From Deroplatys truncata (lineage: Eukaryota; Arthropoda; Insecta; Mantodea; Mantidae), in NCBI GenBank assembly GCA_030765065.1, contig CM060990.1, positions 674,218,118-674,282,117 of the forward strand: a stretch of DNA of 64,000 nucleotides, given 5' to 3'. A program made the translations under genes and the position numbers. Positions 1 through 64,000 of the stretch are shown piece after piece. The notes below the pieces were generated by a model. That model searched no databases, had not been told where the DNA came from, and saw only the letters and a program-made list of their open reading frames with translations. Within the stretch, counting starts at the first letter, position 1. The number at the start of each line of letters is the position of its first letter.

Positions 1-149
1 TCTCACTATAAACAGGGTATCGAAGCTATTGAACATCGCTGGGAAAAGTGTATGGAGCTGAAAGGAGACTATGTAGAGAAATAAAGATATTTTTTCCCAA
101 AGTTTTTGTGTTTTCTTTGTTAGGTCGGGTACTTCTGGGACAGCCCTCG
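1..149 (+). pseudogene. 3' end of a mariner-family transposon (transposase C-terminus plus terminal repeat)
   Basis: Frame 1 from base 2 region reads the last 28 codons of a transposase, ending at a TAA at 82-84; the residues around GIEAIEHRWEKCMELKGDY are the typical tail of mariner transposases. About 65 bases later the element ends in a terminal repeat with the core GGGACAGCCCTCG followed by TA at 150-151, the dinucleotide that mariners duplicate on insertion. The same GCCCTCG-TA end closes the mariner at 37406-38301, although the rest of the two terminal repeats differs. The 5' part lies outside the window, so whether the copy is complete cannot be said. Confidence 0.8.
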
Positions 150-156
150 TAGGAAC

Positions 157-158
<2 letters not shown>

Positions 159-195
<37 letters not shown>
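159..195. repeat. (TA)n microsatellite
   Basis: An uninterrupted run of alternating T and A begins 10 bases after the end of the mariner fragment. Its position at the TA insertion site suggests it may have been the mariner target or grew from it. Confidence 0.95.
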
Positions 196-199
<4 letters not shown>

Positions 200-587
200 T
201 CTCTGTGAAAACATTGCGTTCAATGTGGTGTGATAAAACCAAATGTAAGGAACACTACATTCCTACAAAACCCTCATTCTACACTTCGATGGCTGTACCC
301 TATGTTTTCACCATTGCTTTACTAGATACTTACAACAAACTTGAATATTCTTAACCCTGATCGGGTCCCTAAACGTTTCTACTTATTGCCGCTAGGATCA
401 CTCGATCACACCATAAAGCCACGAAAGTTGCTATTGCTGTACGTTGCGTAATTGTCAAAGTGAATTATTAATTACTAATTGCATTTCTATTATGAAACTT
501 AGAACCAAATTAGAGTATAGTTATGTTGATTTAGGATTACTAGTAGTGTTAAGATCGCCATTTTCGAAAGTACTTTTTTTTGTGATG
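196..587. other. No recognisable feature
   Basis: AT-rich sequence. I see no coding exon, terminal repeat or tRNA-like box here. Confidence 0.5.
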
Positions 588-589
588 TA

Positions 590-1719
590 GGGGAAAGGTC
601 CCTAATTTGAACCGTCTCTTAAATTGAACAGCCCCGATATTTTCTAAACTATTCGTCAGATGTCACCATAATCCTATCAGAAGCGTGGTGTGGTCAGCTA
701 TGAATTCTTGGAGTTGTTGATTTTGCATTCTGAGCTGTGGTTTGAGTTCTATGAAGTGTGGTATGTTTTTGGTGCTTCAGAAATAATATTTGACTCATCT
801 AGCTAAGCTTATATGACCAATTAGGCAAGTTTAAGATGCTCTATATATTGCATGTTATGAAGTGTTTATTTAGCAACAATATTTATGTATACGTTTTTTC
901 AAGCAGCTTCTCTTCTAGTCAGATAGATGCTAAAGTTTCCAAAATGGCGTGCCTCGTAAATTGAACCACTGTTTTAAACCTATATTGAACTGGTCCAATT
1001 TAGGAAACCTATTGATGTTCTAGGATTATTCAACTGCGAATAGTATATCTTGTGAATAAATATTGATATAATATGTTAAGTTAAAAAAATCATGTTAAAA
1101 CAGTGGCTGACATGAATATGTGAATGTGAATTGTCTGAAATTATGGAGATGATACAGTGTATGAGTTGTAGGATATGGCTTCACCAAAAGTGTGCAAAAG
1201 TTAGTGCTAAGAAGAAACTGTTTTATAGTGAAGACTGTGTATAATTGGACTCTTTTGTATAAGAGTAAAAATTAGTGAAAACTATATTTGCAAATAATAC
1301 CTATTTCAAAAACCAAGTGACTGTCATTATATAAAAATACAAAATGTTCAAGGGAATTGCTATTCTTATCACAATTTTGGACTCTACTTTTGTTGCTGAT
1401 AGCATATTTGTTTTGAATGTACAATAAAATATGTGTATTTTGTATTAATAAAAATACTTTTAAAATTTAAAGTATGTGGTTCATTTTAAGACACGGGTGG
1501 TTCAATTTAAGAACCATGCTCCTAATTTGAACCGATTTACACCATCTCACTTTTTAAATGTTATTTAATTGATAATTGTATTAATTTTAAATTGTGTTGA
1601 GGTTATTGATAGCGCAAGGATTTGTCACTTTAACACTTATGTTTCTGAAAATTTTGATTTGAAATTATAATTATTATTTACTATTTAGGCGTAAGTGGTC
1701 AATATAGGGACCTTTCCCC
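590..1719 (+). mobile_element. Pogo-like DNA transposon, internally deleted (1130 bp)
   Basis: The left end GGGGAAAGGTCCCTA (from 590) is matched by its exact reverse complement ending at 1719, and both are flanked by TA (588-589 and 1720-1721). TA duplication and a PHD-finger remnant inside (1152-1244) fit the pogo/Tigger group of Tc1-mariner. The interior is dotted with variants of TTTGAACC or TTAAATTGAACC in both orientations near both ends, which look like subterminal binding sites. At 1.1 kb it is too short to hold a complete transposase, so it is a non-autonomous derivative. Confidence 0.8.
1152..1244 (+). pseudogene. PHD-finger C-terminus of a pogo-like transposase
   Basis: Thirty codons from 1152 to the TAA at 1242-1244 read IQCMSCRIWLHQKC and end FYSEDC-V. 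The pattern C-x2-C-x4-H-x2-C with a later cysteine is half of a PHD-type zinc finger. Insect pogo-like transposases commonly end in such a finger, and a better preserved one lies at 24349-24570. There is no upstream transposase body in this element; the reading frame closes before it. It is a coding relic and is probably not expressed as a protein. Confidence 0.65.
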
Positions 1720-1721
1720 TA

Positions 1722-2529
1722 CCTACCTACATTGTCTTCAAGATTAAGCAACATATTTGGAGATTAATGCAGCTTGTAAACATTGCTGGATAAATTGCAC
1801 ATGAAGGTTATGATTAAATCAGGCTAATGGGTGTTATTTTAGCATTTTGACGTAAAATTCCGATAGTAGTGACGCATAATGGACCCAATATTGACTGTCA
1901 TTTAGATACCGAAATCTGTAAATGTTGCTCGTAGCCTCTAATTGTAACGTAATATATAGCGATAAAAATGTGAATGCATAGAAAGTTCTGTATTTTACCG
2001 ACTCACTATAGTGTTTCAATTCACAAATTGCTATGCACCGTTTCCGTATTTCTGTTTTAGTTCATTGTCTTTAAATGAAATGACAAGCCAGATTCTTTCT
2101 TCTGTTTTGAGTTGCAGTAATATATACAGCAATAAAGAATTTTATTTAATTATAGACCAATGTGCAAATTTTTCATATTTTACTTTAGAGAAATTAACCT
2201 ACACAGACACACACACATACACACAAAATAAACAGACCATTAATTAACTGAAAACCTTTGCGTGTAAAGCTATTGCACATTGGAGAACCCTAATAATAAT
2301 TTAGTTTCCGTCAATTCAACGATTTGCGATATATATTGAGGTGGTATAGCAGGGGAAAAAGGAAAAGATGCTGGGGGTGGATACGTGTAGGAATGCTTAC
2401 GTAATATTTTATTACAGCGGAAGCGTTAATCTTTTATTTTTTTATGTAATTCGAATCTAGAATTAATAAAGTCCATTTATAGCATCATGAATATGAAACA
2501 TATAAAGAATATTTTAAAGAAATCGTCAG
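1722..2529. other. No recognisable gene
   Basis: AT-rich, with a short imperfect CA run near 2205-2226. Short open frames are present, but none resembles a known family. Confidence 0.45.
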
Positions 2530-2530
2530 G

Positions 2531-2670
2531 ACTTCGTTGCTATTTTCATACTTGCAACGCTGCCGGGCGTGACGTTTTGACTTGACTGTTCCGAGTTGCA
2601 GTATAGACATAACACTTCGCTACTATTTTCATACTCGCGCCGCTTTCGGGCGTGACGTTTTGAGTAGACT
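2531..2670 (+). repeat. 84-bp-period imperfect duplication upstream of the MADF exon
   Basis: The stretch 2531-2586 recurs at 2615-2670 with about ten changes. Both copies hold CTATTTTCATACT and end with CGGGCGTGACGTTTTGA. The block is clearly richer in G+C and CpG than its surroundings and lies just before the ATG at 2699. TGACGTTT resembles a CRE/ATF half-site, so a duplicated promoter element is possible; that role is inference. Confidence 0.7.
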
Positions 2671-2698
2671 AATACGGGCAGCAGTGGCTGGCGCGAGT

Positions 2699-2881
2699 AT
2701 GATAGAAATACCCTTCACTAGTGCAGAAGATAGCTTCTTAGTTAAGCTAGTGGGGCAATATCCTGGTCTTTATGACCTCAAATGTGATAATTACAAAAAT
2801 CACATCACGGAGAATGTTTGGTCAGAAATATCAGAAACAATGGCAGAATCAGCCAAGGGCGTATTGAATAAAAATTTCAAG
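2699..2881 (+). CDS. First exon of a MADF-domain protein
   Basis: From the ATG at 2699 the frame reads 61 codons. Residues 9-50 (AEDSFLVKLVGQYPGLYDLK, then NVWSEISETM) match the start of the MADF domain, a Myb-like DNA-binding fold used in insect transcription regulators and in some transposon-encoded proteins. The exon closes in phase 0 after AAG with the consensus donor GTAATTT at 2882, exactly where the continuing MADF motif (usually ..W+NLRD..) would be expected from the next exon. I could not find that exon before the transposase debris at 3267. A single exon with an intact frame and donor may be a live host gene or a transposon accessory protein. Confidence 0.55.
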
Positions 2882-3266
2882 GTAATTTCACATTATTGCA
2901 GCTCCTAAAATACATCTTGTTTTATATAGAGGTGGTGCACATAAAGTGTCTCTTAAACTAATAGAAAAAAAATTCTAAGAATTCCAAATCTTATAGAAGA
3001 AAGGGGCCTTGCAAATTACGATATGGAAAATATTTCCATGTGACCCCTTGGGCCCAGCCTCAGAATTTTAAATGAAACTATGGTAATTTTTATATACTGG
3101 TTTCTCTCAATAAACTAAACAACTTTTATTAAAACATTTTTGTTCTAAAATGAATTGTTGAGCTCTTAAAGCGCGTTTTTACAAAAGTATACAATAGTAG
3201 AAAACAGCACTAAACGAATAAGTAGGCAAGTCAATAAGTATCCCGTGATTGCTTTAAATTACAGTA
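2882..3266. other. Presumed intron or spacer, no feature recognised
   Basis: AT-rich sequence after the MADF splice donor; no second MADF exon was seen. Confidence 0.4.
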
Positions 3267-3740
3267 TTAGTGCCCAATATAGCCTCCATTAACATCTAAA
3301 CACTTGGTAATTCTTTTGGAAAGGTTTTTTCTAACTGTAAACAACATACAGGGGCTAATAGTACGACAAGCTTCACGTTTTCGAAATTCCATATTCTCTT
3401 TGGTTGTAGGTGTTTTAAACACGACTTTCTGTTTTATGTATTCCCATAAAATGTAGCCCAAGAGTGTTATGTCGGGTGAACGCGGAGGCCAGGTAATAGG
3501 TCCAATCCATCTATCACCAAATTTCTCGTTTAGCAGCTGACGTGTGCATATTGCAAAATATGATGATTCACCTTTCTGCTGATACCACATTTCTCTTCTC
3601 ACACTGAGGACACGTTTTCCAGTAAGGGAGTTAATTCATGGTTGAGAAAATGGCAATATGATTCACCAGTAATTGTGCCTTCATAGAAGTAAGGGCCGAT
3701 GACAAGCTTATCAAGAATTCCACACATTCCACAAAGGCAC
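3267..3740 (-). pseudogene. Mariner-like (DDE/D) transposase, C-terminal half, frameshifted
   Basis: Read from 3740 down, one frame gives residues such as MCGILDKLVIGPYFYEGTIT and LNHELTPLLENV, then stops; a second frame from 3602 continues with REMWYQQKGESSYFA, WPPRSPDITLLGYILWEYIK and KRITKCLDVNGGYIGH. Together these follow the usual order of insect mariner-like transposases: ...GPFFFEG..., ..MWFQQDGAPAH.., WPPRSPDLTPLDFFLWG, ..C...GGG.... The join needs a frameshift, and the acidic residue of the QQDGA motif is lost (QQKGE), so the enzyme is dead. No terminal repeats were found around it. Confidence 0.75.
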
Positions 3741-3851
3741 ATTTCTCATCCATTTGGCTTCAATCAAGAAGTTATGCTAACCTATCGGAATTACCCCGCC
3801 GTACCCTAATAATTTATCTTTGACATCAACTTTGAACCGTATAATAAAATA

Positions 3852-3932
3852 GAGGTTTACGTTTTATTAAATATCAGCTTTAATATATACTTATACTATA
3901 TTAAAACTGATATTTAATAAAACGTAAACCTC
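3852..3932. repeat. Near-perfect 81-bp palindrome
   Basis: GAGGTTTACGTTTTATTAAA at 3852 is mirrored by its reverse complement ending at 3932, with the arms continuing through ATATCAG/CTGATAT and TTTAATATA/TATATTAAA to a short AT loop. The arms differ at very few positions. Confidence 0.85.
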
Positions 3933-3962
3933 GTATTTTTCTAAGCCTTTAAATGTTACCTT

Positions 3963-4013
3963 AAAAACTCGTAAGTCTCCATTTTATTCTGGAAGAAGGA
4001 CTTACGAGGTTTT
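3963..4013. repeat. Second hairpin next to the palindrome
   Basis: AAAACTCGTAAGTC near 3964 and GACTTACGAGGTTTT ending at 4013 form a stem with a loop of about 22 bases. CCTTAAAAACT recurs at 4031, so this is part of a small repeated block. Confidence 0.7.
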
Positions 4014-4164
4014 ATGAATGAACAGTCTTACCTTAAAAACTATTAAGTCTTAACTTCTCACTGAATTCAAACATGTTTGTTTTATTAAGAAAATTGTTGC
4101 TTTTAACCCCGCAAATCCAGTAACTAGCAATACGAATGGCAATTATGTTTTCTTTCTTATAACC

Positions 4165-4275
4165 CAACTCCTTATCAACTGTTTCAGGGTTGTACGACCA
4201 GGCGGCGGTGTTTCTCATGTTGCGACTGGAAGGTGACTTGCGCTCTGTAAAGTTTTCTTCCCTGGCGTACTGAGA
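4165..4275 (+). repeat. Fragment of SINE-like family B
   Basis: CAACTGTTTCAGGGTTGTACGACC followed by GGCGGCGGTGTTTCTC and GTTTTCTTCCCTGGCG aligns with the middle of the family B sequence in the tandem units (for example 54555-54645). Family B also occurs reversed at 5815-6345. Confidence 0.6.
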
Positions 4276-4315
4276 AAATAAAGGTTAAATTTGAGAATTC
4301 AATTTGTTGCTCAAA

Positions 4316-4770
4316 AAGTTATACAATATGAACACTGTTGTTTAATAACATAATAATCAAGCTTGTAAACAGAATTTCATTTCACAATTTTTATACTGTT
4401 ATTTTCAAGGAGGTATTCAAAATTTTATTACTTTGCCTATACCGAAAACTACGTCGCGTGGAAAAATTTGAAAATGAAAATGTGCCGAGAAATAAAAACC
4501 CGCGAAAGGAGAGTTTAAAAGTTATAAAGCTAAAATAACATTATTTCTGAGTAAATGTTGTATAAAATGAATTAAATGCATCTACAGGCTCTCCTTTATG
4601 TTTTTCTGTACCTCAGCAATTAATTTAGTATTTTAAGGTTCCTTAGGTCTCCGTTGAATGGTCATTCACTTTATAAAAGAACATTTTATAGCTTTTACTA
4701 TAATTTTGTGGGAATTTAGGCTCACAGGCAGACATTTAAATCACTGTATGACATGCTTTAAAAGGTCCTT
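4316..4770 (+). repeat. Dispersed repeat, copy 1 (partner at 11028-11470)
   Basis: About 450 bases, from ATACAATATG through CCGAAAACTACGTCGCGTGG to ATGACATGCTTTAAAAGGTC, recur in the same order and orientation at 11028-11470 with scattered substitutions and small indels. No ORF is shared, so this is a non-coding repeat, perhaps part of a LINE 3' region or an unknown transposon. A LINE coding tail begins 45 bases downstream here but not at the second copy. Confidence 0.75.
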
Positions 4771-4815
4771 AAGCTACAATTCTTTATATGCAATCGAACC
4801 ACATTTATAACAAAC

Positions 4816-5030
4816 ATGAAAATTCATGAGATAAACACTAGACAAAAGGGTGACATCCATCATCCCAGTGCAAAGCTTTCTTGCTGCCAGCAATGTGTAT
4901 ATTATGAGACCATAAAACTATTTAATGTTCTTCCTAATGATCTTAAGGGAAAAGTTGACAATTTCAATGTCTTTAAAACTGCTGTCAAAGAGTACCTATG
5001 ATCAAAAGCATGTTATTCTGTGCAAGATAA
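4816..5030 (+). pseudogene. LINE (non-LTR retrotransposon) ORF2 C-terminal remnant
   Basis: The frame reads INTRQKGDIHHPSAKLSCC, then YYETIKLFNVLPNDLKGK and FKTAVKEYL before a stop at 4999-5001; beyond the stop the same frame continues with ACYSVQD. This order (YxTRxKxxLHxP.., G(V/C)YYxxIKLFNxLPxxLK, FKxxLKxYL, xxFYSVxEF) is the standard tail of jockey/CR1-type reverse-transcriptase proteins in insects. Only the last 70 residues or so are present and one stop interrupts them. Confidence 0.7.
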
Positions 5031-5039
5031 CCTGAATGA

Positions 5040-5550
5040 CAAATTATCCTGATGATAATACATATATAGCTCTGTAAGTAGTATTAGTAAATATAAAATC
5101 AATTACCAATTACATTTGAAGCCTTATCTAGAATTGATGAAGCTATTTTTATGTATGTATACTAAGAACTGACAGTAAATGCTGTGCATTACAAATCTAA
5201 CAGAACAAAATGATGAGAAGAACAAAAGGTACAAGCCTAGTGAAAGTTAAAATAACGGTTCTTTTTTATAATTATAATGTTAACCTTATAACGGTAGGGA
5301 GGTATTAGATTTTGCACGAAATTACCGTTGCTTTGTTTCATTTTGTATATATTGTGTCTTTCTTTTATTTTAAATGTTCTGTATTCTATGTTATATTTAT
5401 GTATGTATGTATGTAAGCATATTGTACATTTCTTTATTTTTATTATTTTTTAAAGCTCTCTTGTTTTATCCAGTTTATGATACTGTGTTTTTACTGTTTT
5501 CGTTACTGCTTATCATAGCATTTACACTACACACAAATTCCCTTGCCTAT
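5040..5550. other. No recognisable gene
   Basis: AT-rich sequence with a short ATGT run at 5400-5415. It may include the LINE 3' untranslated region. Confidence 0.4.
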
Positions 5551-5628
5551 GGCTAGACTCGAACCCGCGACCCTCAGCTTGGCCGAGCGCCGGAGCTATA
5601 CACTCCAGCGTCCGCAGCTACGAGGGCC
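5551..5628 (-). repeat. tRNA-derived SINE head (reverse)
   Basis: Reverse complement starts GGCCCTCGTAGCTGCGGACG and ends GGGTTCGAGTCTAGCC, carrying an A-box-like TAGCTGCGGACG and a B-box GGTTCGAGTC at the tRNA spacing. It lacks a convincing cloverleaf and is read as a SINE promoter region. The SINE body would extend toward 5551 and below. Confidence 0.6.
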
Positions 5629-5814
5629 AGCAAACCCTAATGAGTTCAACCCATCCGGAATGTACCTATTATTTGATAAACTGCATGACTTAGCTTTCTT
5701 CCGGGAATAAAGATTATCCAGTTTCTTCTGATATAGGTACCTTTTATGATTAAATTTCCAAATTTCTTTTTCTCTAATAAGTGTCAACGTAAGCGTAAAG
5801 GTAAAAGGTATGTA

Positions 5815-6345
5815 CGTGCGATGTAGGGGTCTGCGGAACCAGAGCAGAGCACCGCACGCAGGCCAGTCAGCCCATTGTGCTTCTTACGTGACCCCTGGGA
5901 GGGAAGGATGAGGGAAGAGGCCCGAAGGGCGACTAGATACGGTTGGAAATGGGAGCAATCATGGACGGGGTCCCTAGCGTTTCCAGATAGAGCGCATCCG
6001 CCGCGCGCTCCGTGCCCACAAGCCACCAACCTCCAGGGTCCCACTGAGCAGAGCCCCATAATGAGGAGGGACCTAACTAAGCGATACCGCAGTAACACCA
6101 GGGAAGAAAACTTTACAGAGCGCAAGTCACCGCCCAGTTGCAACATGCAGAACACCGCCGCCTGGTCCTACAACCCTGAAACAGTTGATAAGGAAGATGA
6201 TGTGTACAGAAAATGACAGGAAAGAGATCGGTAGAATATGAACTATGCAAGCATTCTCCTGGCGAACAGGGGAAACAAAAACAACAACAAAGATGGGCTA
6301 GAGTGGACAGTCGCCGGGTAGCGATTCCGGTACCTCCTGAATGCG
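5815..6345 (-). repeat. SINE-like family B, reverse-oriented copy
   Basis: Reverse-complemented, it follows the family B part of the tandem units from the tRNA-like promoter block (GTCTGTGGGATCGAT region) through TTTCCCCAGGTCGCCAGGCG-like sequence, the CTGTTTCAGGGTT block, CTTCCCTGG and the GGTGTCTCCCG/CCTCCCAGGG block to the GCGGTGCT end. Divergence is about 20-30% by eye. ORFs over this region are by-products of its high G+C. Confidence 0.7.
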
Positions 6346-6629
6346 GGCCACAGATGGAACCGCCTGAGCCATCCCCCTCGGTCCTAATAAGCGTTCTTTA
6401 TTATCTCGTTTTATTGAAAATGCTCCTTACGATGTAGTTTTTTTTAACACAAGTGTGTAAACGGTGACTTAAAAACCCAATTTGTGCTGTTTTGTGTAGC
6501 AGAGTATGACATTAATTAAATGATTTCAATTCCAATTATTGAAATAGCGATCGAGAATGTGTTCGTCTTCTTCGTTTCTAACGCTCCCCATATGGCCTAT
6601 GACATTCGGCCCTCTAAGCAATTACTGGA

Positions 6630-6747
6630 AGCATTTCTGAGGTGGAGGCATCCACGGTTGAATCCCTTGCCTCCAATGGAAGGGTGATGATGAGGATGGC
6701 GGAGGAATGAGAGGACCTACAGTTTTTACCGTCGCTTCCGAAGCACG
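6630..6747 (-). repeat. SINE fragment, same family as 29634-29959 (reverse)
   Basis: Reverse complement (ACTGTAGGTCCTCTCATTCC.., CATCACCCTTCCATTGGAGG, CATTTCTGAGGTGGAGGC on the plus strand) matches the central third of the complete SINE at 29634-29959. Both ends are missing. Confidence 0.65.
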
Positions 6748-6869
6748 TTGGTGGTTGGGGATATTTCATATAACGATGAAGAATGTTATATTGAAATTTT
6801 GCCCTTCCATGGAAAAAATAATATAAATTTCTTAAAATCCAGCAAACAAAATGATTATATTTTTAAGGG
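6748..6869 (+). pseudogene. Short coding remnant, probable transposase C-terminal domain
   Basis: The frame VVGDISYNDEECYIEILPFH then NNINFLKSSKQNDYIFKG resembles the (V/I)G.I....D.Y.V.FL.......F..P....D.. segment that lies in the tail of several insect pogo/jerky-like transposases. It starts abruptly against a SINE fragment and stops at the TA that flanks the next element. The assignment rests on pattern only; there is no ATG. Confidence 0.35.
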
Positions 6870-6933
6870 TAGGAAGAGGGGAGCAAGTTGGCTACAGAGA
6901 CAGGTTGGCACATGGCTCTTACTTCAACCCTTA

Positions 6934-8105
6934 TGCCCGGTTGCAGGAAAGCAAATCAAATCACCTCTGATTGACAATCAGTTAATCTCTAATCAATTTG
7001 ATTTTTCGTTGGGTTGCATAAACGCTAATCACCAATCAGTGAATGTCCATCAACTGATTGCCGAAAGTGATGTGGTAACAGTGCGTTTTGGTAACCACAG
7101 CTAGCAGACGAAGCTCAGCTGTTTGGTGTTCTGTGCTGTAAGCTTCGCAAGCGAGAGTTGTTCTTGTTCAACTGAAATAAAATGTATCGTCCAAAAGCCA
7201 GCAGGGGCACTAATTTTTCTACCAATGATAAGGCCCTTCTTTTAAATATTGTGGAAAGTTATTTAGACACCATTGAAAGTAAAAATACGCAAGAGTCCTT
7301 ACTTAACCTAAATCTCTGTTCAAGTTCTCTATCGTTGTAGCTAACGAACAATTCTTATCTCTCTCTGAAGTGCCTTCTTCTTAATATTAGATTCTCGTAT
7401 TCTCCGAAGAGCTGTTCATCAGAAGAACCAATTTTCTTGGCTTTACAGTACAGTTAAACGTAACCAAAAGCAAACTACTCGGAACTAATGTAAATATACG
7501 GCAAGCACGTTTCATGGTTTTCGGTTCGCAACGTTGCCGACAATTCGGCAAGTTTACTGATTATTCTGGGAGGTTAGTTTACCGTCCTATTTTGCTGTGC
7601 TGTTAAATTAAACTTCTCATTAGAAACAAAAAGAAAAAAAAACCTTTAAAATGTTAATACAAGGAACGTTGTTTCCTCCGTTATGCACGCATTTTTAGGT
7701 TAGTTTATTGGTATGCATTTTTTTATGGTTTCTTAACCATAATAATTTTATAATGTAATGTTGAATATTCATGACAAAAATATATAGTACAATATCAATA
7801 TTTATATTTATACCGTTGAGGAAGGCAACAATCTGTAGTAGAATTATTTGAATAATAATTCCACATGCCAGGCATTAGCAAAGGTTAACGGAATTATAGG
7901 TTAGTTTTGAGCATTTCGATCGCCGAATGCACTCTTGATTGGCAATCAAGCCAATAACCAGCAAAAATCTGCTGATCAAATCTGACGAGAGAATAATCTC
8001 CAATCAAACACTGATTGGCCTTTCTGCAACAGAAATTTTACTGATCGCCAATCAAAGCTGCCTTAATCGCGGATCAGTTTTGATTTGCTTTCCTGCAACC
8101 GGCCA
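6934..8105. mobile_element. PIF/Harbinger-type DNA transposon, non-autonomous (1172 bp)
   Basis: Terminal inverted repeats of 27 bases begin TGCCCGGTTGCAGGAAAGC at 6934 and end with the reverse complement at 8105, one mismatch in 27. They are flanked by TTA on both sides (6931-6933 and 8106-8108), the TWA target duplication of PIF/Harbinger. The ends are rich in GATTGGCAATCA-like motifs in both orientations. The only coding remnant is the Myb/SANT-type segment at 7182-7340; Harbinger elements are known to carry such a second protein. The DDE transposase is missing. Confidence 0.85.
7182..7340 (+). pseudogene. Myb/SANT-like DNA-binding domain start, truncated
   Basis: An ATG at 7182 opens a 52-codon frame ending with TAG at 7338. 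Residues 9-35 (GTNFSTNDKALLLNIVESYL) match the first helix region of the insect Myb/SANT-like domain (usual form RG.NFS..E...L..IV..Y...IE.K.T). After ESKNT the frame loses similarity, so either an intron or a deletion follows. Lying inside a Harbinger element, it is most simply the N-terminus of that element's Myb-like accessory protein, which in known elements helps transposase nuclear import and end binding. Confidence 0.6.
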
Positions 8106-8925
8106 TTAGCCAACAGATTGTAGCCAAATGCAGACATACTGTTCCTTGTCTCCAAATGCGACGTCCCACGGCAGCGACAATCCTTTATGACAAGTGTCAG
8201 TGGAAGGAAGCTATTTCCCGCGAGGTTAGTAAATATTCAATTCATGGGGAATTGATTTTGTTCTTGGTTACATATCCAATATTAAATAGCTTCTAAAATA
8301 ATTTGTTTGAAAGCGCTTCTAAATGGCTTTATTCCTTGGTGTTTTAAGTACTTTAATTCCTTATTCTTGATAGCTACATATATTCGGCTTCCATTAAAGC
8401 AAGTGGACCAGGGGCAAGTTGGCGCAACCAAAAGCGGAAGGTTAGTATAATAATAGGAACAGTCAATTTGTGTGTTTAAATCGTTTTTCGGACATTTCCG
8501 ATGAATTCGTGCACGGTATTTCATTGTATTATTGCCATTTAAGTGTTAAATTAACCTACGACGTTATATCTTAGTTTAAGGACATGTTGGTATGTTTAAA
8601 AAACGATACCCTGTGTTAGGTGATTGTACTATGATAAATCTTAATTATATATCTGAAGTGTTCTTATTAACTTGATTGTGGTATTTGTTTTTAATATATT
8701 GTTTAAAACGCATGTCTTTCTTTCAAATAACATGCAGCAAACGTACCCCACATCCTATGCCAACCTGCCTCGTAGGTGGGATGAGTTAACTCACTACGCA
8801 ACGGTTTGAAAAGCTAAAAAAACTAACTTTAAGTGGCAGTAAAATAATGACATAATTATTAAAGATACTGTTAAAGAAATTTATAGAACAGTACCATGTC
8901 AGGATTAGCTTAAATGTTGCTCTTA

Positions 8926-9264
8926 TGTAGGACTTACACCCTCCAGGACTTACAAGCGGGTGCCTGGGGTCAGAGGCCCGTCGAGGAGCAGACACTCATG
9001 GATCAGACAGAGCATCCAGGATGGGTGATCAGCCCGATGCCTGCTATGGGATGAAGGAAGTAGATGAAACGAAATGTTGGTGAAATGGATGAAAGGAAAG
9101 GTGATGATGGAGCAGTTGGTGGAATGAATGGCAGGGGAAACCGGAGAACCCGGAGAAAACCCGCCCAGAAGCCGCTTCGTCCACCGCAAATCCCACATGC
9201 AGGTCCCTGAGATTAAACCCGGGCCACCTCGGTGGGAGGCGAGCGGTGTAACCACGGCGCCGCA
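8926..9264 (-). repeat. tRNA-related SINE (reverse), about 340 bp
   Basis: Reverse complement opens with GGCGCCGTGGTTACACCGC and ACCGAGGTGGCCCGGGTTTA, a tRNA-like promoter block, followed by a G+C-rich body with TCTCCGGGTTCTCCGG and a simple TTTCATCC-rich tail. The base composition contrasts strongly with the AT-rich flanks. No target duplication was identified. Confidence 0.6.
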
Positions 9265-9322
9265 GTAATAGAAATAAAGTAATAAAACTTATAGTTTATG
9301 CCAACTTGCCCCCTCTCACGTA

Positions 9323-11027
9323 CCTACTCCTTACCGAAATTACAACCAAAAGGTAAATACAGGACACTTTCTCTTCCAAAAAAAAGTTTTAAGCAGAAAA
9401 ATCAAGAAATATTGCAGAATCAGTATCTATCTGTTTTTTTTCGTCTTCTGACTATTTACATGTCTAAATGTTATAATTATCTAAATGCGCGTATACAGTT
9501 GTGCACAAATAGTGTATAAAATATTAAATTTTGATTTTCTTGTAATCTGGTTTTCTTATCCTTCATCAGTTTCAAATATTTCACAAGATTATGGTCCGTA
9601 TTTTATGTAATATCAATTATGTATATAAATATGTAAACAAAATAGGCCAAATATCTAGCAAATAAATACGTAATGTAGCAATTATATAAAATAGAACGTT
9701 ATATTTCTTTGTTAGAAAATAGAAGTTTACAGGTAGTCAAGTTCAGATTACTATATTAATTTTTATCAGTTCACTTCTACTACTAAGCATTGCAAGACCA
9801 GTATCTGTGAGAAATGTTTAATTCACGTACCTGAACTTTATTCCTAGATATTACCTGTAACCGTTGCCACTAACACTGTAAATTCACTATTATAAAATGT
9901 AGTCTGCCGCTGCAACTCTACAAGTATTATCTGTTTCTTTGAAGAAACCTGTTGTTTATTCCTAATATGAAATGTTGTTGAGTATTTATCACAAGTTTGG
10001 CAGAGGGCGTTTTATATCTGTTGTGAAAGCACTGTGAATCAAAAGTGTGTTTTCACCTTTGACGACGCTACTAATGCCATGGTTAACTTAAACACAATGG
10101 ACTGCTACAGTTTGTGATGCGATTTGACAACAAAGAAAAGCGTTTAAAACAAGTCATTGTTGTGGGCATCAAACTTTGTAATGGAAATGTCGAGGACTGA
10201 TAACAATGCATTAGTAGCACTATAATAAAACCTTCAAATTGTATTCCCTTTGTTGCTATGTAACAACAATGTATGAGTAGAACAAACAAACAAAACTGTT
10301 CAAATTATATTTCCTTCCTTACTATGATATTCTATAAGTAATAGTAAGAATAGTAATAATAATAAAAATATAAGTGCAAATGAAACCGAAAATGTATAAT
10401 AATACTGCAATAATATTAAAATATCTTAAATTATGTAGTGCGTATAAAACATATGTAGAAAATGTAAAATATACTTTATGTATAACATTCCTAAATCTGT
10501 ATCTCGTCAAAATTTCCCATTTATTCATACATAAATATGTAACAATGAAATATGTAATTACATATAATCTGGGCTCTACTCACGAAGCAATTTTATTCAG
10601 TTTACTTCAGATTTTCAGCAAGTGTTATTTAACTACGGAAGAAGAAGACATCTCAAGAACTTTTTCTTGATATCATGCACGTTTTTTAAAGCAATACATT
10701 ATCGATTTTTATAGAGTAAGTGTTACATACTCTATTATTTTTCACAAAAGAGTTTTTAATGTTCCACGAAGCAATCAGGGTTTAGTATATAATATGCAGA
10801 CGAAATTTCATGCTTAATTCTAAATTAGTTCCAGAGATAATTTTCTATACTTGGTTTCACTGTTTTGAAAAATTGCTCCATACGATGTAGATAATCATGT
10901 TTTGAAACAATTAATATTTTATAGCCAAAATCTTTATTAATATATAAATAGATTATAGCGATGAATTTGTAATTATCTTATTAGTTAAATAAATGTTAAA
11001 TATGAGATTTAATTTTTTTTCTTAAAA
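9323..11027. other. No recognisable gene; small 63-bp-period duplication near 10204-10330
   Basis: AT-rich sequence. CAATGCATTAGTAG at 10204 and CAATGTATGAGTAG at 10267 start two loosely matching blocks. Otherwise I see nothing coding or structured. Confidence 0.45.
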
Positions 11028-11470
11028 TGTATACAATATGGACACTGTTGTTTAATAACATCAGAACCAAGCATGTTAACAAAATTTCATCTCAACATTT
11101 TTATACCGTTATATACAAGGAGGGATTCTTAAGTTTATTGATTTATACCGAAAACTACGTCGCGTGGAACAATTAGAAAATGAGAATGTGCGATAAATGA
11201 AAATTATAATGCTAAAGTAACACTATTTCTGAGTAAATGTTGTATAGGATGCATTTAGTTCATCTACAGGCTCTCCTTTATATTTTTCTGCTCCTCTGCA
11301 ATTAATTTAGTATTTTAAGGTTCCTTTGGCGTCCGTTGAATGGTTCGTTCACGTTTATAAAAGGAACAATTTATAGCTTTTGGCACAATTTTGAAGGAAT
11401 TTAGGCTCATAGGCAAACATTTAAATCAATATATGACATGCTTTAAAAGGTCCTTAAGCTATAATATACT
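11028..11470 (+). repeat. Dispersed repeat, copy 2 (partner at 4316-4770)
   Basis: Collinear with 4316-4770, sharing CCGAAAACTACGTCGCGTGG, GGCTCTCCTTTAT and TGACATGCTTTAAAAGGTCC. Slightly shorter because of small deletions. Confidence 0.75.
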
Positions 11471-11694
11471 AAAGTAGAAGACTAAATACACTAAAATCCA
11501 TATATACCTATATGGTTGTTGTCAATTTTTGGCCGTTTTTCACACATGTGTTTTCTTAATAAGAAGAAAGTAAAATGGAAAAGATAAATAATGAAAGGGC
11601 ACCATGAGAGCTCGTTTTGTATTTTGTTATACCGATGTTACATTTTTGGGCTTTTAAATGTCCTTTTAAACACCCAGGCCATAGAATGGATAAA

Positions 11695-12160
11695 ATTGAG
11701 TTTTATTTATGGACGTTCTTTAACTACCACGGTTCACAGCGTCCCATTCTATAGTGGGCGTGAAAGACCAGACATTTTGCTCAGAGGCCTCTTTATCATG
11801 CTTGAAGTCCTTTTGCGTGCCGCAAATCTACGGCACGGGACCACCGGCTTTAACTCTCTTCCCAAGAAAGCCATGCTCAGGATTTTTACGACCAAAAAAA
11901 TCCATGCACCATTAATGCTTATTTCCTACTTAATTATTAATGGTTATTTCATTCAAATCACAATTAAATTAAAGTTAATATTATAATTCCTATAAATATT
12001 AACTGCTCATTAAATTCATAGGAAACTTTAATAAATCTGTAACCCCAGGGCACATTCAAACAGAATGATATTTCCTATTTGCCTACGCCATTGTACGTTC
12101 CTGCCCTCCTCCGGGACTGAACCCGCAACCTCGGAAACTTGAAGCTAGTATCATAGAGTG
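11695..12160 (-). repeat. SINE-like family A copy, split by about 170 bp of unrelated sequence
   Basis: TTTTATTTATGGACGTTCTT through GGGACCACCGGCTTTAAC to AAAAATCCATGC (11695-11910) matches family A of the tandem units. The next family A block, CCCTCCTCCGGGACTGAACC with the tRNA-like box, resumes only near 12100. The 170 or so AT-rich bases between are an insertion, since in the array the two blocks are adjacent. The tRNA-like promoter is at the right, so the SINE reads on the minus strand. Confidence 0.65.
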
Positions 12161-12337
12161 ATCCTCGGGTACTGCTAAGCTTAGAGTTACTTGACTTGGC
12201 CTTATGAAGGTAAGGGAAAATGCCGTTGAAGAGGGCAAACCCTTATCTAGGCACTCGCCCCAGGCTACTTATTGTTGAGCCTCCCATTGTACAAGAAAAA
12301 ATAAAAGGTACTTATTGCAGTAAGACGTTATCAAACT

Positions 12338-12640
12338 GAGCGGGGTGGCTCAAGCTCGTATTCCGGAGACTCCGGATTCGATTCTCATTGGACCAGTTAC
12401 CCTGACCGTGGGATTTTTTTTTCTAGGATGATAGGTAAATGTTGCACTACCACGAATTTTCCACCCCTCGTTTCCCCTCATTACACTTTCAGGATATTCA
12501 ATATTTTCAGGGTTCCAGGGCCAGGTGCGTGGATGGTGGTGTGCTGCGTATGCGGTGAACGTGCTTTAAGGAGAAAATAGTTTTCTTCCTGGCATATAGT
12601 CTTCTGCTTGAACCTGTTCGCGACTAATAAGACGCGGTAT
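12338..12640 (+). repeat. tRNA-derived SINE (forward)
   Basis: GAGCGGGGTGGCTCAAGCTC followed by GGATTCGATTCTC resembles a Pol III A box and B box. Downstream, CCCTCGTTTCCCC and CAGGGCCAGGTGCGTGGATG form a body different from families A and B. The 3' end is uncertain. Confidence 0.5.
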
Positions 12641-13095
12641 GCAAGGTGTTAAACATAACTAATTAGACATTATGCATTAACTAAATTAACTATCTCAAGT
12701 TTCAGTTTTATGATGGTATACTTTTAACTTTAATCATTTAATTATTCTCTGTGGTGTACAGCTCTACAGAAAGTTATCGAAAATAAATCATCGACCGCAC
12801 GAAAAAACTTACATTAGCCTACCTCGGCGTCACGAGGTGCATATTTTTGTCTCCAGATGGGGTAATGGTGTAATAGTTCGGTCTGCCGATAGCCTAGCCT
12901 TGGATTCTACACTATTCTGCTGTATTTATTGTTTAACTATACTCGCGATACCTAGAGTTATAAAACATTCCCACAAAAGCAATGACGTCGTTTCCTATAT
13001 GTTCCTTCTCACTTCTCTCCCAGAATCGTGCTTGTAGCTATTTTCGCGAATAGCTATAACAAAGATAAGGAACTCCGATTTTTGAACAAACCTAT
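12641..13095. other. No recognisable gene
   Basis: No exon or repeat recognised apart from a weak tRNA-like stretch near 12850-12905 that I did not accept. Confidence 0.4.
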
Positions 13096-13590
13096 GTCTT
13101 ACTTTCTCTACCACGTACCTAGTATGGATAGAAGAAATGCCTATTGCATTCCACCCAAAAATTCAAACCAAGATTTCAAGGGAAATGCATGTTTTGAAGT
13201 CCCTGAATAAAAGCATTTTTACAAAAACATCGGTGCTTGAGAGAGTCCTTTTATGCATTTGTGTGTGTGAATAACTCAAAAACCAAAATTGGAATACATA
13301 TGCACCAAACTTTGTATTTAAATTCCGTATCTCCCAAAGATGCCACAAGATGGTTTAATTCCTGCATCTGAAATTAACCTTTATATTGAAAATAGTTCGT
13401 TTTTTTTTCTCAAAAATGAGCCTGATTTTGATTAAAACCTATGTATTATGCAATCTACATCACTAACAAAATGTAGGTATATCTTGAATTTTCAATTTCT
13501 TAACAAACTGCATAATTTGTGAAGTCCTCTTCATTCGAAATGGATTTTGTGTAAGAGGTAAACCATAAGAGATAATTAAAAACTTAGGTA
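13096..13590 (+). repeat. Family R interspersed repeat, copy 1 (partial, diverged)
   Basis: Starts with the family R 5' hairpin (TACTTTCTCTACCACGTACC), continues through CATTCCACCCAAAAATTC, GCATGTTTTGAAGTCC, TGTGTGTGAATAACTCAAAAAC, TTCTTGATT-like and GAAGTCCTCTTCATTC blocks to AACCATAAGAGATAA. The satellite-bearing 3' part is absent. No ORF is conserved between copies. Confidence 0.75.
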
Positions 13591-14122
13591 ATGTTGCTGC
13601 CGTCCTCTTCCTGCCCTACGTCACCGTATGCTGTCAACACGCTAAAGTAAAACATCACTAGAAATACGCGAGTGGCAGTAACGCATTATGAGGATGGTGT
13701 TGGGATTATGTATAAATGCCGACGAGACGGAGAAGTCCGCGAGAAAGTCCCTCTATCGTTTATTACAGGGTATACAATTTATTCTTACTCAAGCTTTTTA
13801 CTTTCTCCATCACGTACCTAGTAGGTAGAGAAGGTATTGAATTCCATCCAAAAATTCGAGACCGAGCTTTCGCTGCAACTACATGTTTTGAGGTCCCGTG
13901 AATCGAAAGAAAGCAAAATTGAAAAGTCAGAAAAATACCACACCTGGTATTTAGGTTCAGTACCTTCCAAAGATGCGACACGAAGAGTTTTCAAGAAAAT
14001 CTCCTTCCCCAACTACCCTTTACATGCAGCATTTTTCGAAAATTTTTAATTCTTTGAAAAATGGCTCTAACAATTTTTATTAAAATATCATATGTTAAAG
14101 ATATTTACATGACAAATAAAAT

Positions 14123-14244
14123 GTGGCTAGATCCGTAGTTCAGTCTTTAGAGCACCTGCTTTCTGTACCAAGGGTCCCGGGTTCGATTCCCGGCTGGGGT
14201 GGGAATTATTCCCTATCCTCCCCCAGAGTCTGGAAGTATGAATG

Positions 14245-14291
<47 letters not shown>

Positions 14292-14407
14292 TCTAATGAT
14301 TAAAAAAACCAAAAGTGCAAGAAACCCAACGACAAGTGAATACGCGTTAACACCATTGCTTTAGGCAATATATGGTTAAAGGCAGAGTACAACTGGAACT
14401 TTAAGAA
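14123..14407 (+). mobile_element. Complete tRNA-derived SINE with 9-bp target duplication
   Basis: AAATAAAAT flanks it on both sides (14114-14122 and 14408-14416), and an uninterrupted family R copy (near 30994) shows the duplicated bases once. The head, GTGGCTAGATCCGTAGTTCA ... GGGTCCCGGGTTCGATTCCC, carries clear A and B boxes. The middle holds a (TG)n run at about 14250-14290. It inserted into a family R copy, so it is younger than that copy. Confidence 0.85.
14250..14290. repeat. (TG)n microsatellite inside the SINE
   Basis: An uninterrupted TG run of about 20 units. ORFs with Thr-His repeats on the minus strand come from it. Confidence 0.95.
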
Positions 14408-14727
14408 AAATAAAATCTGTATCTTGAATTCTCTGGAAATAGCCTGCGAAGTCCTCTTTATTCGGCAGGAGTTTTGTATAATCTTGTATAATTGGTAAAC
14501 GTTAGCGATAGACGAAAACATACCACACAAAAAATGTAGATAGATCTCTTTAAAACACACAATTCACTTAAAATGTTTTCTGTGGCATAACCCATTTCTG
14601 AGATATCCATTATCAAAGATTCGAATTTTTCAATACCTGTCATTCTTTTAAAGTCTTATCGATTTCAATTGTTTCTCACGATGTCATAGAAACGGTATGG
14701 ATATTGTCACCTCATTGCAGTACACGT

Positions 14728-14880
14728 GTGGCTCATGGATAATGACAACAATGCTGCCACCGCTTCTGTGTAATAACGTATTCTGCTGATATTTCACCTA
14801 ATTTACAACAATGTGTTCGTGGCTCAAGGACAATGACAACAATGTTGCCACTGCTTCAGTGTAATAACGTATTTGTGCGA
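14728..14880 (+). repeat. 91-bp-period duplication
   Basis: GGCTCATGGATAATGACAAC (14730) and GGCTCAAGGACAATGACAAC (14821) begin two copies that both run through TGCCAC and GTGTAATAACGTATT. Confidence 0.8.
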
Positions 14881-15639
14881 TAATGTGTTTGCCCTAAAAG
14901 AAAAGCATTTTCACTGGGTATGAATCAACATGCAGGTTTGGTTAACTTTGTACAATAAGTGTGCTTTAATGCAATATAACGAAGAAAAATTGTATGTGTT
15001 TGAAATAACAGCGCCGCACCGGGAATTTCGTATTACAATGTTATCTTCCGCGCCTTCATTTCCTACGGTTGGCAACGCTGCTAGCAGAAGACAGGCCGCT
15101 ATTATGCAGGATAATCTGAACATATCATAATATTCGTTTATTTAACCAACACGCAGTTCCAGCCTACTAGTGTGACTGACAAACGCTATACTTTAAATAT
15201 CCCGTAGCACCAAATACCATTTATTTTAGCAAATTTATGAGGATTTGCGTAAAAACCCAGTCGCAGGCCCCCTTTTTCCTGATCATGAATATTGGCTTTT
15301 CCTACGATCCGTTCCATTTACACTTACGGTCCATTCCGCGCCTACCGTAATTCGACACATCCGTTGCTGCATGTAACATAATTCTCCATACTGCCAAAAT
15401 ACAGATCATTCTAATGTTATTAATCGCTACAACGTTGGTATGATTTAGCGAGGTGACAGGGAGAGGATGGCAGCAACATTACCATTATTTGCACATAAAA
15501 TGTAAATCACTTTAGAACACAAATTATTATAAACAACTTTTTTTTATGAAATCAGACATCCGTTATTATTGGTTTGAATTTTTTTATATTCTCTTGCCAT
15601 TTTATAAAGTGCTATCGCCATTTAGTTATCGTTGTTCTT
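14881..15639. other. No recognisable gene
   Basis: Open frames of 66-70 codons on both strands (14911-15130) overlap each other. Neither resembles a known family and neither has splice or start context that decides between them. Confidence 0.4.
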
Positions 15640-15995
15640 TTTTAATTATGTCCTGTACATGCAAAGAAAACGGAATGCAACCAGCTCTTAAAATATTTGA
15701 CTATCGCTTAAAGCTTACCATATTCCCGTTGTATCTACAAGAAAATTAGCAATAAGTGTTTGCAAATGTTTACCTCCTTGTCATATTATAAAAGAGCATG
15801 GAATTTATAAACATTTACTAACGCAATAATCGCTTATAAAAATTTTACCATCATTTTGGCTTCCTGTATCTCGTTTGTACCAACAATGAAAAGTGAAATA
15901 AAACAAATTCTGCAAACGTTTGTCTCGATCAACATGCAGTTAGTAGAAAGAAAAGGAAAAGCTTTTGTAAGAATGGTTTGCACAGCTGTTTTACT
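15640..15995 (+). repeat. Family R 3' part (one decayed satellite monomer)
   Basis: GTCCTGTACATGCAAAG, TTGACTATCGCTTAAAGC and CTACAAGAAAATTAGCAATA match the 204-bp monomer of the array at 36091-37300; later ATCAACATG and TTTTGTAAGAATGGTTTG continue the match after a small insertion. The family R 5' part is missing here. Confidence 0.7.
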
Positions 15996-17335
15996 TATGA
16001 CAGTAAACCTGCGTCTCTTGGATTAATTAAATTATATCACAACACAATAAATGTTCAACGTTCAGGGAAGAAAGAACATAACGATCTCAGAACCCAATCA
16101 GATATTGAACATAAGTATAATTTAATGAAGACAACGTTTTAAATGAATTCTCTATTTTGCCTTTAGTTAACTTTCCCTTGCTTGTTATACACACAACGTT
16201 TCATGGTGATCGCGAGTTAAAGAAATGCAAAGACCAACGGCCAGACTGACGGACGAGTTCCTCTTAGTTATGTTTGTGTCTACATATTGAAAACTCTAAC
16301 AACTTATTATAGTATCTGTAGTTGAAACTTACAGTAAAAGATGTTGGTGAATTCCGAAGACAAAATCACTTTTGAACCCAGACACCTTGTGATACCTTTG
16401 AACACTCCACAAACTGCAATGAACGCACTGCTTTCTTGTCCACAGCGCAGTACACAGCGCTCTGGTGTCGTAACGGCGAAGTTTTACCCCTCCATTCGCA
16501 TAGTTTTTAAGGCAAGGGAGGGGAATAAGACATACAGATAATCCTTTTTCACTATAAGCTAAAAGGAGAAGTAAACAAAATTAAATATATCATTGCACCG
16601 AGCACATGGCAGCACTACGTGGAGGATGGCGGGAACTAAGTACCCGTGAGAGGAAATTGCTTCAGACAGAATGCGAATACAATATATTGCGCAACTTGGG
16701 AATCATTAGCTTTTAAACATTGTATGTTATATTTTGCCTTACATCCTAAACTTCTAACACATAATACTAAGAGTGGACAAATAAAAGTTTCACCTGAACA
16801 GTTCGGCATCTGTGATTAAAGATACTGGATTAAACTGTTCTTACCTTCAGGCTTTAGAAATCATTCATTTAATGACTAATAATCAGTATACCACCTTTGC
16901 TTTAACGTTTTATGAGTCAAGCTAAAAAAAAAAAAATCGTTAGCACTATAGGTTAAAACACAACAGTAAACAAACGCGACCCAAGCAGTTCGAGTAACAA
17001 TTTTGCATCACTAACACATTGTTGCTAAACAATGGCCAACCATATTCATTGTCGTTTAAAGGTGGGTACTTTTCACAGAATTTGTCTTTTGGCTTATCTT
17101 GTCTTATAGTATGCCCGTAGAAAATGCTTGTAAAATCAAAACGAAAGCGAATAAATTACCTTAGGAGTGAGTTTAGAACATGATGTGGTATTTTGCAAAT
17201 CGCGTCAGGAACACAACAAACGTAGCCATTTTTCCGATAAATCACATACAGAGTGGGTACTGCCAACCTAAATAAAAATTGAAATGCACTAAATATGCGA
17301 TGTGTTGTTGTTTCTGCGAACGTGAATGATTCGAG
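15996..17335. other. No recognisable gene
   Basis: AT-rich sequence with a poly-A run near 16925. A 66-codon frame at 16341 is unrecognised and has no support. Confidence 0.4.
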
Positions 17336-17337
17336 TT

Positions 17338-17480
17338 TTAGACGCGCAGATCCCTCGGCTACGCCCTGTCGTCTCTTCGCGAAACTTGCTACACTCCTCT
17401 CATTATAAAAAACATCCCTCGGCTACGCTTTGAGGCTGAGGGCCCTCAATCTCTCGGCTACGCCTTGAGGCTGAGTATCT
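17338..17480 (+). repeat. Clustered short repeat CTCGGCTACGC
   Basis: CTCGGCTACGC occurs three times (about 17355, 17422 and 17453), each followed by a CTTTGAGGCTGAG-type phrase in two cases. The block is locally rich in CpG. Its nature is unknown. Confidence 0.7.
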
Positions 17481-18435
17481 TACCGGCTTCGGTGGCATTA
17501 TTCATATGTTGGCAGAATTACGTTAGAGCAAGCGTATGACATAGAGTGACATCTGTTTGACTTAAGACACATCATTTTCATCGCTGTGGGGCACACTGTA
17601 AAAGGGGATTATCGAAAGCATTTAATACAATTGTCTTACTAAAATGATGGGGACATTTTTAGGCAATATAAGGGATAAGTGGATAAGGAACTTAAGAAAG
17701 GTACAGCAGAATGAGCACAGTCTAGAAAGTGGTGAGATGGTATAGCAGCTTTATCCCATATATACAGCCTAGGGGCTAAATATGGGAGAGCTAGAGAACT
17801 GAAGCACTAGATTTCAAGCTTTAGAGTAAGTTTTATTTGTATATGGTAATAAGGATGGAAATAAATGTTAGAGTAGTGCGGGACAAAAATACGCGCAGGG
17901 TAAGACGGCCGTGCAATTGGCAGCACTGTATGCTGTTGGAAGAATTACATGACCGACTGCCTCTCTGCATAGTTTCCTTGTGCTGGTGTGTTTCGTCTTT
18001 AAACTATGAGATAAGATTGAAAATCATTCATCTTGATGTTATTTTTCGTGGTTTTGGAAATGTGATTGAGCTATTAGAAATGTTCACAATTCGTTAATTT
18101 TCATTTTGTGCTTTGAATAACAAATTATTAATTATAATCATTAATGCAGATATTACAGCCTAAAAGTAAACATTTTTAGGATTAATAGCCCACTGTGTCC
18201 AAGTTTTACATAGTAGTCCAAAAATGATACTACAACTTCTTAAAATAGAACAGTAGAACTATTATGCCAAGTTTCATGCAAAACTAAAGAAAACTATCCC
18301 GCATGGGACATTTGACATATTGAAAAATGTCGTTCTGAGAAAACTTAAATTTTATACTGAAAACATTTATACAGCTAATGTACTTGATGTAAAGGGTTAA
18401 AATTGTCCAGAATCATAGCTCTTTCCCTCCTTCTT
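17481..18435. other. 3' flank of the transposase, no end identified
   Basis: No terminal repeat matching the candidate right end at 20886-20900 was found. The 86-codon frame at 17837-18097 is not recognised. Confidence 0.4.
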
Positions 18436-20355
18436 CTACTTAGCCTCTTCTGCTTGTATTTTCAACACCTTCTTCTTCTTCTTTCTGGTGGACTTCTGCT
18501 GTTGTAATGTGGAGCGGCGACTTTCATACTTTCTGCAAGAATCTCTTTTCAGAGCTATTTTTCTTCCTTTTCCAGTAATTTCTTCTCCAGTTGAACTGGC
18601 TTTTACTTCTTGTGAAGCAATGCATCCCATATTATATTCAGAAATGGCATCAATTACTCCTATGTCTAACCTTTTCCTGGAAACAAAGGTTTCCTTAGGA
18701 CACTTTCTCCAAATTGAAGAATGCAAACTTTCATTTGCATTCTGAGTTCCACCTTGGGTGCATCTTGACAAAAGTTCAGTACAGGCTAGTCTTTGGTACA
18801 ATGGTAGTATTTTTACTAGCATAGCAGAAGAAAACTGTATAGACATAACCTTATGGCTTTTTGGCTTTTTTTCTTCTGCAATACTTCTGCTGTAGAAGCA
18901 CCATGAATCTTTTCCAGAAGGACATTTACTATGTTTTGGGCTTTCATCAGTAGATGAGCAATGATACAAAGTGACATAGATGGCAGATTTCATCCTATCA
19001 ACATCAGGTAAATTAGAAACAATGGCATTCCTATAATAATTGGTTAACTTGACAATATTAGCTTCTTTTAGTGTTCCTGGTCCTCGCCCACCAAGTTGAG
19101 TGCCTTTTGCTTTCCATTCCTGTACCAAATTCCTTAATCCTGTATCCATCCTCTTGGCAATATGGTTAACACACTCTTCTTTTATAATTGTGGTATCTGA
19201 TCCATATATAGCTTCCTTTGCCAGGTGAAGGAATGTTTTGGCATCACCGTCAGATAATAGAGTTGTGTAGCTCACGGAACACTCACTTACAGACCTCTTC
19301 CATAAGATATCTGCTGCAGAAACTTCCATAGCAACAGATGAACCAGAGTAATTCTTACAGCATTCTCCAGGTATACTTTTATGTCCTCTAAGTCATATGT
19401 TATACTCTGGAGTATCTTCTCCCAGTTCATTTGGAGAGAGGACACACATGGGGCAATATTTTGGTAAAATTTCAAAGTCATTGACTAATCCAGTTAAAAT
19501 ATCAATTACTATCCCTATCCCATATAAAGATCTGAACCATCTCTTGTGCCAGGTTCCGTCAAAAGACACAGCTATATCTATTACTTTCTTATTTATGTTT
19601 GCAGCATTCAGATCCTTATGGGCTTTATACACTGCTTCTCTTGATTTGGAAACAACATTTTTTCTTATGGTCTCTGATTCATCTGCTAAGGCATGCATAT
19701 GCTTAGTGAATGTTTTATAATCTATTATATTTAAATTCATGCTCATGCAAAATCTTTCCATTGTTCTGTGACCACCTCCAATTTTTAAAAATGACTCTAT
19801 ACATCTCCTATTTACATCAAAAGCAGCCTTTTTACTTTTGGAATCAGTCTTTACTTTTGGGCTGGAGTAAACATCTGAAAATGTCTTGTCACAATTCTTA
19901 CATTTTACAGTAAGCTTACATGCTAGGCCCTTATTTTCTCCTGTTTCAATAATCAAAGACTTTTCCCCACATTCATCACATACTATATTGCTACATAACT
20001 CATTCAGAACTTGTGAGTGAATTAAAATGTATTTATTTTCATATAGGTTAGGCTGTGTAAGTGGTGTTTCAAAATATCTGAGCTTTTTGTCACTGGAAGA
20101 AGTTATTTCATGTGTACTGGTATGTGTGGGTAATGTATTATATACAACGGAAGTAGAATCTGAAATTTCTGTGCTACTATTTGAATCAGATAAAATACTT
20201 TTGTGATCACATGGCAATGTTGATGGGCCAGGTTGTGATTCTATAGTTTCTTTGGTAACACCTTTGCATCTTTTTTCAATATTTTTCAGAGTCTTCAGCT
20301 TCCTTTTACTCATCCTACCTATGGGTTTCCTCCAACTTGCACATAGTGTATGCAT
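18436..20355 (-). pseudogene. 'Mutator-like domain' transposase, nearly intact, one in-frame stop
   Basis: A single frame runs from the ATG at 20355 (alternative ATG at 20313, MSKRKLKTLK) to the stop at 18436, about 640 codons, broken only by a TGA at 19393-19395. In order: a Ser-rich N-terminus; a CxxC...CxxC zinc module (CSNIVCDECGE, KCKNCDKTF); GGGHRTMERFCMSMNL; the first catalytic-type Asp in VSFDGTWHKR; DFEILPKYCPMC; after the stop, GECCKNYSGSSVAME; a second Asp cluster in SDGDAKTF; CTQGGTQNANES; and a Lys-rich tail. This is the order of the arthropod proteins annotated as Mutator-like transposase domain. Related relics here are flanked by TTAA, which fits the Kolobok type. The stop makes this copy inactive unless it is read through. 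Confidence 0.8.
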
Positions 20356-20885
20356 TTCAATTACCAATAAATAAACTTGAAAGACACTGATAGTAATAAC
20401 CTCACAAAACCAAGCTGCATTTAAACATAACACATAATTATTTAAAACTTATAAAACAGATACAATCTTACAAATAAATCCTTAAAATATTTAAATACTA
20501 TAATAAAAATATATTTTACTCGTGTGAGAGGGCTGTATATTTTGTTTCTAAAAAATTCGGCTATATTTTGAACTCTTATGAAGATGAAGTTTTGTTGTAG
20601 TTACAGTAATGAACACCAGATGGAAGAAACAACCAATACACACTGACTATGGTGCAAATTTGAATGATTTTTTTGGAAAGTAACTATTTTGCAAGCGAGA
20701 ACAAAAATGGGCGTGGCAGGCATTTAAATTTCCGTGCAGTGGTTTTTAAAAATGACTACCAAACCCTTTAAAAATGTGCTTATCAACATAAAACGCTTTT
20801 AAATGTTTGACTAACATTATAAAGACTTAATTTATGCAGAAAACAAAAAATTGAAAATTTTGGCCATTTTGACTAAAAAATCTGT

Positions 20886-20900
20886 CCTAGGTCCCCTTAA
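20886..20900. other. Candidate right end of the transposase-bearing element
   Basis: CCTAGGTCCCCTTAA lies about 530 bases upstream of the transposase start. It resembles the end of the element at 33556-35905 (GATGCCTCCCC then TTAA). The matching left end was not found, so the call is weak. Confidence 0.35.
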
Positions 20901-21757
20901 TTCACCTTCTTCATGCTCTATGTTATCTTTCATTAACGGGCTATAGGAAACATATACAGGCACAATTAATACTTATAACACAGAACATGTTTTAGGTGAA
21001 AAACAAGCCGAGGTTTACAAAGAAATGACTATTTATTTTCTAAATAATGTTGACAGAATTCAAATAATAACCCAGCGTTTCACTTTATTTATCGATGTAA
21101 TCACCAGAGTTTTGTGATTTCTCTTTATGTCTTCTTTCATATGTCACATATTTTTATAGGCTTTTTACCGCCTATTTCTCATATACAAAGGTGGACACAG
21201 GATATTCGTCTTCAGCCAAATAAATGGAGATAAAATTCTCTTTTTCAATACACACAAACAAAATGATATTACATTTTCTGTTGTTGCGTTTTTCAAAATC
21301 TTTCATTTTGTTAGTTTTATAATGTTTTGAAAATTGCACTAAGTTTTTAATCTTTTCAGCTGTGGTGTTTACAAAATAATTTTATATGCACTCACTGATG
21401 CAGCGTTTTGTATATATACTACCTGGTATTTTCATGTAAATATGATTTAAAGTGGCGGAGAAATAAATTTGTGAAGTAGTAAAATTTGAGGTTTTAATGA
21501 GGAAAGTCAGGAAAAACGTTGAAAATCCCTGACTTTGACATTTTATTCTTCCTACAAATGAAAACGTATTTTCGCCGAAACGTCAGGTATCGCACAAAAA
21601 AAATATTGCTTTATTTAATTCATGAAAAATAATTCTGTAAATGCCACGTAAACAACTGTAAAACTAATAATATGCAAACTATTGGCAGCTACCGTAACAA
21701 GTAAAACTGAAATACTATTTGTTTTTTCTGCCTATTAAAAATCAGAAATTTAGATGT
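20901..21757. other. No recognisable gene
   Basis: AT-rich sequence without supported features. Confidence 0.4.
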
Positions 21758-22390
21758 TTTTACTTTCTCTACTACGTATAGTAAGTAGGGGAAGTATTGC
21801 ATTCCACCCAAAAATGCAATACCGAGATTTCACCGGGAATACATGTTTTGAGGTCTTCTGAATAAAAAAAGCGTTTTTAGAAAATGGTCCGTGTGTCTGT
21901 GAACAGCATAACTCAAAAACGAAAATTCGGATAAATACCAAGCTTTATACTTATGTAGGTTCAGTATCTTTCTTAGATGTGACATGAAGATTTTCAAGAA
22001 AATCCCCCCAACCCAGACTACCCTTTACATGGAACATTTTTCGAAAACTTTGATTTTCTCAAACAGGCTCTAACGATTTTGATTAATATATATATTTAAG
22101 ATATTTTCATGACCAATGAAATGTATATGTTGAATTTTCTGGGAATGTCGATAAAATTCCTCTTCATTCTGAATGGCTTTTGCATAACTGGTAAACCGTA
22201 AGAGATCGACAAAATTTTACTAAAGAAAAAATGTAGAGCTCTTTAAAACACACAATTTATGTCATACATTTTTTTGTGGAGTGAACCGTTTCCGAGATTT
22301 TCCTTGTTATTTGTTTGAATTTTTGAATACTTATACTTTTTCTCAAATGGGAATACATTATTCGTTTTTTTTTTTTTCCTTTTTTATGTC
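21758..22390 (+). repeat. Family R copy 3
   Basis: Starts TACTTTCTCTACTACGTATA and is collinear with the other copies to the TTATACTTTTTCTCAAA and TTTTTTATGTCCTGGA blocks, where the satellite part would begin but is lost. Confidence 0.85.
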
Positions 22391-22539
22391 CTGGAGAGTT
22401 ATTTATCTACTTATCTACGCCGGCCGCCACAACTCGGACTCGCACCCAAACACGTATCTATAATATCGCATTCGCCCCACTCTCTCATAGTTACAACTAT
22501 AATTACAATGATAACAAGCACAAACCTTGTTATAAGAGA

Positions 22540-22890
22540 TGTTGGATATTTTGTCCTCCTTTATCGTCATATTTCTGGCATCTTCTCAGGAAATTTTCAT
22601 TCATACTGGAGAGTTCAGTTTCCAAAACTGAATGTATTTCTCACCTGATGATTTATTTTAGTTCCTCCAATGCATGGGGCTTACGCAACAGACAATATTT
22701 TTCAATAAAAATCGCATACCTACGGTTAAATCAGGGGATTGTGAGGGCCAAAATTCTTTACTAGTTACCCTATTTTGAATAATTGCCTGAATTAAACTTA
22801 ATGAGCCATCAGACCTAGGCACGGTAGCAAAGTCTTAATGGAAAAATCCAGCCTGATATTCAACATCGGTCATATGTCCAAAAATGGTGT
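22540..22890 (-). pseudogene. Mariner-like transposase C-terminal remnant with several stops
   Basis: The minus strand reads SLSLIQAIIQNRVTSKEFWP, then SQSPDLT, followed by degraded text through LKNIVC and RRCQKY-like sequence near 22560. This matches the block SLSLIQAIFQDRVIS.G.WP.RSPDLTPCDF.LWG ... FL+RCQKC of insect mariner-like proteins. Stops and frame changes are frequent. No terminal repeats were found. Not carried by any long ORF. Confidence 0.6.
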
Positions 22891-23479
22891 GAGTAAGCCA
22901 TTCCTCCACCTCCTTGCATTTGTTATTTACTCAAAATGTATAGGTCTTCTTATTCTCTATGCATTTACTGTAGATATATCAATGTTCGCAGGTCATACAA
23001 GGGAATCTCATGAGTAAAATCCGATTTCTCTGCACTCCAATATCTTTATTTTGCAACGAAACATGGCCGTAAAAATGGAACCATATAAAATCCAATTTCA
23101 GAAATTTACCCGACTCTGATAATCAATGAAAAATATGCTGTACACAACAAATAAGAACTAAAAGAAATCTTTAGGTGAGAAATTCACTCAATTTCTTGCC
23201 TAAGCACTGTAGTACTGTCAATACAAAAGGCAGAAAAAGTCTGAAAATTATTGTTTCACATACAGAGACGGTTTTAGGGGCTTGAAATTTCGCCAAAATC
23301 AAATATACTGTTAACGGTCACACACGATCTTTGAACATTAATTGTGACCATTCTAATGATCCGATCGAGTCCAAATTTAAAATGGGACAATAGCCTAAGG
23401 TGCATTGGGGTTTTGGATACCATTAAAGCTACCTTAACGTTATTTTCAACCGCTGATAACAAAACTATGCACTTGAGCT
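22891..23479. other. No recognisable gene
   Basis: Possibly the decayed 5' part of the mariner-like remnant. A 62-codon minus-strand frame at 23274-23462 is unrecognised. Confidence 0.35.
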
Positions 23480-23589
23480 ATAGAACTCAACGAAAATAAA
23501 TAGGCTTATGTTACAACTTCGAAATGCTGCCCCATTTCATGTGTTCAAGTCCTTGTGTTACAATTCCACACCATTTGAGCAATCTGGAC

Positions 23590-23994
23590 AAAGGTTTGAA
23601 CATTTACGCTTCAATTACATTCATTTCTCTTGCAAAAATGTTAAATATGTTGTGTTTAAATACAAATCGTTAGAGCCATTCCTGAGAAAATCAGAAAAAT
23701 TAGAAATTTTCTATATAAAGGGTAGTTGGTAATGGGGGGAAATTCCTTTGAGTCACATCCTTGAAAGATATCGATCGAGCTTAAACACCAAGTTTTGTAT
23801 TTATCCGAAATTTCTTTTGAGTTTGCACATCACGGACAGAGAGAGATAGAGAAAGAGAGAGAGGGAGAGAAAGAGCGAGTAGGCAGAGTGGGAGAGAGAC
23901 AGAGAGAGTTAGAGAGAGAGAGACAAAAAGTGAGAGTAGACAGAGAGAGATAGAGAGAGAGAGAGAGTAGGAAAGTGAGACATACACACACGTA
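23590..23994 (-). repeat. Family R copy 4, left half (split by the 5.4-kb element)
   Basis: Reverse-oriented family R from the CAAATCGTTAGAGCC block through AAAGGGTAGTTGG and ACACCAAGTTTTGTATTTATC to the CA-rich CATACACACACG. It continues at 29408 beyond the transposon. Its normal TGTGTCTGTG stretch is replaced by a long GA-rich run. Confidence 0.8.
23838..23978. repeat. GA-rich simple repeat
   Basis: Long interrupted run of GAGA. Leu/Ser-rich ORFs on the minus strand here are by-products. Confidence 0.9.
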
Positions 23995-24348
23995 GGGGAG
24001 ACCGGGGCAAGTTGACGATGTTAATAGTTTTAATAAATTCATTTTTAATGTAATTTCTTTTCCTTTGCATGTATTATTAGAATGGCCTTTTGTTGTACTG
24101 TACCTAGTTGGATAAAATTTTATTTTGATATAATCAGAATTATTTTGTCCATATAAAAAAAATTGGCCGATGCCGGGGCAAGATGACTTTGGCCACGGGG
24201 CAAGATGACAATTCTGATACAAGCTGAATACATTTTTATTGCTAGAAAGCATAACAGTACAGCAATTATTTTATACGTTGTTAGTATCTTATATTTAATA
24301 GTGGACAATTAAATGTCTAATATGTTGAACATTTTATTTCCTAATAAA

Positions 24349-25110
24349 TTAATATAACTCATAATTTGTGGTTTTACATAAACAAAAGTCACAAACAAAT
24401 ATTCCTCCTTCAAATTTTGAGCAGTTCTCGTGCCACCATATGTGGCATTTGCAACATTCTATCCAGTCTTCTGATGGAGGATCAACATAGATCTCATCAC
24501 AAGCAGGACATTGCACTATTTCTTTGGAAGTCTGGGCTGACGTCATAGGAATTGGAAGTTCGGGCTTCATAGTTTTTTCATAGGAATCAAACTTCTGTTT
24601 CTATGTAGCAACTGTTCTTTTTTTGCATCCCGAACCTCTTGTCTTTGTTGCCTTAAATGCTCTTGTGCCACCCTCTGTGCTTCTTTCTGACCCAACATTT
24701 CTTTCATAGGTGAGCTCGTTAAAACGCTTGCACATTGCCCGTGTTTTCACTGATGATCTTTCCTTGGGCAATGGTTTAAAATAAAAAATATTTCGGCACG
24801 GTTTTGGCTTAACGGGAGCAGCATTTCTTGAAGGCCCTAGTTCTTCATTTTGTCTCCTGGCACATGATCATCAGGTGCTTCACTACAAGTTTCTGTGGGT
24901 TGTCCTTTGGGGTGCTGCACCCTGGGCAGTAGCATTTTCGCTTGCAGCATTATCCGTAACGGGAATATGATCTGCAAGTGTTCGCAGCAGCAAAATCATC
25001 CTCGCTAAACACAAGGGGATCATAAGGCTAGATTCCACATTCTTTAAACCCATTTACTGCATTACCGACCGTAGCTGCTTCCTCTAGAAGACCCTTTTTT
25101 ATAATTCCTA
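24349..25110 (-). pseudogene. Pogo-like transposase C-terminus with PHD finger
   Basis: From about 25075 down, the frame reads AVNGFKECGI, stop, PYDPLVFSEDDFAAA, matching the NGF+.CGI.P.(D/N)P.VF..EDF motif at the end of the DDE domain of insect pogo/jerky-like transposases. Several frameshifts follow. A Lys/Gln-rich helix (QRVAQEHLRQQRQEVRDAKK) near 24640 leads to the finger at 24349-24570: CPACDEIYVDP..DWIECCKCHIWWHENC...FVCDFC, with the complete C4-H-C3-type ligand order. The finger is intact as a 73-codon frame with an ATG at 24570; the rest is broken. Confidence 0.75.
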
Positions 25111-25290
25111 ACCATATCTGAAACTTAAAAACGTCAGAAATTACTAAAATAGCCCAAAAGAGAGAATTAAAATATTATGTGTGTGTCTATACATCGCGTT
25201 ATGGAACAGCGTGGCGATCATGCAGCTCAAGAAAATCACAAAACGAAATAAAATGCATATAAACACAAAAAGAAAGCAGTGAAAAGCACT

Positions 25291-25325
25291 TGGGGCAAGA
25301 TGCCGAGATCGTCAACTTGCCCCGA
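25291..25325. repeat. Internal copy of the pogo-like end motifs
   Basis: GGGGCAAGATGCCGAGATCG followed by TCAACTTGCCCC forms a small inverted pair of the same motifs that stand at the element ends, 1.3 kb in from the left end. It may be a former end of a shorter element or an internal binding site. Confidence 0.7.
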
Positions 25326-27252
25326 TCGGGAATGTTAAAAGTCTTTCATTTTTGTGGTAGGATTAACAAGAATTAAATATAAATAAATAGCGGTTGTGAA
25401 AAGCATATTATCTAAGGTATCAATGTATAGTAAAGAATAACCAGATATCTTACCTGTTAGACCACGAGATCTTATGGCGAAGGTCTTGAAAATTACAACA
25501 CCTCAGACCACAGAACAGCAAACTATTAGAAGTGCAACTCTCGTGTTAAACGTTGGAAACACGAGGGCGATCGCAGCGTGAGTAGTGATCTGGGATGGAA
25601 CTAAACTATGAAAAATCGTGCTCTCGGATGATGACGTCACTCGTAGCTACTACAGCTGTATTTTTCATACCTGCCTAGCTGTCTGCTCAGCTGATCATAT
25701 GTTCCAATATTGTATCACTACTGACGACGTACAAAGTTAATTACGTGAGCTTCAACAATCGTGATTGCACTTGGAGTTATTCATATTTCTTTTTAAAGGA
25801 GTCGATTAAAGCTCACATAAAATAACTTGTCACTGTCATCTGTAGCAATACAATATTAGAACACAATTATGATCAGTTGAACACCTCACAGCTAGGCTAG
25901 TATGAAAAACACAACTGTTTATTCCTGTGTAACTTATTAAATTATCCAATAGTCGGCACATACATTGCTTTTTATATAATATTATTGGGGTTAATAGTGG
26001 TTGCTGAATGTTTCTATGTCATAATACATAATGGTCACATTTAAATTTTTGAGAGAGCACCTTGCAATAATTTCTTCTGCATGCTTCATAGTAAAATCTT
26101 TTGCACTTAAACTGCCTCCATGGTTTGTTTGAACTTCCAACCAACAGTAGGATGTGGAATTTGACAGGAAAATTGGAAGAATAACACATGTTTGACACTT
26201 GTTATTTTATTCTACTCTAGATAGCGCAATACAATTTGACATAACTTAAATCCATTTCCTACAAAGAAACTTCTGCACACATTATATGCAATAGTGTAGC
26301 TATTGTTTGTCATTCACTAAATTGCTATTAGCAGTGCAATATTTGTCATTAGCAAGTTTCACCACACCCTTTAACACTATTAATGTCATTGACACTCTTT
26401 GTGCTCTGACTTGAAGCACCATCACTGGACACAAATAGCCACAACTTAACTCCAGCTTTCCATTGTGTATATCCTAGAATTAAATAGAACACACATGTTT
26501 AAACTACCCTTAAAAGTAGGTTTCTGAAAAGAGAAATTGCTTACATTAAGGAAAAATTTGTGGTTACAAACACCTTGTTATTATATTACACACTATCCAC
26601 TGTAAACCAGAGTTCTCTCTGATGTAAACAAAGCATATGCTTCCTCTTGTCTTGAAACTAAGCACTACGCTTATGCCAATGTAAATAGTTCCTTAAACGT
26701 ATTGTGTCATGAAACATTGGAGTAGGAAAGGTATAGAACTACACATTTTATTGTGATTATCGTAAGAACTCATTGTTAAAGGTTATGGATATATGGTAAT
26801 TGTTAAGAGATTACAAAATATGATTTTCTTAATTCTACCTGCTATTGCATTAACAATCAAAGAGTATCTTTTTGTTAATTACCAACTGTATGGATGGCTG
26901 CTATTCTCTTGCCTATATGAGAAATGCAGCAATGAATTCGCAGCGGTGCTATCTGAGTACCAAAAAAACTCTTTGCATAACACAGGAAATATGATAAGCA
27001 AACAGTCATTCATAATACGCTCGCACTCATATGCTCAGCTCAGGTCAAATCTTCGATTTTATCAGTTAGTGTTTGAGTTGTCATGACAAAGGAAGAAGTG
27101 CATAGTGTGAATAAGCTGTTTTAACACAAAACTGGGAAACCGTTAAAAAGTGGCAAAAAAGTTGCAGGATATAGTGCTAAATAAAGAAGGAAATAACACT
27201 TTTTATTGTAAAACCACCACCACTTTGTGTTACTTGAACAAAATAAAATTCA
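25326..27252. other. Transposon interior without recognised genes
   Basis: A TGACGTCA palindrome occurs near 25639. The 97-codon frame at 26793-27086 is unrecognised. No transposase catalytic motifs seen. Confidence 0.4.
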
Positions 27253-27650
27253 GTATATGCAATGGATCCATGGATCTTTTCATTGAAGGTTCAATGAATC
27301 ACATCTTTTGAAGGATCCTTCGAACTGTTATTTATAGTGAAATTTTAAACACTTTTCATTAAAAAATTACTAAGCTTTTGTGAATTCAGAAAACTAAGCT
27401 TATATATATATATAAATAAACAAACCTAATGCTAACCTTCCATAAATTCAGAAACCTAAGCTTATAAAAAAAACCTAACCTCCCATAGTAACTTGGATGC
27501 AATGTGCTGTATATGAAAAGCGTTTAAAATACTCAGTGTGTTAAAATGTTCACTATAAATAACAGATCAAAGGATCATTCAGAAGATCCAATTCATTGAA
27601 AAGATTCATAGAACCTTCACTGAAAAGAGCCATGGGTTGTTTGCATATAC
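27253..27650. mobile_element. MITE-like element with ~100-bp inverted repeats (398 bp)
   Basis: GTATATGCAA at 27253 and TTGCATATAC ending at 27650 bound long inverted arms. Inside them CCATGGATCTTTTCATTGAA pairs with the complement of TTCACTGAAAAGAGCCATGG, and both arms end with CTGTTATTTATAGTGAA. The arms differ by scattered substitutions and one insertion. The loop holds AAGCTTATA repeats. No coding capacity and no certain target duplication. Confidence 0.75.
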
Positions 27651-27667
27651 ACAATAGTGGATGAGTA

Positions 27668-27765
27668 TATACAATCAGACAAAAAATTCAATGCCATGCC
27701 TGGGATTCAAACCAGCAATCTTTAACTTGCCATACCACTGCTCTGCCATCTAAGACTTTCTCTAC
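27668..27765 (-). repeat. SINE family C head (reverse)
   Basis: Reverse complement gives GATGGCAGAGCAGTGGTATG ... GCTGGTTTGAATCCC with A- and B-box-like parts, then GCATGGCATTGAATTTTTTG. The last phrase is shared with the SINEs at 40744 and 41033 (ATGGCATTGAATTTTTC), so they are one family. Confidence 0.7.
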
Positions 27766-28542
27766 TCACAGTAAGCTATTTTCATAAGTATTCTACAAAT
27801 GATTCATCATATATCGTGATCAACTTCATGTTTATCATATGTGTTAACTTAAAAGGCTTCAATATATTTAAAAAATATTAAATGCCCATTACTTCAAAGC
27901 CTTTGATTTTTGCACAAAAACAACACGATCATTTAAATGCCTATAGATTTCTTATAATATCCTGCAACTTAATTACTAATGCACAATGTATCTTTAAGGG
28001 AAGGATTTTGTATCATCAAAATTGCTACAAAGTTTAAATGGTAGAAAACAGACACGAAAGATTGAAACCACTTTGGAATTTCAAAGCCTCAGAACACATA
28101 CTGAAGCTGCTAATTTCACTCAAAACAAACACTTCAGTTATTCTTGGAAACAAATGCTTTTGAGCATCTGTAATACCAGATTACAAGGACATTGTCAAAA
28201 AAGCTACCAGAATTTCTATTTTCATACACCATGCCCAGTTCAAAAAAGGACATAGTGGCAGTTAGATAAAAATGCCCAAAAGAGGGTGAATTACTGAAAT
28301 ATATGTGAATGATATCAAATACCTTTCTTCCTTCTGTATTAGAAAATTTCATTTGGGCACTGTCTTAAAAGAATTATAGTATCATTGGCATGCTATCCTT
28401 GACAGTTAGTGTGTCAGTCCACCAATAATCCTACATTTTTTAATTATACAAGAGTATCACTCGCATGATCTGCATCTATGTGTTTGAATATTAGCACAGT
28501 AACATGCTAATTAATTTGCATTAAAGGTTGATTTTACCTTAC
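27766..28542. other. Transposon interior without recognised genes
   Basis: Overlapping short frames on both strands (28022-28352) do not resemble known proteins. Confidence 0.4.
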
Positions 28543-29064
28543 CTACTTTTGGCTGTGATCTCCACCCATCAATTATGAAGTGCAAACACGAAAATTAATC
28601 GTATATTCCACTGTCTGGATGACTCACAATATCTGAAAAGTAAATCAGGACAATATAAAATTCAGCAACACTAAGAAGCTCTTAAAAACTTAACCTTTCA
28701 TTCAGCACTCTCATGCTGGAAACTTAATAACATACCTTCAAATTCTATGTCACCATTCGGGACTCGAACCACAACACTGGAAGGAATGTAAATCGTAGGC
28801 GTATCCCCTCTGTCTGGACGGCTCAATGTATCTGAAAATTAATTCGTTATATAAAAATGTTGCAACATATAGTAACCTATCAGTTTTCTACCTCATTCTA
28901 CGAATATCACTGAAGTTAATAGAAAATACCAATATTACAACAAATATACCTTCAATCAGAAATAGCGTAAATGTATGATTACCGTCTCGGCTTTGTTCCT
29001 GGTGAAAAAACTTCGGACGAAAACTTCCAGCTATAAAAATCCAACATGGTCCCTTTCTTCGTGC
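28543..29064 (-). CDS. Three exon-like segments with matching splice phases (unknown protein)
   Basis: Minus strand. Segment 1, 29064-28950, opens after TTGCAG and ends with donor GTATAT; it reads ARRKGPCWIFIAGSFRPKFF ... FLIE plus one base. Segment 2, 28831-28736, follows TTTTCAG and ends GAAG/GTATGT, reading LSRPDRGDTPTIYIPSSVVV ... DIEFE. Segment 3, 28632-28543, follows TTTTCAG and reads IVSHPDSGIYD then stops. All junctions are phase 1 (G plus AT gives Asp), so they join in frame into about 82 residues. Segments 2 and 3 start alike (ATCCAGACAG), as if duplicated. No start ATG or known domain. A GGTTCGAGTCCC box in segment 2 also allows SINE origin. Confidence 0.35.
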
Positions 29065-29407
29065 CTGCAATTTAGTTCGTTACGAACGTCGAAACTTGAA
29101 ACAGCCAATCAGAAAATTCGCCTTTCCCGCAAAAGTACAACCAGTGACACACCGTGTCCATGTGGGATGTTAGTGCTCTCGGTTTCCACTTAGCCAATAC
29201 CACCATCACCCCTGTGCCTCAGACAAAATACATGAACGTCATCTAACAAACAACGAAATGGTGGCAGCGGCTTTGCGTACGAGTTTTTAGTGTCTAACAC
29301 TGTGGAGCGCTGGTAGTATTCGTAAAGTGGTGCTACCTAATAATATAAAGTTGAACTAAGTCAGTCGTCATCTTGCCCCGCTCGTTAACTTGCCCCGGCC
29401 TCCCCTA

Positions 29408-29520
29408 CCTTTTCATAACCAGATTTTTTTATACAGAAAGATCTCAAAACGTGTATTTTGGGTAAAATCTCAATACTAAATGTTTGAGTGGAATATATAG
29501 AAACTTTCTACTTACTAAAG
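29408..29520 (-). repeat. Family R copy 4, right half
   Basis: AGATCTCAAAACGTGTATTT, AAATCTCAATACTAAATG and GAGTGGAATATATAG then AAACTTTCTACTTACTAAAG is the family R 5' end reversed. It continues the copy interrupted at 23994. Confidence 0.8.
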
Positions 29521-29633
29521 CTAAGCACAGGGAGTGAAAATACCACCAACAAAGAGCTGCAATGCTTAAACTTATGCCTCCCCCCATACTCCGAAACTAA
29601 GAAGTAAAGCTGAAATCAACATTAATTTGGTAG

Positions 29634-29959
29634 GACCTTGGGGTAACGCAGTGGTTTCGTTTCAGGCTCTCCGGATTCGATTTTTGGCTCTGGGGTGGCG
29701 ATTTTAAGTCGGCCCTAACCATGCCTTCACCTCTGACTTGCAAATGGAAGTATCCTCAAGGCCCTACGTGGTTCGGAGTACGGTAAAAGCTGTAGGTTCT
29801 GTATTTCCACCGCCATACTCATCATCACCCTACCATCGGAGGCAAGGATTCCACCCTCTGGGTGCCTTCACCTCAGAAATGGGCCCAGTCGTCGCTTGGT
29901 GGAAAGAGGTATCCTCCGAAGGTCTTAGGCCTCATGGGGAGTGTTAGAAAGGAGACGAC
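29634..29959 (+). mobile_element. Complete SINE with perfect 13-bp target duplication (326 bp)
   Basis: ATTAATTTGGTAG stands on both sides (29621-29633 and 29960-29972). The head, GGGGTAACGCAGTGGTTTCG then CTCCGGATTCGATTTTTGG, carries A- and B-box-like parts. A fragment of the same family lies reversed at 6630-6747. The perfect duplication marks a fairly recent retroposition. Confidence 0.85.
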
Positions 29960-29972
29960 ATTAATTTGGTAG

Positions 29973-30656
29973 TCAGAAACTTTTAAAATGCGTCTGACGC
30001 TTTGCTTTAGCTGAAAATAAAGACTTTTTTTTCTGGTTTCCGGACTTAATCTGGTACAACATACCACGTGAGTACGAACAAGAAAATGCCATTGGGTAGT
30101 CCGTCACTTCACCCTTCACCCCCGCTCGATGCTCCCTCAGAACTGTTTGGCTTGTGTAGCGGATGTATTATTAAACTCCACAGCAAGTGCAAATTACCTT
30201 GGAGATATAATTTCTGTATATATTGCAAAAAAAAGAGAAAAGATTAACATAGCTTTGTATCTCCCGGTGAGAGAGAGAGGTGGCTTATGGGATTAACCTT
30301 CAATAACATAACTGCATGAAATTCAGAAAATTGAGAACAACAGTTTTCGTTTTAATTAAAAAGTAAATAAACATTTCGTTGAACTCATTTCTTCAGTAAA
30401 CCAAAACTTTTTAATCTCGTCTTCTTTTTTTTAAATCGATGCACGACTTAGATATTTTAGCCATCTAGTAATGTATATTTGCTAGGTTTGTCCACTTTTC
30501 TATTAATAAAATATATGCCTACATGAAAACAACTTATTATTTTGTCCAATTGCCATTCATATCATCGCCTATTGATTGACTGCTGGAGAATAAACTGGCA
30601 AAAGTTAAGGTCATTCTAATACCTTCCCAAAGCATCATAGTGAGAAAAGATGTCTT
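29973..30656. other. No recognisable gene
   Basis: AT-rich sequence without supported features. Confidence 0.4.
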
Positions 30657-31482
30657 TTTTGTACTTTGTCTACTTCTTACCCTAGTAAGTAGGGGAGGAA
30701 TTGCATTCCACTCAAAAAATTTATTACGGATATTTCACCGGAAATACACGTTTTGAAACCCCAAGGTCCGTGTTTGTGTCTGTGAACAGCATAACTCAAA
30801 CATGAAAACTCGGTAAAATATACCAAACTTGGTATTTATGTTCAGTATCTTTCAAAGATGGGACACGAAGATTTTGAAGAAAATCCCCCATCCTATACTA
30901 CCCTTACATTGAATATTTTTTTAAATTTTCGAAGACCTCAAAACGGCTTAAACGATTTTGATTAAAATACCACGTATTAAAGATATTTACATAACAAATA
31001 AAATGTATAGGTGTCTTGAATTTTCTGGGAATAGCCTGTGAAGTCCTCTTAATTCGGAAGGAATTTTGCTTAATTTTGAATAGCTGGTAAATGTTAGACG
31101 AAACGTACTACACAAGACATAGATCTCTTTAAAACACACAATTTAATAACTTTTTTGTGTGGTAACCCATTTCCGAGATATTCGTTATTAACGGTTCGAA
31201 TTGTTCAATACCTTGTCATTCCTTTCAAGTCCTTTCGATATTGAGTTGTATCTCGCGATTGCACGCAAAGAGTATGGCATTTAAGGCCAGTGTATAGAGT
31301 CTAGTTCTTAAACATTTGACTATCGGTGTTCCCTTTGTATGTATAACGAAATGTGGAATGTTGCTATTTCTTTAAAGATGCTAAATTCTTCAATTAAAAT
31401 GAAGTAGATAGAAAAATTAACTTTCGTAAGAATAGTTTGTATACCACACGATATAGGATAAATACGAGTGAATGTAGCATCA
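30657..31482 (+). repeat. Family R copy 5, with a decayed satellite end
   Basis: Begins TACTTTGTCTACTTC, then GTAAGTAGGGGAGG; collinear with other copies to ATTTGACTATCGGTG and AGAATAGTTTGTATACC, which are remnants of one 204-bp monomer. Confidence 0.8.
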
Positions 31483-32035
31483 GGTTTCATGAATAAGAAT
31501 GAGAACATGGCAACATGTCGGCACGATATTAAGCTCAGATTCCATGCTAACCTCCTGCAGCCTGGTCTGTGCGGTACAGTTGAAGCGAAGCAGCAACGGT
31601 CTTGTCATAAAACTTGCCGACGTTTAATCTCCGCTGTCATTTTGTTTGTTTTCATTTAAACAATAGAACGGCGGGCTGCGCTACAGGCTTAGTTTCGGGA
31701 GATGCCGCATAGTTTTCGTGTAGCCCTTATTCAGTACTTCTAAACTTCCTTCAAAAGCAAACACGAGAACTGGACCCAGGCGCATAAGCTTTGTTATGTT
31801 AAAATGCACGATTTCTTTCGGATCGAAATCCCTGGTTTCATTTCACCAATTTTGGAGGCCCTAGCTTCTTCCCCGACATTCCTTCCAATCCCCTCCTCTT
31901 ACCTTACAGTTCATCCCTCTTGATTCTCCCCTCCATGACATCATAGTATCCTCCTCCTAATAGTATCTCTCCATTAGTGGAACCTCGGCGAAATATAACA
32001 TCATAAGGAAATCATATAAAAGTCTGCCATTTAAT
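31483..32035. other. No recognisable gene
   Basis: Mixed composition with a C-rich stretch near 31870-31975. Nothing identified. Confidence 0.4.
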
Positions 32036-32168
32036 AAAGCTTACTACCTCTACCGCGTAACTAGCAGGTAGGGGAAGAATGGCATAGCATTCCGAAATTC
32101 GATATAAGATTTCACTGCAAGTAGATACGTGTATTTCAGCCGCTCGAAAAAAAATGGAAATGATCTGT

Positions 32169-32219
<51 letters not shown>

Positions 32220-32345
32220 AAGAGAAGAGCACAACAGAAATTGAAAACTCGGATAAATGCCAAACTAGAGATCTAAGTTCAAAATTTTCCCCAAACTACA
32301 GTTTACATGGAAGCATTTTAACTATTTTTGATTTTCTTATAAATG
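32036..32345 (+). repeat. Family R copy 6 (5' part) with (GA)n expansion
   Basis: TACTACCTCTACCGCGTAAC to GTAGGGGAAGAATGG opens the copy; at 32171-32226 the usual TGTGTCTGTG region is replaced by a GA run, then GAAAACTCGGATAAATGCC resumes. A long poly-Leu/Ser ORF on the minus strand is a by-product. Confidence 0.75.
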
Positions 32346-32415
32346 GTTTTCACGATTTGAATATAATTATCACATAAATGGAAACCTACCAACTAGGGAA
32401 AACTGAAGAAAACCA

Positions 32416-32493
32416 AGGTCAGAATAGGGATTCGAACCAGAGACCTTCCGCATGGGAGCCTCTGCCGTCACCTACGAGCCACATAGCTCGGCA
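32416..32493 (-). repeat. tRNA-derived SINE head (reverse)
   Basis: Reverse complement GCCGAGCTATGTGGCTCGTA ... GGTCTCTGGTTCGAATCCC carries A and B boxes. The acceptor-like ends do not pair as in a functional tRNA. Confidence 0.6.
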
Positions 32494-32499
32494 AACACT

Positions 32500-32650
32500 A
32501 ACAGATCTTTGTAAAACGTACTGGAGAAGGTATGTATATGTTACCGGCGAAGTTTGAAAACGGACATTCTGTGTATAATGACTAGGCAATGTATAAAATG
32601 ACTAAAATGAGCAGGTAGAGCCTGAAATACAAATTATTTTACACATTTCC
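32500..32650 (+). repeat. Fragment of a dispersed repeat also at 38690-39000
   Basis: TTTGTAAAACGTACTGG and GTATAATGACTAGGCAATGT resemble TTTGTAAAACGTACTGG at about 38972 and ATAATGCCTAGGCAATAT at about 38728. Confidence 0.55.
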
Positions 32651-32693
32651 TAGGAATTTCACAAAATGACATAACCGAAACAGGCAAACTATT

Positions 32694-33294
32694 ATTACTT
32701 TCTCTACTACGTATAGTAAGTAGGGGAAGTATTGTATTCCACCCAAAAAATTCGATACCGAGATTTCACCGGAAAATAAATGTTTTGAGGCCCCCTGAAT
32801 CAAAAAAAAGCATTTTTGGAAACATGTCCGTGTGTGTCTGTGAACAGCATAACTCAGAAACGAAGAGTCGGATAAACACCAAACTTGGTATTTAGGCTCA
32901 GTATCTTCCAGAGGTGCGACAGGAAGGTTTTCAAGAAAATCCTAACACCCCAGATTACCCTTTACATGGAACGTTTTTCGAAAATTTTAATTTTCTCAAA
33001 AACGGCTCTAACGATTTTGATTAAAATATCATATGTTTAAGATATTTTCATGATAAATGAAATGTATATCTCGAATTTTCTGGGAATGTCTCCAAAAGTA
33101 TCCTTCATTGTGAACGACTGGTAAACCATAAGAGATACACAAAATTTTACTACACAAAAAATGTATATCGCGTTAAAATACACAATTTATGTCATTTACA
33201 TTTGTTTTGGTTGAGTGAAGCATCTTCCAGATATTGCTTGTTATTCCCTTAAATTTTCCAATACTTATACTTTTTCTCAAATTAATTATTCATT
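32694..33294 (+). repeat. Family R copy 7, body
   Basis: TACTTTCTCTACTACGTATA to TACTTTTTCTCAAATTAATT, full-length body, directly continued by the amplified satellite at 33295. Confidence 0.85.
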
Positions 33295-33555
33295 TTTTTG
33301 TCCTTCAAATGCAAAGAAAATGGAATACTCCACATAGCAACCAGCTCTTAAAATATTTGACTATCGCTTAAAACCTACCATATTCCCCTTGCATCTACAA
33401 GAAAATTAGCAATAAGATTAACATTTCGATATCTAGATTAACATGAAACATATGGGGAATAAGCGTTTGTAAAAATAGATTGTACAAGAGTAGAAAAGGT
33501 CGTGTGAGTGTAACACATCAGATATTTTTGTCCTGAACATGCAAAGAACGCTTAA

Positions 33556-35905
33556 GGGGAGGCATCGGTGAAATTCGGGCAAAAATGATGAAAAATCCAA
33601 TTTTTCGTTTTTTGCCTTAAAATTATGTTTATGCTTTGTACTTTCAGAATATATTGTAGTTTACGCCGCATCGCCATTTAAAAGGCCGTTACGTCATGAT
33701 TTAAATGCCCATGTGCGGGTGGGTGTGGCTCCTGAAATTCACTCCTTACCCCATTCAAGCAAAATCGCGTACAATTTTGAAGTTTAAATCAGGCGGTCAC
33801 ATTCATTGCTGGTAAATGATAGCAGAGACATCTTCTGGGATTTTCTGCAAACATTCACCCCGGGAAGGCATGTCTTCAGTTCATTTGTTTATTGTCAGTG
33901 AGCGAACACGTGCTTATGTTTTTGAAAAATGTAGACATGATATACACCTTGTACAACAGAGAAGGCTTCTTTATAGTGACCTACAAGTAGATAAGTACAA
34001 TTTAGAATAAGAATATGTATAATATAGTAGAAAATATGGCAGGGAATATCAAATAAGTTTCTTATTGTAAGAGAAAATCTGGTTTGTTGTTTGTAAAGAT
34101 GCAAGCACCTAATTCTCTTTTCACTGTCAGAATCTACTATAAGGTTGTAAAAATCGTATGTTAGGTGGACTAACCTTCCATAAATTTCTTGTTATTAATT
34201 CGTATAACATTACAACAAAATTGTTAGGCCTAGTAAGAGAAGACAGACAAAGAAATCTCTTGCAGCAAGATAAAATATAATGTCCAGTTGGCAAATCTGA
34301 GGTGGGAAACAAACAAAGTTAGCCCTGCAGTAGATCTTGAAGAAGCAAGTTCAAGTGGTAAAAAATTTCAACATTTCTTCAAGGATGATGAAATGAAATA
34401 AATGTGAAACTACCAAATCCAGATTATGTACTTGTGCTCAGTGAAGTTTGGAGTAAAATATTTAGCAGTTTAACATGCACAGATTGTGGATTGCAAGGTT
34501 TAGAAGCAAAATTTAGTGGTACAAAAGGATTTGCCAGTAAAGTAACTGTACAATCCTCTTCTTGTCATTGAAGTTATGTGGATACATACCTACACTAGTC
34601 CTAGAGTTACCAATGAGCACATTTTGATGTAAATCGCAAAATGGTTGAGCATTTCACCAAGCAGTTTGAAAGCTGAAACCATTGTAAAGCTTCAAAATTA
34701 TTATAGATATGCAATTAAAAACAATCCTCCAAATGTAAATCAGATGAAATCTGCAATATTTGCAACTCTCTATCACTGCATGTCAACTGAGGAGAAGCCA
34801 TAACACTTTAAATGTCCTGGAGGTGAATCATCTTGGTACTTTTATAATTGCCTGTTGTTAAAAGTGAGGAAATCCCTAAACCTGAAGGGAAGAGAACATT
34901 TGTTTCATCCAATGTAGTCAGTGCAATTATGCCAGTACAACAAAGATTAACCAATACTAATTTATTAGAGGTGTACAAAAGGAAAAACTCAAAATGCAAA
35001 TGAGAGTTTACATAGTTTAATATGGAGTAAATGTCCCAAAGAAGCTTTTGTTTCTAGAAAGAATACAAATTGCTGTGACTTCAATTATCAGTGAATTCAA
35101 TATGGGTTGTGAGAGTACTCTGTATGCAAAGGATAGGGTCACAGCTAGTAAAGTAAGTCCAGTCAGCAAAATAATTAGTAGTGTCAGGGATAGGCGACGA
35201 TTAAAGCAGAGTGCACTAAGTACATTAAATACATTCAAATCAGCAAACAAACAGTTAAAAGCGTTAAAGCTTAAAGAAGAGGAAGCTAAACAGGTGTCTC
35301 AGGGACCTTCATATGGTTCAGGGGAATTCTAAAGCAGTAAATGTGTGTTGTTATACATTTAAAACTTTAAAGTCATTTTTCTTCGCTTTCTGTTTTTCTA
35401 CATTTTTTAATGTTCAAAATGCTCCTTGCAATGCATTTTTCGATGGATTTCTTTGACATTTTGCACACATGTTTTTAGATAACTGGTACACAAAATTTGG
35501 TATTTTAAATGATTTATATGGAGCAGTTTAATTGTTATTGAATTTTTATTTTGAAAATTATTAATAATTTGGAAAAAAAGGTAATCTATGTATTCAATAA
35601 TTCTTTTCTCCAAAACTATTTGACACATCTAAAATAGAATACCAAGTTTTGTAGACATAGTCAAAAGAAACATACAACCAGAGTTTATTTTATTTACAAC
35701 TAATAATGTTATGTATGGAGCATTTGTTATACTACACTAAAACTGTGGCAAAAAATAGTAAATGATTTTTTTTTGCAAAACTATCTTAGATGGAAAACTG
35801 AAACTTAGCATACCTACTAGATACCGTTTGGCACAAATACATACAAAATGTCATATCATTATGACCAAAACTATGGATTTTAGCAATTTTCACAGATGCC
35901 TCCCC
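33556..35905 (+). mobile_element. TTAA-flanked DNA transposon with Mutator-like-domain transposase relic (2350 bp)
   Basis: GGGGAGGCATC at 33556 is matched by GATGCCTCCCC ending at 35905, and TTAA stands on both sides (33552-33555; 35906-35909). Neighbouring monomers show the empty site GCGCTTAAAAG, so TTAA is a true 4-base duplication. Similarity continues weakly inward (GTGAAATT against GTGAAAATT). The transposase relic at 34430-35331 is of the same family as 18436-20355. TTAA duplication is known for piggyBac and Kolobok; the protein is not piggyBac, so a Kolobok-type assignment is favoured. Confidence 0.85.
34430..35331 (+). pseudogene. Internally deleted Mutator-like-domain transposase
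   Basis: The plus strand reads VLSEVWSKIFSSLTCTDCG, a CxxC module, then HFDVNR, aligning with VLNELCSNIVCDECG ... FDVNRR of the copy at 18436-20355. The text then jumps to NVNQMKSAIFATLYHCMSTE, ESSWYFYNC and KTQNANESLHSLIWSKCPKE, matching the later half. About 350 residues, including both aspartate motifs, are deleted. The C-terminal frame 35048-35331 (FVSRK-type start, EFNMGCEST, then a Lys/Ala-rich tail) is the longest open part. Stops and frameshifts occur elsewhere. It cannot encode an active enzyme; mobility would need another copy's enzyme. Confidence 0.8.
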
Positions 35906-37367
35906 TTAAAAGATTTGACGATCGCTTAAAACCTACCATATTCCCATTGCAACTACAAGAAAATTAGCAATAAGATTAACATCTCGATATCTCGATTAAC
36001 ATGAAACATATGGCGAATAAGCGTTTGTAGAAATAGTTTGTACAAGAGTAGAAAAGGTCATGTGAGTGTAACACATCAGATTTTTTTTTGTCCTGGACAT
36101 GCAAAGAGCGCTTAAAAGATCTGACTATCGCTTAAAACGTACCATATTCCCCTTGCATCTACAAGAAAATTAGCAATAAGATTAACATCGCGATATCTCG
36201 ATTAACATGAAACATATGGGGAATAAGCGTTTATAAGAATAGTTTGTACAAGAGTAGAAAAGGTCATGTGAGTGTAACACATCAGATTTTTTTGTCCTGG
36301 ACATGCAAAGAGCGCTTAAAAGATCTGACTATCGCTTAAAACCTACCATATTCCCCTTGCATCTACAAGAAAATTAGCAATGAGATTAACATCTCGATAT
36401 CTCGATTAACATGAAACATATGGGGAATAAGCGTTTGTAGAAATAGTTTGTACAAGAGTAGAAAAGGTCATGTGAGTGTAACACATCAGATTTTTTTGTC
36501 CTGGACATGCAAAGAGCGCTTAAAAGATCTGACTATCGCTTAAAACCTACCACATTCCCCTTGCATCTACAAGAAAATTAGTAATAAGATTAACATCGCG
36601 ATATCTCGATTAACATGAAACATATGGGGAATAAGCGTTTATAGGAATAGTTTTTACAAGAGTAGAAAAGGTCATGTGAGTGTAACACATCAGATTTTTT
36701 TGTCCTGGACATGCAAAGAGCGCTTAAAAGATCTGACTATCGCTTAAAACCTACCATATTCCCCTTGCATCTACAAGAAAATTAGCAATAAGACTAACAT
36801 CGCGATATCTCGATTAACATGAAACATATGGGGAATAAGCGTTTGTAAAAATAGTTTGTACAAGAGTAGAGTAGGTCATGTGAGTGTAAACCATCATATA
36901 TTTTTGTCCTGGACATGCAAAGAGCGCTTAAAAGATCTGACTATCGCTTAAAACCTACCATATTCCCCTTGCATCTACAAGAAAATTAGCAATAAGGTTA
37001 ACATCGCGATATCTCGATTAACATGAAACATATGAGGAATAAGCGGTTGTAAAAATAGTTTGTACAAGAGTAGAAAAGGTCATGTGAGTGTAACACATCA
37101 GATATTTTTGCCCTGGACATGTAAAGAGCGCTTAAAAGATCTGACTATCGCTTAAAACCTACCGTATTGCTATTGCATCTACAAGAAAATTAGTAATAGG
37201 ATTAACATCGCGATTAACATGAAGCATATGGCGAATAAGCGTTTGTAAAAATAGTTTGTACAAGAGTAGAGAAAGTCATGTGAGTGTAACACATCAGATT
37301 TTTTTATAATGTTTCGTATTTAAATTCAGACTCTGGCTACCTCGCTTGAAGTAGAGTAATATTTCGT

Positions 37368-37405
37368 TTGATGATAAATCGGTTCTATGATGAACTCTCA
37401 AATTA
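37368..37405 (+). pseudogene. Left flank of the split KRBA2/integrase-like fragment (tentative)
   Basis: ATG at 37368 reads INRFYDELSNY up to the mariner insertion at 37406. FYDEL fits the text that precedes LxxxExYxxxxxxL in KRBA2-like proteins, but the joined frame across the mariner meets a stop, so this is only suggestive. Confidence 0.25.
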
Positions 37406-38301
37406 CGTGGGCTGTTCAATAAAGACTGAGACTGATTTTTTTTCACAGATATTTTTTACTCCATTTCAATGTTGTACCGCTATTTTTCAAAGTAGTCCCC
37501 TCCTACTTGAATGCACTTTTTATAACGTCTCTGCCAGTCCTCGAACACATGGTGCAGGCCATTCTTTGTCAGGTCTTTGAGAATCGCCTCACTTTTCTTC
37601 AGCACTGCTTCAGTGCTCTCAAATCAAATGCCCCGGAGCTTTGCCTTTAGTGATGGGAATAAAAAGAAATCACAGGTGACAAGATCTGGGCTATAAGGCG
37701 GATGCGTACACAGGTAATGTTGAATTTAGCCAAAAATGCCTGGATTTGATTAGCGACGTGAGGCCGCGCGTTGTTGTGATGAAGTCGCCACCCATTCCGA
37801 TGAAATTCTGGACGTTTCCTTGCAATGTGCTTCCTCAGTGTAGCCAATACTGACGTGTAATCCGCTGCTGTAATAGTAGCGCAAGGAGGGACAACAATCA
37901 CAGCAGCTGTGTTGATGTTGACTTCAGTCATAACGGAAGCCGAAACACCAGGCCCACCATGTTTAGCCCAGAAGACTCGCCCTTCTTTGAAGTCCTTGAA
38001 CAACCTAAACACTGTTGCATGATGTATGCATCTTTACCGTATGTTTGCTTTAGCTTTTCGAAAGTTTCTGAGGCTCTATGATTTAAACGAAAGCAGGATT
38101 TTATTGCGCTGTATTGCTCCTCTTGTGTCACCTCCATTTTGTGGTATGCGAAATTCAAGTAGGGTCAACAATATACAGCATTACTACCAACCTGCCAATA
38201 CGAGAGTGCTGCCGCTTATGGACATTATACATGAAACCCTGTTCTTTTCAAATATTTATAGTAGGAAAAAATCAGTCTCGGTCTTTATTGATCAGCCCTC
38301 G
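37406..38301 (-). mobile_element. Mariner-family transposon, internally deleted (896 bp)
   Basis: CGTGGGCTGTTCAATAAAGA at 37406 pairs with the complement of the right end (CGAGGGCTGATCAATAAAGA, reading in from 38301), followed on both sides by GACTGATTTTTT-type sequence. TA flanks at 37404-37405 and 38302-38303. Full-length mariners are about 1.3 kb, so about 400 bases are missing. The transposase runs on the minus strand. Confidence 0.85.
37647..38134 (-). pseudogene. Mariner transposase, frameshifted, deleted, catalytic residue changed
   Basis: The minus strand starts MEVTQEEQYSAIKSCFRLNH and runs through KLKQTYGKDA, the N-terminal helix-turn-helix region. A frameshift then leads to VFRLFKDFKEGR, which is fused directly to VFWAKHGGPGVSA; the linker and the first catalytic Asp region expected between them are deleted. 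Next come ATLRKHIARKRPEFHRNGWR and LHHNNARPHVA. The last is the HHDNARPH motif of the family with its catalytic Asp replaced by Asn. The C-terminal end beyond FLAKFNITCV is degraded. This copy is inactive by three independent defects. Confidence 0.8.
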
Positions 38302-38303
38302 TA

Positions 38304-38543
38304 GAACTAATAGTGCTAAAAACAGATGAAAATTACAATAGGATGGTGAAGGATCTATTGAAGGCTAAAACGACCATGAAGAAGGAACCTCGGGACTATT
38401 GCCTATTGAAGAGGTATGATGAAATTATTGAGAGCAAAAATAGATTAATTTATCCAGTTAAAGAGGGAACCAGTAATTTTCAGCATTATGTTAAAGATTC
38501 TGAACTATTTCACGTGCTTCATGACTCATTTGGCAATTGGTAA
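38304..38543 (+). pseudogene. KRBA2/integrase-type transposon protein fragment
   Basis: Frame VLKTDENYNRMVKDLLKAKT, then EPRDYCLLKRYDEII, LIYPVKEGT, HYVKDSELFHVLHDSFGNW and a stop. The order ..(D/R)Y.LL++YD.........LI.PV........YYV...ELF.V+H..H...GHG is that of KRBA2-like proteins, which carry the H2C2 zinc-binding region and integrase core of Ginger/gypsy-type origin. The fragment breaks off where the H2C2 histidines begin. It abuts the right end of the mariner, so the mariner probably landed in this older relic. Confidence 0.6.
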
Positions 38544-38689
38544 TTTCATATTCTCAGAATAGTTGTTTAAAATTTTCTGACTTATTATTTATATATTTAA
38601 TTATTGTATGTGTCTTTAACAAATTTTTGTAAAAATATTTTCCATGCAACTATGCAATATTAAATTATTCTTTAAGATATGTTTTTTTC

Positions 38690-39110
38690 ATTTATATAGA
38701 TTACCGTGACAGAGTCTAACATTGTATATAATGCCTAGGCAATATCTACAAAGCATAGGAAAAGTATAAGACAAAGTAGGAATTTTATACTTTGCCAAAA
38801 ATCGTCCGGCATTTTATACAACTCCCAGGCATTCTATATAATGCCTGAATTTTATACTTTGCCTGTAACATATGCATTAGCAACACATATAACGCCTTAT
38901 CTGCAGTAAGTACTCTGTTCAAAGCCTGTCTCAAACAAGAGCTCCATTCAAATTGCTCCGTAACAGTGATAGATATTTGTAAAACGTACTGGTGGATGGA
39001 TGTGTGAATTAGCGTAAAGTTAACGCCTTACCTGCAGTACTCCGTCCAAAGCCTGACTCTCCAAGACTTCCATGCAGAGCGCTCCGTTACATTACACTAA
39101 CCGTCGTCTT
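38690..39110 (+). repeat. Dispersed repeat with internal duplication
   Basis: ATAATGCCTAGGCAATAT, TTTATACTTTGCC (twice) and ATTATA-rich variants of GGCATT are clustered at 38720-38870. AACGCCTTATCTGCAGTA (38891) and AACGCCTTACCTGCAGTA (39023) start two related blocks about 132 bases apart, both ending GCTCCGTAACA/GCTCCGTTACA. Pieces recur at 32500-32650. Confidence 0.6.
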
Positions 39111-40395
39111 GAGACAGCTACTTGTTGTTTCAGAGCGCTCACTGAAAGTGACTGTCCCTGCAGCTCGTGAGTACAGCCAGTCAGATAAGCGCTCAAACCC
39201 CTCCACCTATTACTCCCAGCATAACATAACATTTCAACTGTTGACGGATTTATTTATACTGGATTTATATTTATACATTAGTAGTTTCGCAAAATACACG
39301 TTAACTTATAATTTCCTCTTTCGTTAACAGCCTGAGAAAGACGATTTATTAGTCATGTAGAAAGGGCACCAAAGAAAACCTCACTGCACCTCGCGTCTAT
39401 GTCACATTATTTATCGTTGTGAGTGGCCTTGCGAAGCCATGGCCATTTCATTGGTTGCTTTAGGCCGCGGTGCAAGGCGCCAGTCCTTCTAAATAGTTAC
39501 TCCAATAACCACGGTTACAAAATAGAGTAGAAACAAAATACATGTTTGCGCTCTTGATCGTATTGGCTTAAAGAGAAAGAGGTAGAGGGAGTCCATTCAG
39601 TTTGTCATACAGACCTCTTATCGTGATTGGTAGCCCATACCTTATTGGCTAGTGCAGGACACGCCTTTGAAAGGGTTAAAAGCTAAGGGGAAAGCTTGAT
39701 GAGCGCCCAGGTTAGCGAAATGTAGAATGTGTAGTGTGAGAAGATTATTAGGGGGTGCAAATTAAAGCTTGAATGGTATTCATTAAACACATAGCAAGGC
39801 AGCACTTTATAACAAACAATAAACAGAACTGTATTCTCACAGTGATATTAATGCTTATTGCTGCATAGAAGCAAACATAACTAAATAATAAATAAATAAA
39901 GCAGCATGTTTTCCCTCTAATTCAAACTAAAATTAGTTAATATACCTTCACTAACATATTGCTAATCATAGGAATACAACAGGATTATAGACAAAAATAT
40001 AACCGAATTTTATCTCTATAATATGTATGTCTCATTCGGTAAACAATATAAATTTACATATTTAACTCTAGTTTCTAAACATGATCAGTCAATTACAACA
40101 AATGAGTAATTTGCATTTAGTAAAGGAATTTCGTAAACGGATTTTTACTGGGAGTGCCCACTTTCTGACGAGTATGTAGACTGTCTTCCCCACTTTCCTG
40201 GAACATTTTTATCCAATAATTTACTACAAGACAACACTTTTATGCACTGCCGTTGCAATTGCTGTAACAGTGCTAGCAGCCTCCCACATACCCACGATAC
40301 GTCCACGAGTAATTTCGCTAGTATACGGCATGACTGGTTCTGAGACAATAAACATACTTTGGTTTCAAAGACACCAGAAAAAGCATACTTAAAAA
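39111..40395. other. No recognisable gene
   Basis: No known repeat or exon recognised; AT-rich from 39760 on. Confidence 0.4.
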
Positions 40396-40399
40396 ACCA

Positions 40400-40468
40400 T
40401 CAGTCTACCCGCGAACTTGGGATCGAAAGGCTGGTGCCTAACCAACTGAGCCATCCAGACATACTCAT
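40400..40468 (-). repeat. tRNA-like fragment (reverse)
   Basis: Reverse complement GTCTGGATGGCTCAGTTGGT then TAGGCACCAGCC has a clear A box, but the B box is damaged (AAGTTCGCGGG without GTTCGAnnC). A SINE head or tRNA pseudogene. Confidence 0.5.
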
Positions 40469-40704
40469 CCATTTCGAGGGAGTAATAGGTAAAATTTTGG
40501 CAGTAATTGGTTTAATAGGATTCCGTTCATTGAAAACTGAAAGAAAATGGTATGATTTATTCCTGAACTCTCTGCAAAAATAAAAAAGGAGATTCCAAAG
40601 GAATTCATAACCCCGATACAAAGACCCATAAAATCCTCCTTATTTGATTTTGAAAGGAACAAAACACTTGTTTCATACTGTCTCAAACGAAAGAAAGTAA
40701 TTCT

Positions 40705-40865
40705 TTTGGAATTAATTGTTCTTTCACACAAGCCGTGTGTTGGACAGGGTTGGAAAGGTAGAATCAGATGACTGAAAAATTCAATGCCATAGCCGTGATT
40801 TGAACCACGGATCTCCCGGTCTCCGTCCGGTTGCTCTAACCACTGAGCTACCATGACAACATGCT
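40705..40865 (-). repeat. SINE family C, complete head (reverse)
   Basis: Reverse complement GTCATGGTAGCTCAGTGGTT ... ATCCGTGGTTCAAATCACGG has good A and B boxes, then GCTATGGCATTGAATTTTTC and the tail CAACACACGGCTTGTGTGAA, which ends GAACAATTA. It is 70-80% tRNA-like over the first 72 bases. Confidence 0.75.
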
Positions 40866-41023
40866 GACAGGACATTAAATTCTCCAACTGATTCGCATTT
40901 TTCCCGGTAAACCACAAGGAGATCTCAAATTGTATTGAGATGTCATACCCCAATGGCGACTTACATTCTTTGTAAGTACTTAAGTCCCGGGGTTTATAGT
41001 ACAACCACTATTAGGTCAATTAA

Positions 41024-41195
41024 TGGAATTAATTGTTCTTTCACACAAGCCGTGTGTTGGACAGGGTTGGAAAGGTAGAATCAGATGACTGAAAAATTCA
41101 ATACCATAGCCGGGATTTGAACCACGGATCTCCCGGTGGTTCAAATCCCGGATATGGCATTGAATTTTTCGGTCATCTGATTCTACCTTTCCAAA
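41024..41195. repeat. Two family C SINEs fused head-to-head (palindrome)
   Basis: Left arm 41069-41124 (reverse-oriented copy) and right arm 41137-41192 (forward copy) are inverted repeats with few mismatches around CGGATCTCCCGG. Both copies have lost the A-box half of the head at the junction. The left copy keeps its complete tail and even the same GGAATTAATTGTTCTTTCAC start as the copy at 40705; the right copy ends early at CTACCTTTCC. Confidence 0.85.
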
Positions 41196-41267
41196 GTAAT
41201 TCTATTGTTTGCACAATGTAAGAGAAAGTATACTCATCCGTTTGGAATCAGTTGCTGGAACTTCAGG

Positions 41268-41479
41268 ACTGCATTAAAATGTTTGTACTAGCACTGCATG
41301 CCATAAATCCTAATATTGCTTACGTAAATGTGATTCACTGTATTGAATTAATTGCAGAAGTAAATTATGCTTTGTTTTACAAATTACTTCTAACGGTAAT
41401 CCAAATAGAGAGCCTAAACAAAGCTGGAGAATGTGATGAATTGACTGTACTTTTGGAACCAGAAAACTTGAAAAAAAAG
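41268..41479 (+). CDS. Possible internal exon of an unknown gene
   Basis: The segment follows GGAACTTCAG and precedes GTTAGTGA, an acceptable acceptor and donor, and is open throughout: CIKMFVLALHAINPNIAYVN, then VIHCIELIAEVNYALFYKLL and EPENLKKK. No known domain was recognised, and no neighbouring exon was found. The call rests only on the open frame and splice context. Confidence 0.2.
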
Positions 41480-41730
41480 GTTAGTGATAGCATTATTGGG
41501 GTGGAAATTAATGTTTACAGTAATAAACAGCACGCTATAAAATGATTTGCTACAATTAGAAAGCTTCCTTCCATTGTTGTATTTAAATTGTAGCATTTTG
41601 ATGTGGTTTCTTCCATACATGTCTAATCCAACAAAGTAGTTATGTTTTATCAGATGTTTCAATTGTTGGAAGAGTAGTTGATCCACCCTTTGGAGATTAG
41701 CACATAGGGTTTTAAGATGAGGTTTGTATA

Positions 41731-41990
41731 TTCATGCTTCTTTCCGAGTATTATCTGTACATTTTATTTGTATGTTTTATTTCTTCTTAGCATAGCTTGC
41801 AGCAGAAAGTTAAAACTAGTGTTTAAAACCAAGTAAAACATTTGTTTCTATTTCAAACTATTACACTATAAAATATATCAGTATGTGCATTCATGCTTCT
41901 TTCACAGTATTATCTACACATTTTATTTGTATTTTTTATTTCATCTTAGCATTGATTGTTACAGAAAGTTAAAACTAGCGTTACAAATAA
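41731..41990 (+). repeat. 159-bp-period duplication
   Basis: TTCATGCTTCTTTC at 41731 and 41890 begin two copies, both running through ATTTTATTTGTAT, TTAGCAT and CAGAAAGTTAAAACTAG. Confidence 0.8.
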
Positions 41991-42217
41991 AGAGAAGCAT
42001 TTGCTTTTATACAGGATGAGCCAAAGACTCCGAACCGCCTACGCGGTGTTTTTCCTGTCCGCGTCCTCGGCGCTCGTTGCCGTCTGCTGCTACGCGGATG
42101 AAACGACATAACATTTTTAAAACTACTTTTAAAGGCTTTACTTACCAACTTTATGAAAGGAAATGCTGAGGCTGGCCACCGTCGTTGTCCATACATTTTT
42201 GGCACCTCTTTAGGAAA

Positions 42218-42499
42218 CTATCCATCATGGAATTTTTGGGGGGGATTTTCCAAACGATGATCGATGTCGTCTAATATTTCTTCGGTAAGAACCGAACGCC
42301 GTCTTTTAGATTTCTTAACCTGAATACTTCCTGTGGCCTGAAATATACTGTAAAGTTCCTGGATTGTTGTACGGCCTGGAACTTTTACACCTGGAAATCT
42401 TTCTGCAAATCGCACCTTCACTTCGCGAGCTGACCGAGTTAACACATATGAATCATAAATAAATACACGCTGTGCAGTAGAAAACATATACTGAGCCAT
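42218..42499 (-). pseudogene. N-terminal helix-turn-helix of mariner-like transposase
   Basis: ATG at 42499 opens MAQYMFSTAQRVFIYDSYVL, then RSAREVKVRFAERFPGVKVP, TTIQELYSIFQATGSIQVKK and TEEILDDIDHRLENPPQK. This is the DUF4817-type DNA-binding N-terminus (about 85 residues) found ahead of the DDE domain in insect mariner-like transposases. It is free of stops, but at 42240 it joins directly to the 3' end of the same gene, so the catalytic domain is missing. Confidence 0.75.
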
Positions 42500-42676
42500 A
42501 ATATACTTTGTGACTAAGTACAGGACAAAATAATAAATGACTAGTAATAACTGAACTACATCACATCACCGTCAACTCAAAGCTGCACTTCACACTGCAG
42601 AACAAAACCACAACAGTGTGACTTTGTTTATAGTAGCGGTGCGTTATCATGTTTTTATCATGTTTCCACACGCCCA

Positions 42677-42859
42677 GTGGAAAAACACCGGGCAGTCGGT
42701 AATAGTGTTCATAAAATACCCCTTTGGGGTGACTTAAAACATAAAGTGTACAAGACAAACCCACACATCTTGGAAGAATTAAAACAACAAAATATCCACC
42801 AGGAAATTTCTCAACGTGAACTACGGCGAGTGATGGATAGTTTCCTAAACAGATGCTAA
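42677..42859 (+). pseudogene. C-terminal fragment of the same mariner-like transposase
   Basis: PLWGDLKHKVYKTNPHILEE, then LKQQNIHQEISQRELRRVMD and SFLNRC match the FLWG.LK.KVY..NP.TLEELK..I..EI..I....L.RVM.SFL+RC tail of the family. The plus-strand orientation is opposite to the N-terminal piece at 42218-42499, showing an inversion between the halves. The usual I(S)QI spacer is shortened. Confidence 0.75.
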
Positions 42860-43058
42860 AAATGAATGGACAACGACGGTGGCCAGTTTCAGCATCTCCT
42901 TTCGTAAAGTTGGCAAGTAAAACCTTTAAAAGTAATTTTAAAAATGTTGTATGGTTTCATCCGCGCCTTTCTATGAAAGCAGCAGACGGCAACGAGCGCC
43001 GAGGACGTGGATAGGAAACACACCGCACAGGCGGTTCGGAGTCTTTTTGCTCACTCTG

Positions 43059-43570
43059 TATATAGTTGCTATAAATTATAAGTTATAACTTATAATATTA
43101 TAAATTATAGATATATCATATTTCCAGTTGTTAATGCCATTTATTTTATGAAGGGGGTTCGGAAAGACCTATTTAATCAATGTTAAATTTGCTATATTCA
43201 GGTTCCTTTTTCTCATAAACCATATAGAGTAGAGAGTTAAAATTTTTAATACTTAATATTGGATATGTTGTTATGATTTTAACAGAAGAATTTGCCTTCA
43301 ATATATTTTGTTTTTAAGAAATGTTTTTTTTAACAAAGCACTTAAAAAACAAATTAAAATATGGAACAATTTTTTTTTATTTGGGGAAAAAATAAGATAG
43401 AAATAAATCCTCATATCAATAGTAGTAAGCACATATAAGGAGCATGTGGTGAAAAATTTACAGATATAACTTTTGTAGGGGCTGAGGAAAAGATATGTAT
43501 ATGAGAAAATGTAGTTTTTTTTAAGAAATTAGCTATAAATTAGAATACAGGTTGTAATCATACGTTAATG
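43059..43570. other. No recognisable gene
   Basis: Strongly AT-rich, with a short self-complementary TTATAAGTTATAACTTATAA block near 43078. Confidence 0.5.
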
Positions 43571-43700
43571 CAGTGGTGGCGAAAACGGGACTCACGAGGC
43601 AGTGTGACTCGCAGGCACCACTCCTTTTCTAGCCGTCTATTCAGTTGTTTTCCATATGCTGCTGAGTGGTGTAGTGCGTGTGGCATTTTCGCCACCGTTG
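43571..43700. mobile_element. hAT-type MITE (130 bp)
   Basis: CAGTGGTGGCGAAAA at 43571 is matched by TTTTCGCCACCGTTG ending at 43700 (two mismatches in 15). The eight bases outside, CGTTAATG (43563-43570) and CCTTAATG (43701-43708), differ at one position. An 8-base duplication and CAGTGGTGG-type ends are typical of hAT elements. No coding capacity. Confidence 0.75.
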
Positions 43701-43899
43701 CCTTAATGCATCTCTGCGCCATAGTTTGGGTTATTGGATCCCCCTCCTCTTCATACAGGTATTATAAACCTCCTCATTGCTCTGTTGGTTGACTGTCTAG
43801 ACTTTTTTTTAATCTCTTCATTCATCTATTTCGCTCTGTTGATTCTTATACCATCCAGAGTTTTCGTTGCCGACAGTTCACTCCAACCTTCATCCACAG

Positions 43900-44830
43900 A
43901 CTCTTGAGTACTTCACATTTTACCACATTTCCCTATTGAATGAGGCAGCTGCTTCATACACTCAAGGTGCAGTGTGTCCATCCTTTAATAAACACATTTT
44001 TTGGGAGACTGGTTCATATCACGACAGAACGATTCATTAGGATTTTGTGTTCCACTTTGCAGGCATTTTTTTAGAAGTTCCTGGTCTGATAAATCCTTGA
44101 AAATTGGTTTCATCTCTTCCATTGGGAGATGGAAATGCTTGTGGTGTTTATATTCTTTGCTTTTTTCCTTCACTTTCAAAAATTTGCACCATGCAACATC
44201 ACATTATCCATGCTGCTGATTGCTATCAGTTGAAAGTGAATAAAAGTAAATTATCCAGACTCCTTTCTTCATTTTCTGAATAACTCTTATATTCCTTCTA
44301 ATGGTTAGTCCATAATAGGTCTGGATATCTAGAATGCTAGTATCAGTAACAGATTCGCTCTTGCCATCACTAAGAATTTTCCCTTATAATTTTAATTTCA
44401 AACTTCTTAGTTTTGTCCCCATCCTCTATTGCACCGGTGCTGTGCATTCCAGTTTCTCTATAATTACACCATTACTATAAGGTGTTTCTGCTATGACTAC
44501 CTTGTAAGATTTAGTGTCCCCAACACCTAAATAACACACGTATCTGACGCTGTACTCAGTGAAGAAACGTTTAAAAATGTTTTTTGCACCCTCAACTTCC
44601 ATTCCTCCACTGACTCCGTGCAAATTGGCAATACAATATTTTTATGTCCTTTTTTAGCTTATCCTTGAAGCTGCAGAATTTACTTTTTATGGCCAGGTCC
44701 ACAACCTTACCTGTGTCTATGCTTGTTGCTGTTGTTATTCCACTTTGTGAAGAAAATCCACGTTTTTTGGTATGTCCCACAGGGGCGGCTTCTTATTATG
44801 GTACAACCAAAATCCTGGCTCTTCCTTTAA
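43900..44830 (-). pseudogene. Decayed Mutator-like-domain transposase, second half
   Basis: The minus strand gives GHTKKRGFSSQSGITTATSI then DTGKVVDLAIKSKFC (44780-44592), GGMEVEGAKNIFKRFFTEYS and YLGVGDTKSYKVV (44623-44426), later PIFKDLSDQELLKKCLQSGT and QNPNESF (44179-43985). These are the successive blocks (D)GTWQKRGFSSLNG..., GSSxxME...I..RS...YSVRY..YLGDGDSKSY, ...GGTQNPNESFN of the Mutator-like domain family. The first aspartate (DGTW) has become HTKK-type and the second motif reads GVGD. Several stops and frame changes. It belongs to a different subfamily from 18436-20355. Confidence 0.75.
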
Positions 44831-45407
44831 TGAAAATAACGTATAGTGTATACGATTCATACATTTCGGTTATCATTCTGACATGATCTTGTGGAGTGGA
44901 CTTCGGTAAGCATTGTATTGTTTGCAGGTGCCAAGTAGTTCACTCCCGGCTGCAACCCACATTGGTATAATGGTGCAGGGAATGACGAACGAAGGGAGCG
45001 CAGAGGTGTGCGGGGGAGGGAGTGCGGGTAATAAGCTGCATGTTGTTGGTTAACCTAGTAGTCAGAGAGCATAGAATAGGATGATCAACAGGAACAATAC
45101 TTTTCGTTCCGTCCCATACACAGTCATCTATTGAATTCACAGTAAATGTTTACCTCACTACCGGTCTTCCATTTATTGAACAGCATCTCTGATAACGTTG
45201 CCTGTATGCCACGTGGTTTGTGCCGTGTTGCGTGTATCGGGTTTTAATTTATGAATCAAAGTGGTTTATTTAGCTAAATACAGGTAAACGCTACTATAAG
45301 GAGAAACAATAATTTCCGTTCAGTCTCTTTTAGCGCAACAATTTTCAACGCTGAACTTGGAGGAAAATAATGAAATTAAACGCATTGGCAGGCCCACACC
45401 ATACCTA
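44831..45407. other. No recognisable gene
   Basis: Includes a G-rich stretch at 44985-45030. Nothing identified. Confidence 0.4.
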
Positions 45408-46275
45408 AAAATCTGATGTGTTACACTCACATAATTTTCTCTACTCTTGTACAAACTATTTTTACAAACGCTTATTCTCCATATGCTTCATGTTAATCGA
45501 GATGTCAATCTTATTGGTAATTTTCTTGTAGATGCAAGGGCAATATGGTAGGTTTTAAGCGATAGTCAAATATTTTAACGCTGGTTGCTATGTGGCGCAT
45601 TCCATTCTCTTTGCATGTCCAGAACATAAAAAAATGAATAACGAATTTGAGAAAAAGTATAAGTATTGGAAAATTTAAGGGAATAACAAGTAATATCTCG
45701 AAAACTGTTCACACAATAAAAGAAATGTATATGACATAAATTGTGTATTTTAACGCGATCTACATTTTTCGTGTAGTAAAATTTTGTCTATCTCTTATGG
45801 TTTACCAGTTATACAAAAGTCGTTCACAATGAAGAATACTTTTGGAGACATTCCCAGAAAATTTGAGATATATATTTCATTTCTTATGACAATATCTTAA
45901 ATATATGATATTTTAATCAAAATCGTTAAAGCCATTTTTGAGAAAATTAAAATTTTCGAAAAATGTTCCATGTAAAGGGTAGTCTAGGGTGGGGGGATTT
46001 TCTTGAAAACCTTTGTGTCGCATCACGGGAAGATGCTGAACCTAAATACCAAGTTTGGTGTTTATCCGACTGTTCGTTTCTGAGTTATGCTGTTCACAGA
46101 CACACAGACACACACAAAGACACACACACACAGACACACACGGACATGTTTCCAAAAATGCTTTTTTTGGATTCAGGGGGTCTCAAAACATGTATTTCCG
46201 CTGAAATCTCGGTATCGAATTTTTGGGTGGAATACAATACTTCCCCTACTTACTATACGTAGTAGAGAAAGTAAA
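45408..46275 (-). repeat. Family R copy 8, complete, one satellite monomer
   Basis: Reverse-oriented and the best full-length example: 5' hairpin at 46275-46245 (TACTTTCTCTACTACGTATA on the minus strand), body, then a single 204-bp monomer from about 45620 to 45408 ending ACACATCAGATTTTT. This fixes the family layout as 5' hairpin, about 640-bp body and one or more 204-bp monomers, with no terminal inverted repeat and no conserved ORF. A CA-rich run lies at 46098-46142. Confidence 0.9.
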
Positions 46276-46279
46276 CATC

Positions 46280-48210
46280 ACTCAGGTAGTTCAAACAAAC
46301 ACAAGAAGCTTTAACAGGAATTTTAACAGCGATATATATGAAAAATATGATTGGATGTGTGGTTGTGATATTAAAAACGCCCTGTTTTGCTTTCCTTGCG
46401 TTTTGTTTGGTGGTGAAGATACATGGACAAAGCATGGCGTGAATGATTTGCAGAAATACTGTCAGTCTTGTTATCCTTGGCAATGTAAATATAGCAAAAC
46501 AGACGGACAGTGCATATCGGAGAGCAATTGAAGAACACAACCAGAAAGTGGCTCAAAATAGATATGTTTTAAACAATGTTTTTAACTGCATTAGGTTTTG
46601 TGGGGCCTTTGAATTGGCTCTTCCAGGACATGATGAGTCACCGAATTCAAGTAACCCTGGTATTTTTCGTGTACTGATAAATTTCAGTGCAGAGCTAGAC
46701 TGTATTCTGAAAAACCATTTGGAAAATTCAACAGTGTTTAAGGGAACGCCAAAAACGATTCAAAATGAAATTTTGCAATGCATGCTTCAAGTGTGTCATG
46801 AGGAGATATCGAAAAAAATAAAAGACTCGCCATTTTAATCTGTCATAGCAGATGAAACCAGCGACGTAGCATCCAAGTATCAAATGATAATTGTCTATAG
46901 ATATCTGGTAAACCATAAGCCAGTGGAAAGGTACTGGGGTTTTGTGAATCCTATAGGGCACAAAGCAGATAACTTAGCTGCATGCATATTGCCAGAACTT
47001 GATCGACACCTGCTAGGCTGTGAACATAAATTGACTGCTCAAACATACGATGGGGATAATGTTATGTCTGGGTCGAAAAATGGCGTTCAATCCATCATAA
47101 AACAGAAGTACAGGTCTGCAGAATACATTCATTGCCATGCGCATCAGTTAAACTTAATTATGTTAAATGCAGCATCAGCGAATAGTGGTGTACGATTTTT
47201 CTTCATAAATCTTCAAGGAATTTGTGCTTTTTTTATCTAACTCTCCTCAGAGAACATCAGTTTTAGAAGTAGTGCAGAAGTGGCTGCCAAGATCAGTGCA
47301 AACGAGATGGAACTTTCAATCTAGGTCTGTCAACACAGTTTTCGAATACAGGGAGGAGTTAATAGAATGTATGAAAATCATAAGGAGAGGCGAAAGAATC
47401 ACCAATTCAAGTTCTGTTCTTCAAGTATCTGGTTTTATTGGAATTTTAAGTGATGCACATTTCATATTTGGGTTGTCCTTCTTCCATAAAATTATGCCCC
47501 ATGTCGATATTTTCTACAACCAAATTCAGAGGAGCGACTGTACTCCTGTAATGGTCCAGGATAGACTTAATTATTTTGAGGTGGAAATTCTCAAAATTAG
47601 AAGCACCATAATTTCCACTGCAGTTGATGAGAATGTAACGAAGAAAAGAAAAATTGTGGAACACACTGAAAGAAAACGAAAGGCCATTGAAGTGTGTGAT
47701 GTAATCATTACTGAAATGAAAGACAGGTTCAGATTTGTTGCTCATATGGGAGAAGCAGCCCTCTTTCAGCCTGGCAGATTTTCAGCACATAAGACTTCGT
47801 TCCCGGAACAACATATTGAAGTTACCCTTCAGACATATTCTTTTATTGAAGAAAAGAAACTGATTACAGAACTTTCCACAATGGATAGTACTGAAGAATT
47901 TAAAAACATAACTGGGATTGTTCCACTAATGGAGTTTTACAGGGACAATAATTTATGTTCCACTTTTAGTGAATCTGTTAAACTACTAAGTTTCATTCTA
48001 ACAATCCCCATGACAACATGTGAGGCAAAAAGATGCTTCTCTATTCTGAAAAGAATTAAAACATTTCTGCGTAACACAATGTCTGAGGAGAGGTTATCTG
48101 CGTTGGCCATGCTTTCCATTGAAAGGGATTTCAAGAACTTCAGTGAGCTGGTCATCGATAAGTTTGTTGGCAGGAAGGAGAGAAGGTCAGTTTTCTCTAT
48201 AAATAGGTGA
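46280..48210 (+). pseudogene. hAT transposase (ZMYM1-like type), broken in three places
   Basis: In order: a TTF-type zinc finger segment RSFNRNFNSDIYEKYDWMCG ... FCFPCVLFGG (46305-46420); SAYRRAIEEHNQKV; the first catalytic Asp in VIADETSDV (46845-46870); TYDGDNVMSG (47046-47072); HCHAHQLNLI; SNSPQRTSVLEVVQKWLPRS and VQTRWNFQSR; and the C-terminal dimerisation block TIPMTTCEAKRCFSILKRIK ending SALAMLSIE. Breaks: a deletion/frameshift near 46450; an in-frame TAA at 46836-46838 just before the first Asp; and a one-base shift in a T run near 47228. The N-terminus abuts family R copy 8. The stop TGA at 48208-48210 abuts the tandem array. No terminal repeats found. Confidence 0.85.
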
Positions 48211-48368
48211 GTGCTATATTCTACACTATTTATGAAATGTGCATGTGTTATATATTGTGAATTCCCATTTCTTGTGTGTTTGCATAAATTAATTAGCCTA
48301 AAGTGAGAAACTTATTCCGTATTTATTACTTAGAATATTTCAAATTGCAAGGATAATTTTGTGAACCA

Positions 48369-48790
48369 TCAAAGTTCAGAGTCACCGTCCAAAGCTATTG
48401 TTAAATCCCTGGTCCCTGCATTGCGTTCTACAGCTTCTTTCATGCTTTTCCTACACACTTTTTCTACTGCTGGACCAAGTACTTTTACAAACATGGAGAA
48501 CTTTGCTGGGGGTTTAGGGAGATTCATGATGCCACACAAAATATTTCTTGCAGTCTGTCCTTTGCCTTTCGCTCTCGGTCCATACACTAAACATAGATTA
48601 ATGTCATGCAGCATTACTGCCTTCCCTTCACATGAAAATCTTTTGCTTCTGAATTCATGAATTTATGTTTATTTTCCCAGTTTGTGCAAATAAGTCTCAA
48701 TTCACTTGCCAAACCAGCACATTTTATTCTCAGACATGGTAACTGGACCCTGACATGTTTTACAACAGACAAACACACCTAGTGCTGCTT
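48369..48790 (-). pseudogene. Mutator-like-domain transposase N-terminal fragment, unit copy 1
   Basis: Minus strand: CCKTCQGPVTMSE (zinc module, near 48760), two stops, then INLCLVYGPRAKGKGQTARN, GIMNLPKPPAKFSMFVKVLG and GTRDLTIALDGDSEL. This is the family block VxRxIGKGxxxxxxFCxxMNxPxPPxKFxxYxK ... (D/N)IxVxLDGxWQKRG, ending at the first catalytic Asp. The Trp of DGxW is replaced and the rest of the enzyme is absent. Confidence 0.75.
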
Positions 48791-49140
48791 ATAATGAAGA
48801 GATACTAATTAATTCATAACGAAAAATCAACACTTTCGTCTTCTATCATTTCTTCATAAAGTTCTAGTGCAGGTTTTATCTTTTTGTGAGACTATGTACA
48901 TATATAACTATTATATGTATTGAGGTTAGGAGTATCACATCCATTTGTTTCTGTTATTTCTTGCTGCTTAGCAACATTTTCTTGAATATTCTAGTATTTC
49001 TAGGCATTTTAAATATGAATATCAAAAGACAAGGATAAGTAAAACTCTCACTTTTCACCAAAAAATATAAAAAATAGCAACACAAAACGACAATGTGCTA
49101 TATCACAATAAAATATAAACAACTGGCAGACATACTGAAA

Positions 49141-49515
49141 CATGGTGGCCAACGTAGAAATTCCCCAAAAAGGAATAAACACCCCTAAAGACATCGAAAA
49201 TTTCATTTCGATATCTCTCATAGGAAAAAAGATAGAATGTTACACTTTTAATGTCACTTTGCTGTCAATTTGATATCTTTTTGACAGTTGCAACACGTTT
49301 AAAAATTGAAAATTACCTATATACTCTATCATATAGTAAATAAAACGTTAAATATCGTATTAATCGTTGAAGTCTGGAGAATAAACGAAATGAAAACCTA
49401 AATTTTGAAAATTTGACCATTCATGATCATTCTGAAACCCCTGAAAAATGTGATTTTAGACTTCACTACCACAAAAGATATATTAATAAAATTACAAGGT
49501 AATGCAGAGTATTGA
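49141..49515 (+). pseudogene. Broken counterpart of the 124-codon unit ORF, copy 1
   Basis: Starts ATGGTGGCCAACGTAGAAAT as in the other copies but runs into a stop after NVTLLSI because of one inserted base near 49252; further indels follow. Confidence 0.7.
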
Positions 49516-50129
49516 ATTATCTTGTTTTCATTTAATAATCATGAAAAAGACAAAAAATATGTCTTCATTTCTCACTAGCACACAACTTTTTCTGATATTT
49601 ACTGTTTACAGGAAACTAATCCTTTGAAAACATTTTGGTCGCTTACTTTGAGGCAGATAGTGTATGGAAAACTCATTAGGTCTGCTACCAGCACTGATGC
49701 TGCTGCCCCTATTAAATTATTAAAGTAACATTATTTTAGCTGTGTCTACTGTAATTTATAATGCAATATCAGACATATTTTTGTGTATTCTGCATAATTG
49801 TATTTTGCGTAAAGTAAACATTTCACTCAACACTTTAACTGCTATATTGCTTCATGCATGATATCATCAGTTCTAGTCATCTAGCATGAGACAATATGCT
49901 AAGTGAAGTGTTGATATAATACAATCGGTTAACATTGCTTCAATCTGTAAAAGTGCCATTTTTTTCTCATTTGCGCACCTGAAATAGTATATCTACTGCT
50001 ATGTATACATTTACAATCTTGTTTACTGCCCTGTTTCATGTTCTTGAGCACTGATACTAAATACAGTGTATGAAGCGTGAAGGCAGCCTGCCTATTACCC
50101 TTGCCATATACATAAAAGGGGTGGTTACT

Positions 50130-50960
50130 TTTTTTTATTTTTATTTATGGACGCTCTATAACTGCTGCGGTCCTTAGCGTCCCATTCTGTATTGGGCGTG
50201 AAAGACCGGTAATTTTGCTCAGAGGCCTCTTTATCAGGTTTGAGGTTCTTTTACGTGCCGTAAATCTACGACACGGGACCACCGGCTTTACTTCCCTTCC
50301 GAAGGAAGCCATGCTAAACATTTTTACGCCCGAAAAAACCCATCGCCCTCCGCCGGGTTTGAACCCGCGACCTAGGAAACTAGAAACTAACAAGGTACCA
50401 CTAGTCCACGGAGGACGACAGGGGTGGTTACGTCTGTGGGATCGATTGTCCCGGGTTCGATCCCCGGTGTCCACCCAGTCTGGCCCATGGGCTTTACGTG
50501 GTTTCCCCAGGTAGCCAGGCGAATGCTGGAGTAGTTCATGCTCTCCGACAAGTCTTCTTCCTCTCATTTCCTGTACCCATAATCTTCCTTGTCATCTGTT
50601 TCATTGTTATAGGACAGGCGACGGTGTTCGGCCGGTTGCGGCTGGACGGTGGCTTGGGCTCTGGAAAGGTTTCTTCCCTGGCGCTGCTGCAGTACCGCTC
50701 AGTTATGTCGGATCCGCTCTATCTGGACACGTTAGGGACCCCGTCCATGCTTGCGCCCGTCGGCATCCGTATCTGTTCGAGCTTCGGGTGTCTCCCGTTA
50801 TCCTTCCTACCCTCCCAGGGGTCACGTTGGAAGCACCAGGGCCGATTGGCCTACGTGCGGTGCTTTGCCCCGTTTCCGGGGCCTCTCCATGATACGAGTC
50901 TTTCTGCCTTTTCTACCTTTGCCAAGTATAAGAGGCTAGTATTACTCAAGTGTTACAACA
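50130..50960. repeat. Head-to-head pair of SINE-like families A (reverse) and B (forward), unit copy 1
   Basis: Family A: reverse complement from about 50415 starts GTCCTCCGTGGACTAGTGGT, has the box GCGGGTTCAAACCCGGC, and ends in the ATTTATGGACG/AAAATAAA tail at 50130. Family B: from about 50425, GTGGTTACGTCTGTGGGATC, box CCCGGGTTCGATCCCCGG, then TTTCCCCAGG and a G+C-rich body to GGGCCTCTCC near 50890. The long ORFs in this block come from its composition. Confidence 0.75.
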
Positions 50961-51430
50961 ATTATTTGTAGATATTGCATTAATGTACACGCGTATATTA
51001 AGATTCCGTAACCGTTTACTATAAGTTTGCATTGTGATTTTTCATACCATTAAAATAAATGAACATTGTCACAATTATTGTTGTTGTATTCGAGAAATAA
51101 GGTTTCTACCTATCTTAAAATTCTCTGAAATAAATGACCGTAGTTTATTAAATAAAATCATTATAACAATATTATTTTCAATACTCTTATTTCTTTCTAG
51201 TAAATTGTTCCTAAATTCTTTATTGTTATGTACTGTATTATTTATGATATTGTGTGTCTACCATGCGAGAAAAGGCGTAAGTATTTATCTTCGTTGCTCT
51301 CCAATGTATGTTTATTTGAAGCTTTTATGACATAAAACAAAATTAAGTTTGCATGCATTTCTTATATTGAGAAAAACAGATCAATAATAAAACCTTGTTA
51401 AATATTCAAATATGCTCAGATACCTTATGA
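50961..51430. other. AT-rich spacer of the tandem unit
   Basis: Conserved between units and contains a 79-98-codon hydrophobic frame (from 51034; ATT start in the track sense, not ATG), which is not convincing. Equivalent stretches lie at 54925-55385, 58880-59343 and 62840-63300. Confidence 0.4.
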
Positions 51431-51720
51431 TTATGACTTAGCAATCAAACAAATTTCCCCTACAAGCTTAATTCCCATCTTGTTTAGGAAATCTACATAT
51501 GCATTTAGATTTAATTTCTCCCAAGACCGCTCTGAATATTGAATTAGCTTTTCTTTAGCTTCCAACTTGCGGAATCGTCAAATATCAGGTATGGACTTGT
51601 ATTTTTTCATCAGAGGCAGTACGTAATGTGTAATTGGTCCTGTGGAATCCCAAAACCACAATCCAAATTGCGCTCAAGCTAAATGCATTCCATAGGCACG
51701 CATTTTGGGGCTTGTTCTTT
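51431..51720 (-). pseudogene. Decayed ORF end of unknown family, unit copy 1 (also near 55388, 59346, 63305)
   Basis: Minus strand: RTSPKMRAYGMHLA, stop, AQFGLWFWDSTGPITHYVLP, LMKKYKSIPDI, stop, then 43 open codons RFRKLEAKEKLIQYSERSWE, KLNLNAYVDFLNKMGIKLVG and a final stop at 51431. The protein-like composition and shared stops suggest an old coding remnant that was already dead before the unit was amplified. I do not recognise the family. Confidence 0.35.
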
Positions 51721-52293
51721 GAAAACACTTTTATGTAATAGTTCTAATGTCTGTAGTTTAAAATTGCTTAGGCACATTAATTTTGGAAGGTGATTATGGA
51801 TAAAAGCAATTGGGGGAGGGTGTCTTCTCTTTGTGATAAGGAAAATACTTGACCAGCTTTAGTTAATAAAGGAAATTGACAGAAAGGGTTGTTTAGGCAG
51901 TCTTAGACTTAGTTGTAGCTTTATCAAGGTGCAGAGACACTTTAAAAATGAGAGTAATAAACAGTGATAATAACATTTTAAAAAAGAATCATACCAATTC
52001 TCCTACCAATGTACATATATGATAATCTTTCCATAAGTAAAGGAGTACAAAGCTTGAGAAATGGATCACAATCCAAAATAAACTCCATCTCTACAAGGAA
52101 TCACAATGTTTAAGCTCACTAGTTCATCCATATCGTGTTCAGATTTATAATTTTCTTCGCTGACATTTTTCCAATGTAGAAGTGCTACACTGTTTATGAA
52201 ATGTGCATGTGTTATATATTGTGAATTCCCATTTCATGTGTGTTTGCGTAAATTAATCAGCCTATAGTGAGAAATTTATTCCGTGTTTATTAC

Positions 52294-52760
52294 TTAGAAT
52301 ATTTCAAATTGCAAGCATAATTTTGTGAACCACCAAAGTTCAGAGTCACTATCCAAAGCTATTGTTAAATCCCTGGTCCCTGCATTGCGTTCTACAGCTT
52401 CTTTCATGCTTTTCCTACACACATTTTCTACTGCTGGACCAAGTACTTTTACGTACATGGAGAACTTTGCTAGGGGTTTAGGGAGATTCATGATACTTAT
52501 TGCAGTCTGTCCTTTGCCTATCGCTCTCGGTCCATACACTAAACATAGATTAATGTCATGCAGCATTACTGCCTTCTTTTCACATGAAATTCTTTCGCTT
52601 CTGAATTCATGAATTTATGATTATTTTCCCAGTTTGTGCAAATAAGTCTCAATTCACTTGCCAAACCAGTATATTTTTTTCTCAGACATGGTAACTGGTA
52701 CCTGACATTTTTTACAACAGAAAAACTCACCTAGTCCTGCTTATAATGAAGAGATACTAA
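52294..52760 (-). pseudogene. Transposase N-terminal fragment, unit copy 2
   Basis: Same block as in copy 1, with a 6-codon deletion after GKGQTA (ISIMNLPKPLAKFS). Open from 52566 to 52294, with LTIALDSDSELWWF where the DG pair of the active site has become DS. Confidence 0.7.
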
Positions 52761-53094
52761 TTAATTCATAACGAAAAATCAACACTTTCGTTTTCTATCA
52801 TTTCTTCATAAAGTTCTAGTGCAGGTTTTATCTTTTTGTGAGACTAACTATGTACATCTATACCTATTATTTGTATTGAGGTTAGGAGTATCACATCCAT
52901 TTGTTTCTGTTATTTCTTGCTGCTTACCAACATTTTCTTGAATATTCTAGTATTCTAGGCATTTTAAGTATGAATATAAAAACACAAGGATAAGTAAAAC
53001 TCTTACTTTTCACCAAAAATATAAAAAAAGCAACACAAAACGACAATGTGCTATCTCACAATAAAATGTAATCAACTTGCAGACATACTGAAAT

Positions 53095-53469
53095 ATGGTG
53101 GCCAACGTAGAAATTCCCCAAAGAGGAATAAACACCCCTAAAGACATCGAAAATTTCATTTCGATATCTCTCATAGGAAAAAAGATAGAATGTTACAATT
53201 TTAATGCACTTTGCTGTCAATTTGATATCTTTTTGACAGATGCAACACGTTTAAAAATTGAAAATTACCTATATACTCTATCATATGGTAAATATAACGT
53301 GTTAAATATCATATTAATCGTTGAAGTCTGGAGAATAAGAAGAAATGAAAACCTAAATTCTGAAAATTTGACCATTCATGATCATTCTGAAACCCCTGAA
53401 AAATGTGATTTATACTTCACTACCACACAAGATATATTAATAAAATTACAAGGTAATGCAGAGTATTGA
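53095..53469 (+). CDS. 124-codon ORF of unknown function, unit copy 2
   Basis: ATG at 53095 opens MVANVEIPQRGINTPKDIEN and continues through YLYTLSYGKYNVLNIILIVE, VWRIRRNENLNSENLTIHD to a stop at 53467-53469. No domain recognised; no signal peptide or membrane segment is evident. It is kept open in copies 2, 3 and 4 but broken in copy 1, which given the near-identity of copies 2 and 3 says little about selection. A GTAATG donor-like site follows LIKLQ, but joining to the ORF at 53567 is out of frame. Coding status unproven. Confidence 0.3.
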   Translation: MVANVEIPQRGINTPKDIENFISISLIGKKIECYNFNALCCQFDIFLTDATRLKIENYLYTLSYGKYNVLNIILIVEVWRIRRNENLNSENLTIHDHSETPEKCDLYFTTTQDILIKLQGNAEY

Positions 53470-53566
53470 ATTATCTCGTTTCCATTTAATATTAATGAAA
53501 AAGACAAAAAATATGTCTTCATTTCTCACTAGCACACAACTTTTTCTGCAATATTATTGTTTACAG

Positions 53567-53695
53567 GAAACTAATCCTTTGAAAACATTTTGGTCGCTTA
53601 CTTTGAGGCAGATAGTGTATGGAAAACTCACTAGGTCTGCTACAAGCACTGAAGCTGCTGCCGCTATTAAATTATTGAAAGTAACATTATTTTAG
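53567..53695 (+). CDS. Exon-like segment after an acceptor site, unit copy 2 (also 57525-57653, 61482-61610)
   Basis: After ATTGTTTACAG the frame reads ETNPLKTFWSLTLRQIVYGK, then LTRSATSTEAAAAIKLLKVT and a stop. The segment is found in all four units; copy 1 has a frameshift near its end (TTAAAGTAAC). It has the look of a coding exon but no family was recognised. Confidence 0.25.
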   Translation, partial: ETNPLKTFWSLTLRQIVYGKLTRSATSTEAAAAIKLLKVTLF

Positions 53696-54094
53696 CTCTG
53701 TCTACTGTAATTTATAATGCAATTATCAGACATATTTTTGTGTATTCTGCATAATTGAATTTTGCATAAAGTAAACATTTCACTCAACACTTTAACTACC
53801 ACATTGCTTCATGCACGATATCATCAGTTCTAGTCAGCTAGCATGAGACAATATGCTAAGTGAAGTGTTGATATAATACAATCAGTTAACATTGCTTCAA
53901 TCTGTAAAAGTTCCAATTTGTTTTCTCATTTGCGCACCTGAAACAGTATATCTACTGCTATGTATACATTTACAATCTTGTTTACTGTCCTGTTTCATGT
54001 TCTTGAGAGCTGAGTACTAACTACAGTGCATGAAGCTTGTGAAGGCAGCCTGCCTATTACCCTTGCCATATATAAAACGGGTAGTTATTTTTTT

Positions 54095-54920
54095 TAAATT
54101 TTATTTATGGACGCTCTATAACGGCTGTCGTCCTTAGCGTCCTATTCTGTATTGGGCGTGAAAGACCGGTAATTATGCTTAGAGGCCTCTTTATCAGGCT
54201 TGAGGTTCTTTTACGTGGCGTAAATCCACGATACGGGACCACCGGCTTTACTTCCCTTCCGAAGAAAGCCATGCTAAGGAGTTTTACGCCCGAAAAGCCC
54301 AACGCCCTCCGCCGGGTTTGAGCCCGCGATCTTGGAAACTAGAGGCTAGCACGGTACCACTAGTCCACGGAGGACGACAGGGGTGGTTACGTCTGTGGGA
54401 TCGATTGTCCCGGTTCGATCCCAGGTGTCCGACCAGTCTGGCCTATGGGTTTTACGCGGTTTCCCCAGGTCGCCAGGCGAATGCTGGAGTTGTTCATCTT
54501 CTACCACAAGTCTTCTTCCTCTCATTTCCTGTACCCATCATCTTCCTTGTCATCTGTTTCAGGGTTATAGGACAGGCGACGGTGTTCGGCCGGTGCGGCT
54601 GGACGGTGGCTTGGGCTCTGGAAAGGTTTCTTCCCTGGCGTCGCTGCAGTACCGCTCAGTTATGTGGGATTCACTCTATGTGGACACGTTAGGGACCCCG
54701 TCCATGCTTGCGCCCGTCGGCATCCGTATCTGTTCGAGCTTCGGGTGTCTCCCGTTATTCTTCCCCCCTCCCAGGGATCACGTTGGACGCACCAGGGCCG
54801 ATTGGCCTACGTGCGGTGCTTTGCCCCGTTTCCGGGGTCTCTCCATGATATGAGTCTTTCTGCCTTTTCTAACTTTGCCAAGTATAAGAGGCTAGTATTA
54901 CTCAAGTGTTACAACAATTA
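54095..54920. repeat. SINE A/B pair, unit copy 2
   Basis: Same structure as in copy 1. The B box of family B is damaged here (CCCGGTTCGATCCCAGG), with one base lost. Confidence 0.75.
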
Positions 54921-56250
54921 TTTGTAGATATTGCATTAATGTAGACGTGTATATTAAGATTCCGTAACCGTTTACTATAAGTTTGCATTGTGATTTTTCC
55001 TACCATTAAAATAAATGAAAATTTTCACAATTATTGTTGTTGTATTCGAGAAATAAGGTTTCTACCTATCCTAACATTATCTGAAATAAATGACCGTAGT
55101 TTATTAAATAAAATCATTACAACAATATTATTTTCAATACTCTTATTTCTTTCTAGTAAATTGTTCCTAAATTCTTTATTGTTTTGTACTGTATTATTTC
55201 TGATATTGTGTGTCTACCATGCGAGATAAGGCGTAAGTATTTATCTTCGTTGCTCTCCAATGTATGTTTATTTGAAGCTTTTATTACATAAAACAAAATT
55301 AAGTTTGCATGCATTTTTTATATTGAGAAAAACAGCTCAATCATCAAAACCTTGTTAAATATTCAAATATTCTCAGATACCTTATGATTATGACTTAGCA
55401 ATCAAACTAGTTTCCCCTACAAGCTTAATTCCCATCTTGTTTAGGAAATCTACATATGCATTTAGATTTAATTTCTCCCAAGACCGCTCTGAATATTGAA
55501 TTAGCTTTTCCTTAGCTTCCAACTTGCGGAATCGTCAAATATCAGGTATGGACTTGTATTTTTTCATCAAAGGCAGTAAGGAATGTGTAATTGGTGCTGT
55601 GGAATCCCAAAACCACAATCCAAATTGCGCTCAAGCTAAATGCATTCCATAGGCACGTATTTTGGGGCTTGTTCTTTGAAAAAACTTTTATGTAATAGTT
55701 CTAATGTCTGTTGTTTAAAATTGCTTAGGCACATTAATTTTGGAAGGTGATTATGGATAAAAGCAATTGGGGGAGGGTGTCTTCTCTTTGTGATAAGGAA
55801 AATACTTGACCAGCTTTAGTTAATAAAGGAAATTGACAGAAAGGGTTGTTTAGGCAGTCTTAGACTTAGTTGTAGCCTTATCAAGGTGCAGAGACACTTT
55901 AAAAATGAGAGTAATAAACAGTGATAATAACATTTTAAAAAAGAATCATACCAATTCTCCTACCAATGTACATATATGATAATCTTTCCATAAGTAAAGG
56001 AGTACAAAGCTTGAGAAATGGATCACAATCCAAAATAAACTCCATCTCTACAAGGAATCACAATGTTTAAGCTCACTAGTTCATCCATATCGTGTTCAGA
56101 TTTATAATTTTCTTCGCTGACATTTTTCCAATGTAGAAGTGCTACACTGTTTATGAAATGTGCATGTGTTATATATTGTGAATTCCCATTTCATGTGTGT
56201 TTGCGTAAATTAATCAGCCTATAGTGAGAAATTTATTCCGTGTTTATTAC

Positions 56251-56718
56251 TTAGAATATTTCAAATTGCAAGCATAATTTTGTGAACCACCAAAGTTCAG
56301 AGTCACTATCCAAAGCTATTGTTAAATCCCTGGTCCCTGCATTGCGTTCTACAGCTTCTTTCATGCTTTTCCTACACACATTTTCTACTGCTGGACCAAG
56401 TACTTTTACGTACATGGAGAACTTTGCTAGGGGTTTAGGGAGATTCATGATACTTATTGCAGTCTGTCCTTTGCCTATCGCTCTCGGTCCATACACTAAA
56501 CATAGATTAATGTCATGCAGCATTACTGCCTTCTTTTCACATGAAATTCTTTCGCTTCTGAATTCATGAATTTATGATTATTTTCCCAGTTTGTGCAAAT
56601 AAGTCTCAATTCACTTGCCAAACCAGTATATTTTTTTCTCAGACATGGTAACTGGTACCTGACATTTTTTACAACAGAAAAACTCACCTAGTCCTGCTTA
56701 TAATGAAGAGATACTAAT
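56251..56718 (-). pseudogene. Transposase N-terminal fragment, unit copy 3
   Basis: Protein identical to that in copy 2 over the open part (56523-56251). Confidence 0.7.
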
Positions 56719-57052
56719 TAATTCATAACGAAAAATCAACACTTTCGTTTTCTATCATTTCTTCATAAAGTTCTAGTGCAGGTTTTATCTTTTTGTGAGA
56801 CTAACTATGTACATCTATACCTATTATTTGTATTGAGGTTAGGAGTATCACATCCATTTGTTTCTGTTATTTCTTGCTGCTTACCAACATTTTATTGAAT
56901 ATTCTAGTATTCTAGGCATTTTAAGTATGAATATAAAAACACAAGGATAAGTAAAACTCTTACTTTTCACCAAAAATATAAAAAAAAGCAACACAAAACG
57001 ACAATGTGCTATCTCACAATAAAATGTAATCAACTTGCAGACATACTGAAAT

Positions 57053-57427
57053 ATGGTGGCCAACGTAGAAATTCCCCAAAGAGGAATAAACACCCCTAAA
57101 GACATCGAAAATTTCATTTCGATATCTCTCATAGGAAAAAAGATAGAATGTTACAATTTTAATGCACTTTGCTGTCAATTTGATATCTTTTTGACAGATG
57201 CAACACGTTTAAAAATTGAAAATTACCTATATACTCTATCATATGGTAAATATAACGTGTTAAATATCATATTAATCGTTGAAGTCTGGAGAATAAGAAG
57301 AAATGAAAACCTAAATTCTGAAAATTTGACCATTCATGATCATTCTGAAACCCCTGAAAAATGTGATTTATACTTCACTACCACACAAGATATATTAATA
57401 AAATTACAAGGTAATGCAGAGTATTGA
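57053..57427 (+). CDS. 124-codon ORF of unknown function, unit copy 3
   Basis: Protein identical to the ORF in copy 2. Confidence 0.3.
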   Translation: MVANVEIPQRGINTPKDIENFISISLIGKKIECYNFNALCCQFDIFLTDATRLKIENYLYTLSYGKYNVLNIILIVEVWRIRRNENLNSENLTIHDHSETPEKCDLYFTTTQDILIKLQGNAEY

Positions 57428-58052
57428 ATTATCTCGTTTCCATTTAATATTAATGAAAAAGACAAAAAATATGTCTTCATTTCTCACTAGCACACAACTT
57501 TTTCTGCAATATTATTGTTTACAGGAAACTAATCCTTTGAAAACATTTTGGTCGCTTACTTTGAGGCAGATAGTGTATGGAAAACTCACTAGGTCTGCTA
57601 CAAGCACTGAAGCTGCTGCCGCTATTAAATTATTGAAAGTAACATTATTTTAGCTCTGTCTACTGTAATTTATAATGCAATTATCAGACATATTTTTGTG
57701 TATTCTGCATAATTGAATTTTGCATAAAGTAAACATTTCACTCAACACTTTAACTACCACATTGCTTCATGCACGATATCATCAGTTCTAGTCAGCTAGC
57801 ATGAGACAATATGCTAAGTGAAGTGTTGATATAATACAATCAGTTAACATTGCTTCAATCTGTAAAAGTTCCAATTTGTTTTCTCATTTGCGCACCTGAA
57901 ACAGTATATCTACTGCTATGTATACATTTACAATCTTGTTTACTGTCCTGTTTCATGTTCTTGAGAGCTGAGTACTAACTACAGTGCATGAAGCTTGTGA
58001 AGGCAGCCTGCCTATTACCCTTGCCATATATAAAACGGGTGGTTATTTTTTT

Positions 58053-58878
58053 TAAATTTTATTTATGGACGCTCTATAACGGCTGTCGTCCTTAGCGTCC
58101 TATTCTGTATTGGGCGTGAAAGACCGGTAATTATGCTTAGAGGCCTCTTTATCAGGCTTGAGGTTCTTTTACGTGGCGTAAATCCACGATACGGGACCAC
58201 CGGCTTTACTTCCCTTCCGAAGAAAGCCATGCTAAGGAGTTTTACGCCCGAAAAGCCCAACGCCCTCCGCCGGGTTTGAGCCCGCGATCTTGGAAACTAG
58301 AGGCTAGCACGGTACCACTAGTCCACGGAGGACGACAGGGGTGGTTACGTCTGTGGGATCGATTGTCCCGGTTCGATCCCAGGTGTCCGACCAGTCTGGC
58401 CTATGGGTTTTACCCGGTTTCCCCAGGTCGCCAGGCGAATGCTGGAGTTGTTCATCTTCTACCACAAGTCTTCTTCCTCTCATTTCCTGTACCCATCATC
58501 TTCCTTGTCATCTGTTTCAGGGTTATAGGACAGGCGACGGTGTTCGGCCGGTGCGGCTGGACGGTGGCTTGGGCTCTGGAAAGGTTTCTTCCCTGGCGTC
58601 GCTGCAGTACCGCTCAGTTATGTGGGATTCACTCTATGTGGACACGTTAGGGACCCCGTCCATGCTTGCGCCCGTCGGCATCCGTATCTGTTCGAGCTTC
58701 GGGTGTCTCCCGTTATTCTTCCCCCCTCCCAGGGATCACGTTGGAAGCACCAGGGCCGATTGGCCTACGTGCGGTGCTTTGCCCCGTTTCCGGGGTCTCT
58801 CCATGATATGAGTCTTTCTGCCTTTTCTAACTTTGCCAAGTATAAGAGGCTAGTATTACTCAAGTGTTACAACAATTA
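58053..58878. repeat. SINE A/B pair, unit copy 3
   Basis: As copy 2, with the same damaged B box and a private CCCGG for CGCGG change near 58412. Confidence 0.75.
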
Positions 58879-60217
58879 TTTGTAGATATTGCATTAATGT
58901 AGACGTGTATATTAAGATTCCGTAACCGTTTACTATAAGTTTGCATTGTGATTTTTCCTACCATTAAAATAAATGAACATTTTCACAATTATTGTTGTTG
59001 TATTCGAGAAATAAGGTTTCTACCTATCCTAACATTATCTGAAATAAATGACCGTAGTTTATTAAATAAAATCATTACAACAATATTATTTTCAATACTC
59101 TTATTTCTTTCTAGTAAATTGTTCCTAAATTCTTTATTGTTTTGTATTGTATTATATCTGATATTGTGTGTCTACCATGCGAGATAAGGCGTAAGTATTT
59201 ATCTTCGTTGCTCTCCAATGTATGTTTATTTGAAGCTTTTATTACATAAAACAAAATTAAGTTTGCATGCATTTTTTATATTGAGAAAAACAGCTCAATC
59301 ATCAAAACCTTGTTAAATATTCAAATATTCTCAGATACCTTATGATTATGACTTAGCAATCAAACTAGTTTCCCCTACAAGCTTAATTCCCATCTTGTTT
59401 AGGAAATCTACATATGCATTTAGATTTAATTTCTCCCAAGACCGCTCTGAATATTGAATTAGCTTTTCCTTTGCTTCCAACTTGCGGAATCGTCAAATAT
59501 CAGGTATGGACTTGTATTTTTTCATCAAAGGCAGTAAGGAATGTGTAATTGGTGCTGTGGAATCCCAAAACCACAATCCAAATTGCGCTCAAGCTAAATG
59601 CATTCCATAGGCACGTATTTTGGGGCTTGTTCTTTGAAAAAACTTTTATGTAATAGTTCTAATGTCTGTTGTTTAAAATTGCTTAGGCACATTAATTTTG
59701 GAAGGTGATTATGGATAAAAGCAATTGGGGGAGGGTGTCTTCTCTTTGTGATAAGGAAAATACTTGACCAGCTTTAGTTAATAAAGGAAATTGACAGAAA
59801 GGGTTGTTTAGGCAGTCTTAGACTTAGTTGTAGCCTTATCAAGGTGCAGAGACACTTTAAAAATGAGAGTAATAAACAGTGATAATAACATTTTAAAAAA
59901 GAATCATACCAATTCTCCTACCAATGTACATATATGATAATCTTTCCATAAGTAAAGGAGTACAAAGCTTGAGAAATGGATCACAATCCAAAATAAACTC
60001 CATCTCTACAAGGAATCACAATGTTTAAGCTCACTAGTTCATCCATATCGTGTTCAGATTTATAATTTTCTTCGCTGACATTTTTCCAATGTAGAAGTGC
60101 TACACTGTTTATGAAATGTGCATGTGTTATATATTGTGAATTCCCATTTCTTGTGTGTTTGCGTAAATTAATCAGCCTATAGTGAGAAACTTATTCCGTA
60201 TTTATTACTTAGAATAT

Positions 60218-60680
60218 TTAAAATTGCAAGCATAATTTTGTGAGCCACCAAAGTTCAGAGTCACTATCCAAAGCTATTGTTAAATCCCTGGTCCCTGCAT
60301 TGCGTTCTACAGCTTCTTTCATGCTTTTCCTACACACATTTTCTACTGCTGGACCAAGTACTTTTACGTACATGGAGAGCTTTGCTGGGGGTTTAGGGAG
60401 ATTCATGATACTTATTGTAGTCTGTCCTTTGCCTATCGCTCTCGGTCCATACACTAAACATAGTATAATGTCATGCAGCATTACTGCCTTCCCTTCACAT
60501 GAAATTCTTTCGCTTCTGAATTCATGAATTTATGATTATTTTCCCAGTTTGTGCAAATAAGTCTCAATTCACTTGCCAAACCAGTATATTTTTTTCTCAG
60601 ACATGGTAACTGGAACCTGACATTTTTACAACAGACAAACTCACCTAGTGCTGCTTATAATGAAGAGATACTAATTAATT
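60218..60680 (-). pseudogene. Transposase N-terminal fragment, unit copy 4
   Basis: As in copies 2 and 3 but with PPAKLSMYVK and an altered start (MLHDIILC); it shares the 6-codon deletion with them. Confidence 0.7.
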
Positions 60681-61009
60681 CATAACGAAAAATCAAACTT
60701 TCGTTTTCTATCATTTCTTCATAAAGTTCTAGTGCAGGTTTTATCTTTTTGTGAGACTAACCTTGTACATCTATACCTATTATTTGTATTGAGGTTAGGA
60801 GTATCACATCCATTTGTTTCTGTTATTTCTTGCTGCTTACCAACATTTTATTGAATATTCTAGTATTCTAGGCATTTTAAGTATGAATATCAAAACACAA
60901 GGATAAGTAAAACTCTCACTTTTCACCAAAAAATATAAAAAATAGCAACACAAAACGACAATGTGCTATATCACAATAAAATATAAACAACTGGCAGACA
61001 TACTGAAAC

Positions 61010-61384
61010 ATGGTGGCCAACGTAGAAATTCCCCAAAGAGGAATAAACACCCCTAAAGACATCGAAAATTTCATTTCGATATCTCTCATAGGAAAAAAGA
61101 TAGAATGTTACAATTTTAATGCACTTTGCTGTCAATTTGATATCTTTTTGACAGTTGCAACACGTTTAAAAGTTGAAAATTACCTATATACTCTATCATA
61201 TGGTAAATATAACGTGTTAAATATCATATTAATCGTTGAAGTCTGGAGAATAAGAAGAAATGAAAACCTAAATTCTGAAAATTTGACCATTCATGATCAT
61301 TCTGAAACCCCTGAAAAATGTGATTTATACTTCACTACCACACAAGATATATTAATAAAATTACAAGGTAATGCAGAGTATTGA
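61010..61384 (+). CDS. 124-codon ORF of unknown function, unit copy 4
   Basis: Differs from copies 2 and 3 at two residues (FLTVATRLKVEN for FLTDATRLKIEN); one of these is shared with copy 1 at the DNA level (GACAGTTGCAAC). Confidence 0.3.
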   Translation: MVANVEIPQRGINTPKDIENFISISLIGKKIECYNFNALCCQFDIFLTVATRLKVENYLYTLSYGKYNVLNIILIVEVWRIRRNENLNSENLTIHDHSETPEKCDLYFTTTQDILIKLQGNAEY

Positions 61385-62004
61385 ATTATCTCGTTTCCAT
61401 TTAATATTAATGAAAAAGACAAAAAATATGTCTTCATTTCTCACTAGCACACAACTTTTTCTGCAATATTATTGTTTACAGGAAACTAATCCTTTGAAAA
61501 CATTTTGGTCGCTTACTTTGAGGCAGATAGTGTATGGAAAACTCACTAGGTCTGCTACAAGCACTGAAGCTGCTGCCGCTATTAAATTATTGAAAGTAAC
61601 ATTATTTTAGCTCTGTCTACTGTAATTTATAATGCAATTATCAGACATATTTTTGTGTATTCTGCATAATTGAATTTTGCATAAAGTAAACATTTCACTC
61701 AACACTTTAACTACCACATTGCTTCATGCACGATATCATCAGTTCTAGTCAGCTAGCATGAGACAATATGCTAAGTGAAGTGTTGATATAATACAATCAG
61801 TTAACATTGCTTCAATCTGTAAAAGTTCCAATTTGTTTTCTCATTTGCGCACCTGAAACAGTATATCTACTGCTATGTATACATTTACAATCCTGTTTAC
61901 TGTCCTGTTTCATGTTCTTGAGAGCTGAGGACTAACTACAGTGCTTGAAGCTTGTGAAGGCCTATACCCTTGCACAAATATATAAAGTGGGTGGGTCCTT
62001 TTTT

Positions 62005-62835
62005 TATTTTTATTTATGGACGCTGTTTGACTGCTGTGGTCCTTAGCGTCCCATTTTATATTGGGCGTGAAAGACCGGTAATTTTGCTCAGAGACCTGTT
62101 TATCAGGATTGAGATTCTTTTATGTGCCGTAAATCTACGTCACGGGACCACCGGCTTTACTTCCATTCCGAAGGAAGCCATGCTAAGGATCTTTACGCCC
62201 GAAAAAATCCATCGCCCTCCGCCGGGTTTGAACCCGCGACCTTGGAAACTAGCGGCTAGCAGGTACCACTATTCCATGGAGGACGAAAGGGGTGGTTACG
62301 TCTGTGGGATCTATCGTCCCGGGTTCGATCCCCGGTGTCCACCCAGTCTGGCCCATGGGCTTTACGTGGTTTCCCCAGGTCGCCAGGAGAATGCTGGAGT
62401 AGTTCATCTGCTACCACAAGTCTTCTTCCTCTCATTTCCTGTACCCATCATCTTCCTTGTCATCTGTTTCAGGGTTATAGGACAGGCGACGGTGTTCGGC
62501 CGGTTTCGGCTGGACGGTGGCTTGGGCTCTGGAAAGGTTTCTTCCTTGGCGTCGCTGCAGTACCGCTCAGTTATGTCGGATCCGCTCTATCTGGACACGT
62601 TACGGACCCCGTCCATGCTTGCGCCCGTCGGTATCCGTATCTGTTCGAGCTTCGGGTGTCTCCCGTTATTCTTCCCCCCTCCCAGGGATCACGTTGGAAG
62701 CACCAGGACCGATTGGCCTACGTGCGGTGCTTTGCCCCGTTTCCGGGGCCTCTCCATGATATGAGTGTTTCTGCCTTTTCTAACTTTGCCAAATATAAGA
62801 GGCTAGTATTACTCAAGTGTTACAACAATTATTTG
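62005..62835. repeat. SINE A/B pair, unit copy 4
   Basis: Like copy 1 in keeping CCCGGGTTCGATCCCCGG intact. A 264-codon ORF (61970-62764) spans both SINEs and is judged fortuitous. Confidence 0.75.
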
Positions 62836-64000
62836 TAGATATTGCATTAATGTACACGCGTATATTAAAATTCCGTAACCGTTTACTATAAGTTTGCATT
62901 GTGATTTTTCCTACCATTAAAATAAATGAACATTGTCACAATTATTGTTGTTGTATTCGAGAAATAAGGTTCCTACCTATCTTAAAATTCTCTGAAATAA
63001 ATGACCGTAGTTTCTTAAATAAAATCATTATAACAATATTATTTTCAATACTCTTATTTCTTTCTAGTAAATTGTTCCTAAATTCTTTATTGTTTTGTAC
63101 TGTATTATTTCTGATATTGTGTGTCTACCATGCGAGATAAGGCGTAAGTATTTATCTTCGTTGCTCTCCAATGTATGTTTATTTGAAGCTTTTATGACAT
63201 AAAACAAAATATATTTGCATGCATTTTTAATATTGAGAAAAACAGCTCAATCATTAAAACCTTGTTAAATATTCACATATGCTCAGAGACCTTATGATTT
63301 TGACTTAGCAATAAAAAAAAAATTCCACTCCAAGCTTAATTCCCATCTTGTATAGGAAATCTTCTTATGCATTTAGATTTAATTTCTCCCAAGACCGCTC
63401 TGAATATTGAATTAGCTTTTCTTTAGCTTCCAACTTGCGGAATCGTCAAATATCAGGTATGGACTTGTATTTTTTCATCAGAGGCAGTGAGTAATGTGTA
63501 ATTGGTCCTGTGGAATCCCAAACGAACAACCTAGATTGCGCTGAAGCTAAATGCATTCCATAGGCACGTCTTTTGGGGCTTGTTGTTTAAAAAACTTTTA
63601 TGTAATAGTTCGAATATCTGTAGTTTAAAATTGCTTTAGCACAGTAATTTGGGACGGTTATTATGGATAAAAGCAATTGGGGGAGGGTGTCTTCTCTTTC
63701 TGTTAAGGAAAATACTTGACCAGCTTTAGTTAATAAAGGAAACTGTCAGAAAGGGTTGTTTAGGCAGTCTTAGACTTAGTTGTAGCTTTATCAAGGTGCA
63801 GATACACTTAAAATAATGAGAGTAGCAAACAGTGATAATAACATTTTAGAAAAGAATCATACCAATTCTCCAACCAATGTACATATATGATAATCTTTCC
63901 ATAAGTAAAGGAGTCCAAAGCTTGAGAAATAGATCACAATCCAAAATAAACACCATATCTACCAGGAATCACAATGTTTAGGCTCTCTAGTTCATGCATA

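What the first reader, a model, noticed from the sequence alone, without database searches (positions are those of the whole stretch)
48211..64000. Four-copy tandem array of a 3.96-kb unit with mosaic sequence exchange
Units follow each other without linkers. Copies 2 and 3 differ at about ten sites; copy 4 switches between copy-1-like and copy-2/3-like variants at several points. This pattern is expected from recent unequal crossing-over plus gene conversion. The unit is built from transposon debris, so it is an unusual large satellite candidate.
Basis: seen in the sequence. Interest (0 to 1): 0.7.

Follow-up and report, generated by a model that had tools for sequence, protein, structure and literature searches.

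The report
Transposon-debris tandem array inside larger duplications
A roughly 4-kb stretch built largely of old mobile-element remains has been copied head-to-tail on a large chromosome, then copied again inside bigger duplications and partly re-mixed between copies: real and instructive, but an ordinary kind of repeat evolution.

Summary
The array is real: units at window 48221-52184, 52185-56141, 56142-60099 and 60100-64000, the fourth cut by the window end. In the window's own genome (4.29 Gb, C16) this array has six units, and two sister arrays of four units lie about 197 kb left and 225 kb right, inside segmental duplicates (adjacent flanks differ by 0.6-1.3%). All three share outer junctions, two relic deletions and an LTR-like insertion site, so the array is older than the large duplications. 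Copies 2 and 3 (9 differences) have no counterpart in the sister arrays: probably a lineage lost or absent there, duplicated recently here. Mosaic exchange is statistically clear (46 runs against 79.6 expected; 0 of 10,000 shuffles), including a 720-bp tract identical between copies 2/3 and 4; but copy 4 is mainly its own lineage (98% to its counterparts), not a patchwork of copies 1 and 2/3. The unit is largely repeat debris; no coding constraint was seen. Likeliest mechanism: local duplication, unequal exchange and gene conversion, then segmental duplication. Human MaLR 'LTR arrays' are a close published analogue. Read depth could not be tested, so an assembly duplication of copies 2/3 stays possible. 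Interest is low to moderate.

The parts
46443..48210 (+). left flank of the array: broken hAT-family transposase, ending 10 bases before unit 1
   Evidence: Pfam PF05699 (hAT dimerisation) E=7e-9, above cut-off; PF14291 at E=0.0019 and 0.00039, both below cut-off; same junction in all three arrays
48221..52184 (+). unit B1; counterpart of A1/C1 (96.5/97.3%), with patches of other types at about unit columns 751-1000, 2501-3250 and 3581-4010
52185..56141 (+). unit B2; no counterpart in the sister arrays
56142..60099 (+). unit B3; 99.8% identical to B2 (9 differing columns)
60100..64000 (+). unit B4, cut by the window end (it ends at window position 64052); counterpart of A2 and C2
52185..52350 (+). 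unit positions 1-166; among the 45 listed matches only those in the arrays cover them
52351..53397 (-). dispersed repeat piece, unit 167-1213; a frame in B2 resembles Mutator-like transposase weakly (13.7 bits, cut-off 26.5), the matching frame in B4 did not
53397..54075 (+). left part of a second dispersed repeat, unit 1213-1891
54076..54869 (+). stretch with two short dispersed repeats (SINE-like: a recalled label), inserted into the second dispersed repeat, unit 1892-2685
   Evidence: in three dispersed copies the part up to 1889-1891 runs on directly into 2676-2686 and beyond
54870..55379 (+). right part of the second dispersed repeat, unit 2686-3195
55380..56141 (+). rest of the unit, origin not determined
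   Evidence: the genome search with this half of the unit did not complete
53258..53977 (+). tract of B2 identical to B4 61173-61892 (720 bp)
   Evidence: 108 polymorphic sites in a row, 0 of 2000 permutations as high
61173..61892 (+). the same tract in B4
51921..52184 (+). end of B1 identical to the end of B2 (55878-56141)
   Evidence: the longest B1-B2 shared run was not significant globally (0.249)

Best explanation
A low-copy, multi-kilobase tandem array (macro- or megasatellite type) of largely non-coding repeat debris. Inferred course: (1) a dispersed repeat took up two short SINE-like insertions and came to lie beside a Mutator-like fragment and other sequence, just beyond an hAT transposase remnant; (2) that 3.96-kb stretch was duplicated head-to-tail at ends without evident homology; (3) unequal exchange raised the unit number, while units decayed by deletion and one took an LTR-like insertion; (4) a segment holding the array, with copies now spaced about 197 and 225 kb apart, was duplicated to give at least three copies in direct orientation; (5) since then each array went its own way: a solo LTR-sized remnant in C, an internal deletion in A1, B2/B3 duplicated in B, conversion tracts between units. 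The order of steps 3 to 5 rests on comparison of the sister arrays; the mechanism of steps 1 and 2 is inferred from junctions alone. No function is indicated.
For: Three arrays with the same left and right junctions. Counterparts: A2-B4-C2 97.9-98.4%, A3-B5-C3 98.1-99.2%, A4-B6 98.9%, A1-C1 98.2%. The unit-4 deletion (about 3166-3748) and the unit-3 deletion (123-823) occur in all three arrays. An LTR-like insert sits at the same unit-3 site: 4147 bp with 1077-bp direct repeats in A and B, 1078 bp solo in C. Repeat-to-repeat divergence is 1.86-1.95% against 0.56-0.65% between A and B counterparts, so the insertion precedes the A/B split; flank divergence is 0.63-1.27%. Exchange: runs test; 13 of 91 unit pairs below 0.05 in a global permutation test, one of them (A4-C4) counterparts, best B2-B4, B3-B4 and C2-C4; segment trees that disagree, such as C4 with C2 in 1751-2300 and with A4/B6 in 1-750 and 3001-3240. 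Coding constraint not seen: variable sites 18/24/17 by codon position in the one frame tested.
Against: Reads were not available, so B2/B3 could be an assembly duplication. B2/B3 are not simple hybrids of present units (12-25 differences per 250 columns to every unit other than each other in 1751-2000, 13-26 in 2001-2250), so a lost or unsampled lineage must be assumed. Reciprocal crossing-over and one-way conversion cannot be told apart from one assembly. The permutation test uses 412 of 597 polymorphic columns (columns with a gap dropped). The tree of columns 1001-1750 did not list a B2/B3/B4 clade at the 0.85 support shown, although the three differ there by 0-2 per window (only clades of up to 6 units were printed). 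B1 against B2/B3 is not significant globally. The ends of the large duplication were not found; the searches for this did not complete.
Confidence: 0.86

Rival explanations
1. Assembly artefact: copies 2 and 3 are one unit, or two alleles, entered twice; the rest of the array is real.
For: 99.8% identity over the whole unit and no B2/B3 counterpart in arrays A and C.
Against: Nine differences; at three of them copy 3 carries letters found in other units, two of these nine columns apart (3056, 3065) and both of the A4/B6/C4 type, which is not how random errors look. Two alleles entered as two units are not excluded by this.
Confidence: 0.12
2. The 3.96-kb unit is itself a mobile element that inserts in tandem or by rolling-circle copying.
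For: Mobile-element content of the unit.
Against: With unit bases 1-2001 as query, the 20 listed matches of 93% or more all lie in three arrays with the same outer junctions; the 25 elsewhere are pieces of 73-90% identity, most of which start or stop at inner borders (167, 1213, 1891) and none of which covers 1-166 (40 of 1752 candidates scored, so a lower bound).
Confidence: 0.03
3. The array is kept by selection for a product or a chromatin role.
For: At least four units are present in each of three sister arrays.
Against: No Pfam match above cut-off in the five unit frames searched, no Rfam match in unit B2 at E<=1, no codon-position bias in the one frame tested and differing frame lengths between units, large deletions in several units.
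Confidence: 0.03

Closest known systems
Human MaLR 'LTR arrays' and other TE-patterned megasatellites (Warburton et al. 2008, PMC2588610; passages seen and section 8 read)
   Same: units of ~3.5 kb made of transposon fragments in tandem; tabulated arrays of 4 to 25 units; a later LTR insertion marking one monomer; arrays embedded in segmental duplications; further unequal crossing-over in each copy after dispersal
   Different: those are reported on 9 chromosomes in 25 arrays, built from one LTR class, the largest with higher-order repeats; here three arrays were found on one chromosome, with mixed repeat content, and I noticed no higher-order repeat within an array
TE-derived satellites: maize centromeric-retrotransposon tandem repeats (PMC3648361, title and start of abstract in the listing) and Tetris of Drosophila virilis (PMC4079207, title and start of abstract in the listing)
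   Same: tandem arrays arising from mobile-element sequence
   Different: by recall, shorter units taken from one element and higher copy number; here the unit spans several unrelated elements

Membership tests
Megasatellite / macrosatellite tandem array | kilobase-scale units head-to-tail without linkers | tested here: met
Megasatellite / macrosatellite tandem array | total array over 10 kb (size limit used in PMC2588610, start of abstract) | tested here: met
   26.6 kb at the window locus, insertion included; 18.1 and 15.65 kb at the sister loci
Megasatellite / macrosatellite tandem array | copy number varies by unequal exchange | tested here: inconclusive
   6, 4 and 4 units in three sister arrays; variation between individuals not testable
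Satellite DNA in the strict sense | long, high-copy arrays | tested here: not met
   14 units found, in three arrays (the search gives lower bounds)
Segmental duplication (over 1 kb, over 90% identity; definition recalled) | duplicated flanks outside the array | tested here: met
   A-B blocks of 19.4, 4.7 and 4.0 kb at 98.2-99.3% left of the arrays and 2.4 kb at 99.5% right; C flanks 98.6-99.5% to A and B
Mobile element as unit | full unit found singly at unrelated sites | tested here: not met
   within its lower-bound limits and with the first half of the unit only

The most novel reading that the evidence does not exclude
This part of C16 is a local hotspot of head-to-tail duplication at many scales: 42-bp, 204-bp, 3.96-kb and 5.9-kb arrays, and ~200-kb duplicates that hold some of them, all occur in the stretch examined. 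One recombination-prone or poorly recombining chromosome domain may keep creating and homogenising tandem repeats out of transposon debris.
Probability: 0.15. Interest if true: 0.4.

Novelty: new member of a known kind. Interest (0 to 1): 0.22.

Why it matters
It is a well-ordered case of how a large tandem repeat starts from repeat debris: outer junctions, relic deletions and an LTR-like insertion place the array before the large duplications, and the sister arrays help to separate exchange between units from shared ancestry. It adds no new mechanism.

Tried and rejected
Tandem Repeats Finder did not report the array; its longest period is 500. Coding: of five unit frames searched in Pfam none passed a cut-off; two weak matches below it, Mutator (13.7 bits) and PBP2 (14.1 bits); no codon-position bias in the one frame tested. 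RNA: no Rfam match in unit B2 at E<=1; ARAGORN found no tRNA in the window. The size of the large duplication, relatives of the second half of the unit, and whether other hAT copies run on into unit position 1 were asked, which did not complete because the machine was busy. Read depth could not be tested.
Full report
OBSERVATION. The window is C16:674218118-674282117 of a genome of 4.29 Gb in 818 contigs; C16 is 707,006,351 bases long. Self-comparison gives a period of ~3.96 kb from 48221 on. Units start at 48221, 52185, 56142 and 60100; the three internal junctions are the same over the 60 bases printed, while the left border of unit 1 has other sequence. There are no linkers.

EXTENT. The array is not limited to four units. 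After unit 4 (ends C16:674282169) comes B5, which lacks unit 123-823 and is split at about 1160 by a 4.1-kb insertion, and B6, which lacks about 3166-3748; the array ends at 674292960. Two sister arrays lie on the same chromosome: A 674069187-674087292 and C 674491798-674507447, four units each. First units are 197,151 and 225,460 bases apart (computed). The flanks are duplicated as well: A-B blocks of 19,437, 4,712 and 3,976 aligned bases at 98.2-99.3% left of the arrays, a 5,678-base block at 96.9% that crosses into the first unit, an 18,617-base block at 98.7% that includes array units, and 2,403 bases at 99.5% to the right. The ends of the large duplication were not found: A-B similarity reaches both ends of what I hold (674040001 in A, 674300000 in B), with an interruption of 8.9 kb in A before the last block. 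C was fetched only for 674488001-674508000.

SHARED HISTORY. The three arrays have the same left border, beyond the end of an hAT transposase, and the same right border. The unit join shows no bases shared exactly at the breakpoints; a short likeness nearby is too short to build on. Counterparts by identity: A2-B4-C2 97.9-98.4%; A3-B5-C3 98.1-99.2%; A4-B6 98.9%, with C4 at 96.6-97.0% to these; A1-C1 98.2%, with B1 at 96.5-97.3% to these. Units that are not counterparts are 92.7-96.1% alike, apart from C4 to A2, B4 and C2 at 96.6-96.8% and B2-B3 at 99.8%. Flanks next to the arrays differ by 0.63-0.90% on the left (3.0-3.8 kb) and 0.91-1.27% on the right (about 550 bases). So the array, with its two shared deletions, predates the large duplications. 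Which two of A, B and C are closest differs by place: A-C on the left flank, A-B in unit 3 and unit 4.

INSERTION AS A CLOCK. The unit-3 insert is 4,147 bp in A and B with 1,077-bp direct repeats, and 1,078 bp in C at the same site. The two repeats of one copy differ by 1.86% (A) and 1.95% (B), A and B counterparts by 0.56-0.65%, and the C remnant by 1.39-1.67% from all four. This fits an LTR element that inserted before the A/B split and was reduced to one repeat in C; that it is an LTR element rests on its structure, no family was tested. A 359-aa open frame lies on the minus strand of its interior; a likeness of its end to integrase C-termini is recalled and was not tested.

EXCHANGE. Among 166 sites where B1 differs from B2=B3 and B4 has one of the two letters, B4 follows B1 at 64 and B2/B3 at 102, in 46 runs; 10,000 shuffles gave a mean of 79.6 and none as low. 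A three-way count is not far from balanced (B1 alone 102, B2 alone 67, B4 alone 97), so B4 is a third lineage and not a patchwork of the other two. A GENECONV-like permutation (412 of 597 polymorphic columns, 2000 permutations, 91 pairs) gives 13 pairs below 0.05 globally, one of them (A4-C4) counterparts: B2-B4 and B3-B4 share 108 sites in a row (columns 1092-1807) and C2-C4 95 (2300-2958), with no permutation as high. Against: the longest B1-B2 shared run (3217-3997) is not significant globally (0.249). Exact identical tracts: B2 53258-53977 with B4 61173-61892; B1 51921-52184 with B2 55878-56141. Segment trees disagree: C4 groups with C2 in 1751-2300 (0.97) but with A4 and B6 in 3001-3240 (1.0) and 1-750 (0.989); in 3740-4010 A3 groups with unit-1 types and B2/B3 (0.902) while B5 and C3 group with the unit-2 types (0.92). 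The tree of 1001-1750 printed no B2/B3/B4 clade at 0.85 or more, although these differ by 0-2 per window there. Some tracts may predate the large duplications.

COPIES 2 AND 3. They differ at 9 columns. At 766 copy 3 has the letter of B4; at 3056 and 3065 it has the letters of A4, B6 and C4; at five columns one of the two copies has a letter found in no other unit; at 860 copy 2 has a gap and copy 3 a letter found in no other unit. They have no counterpart in A or C; by window the nearest unit changes between types, and in 1751-2250 none is nearer than 12-13 differences per 250 columns. I read this as a further lineage, lost or never present in A and C, duplicated in B after the large duplication (0.2% against 0.9%). 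An assembly duplication stays possible.

UNIT ANATOMY. Counts are (query: the first 2001 bases of B2; 45 matches, 20 in the arrays, 25 elsewhere; 40 of 1752 candidates scored, so lower bounds). Positions 1-166 are covered only in the arrays. Pieces of 167-1217 make up 11 of the 25, with a weak Mutator-like protein likeness below cut-off in B2 (13.7 against 26.5 bits). Pieces of 1213-1891 make up 14 of the 25, 12 of them on C16. In the three dispersed copies of the second kind that I fetched, the part up to 1889-1891 is followed directly by 2686-3195, 2686-3198 or 2676-3165 (L036-L038, cut by the ends of the fetched pieces in two), so about 1892-2685 was inserted. That stretch holds two short repeats that recur in 8 and 7 rows outside the arrays in the 260 kb held (rows of 60 bases or more). 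SINE-like is a recalled label; Rfam found nothing in unit B2. The origin of 3196-3957 is unknown.

FUNCTION. None is indicated. In the one frame tested (125 aa) variable sites fall 18/24/17 by codon position, and this frame is among the five longest in only 5 of 14 units.

KNOWN KIND. Warburton et al. 2008 (PMC2588610; passages, section 8) describe human arrays of ~3.5-kb units of transposon fragments, with an LTR6A insertion in one monomer, embedded in segmental duplications and altered by later unequal crossing-over. A similar order of events is inferred here. I did not see this particular array in the listings of three paper searches, which were not aimed at a named species. Rated a new member of a known kind.

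Noticed in passing
C16:674101161-674123388 (L015-L017): A second large tandem array, unit ~5.9 kb: three full copies (93.2% and 94.5% to the middle one) plus partial ones, about 14 kb right of array A. B at 674299112-674300000 matches A 674102319-674103205 at 97.3%, so B probably has it too.
   Followed up: partly
C16:674160656-674169356 (L021): An 8.7-kb stretch that matches itself at steps of 42 bp at about 90% identity: a 42-bp tandem array.
   Followed up: no
window 35905-37305: 6.9 copies of a 204-bp repeat. A related single copy lies at 33332-33555, overlapping the end of a longer dispersed repeat (32831-33528, inverted at 45407-46106), so this small array may have grown from inside that repeat.
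   Followed up: partly
window 18436-20448, minus strand: Mutator-like transposase in two open frames that together match most of the Pfam domain (8-200 and 211-357 of 357).
   Followed up: no
C16, relatives of unit 1213-1891: Of 14 listed dispersed copies 12 lie on C16, which is about 16.5% of the genome; the listing holds only the best candidates. Possibly a chromosome-biased repeat.
   Followed up: no
window 40785-40857, minus strand: Rfam tRNA match of 42 bits that ARAGORN does not report; perhaps a tRNA-derived repeat.
   Followed up: no
L029:2139-3218, minus strand: Open frame of 359 aa with a run of similar short segments, inside the LTR-like insert of unit B5; the interior also shows self-matches in direct orientation.
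   Followed up: partly
window 42221-42565, minus strand: Frame with a Pfam DUF4817 helix-turn-helix match just above cut-off (23.7 against 22.6 bits).
   Followed up: no
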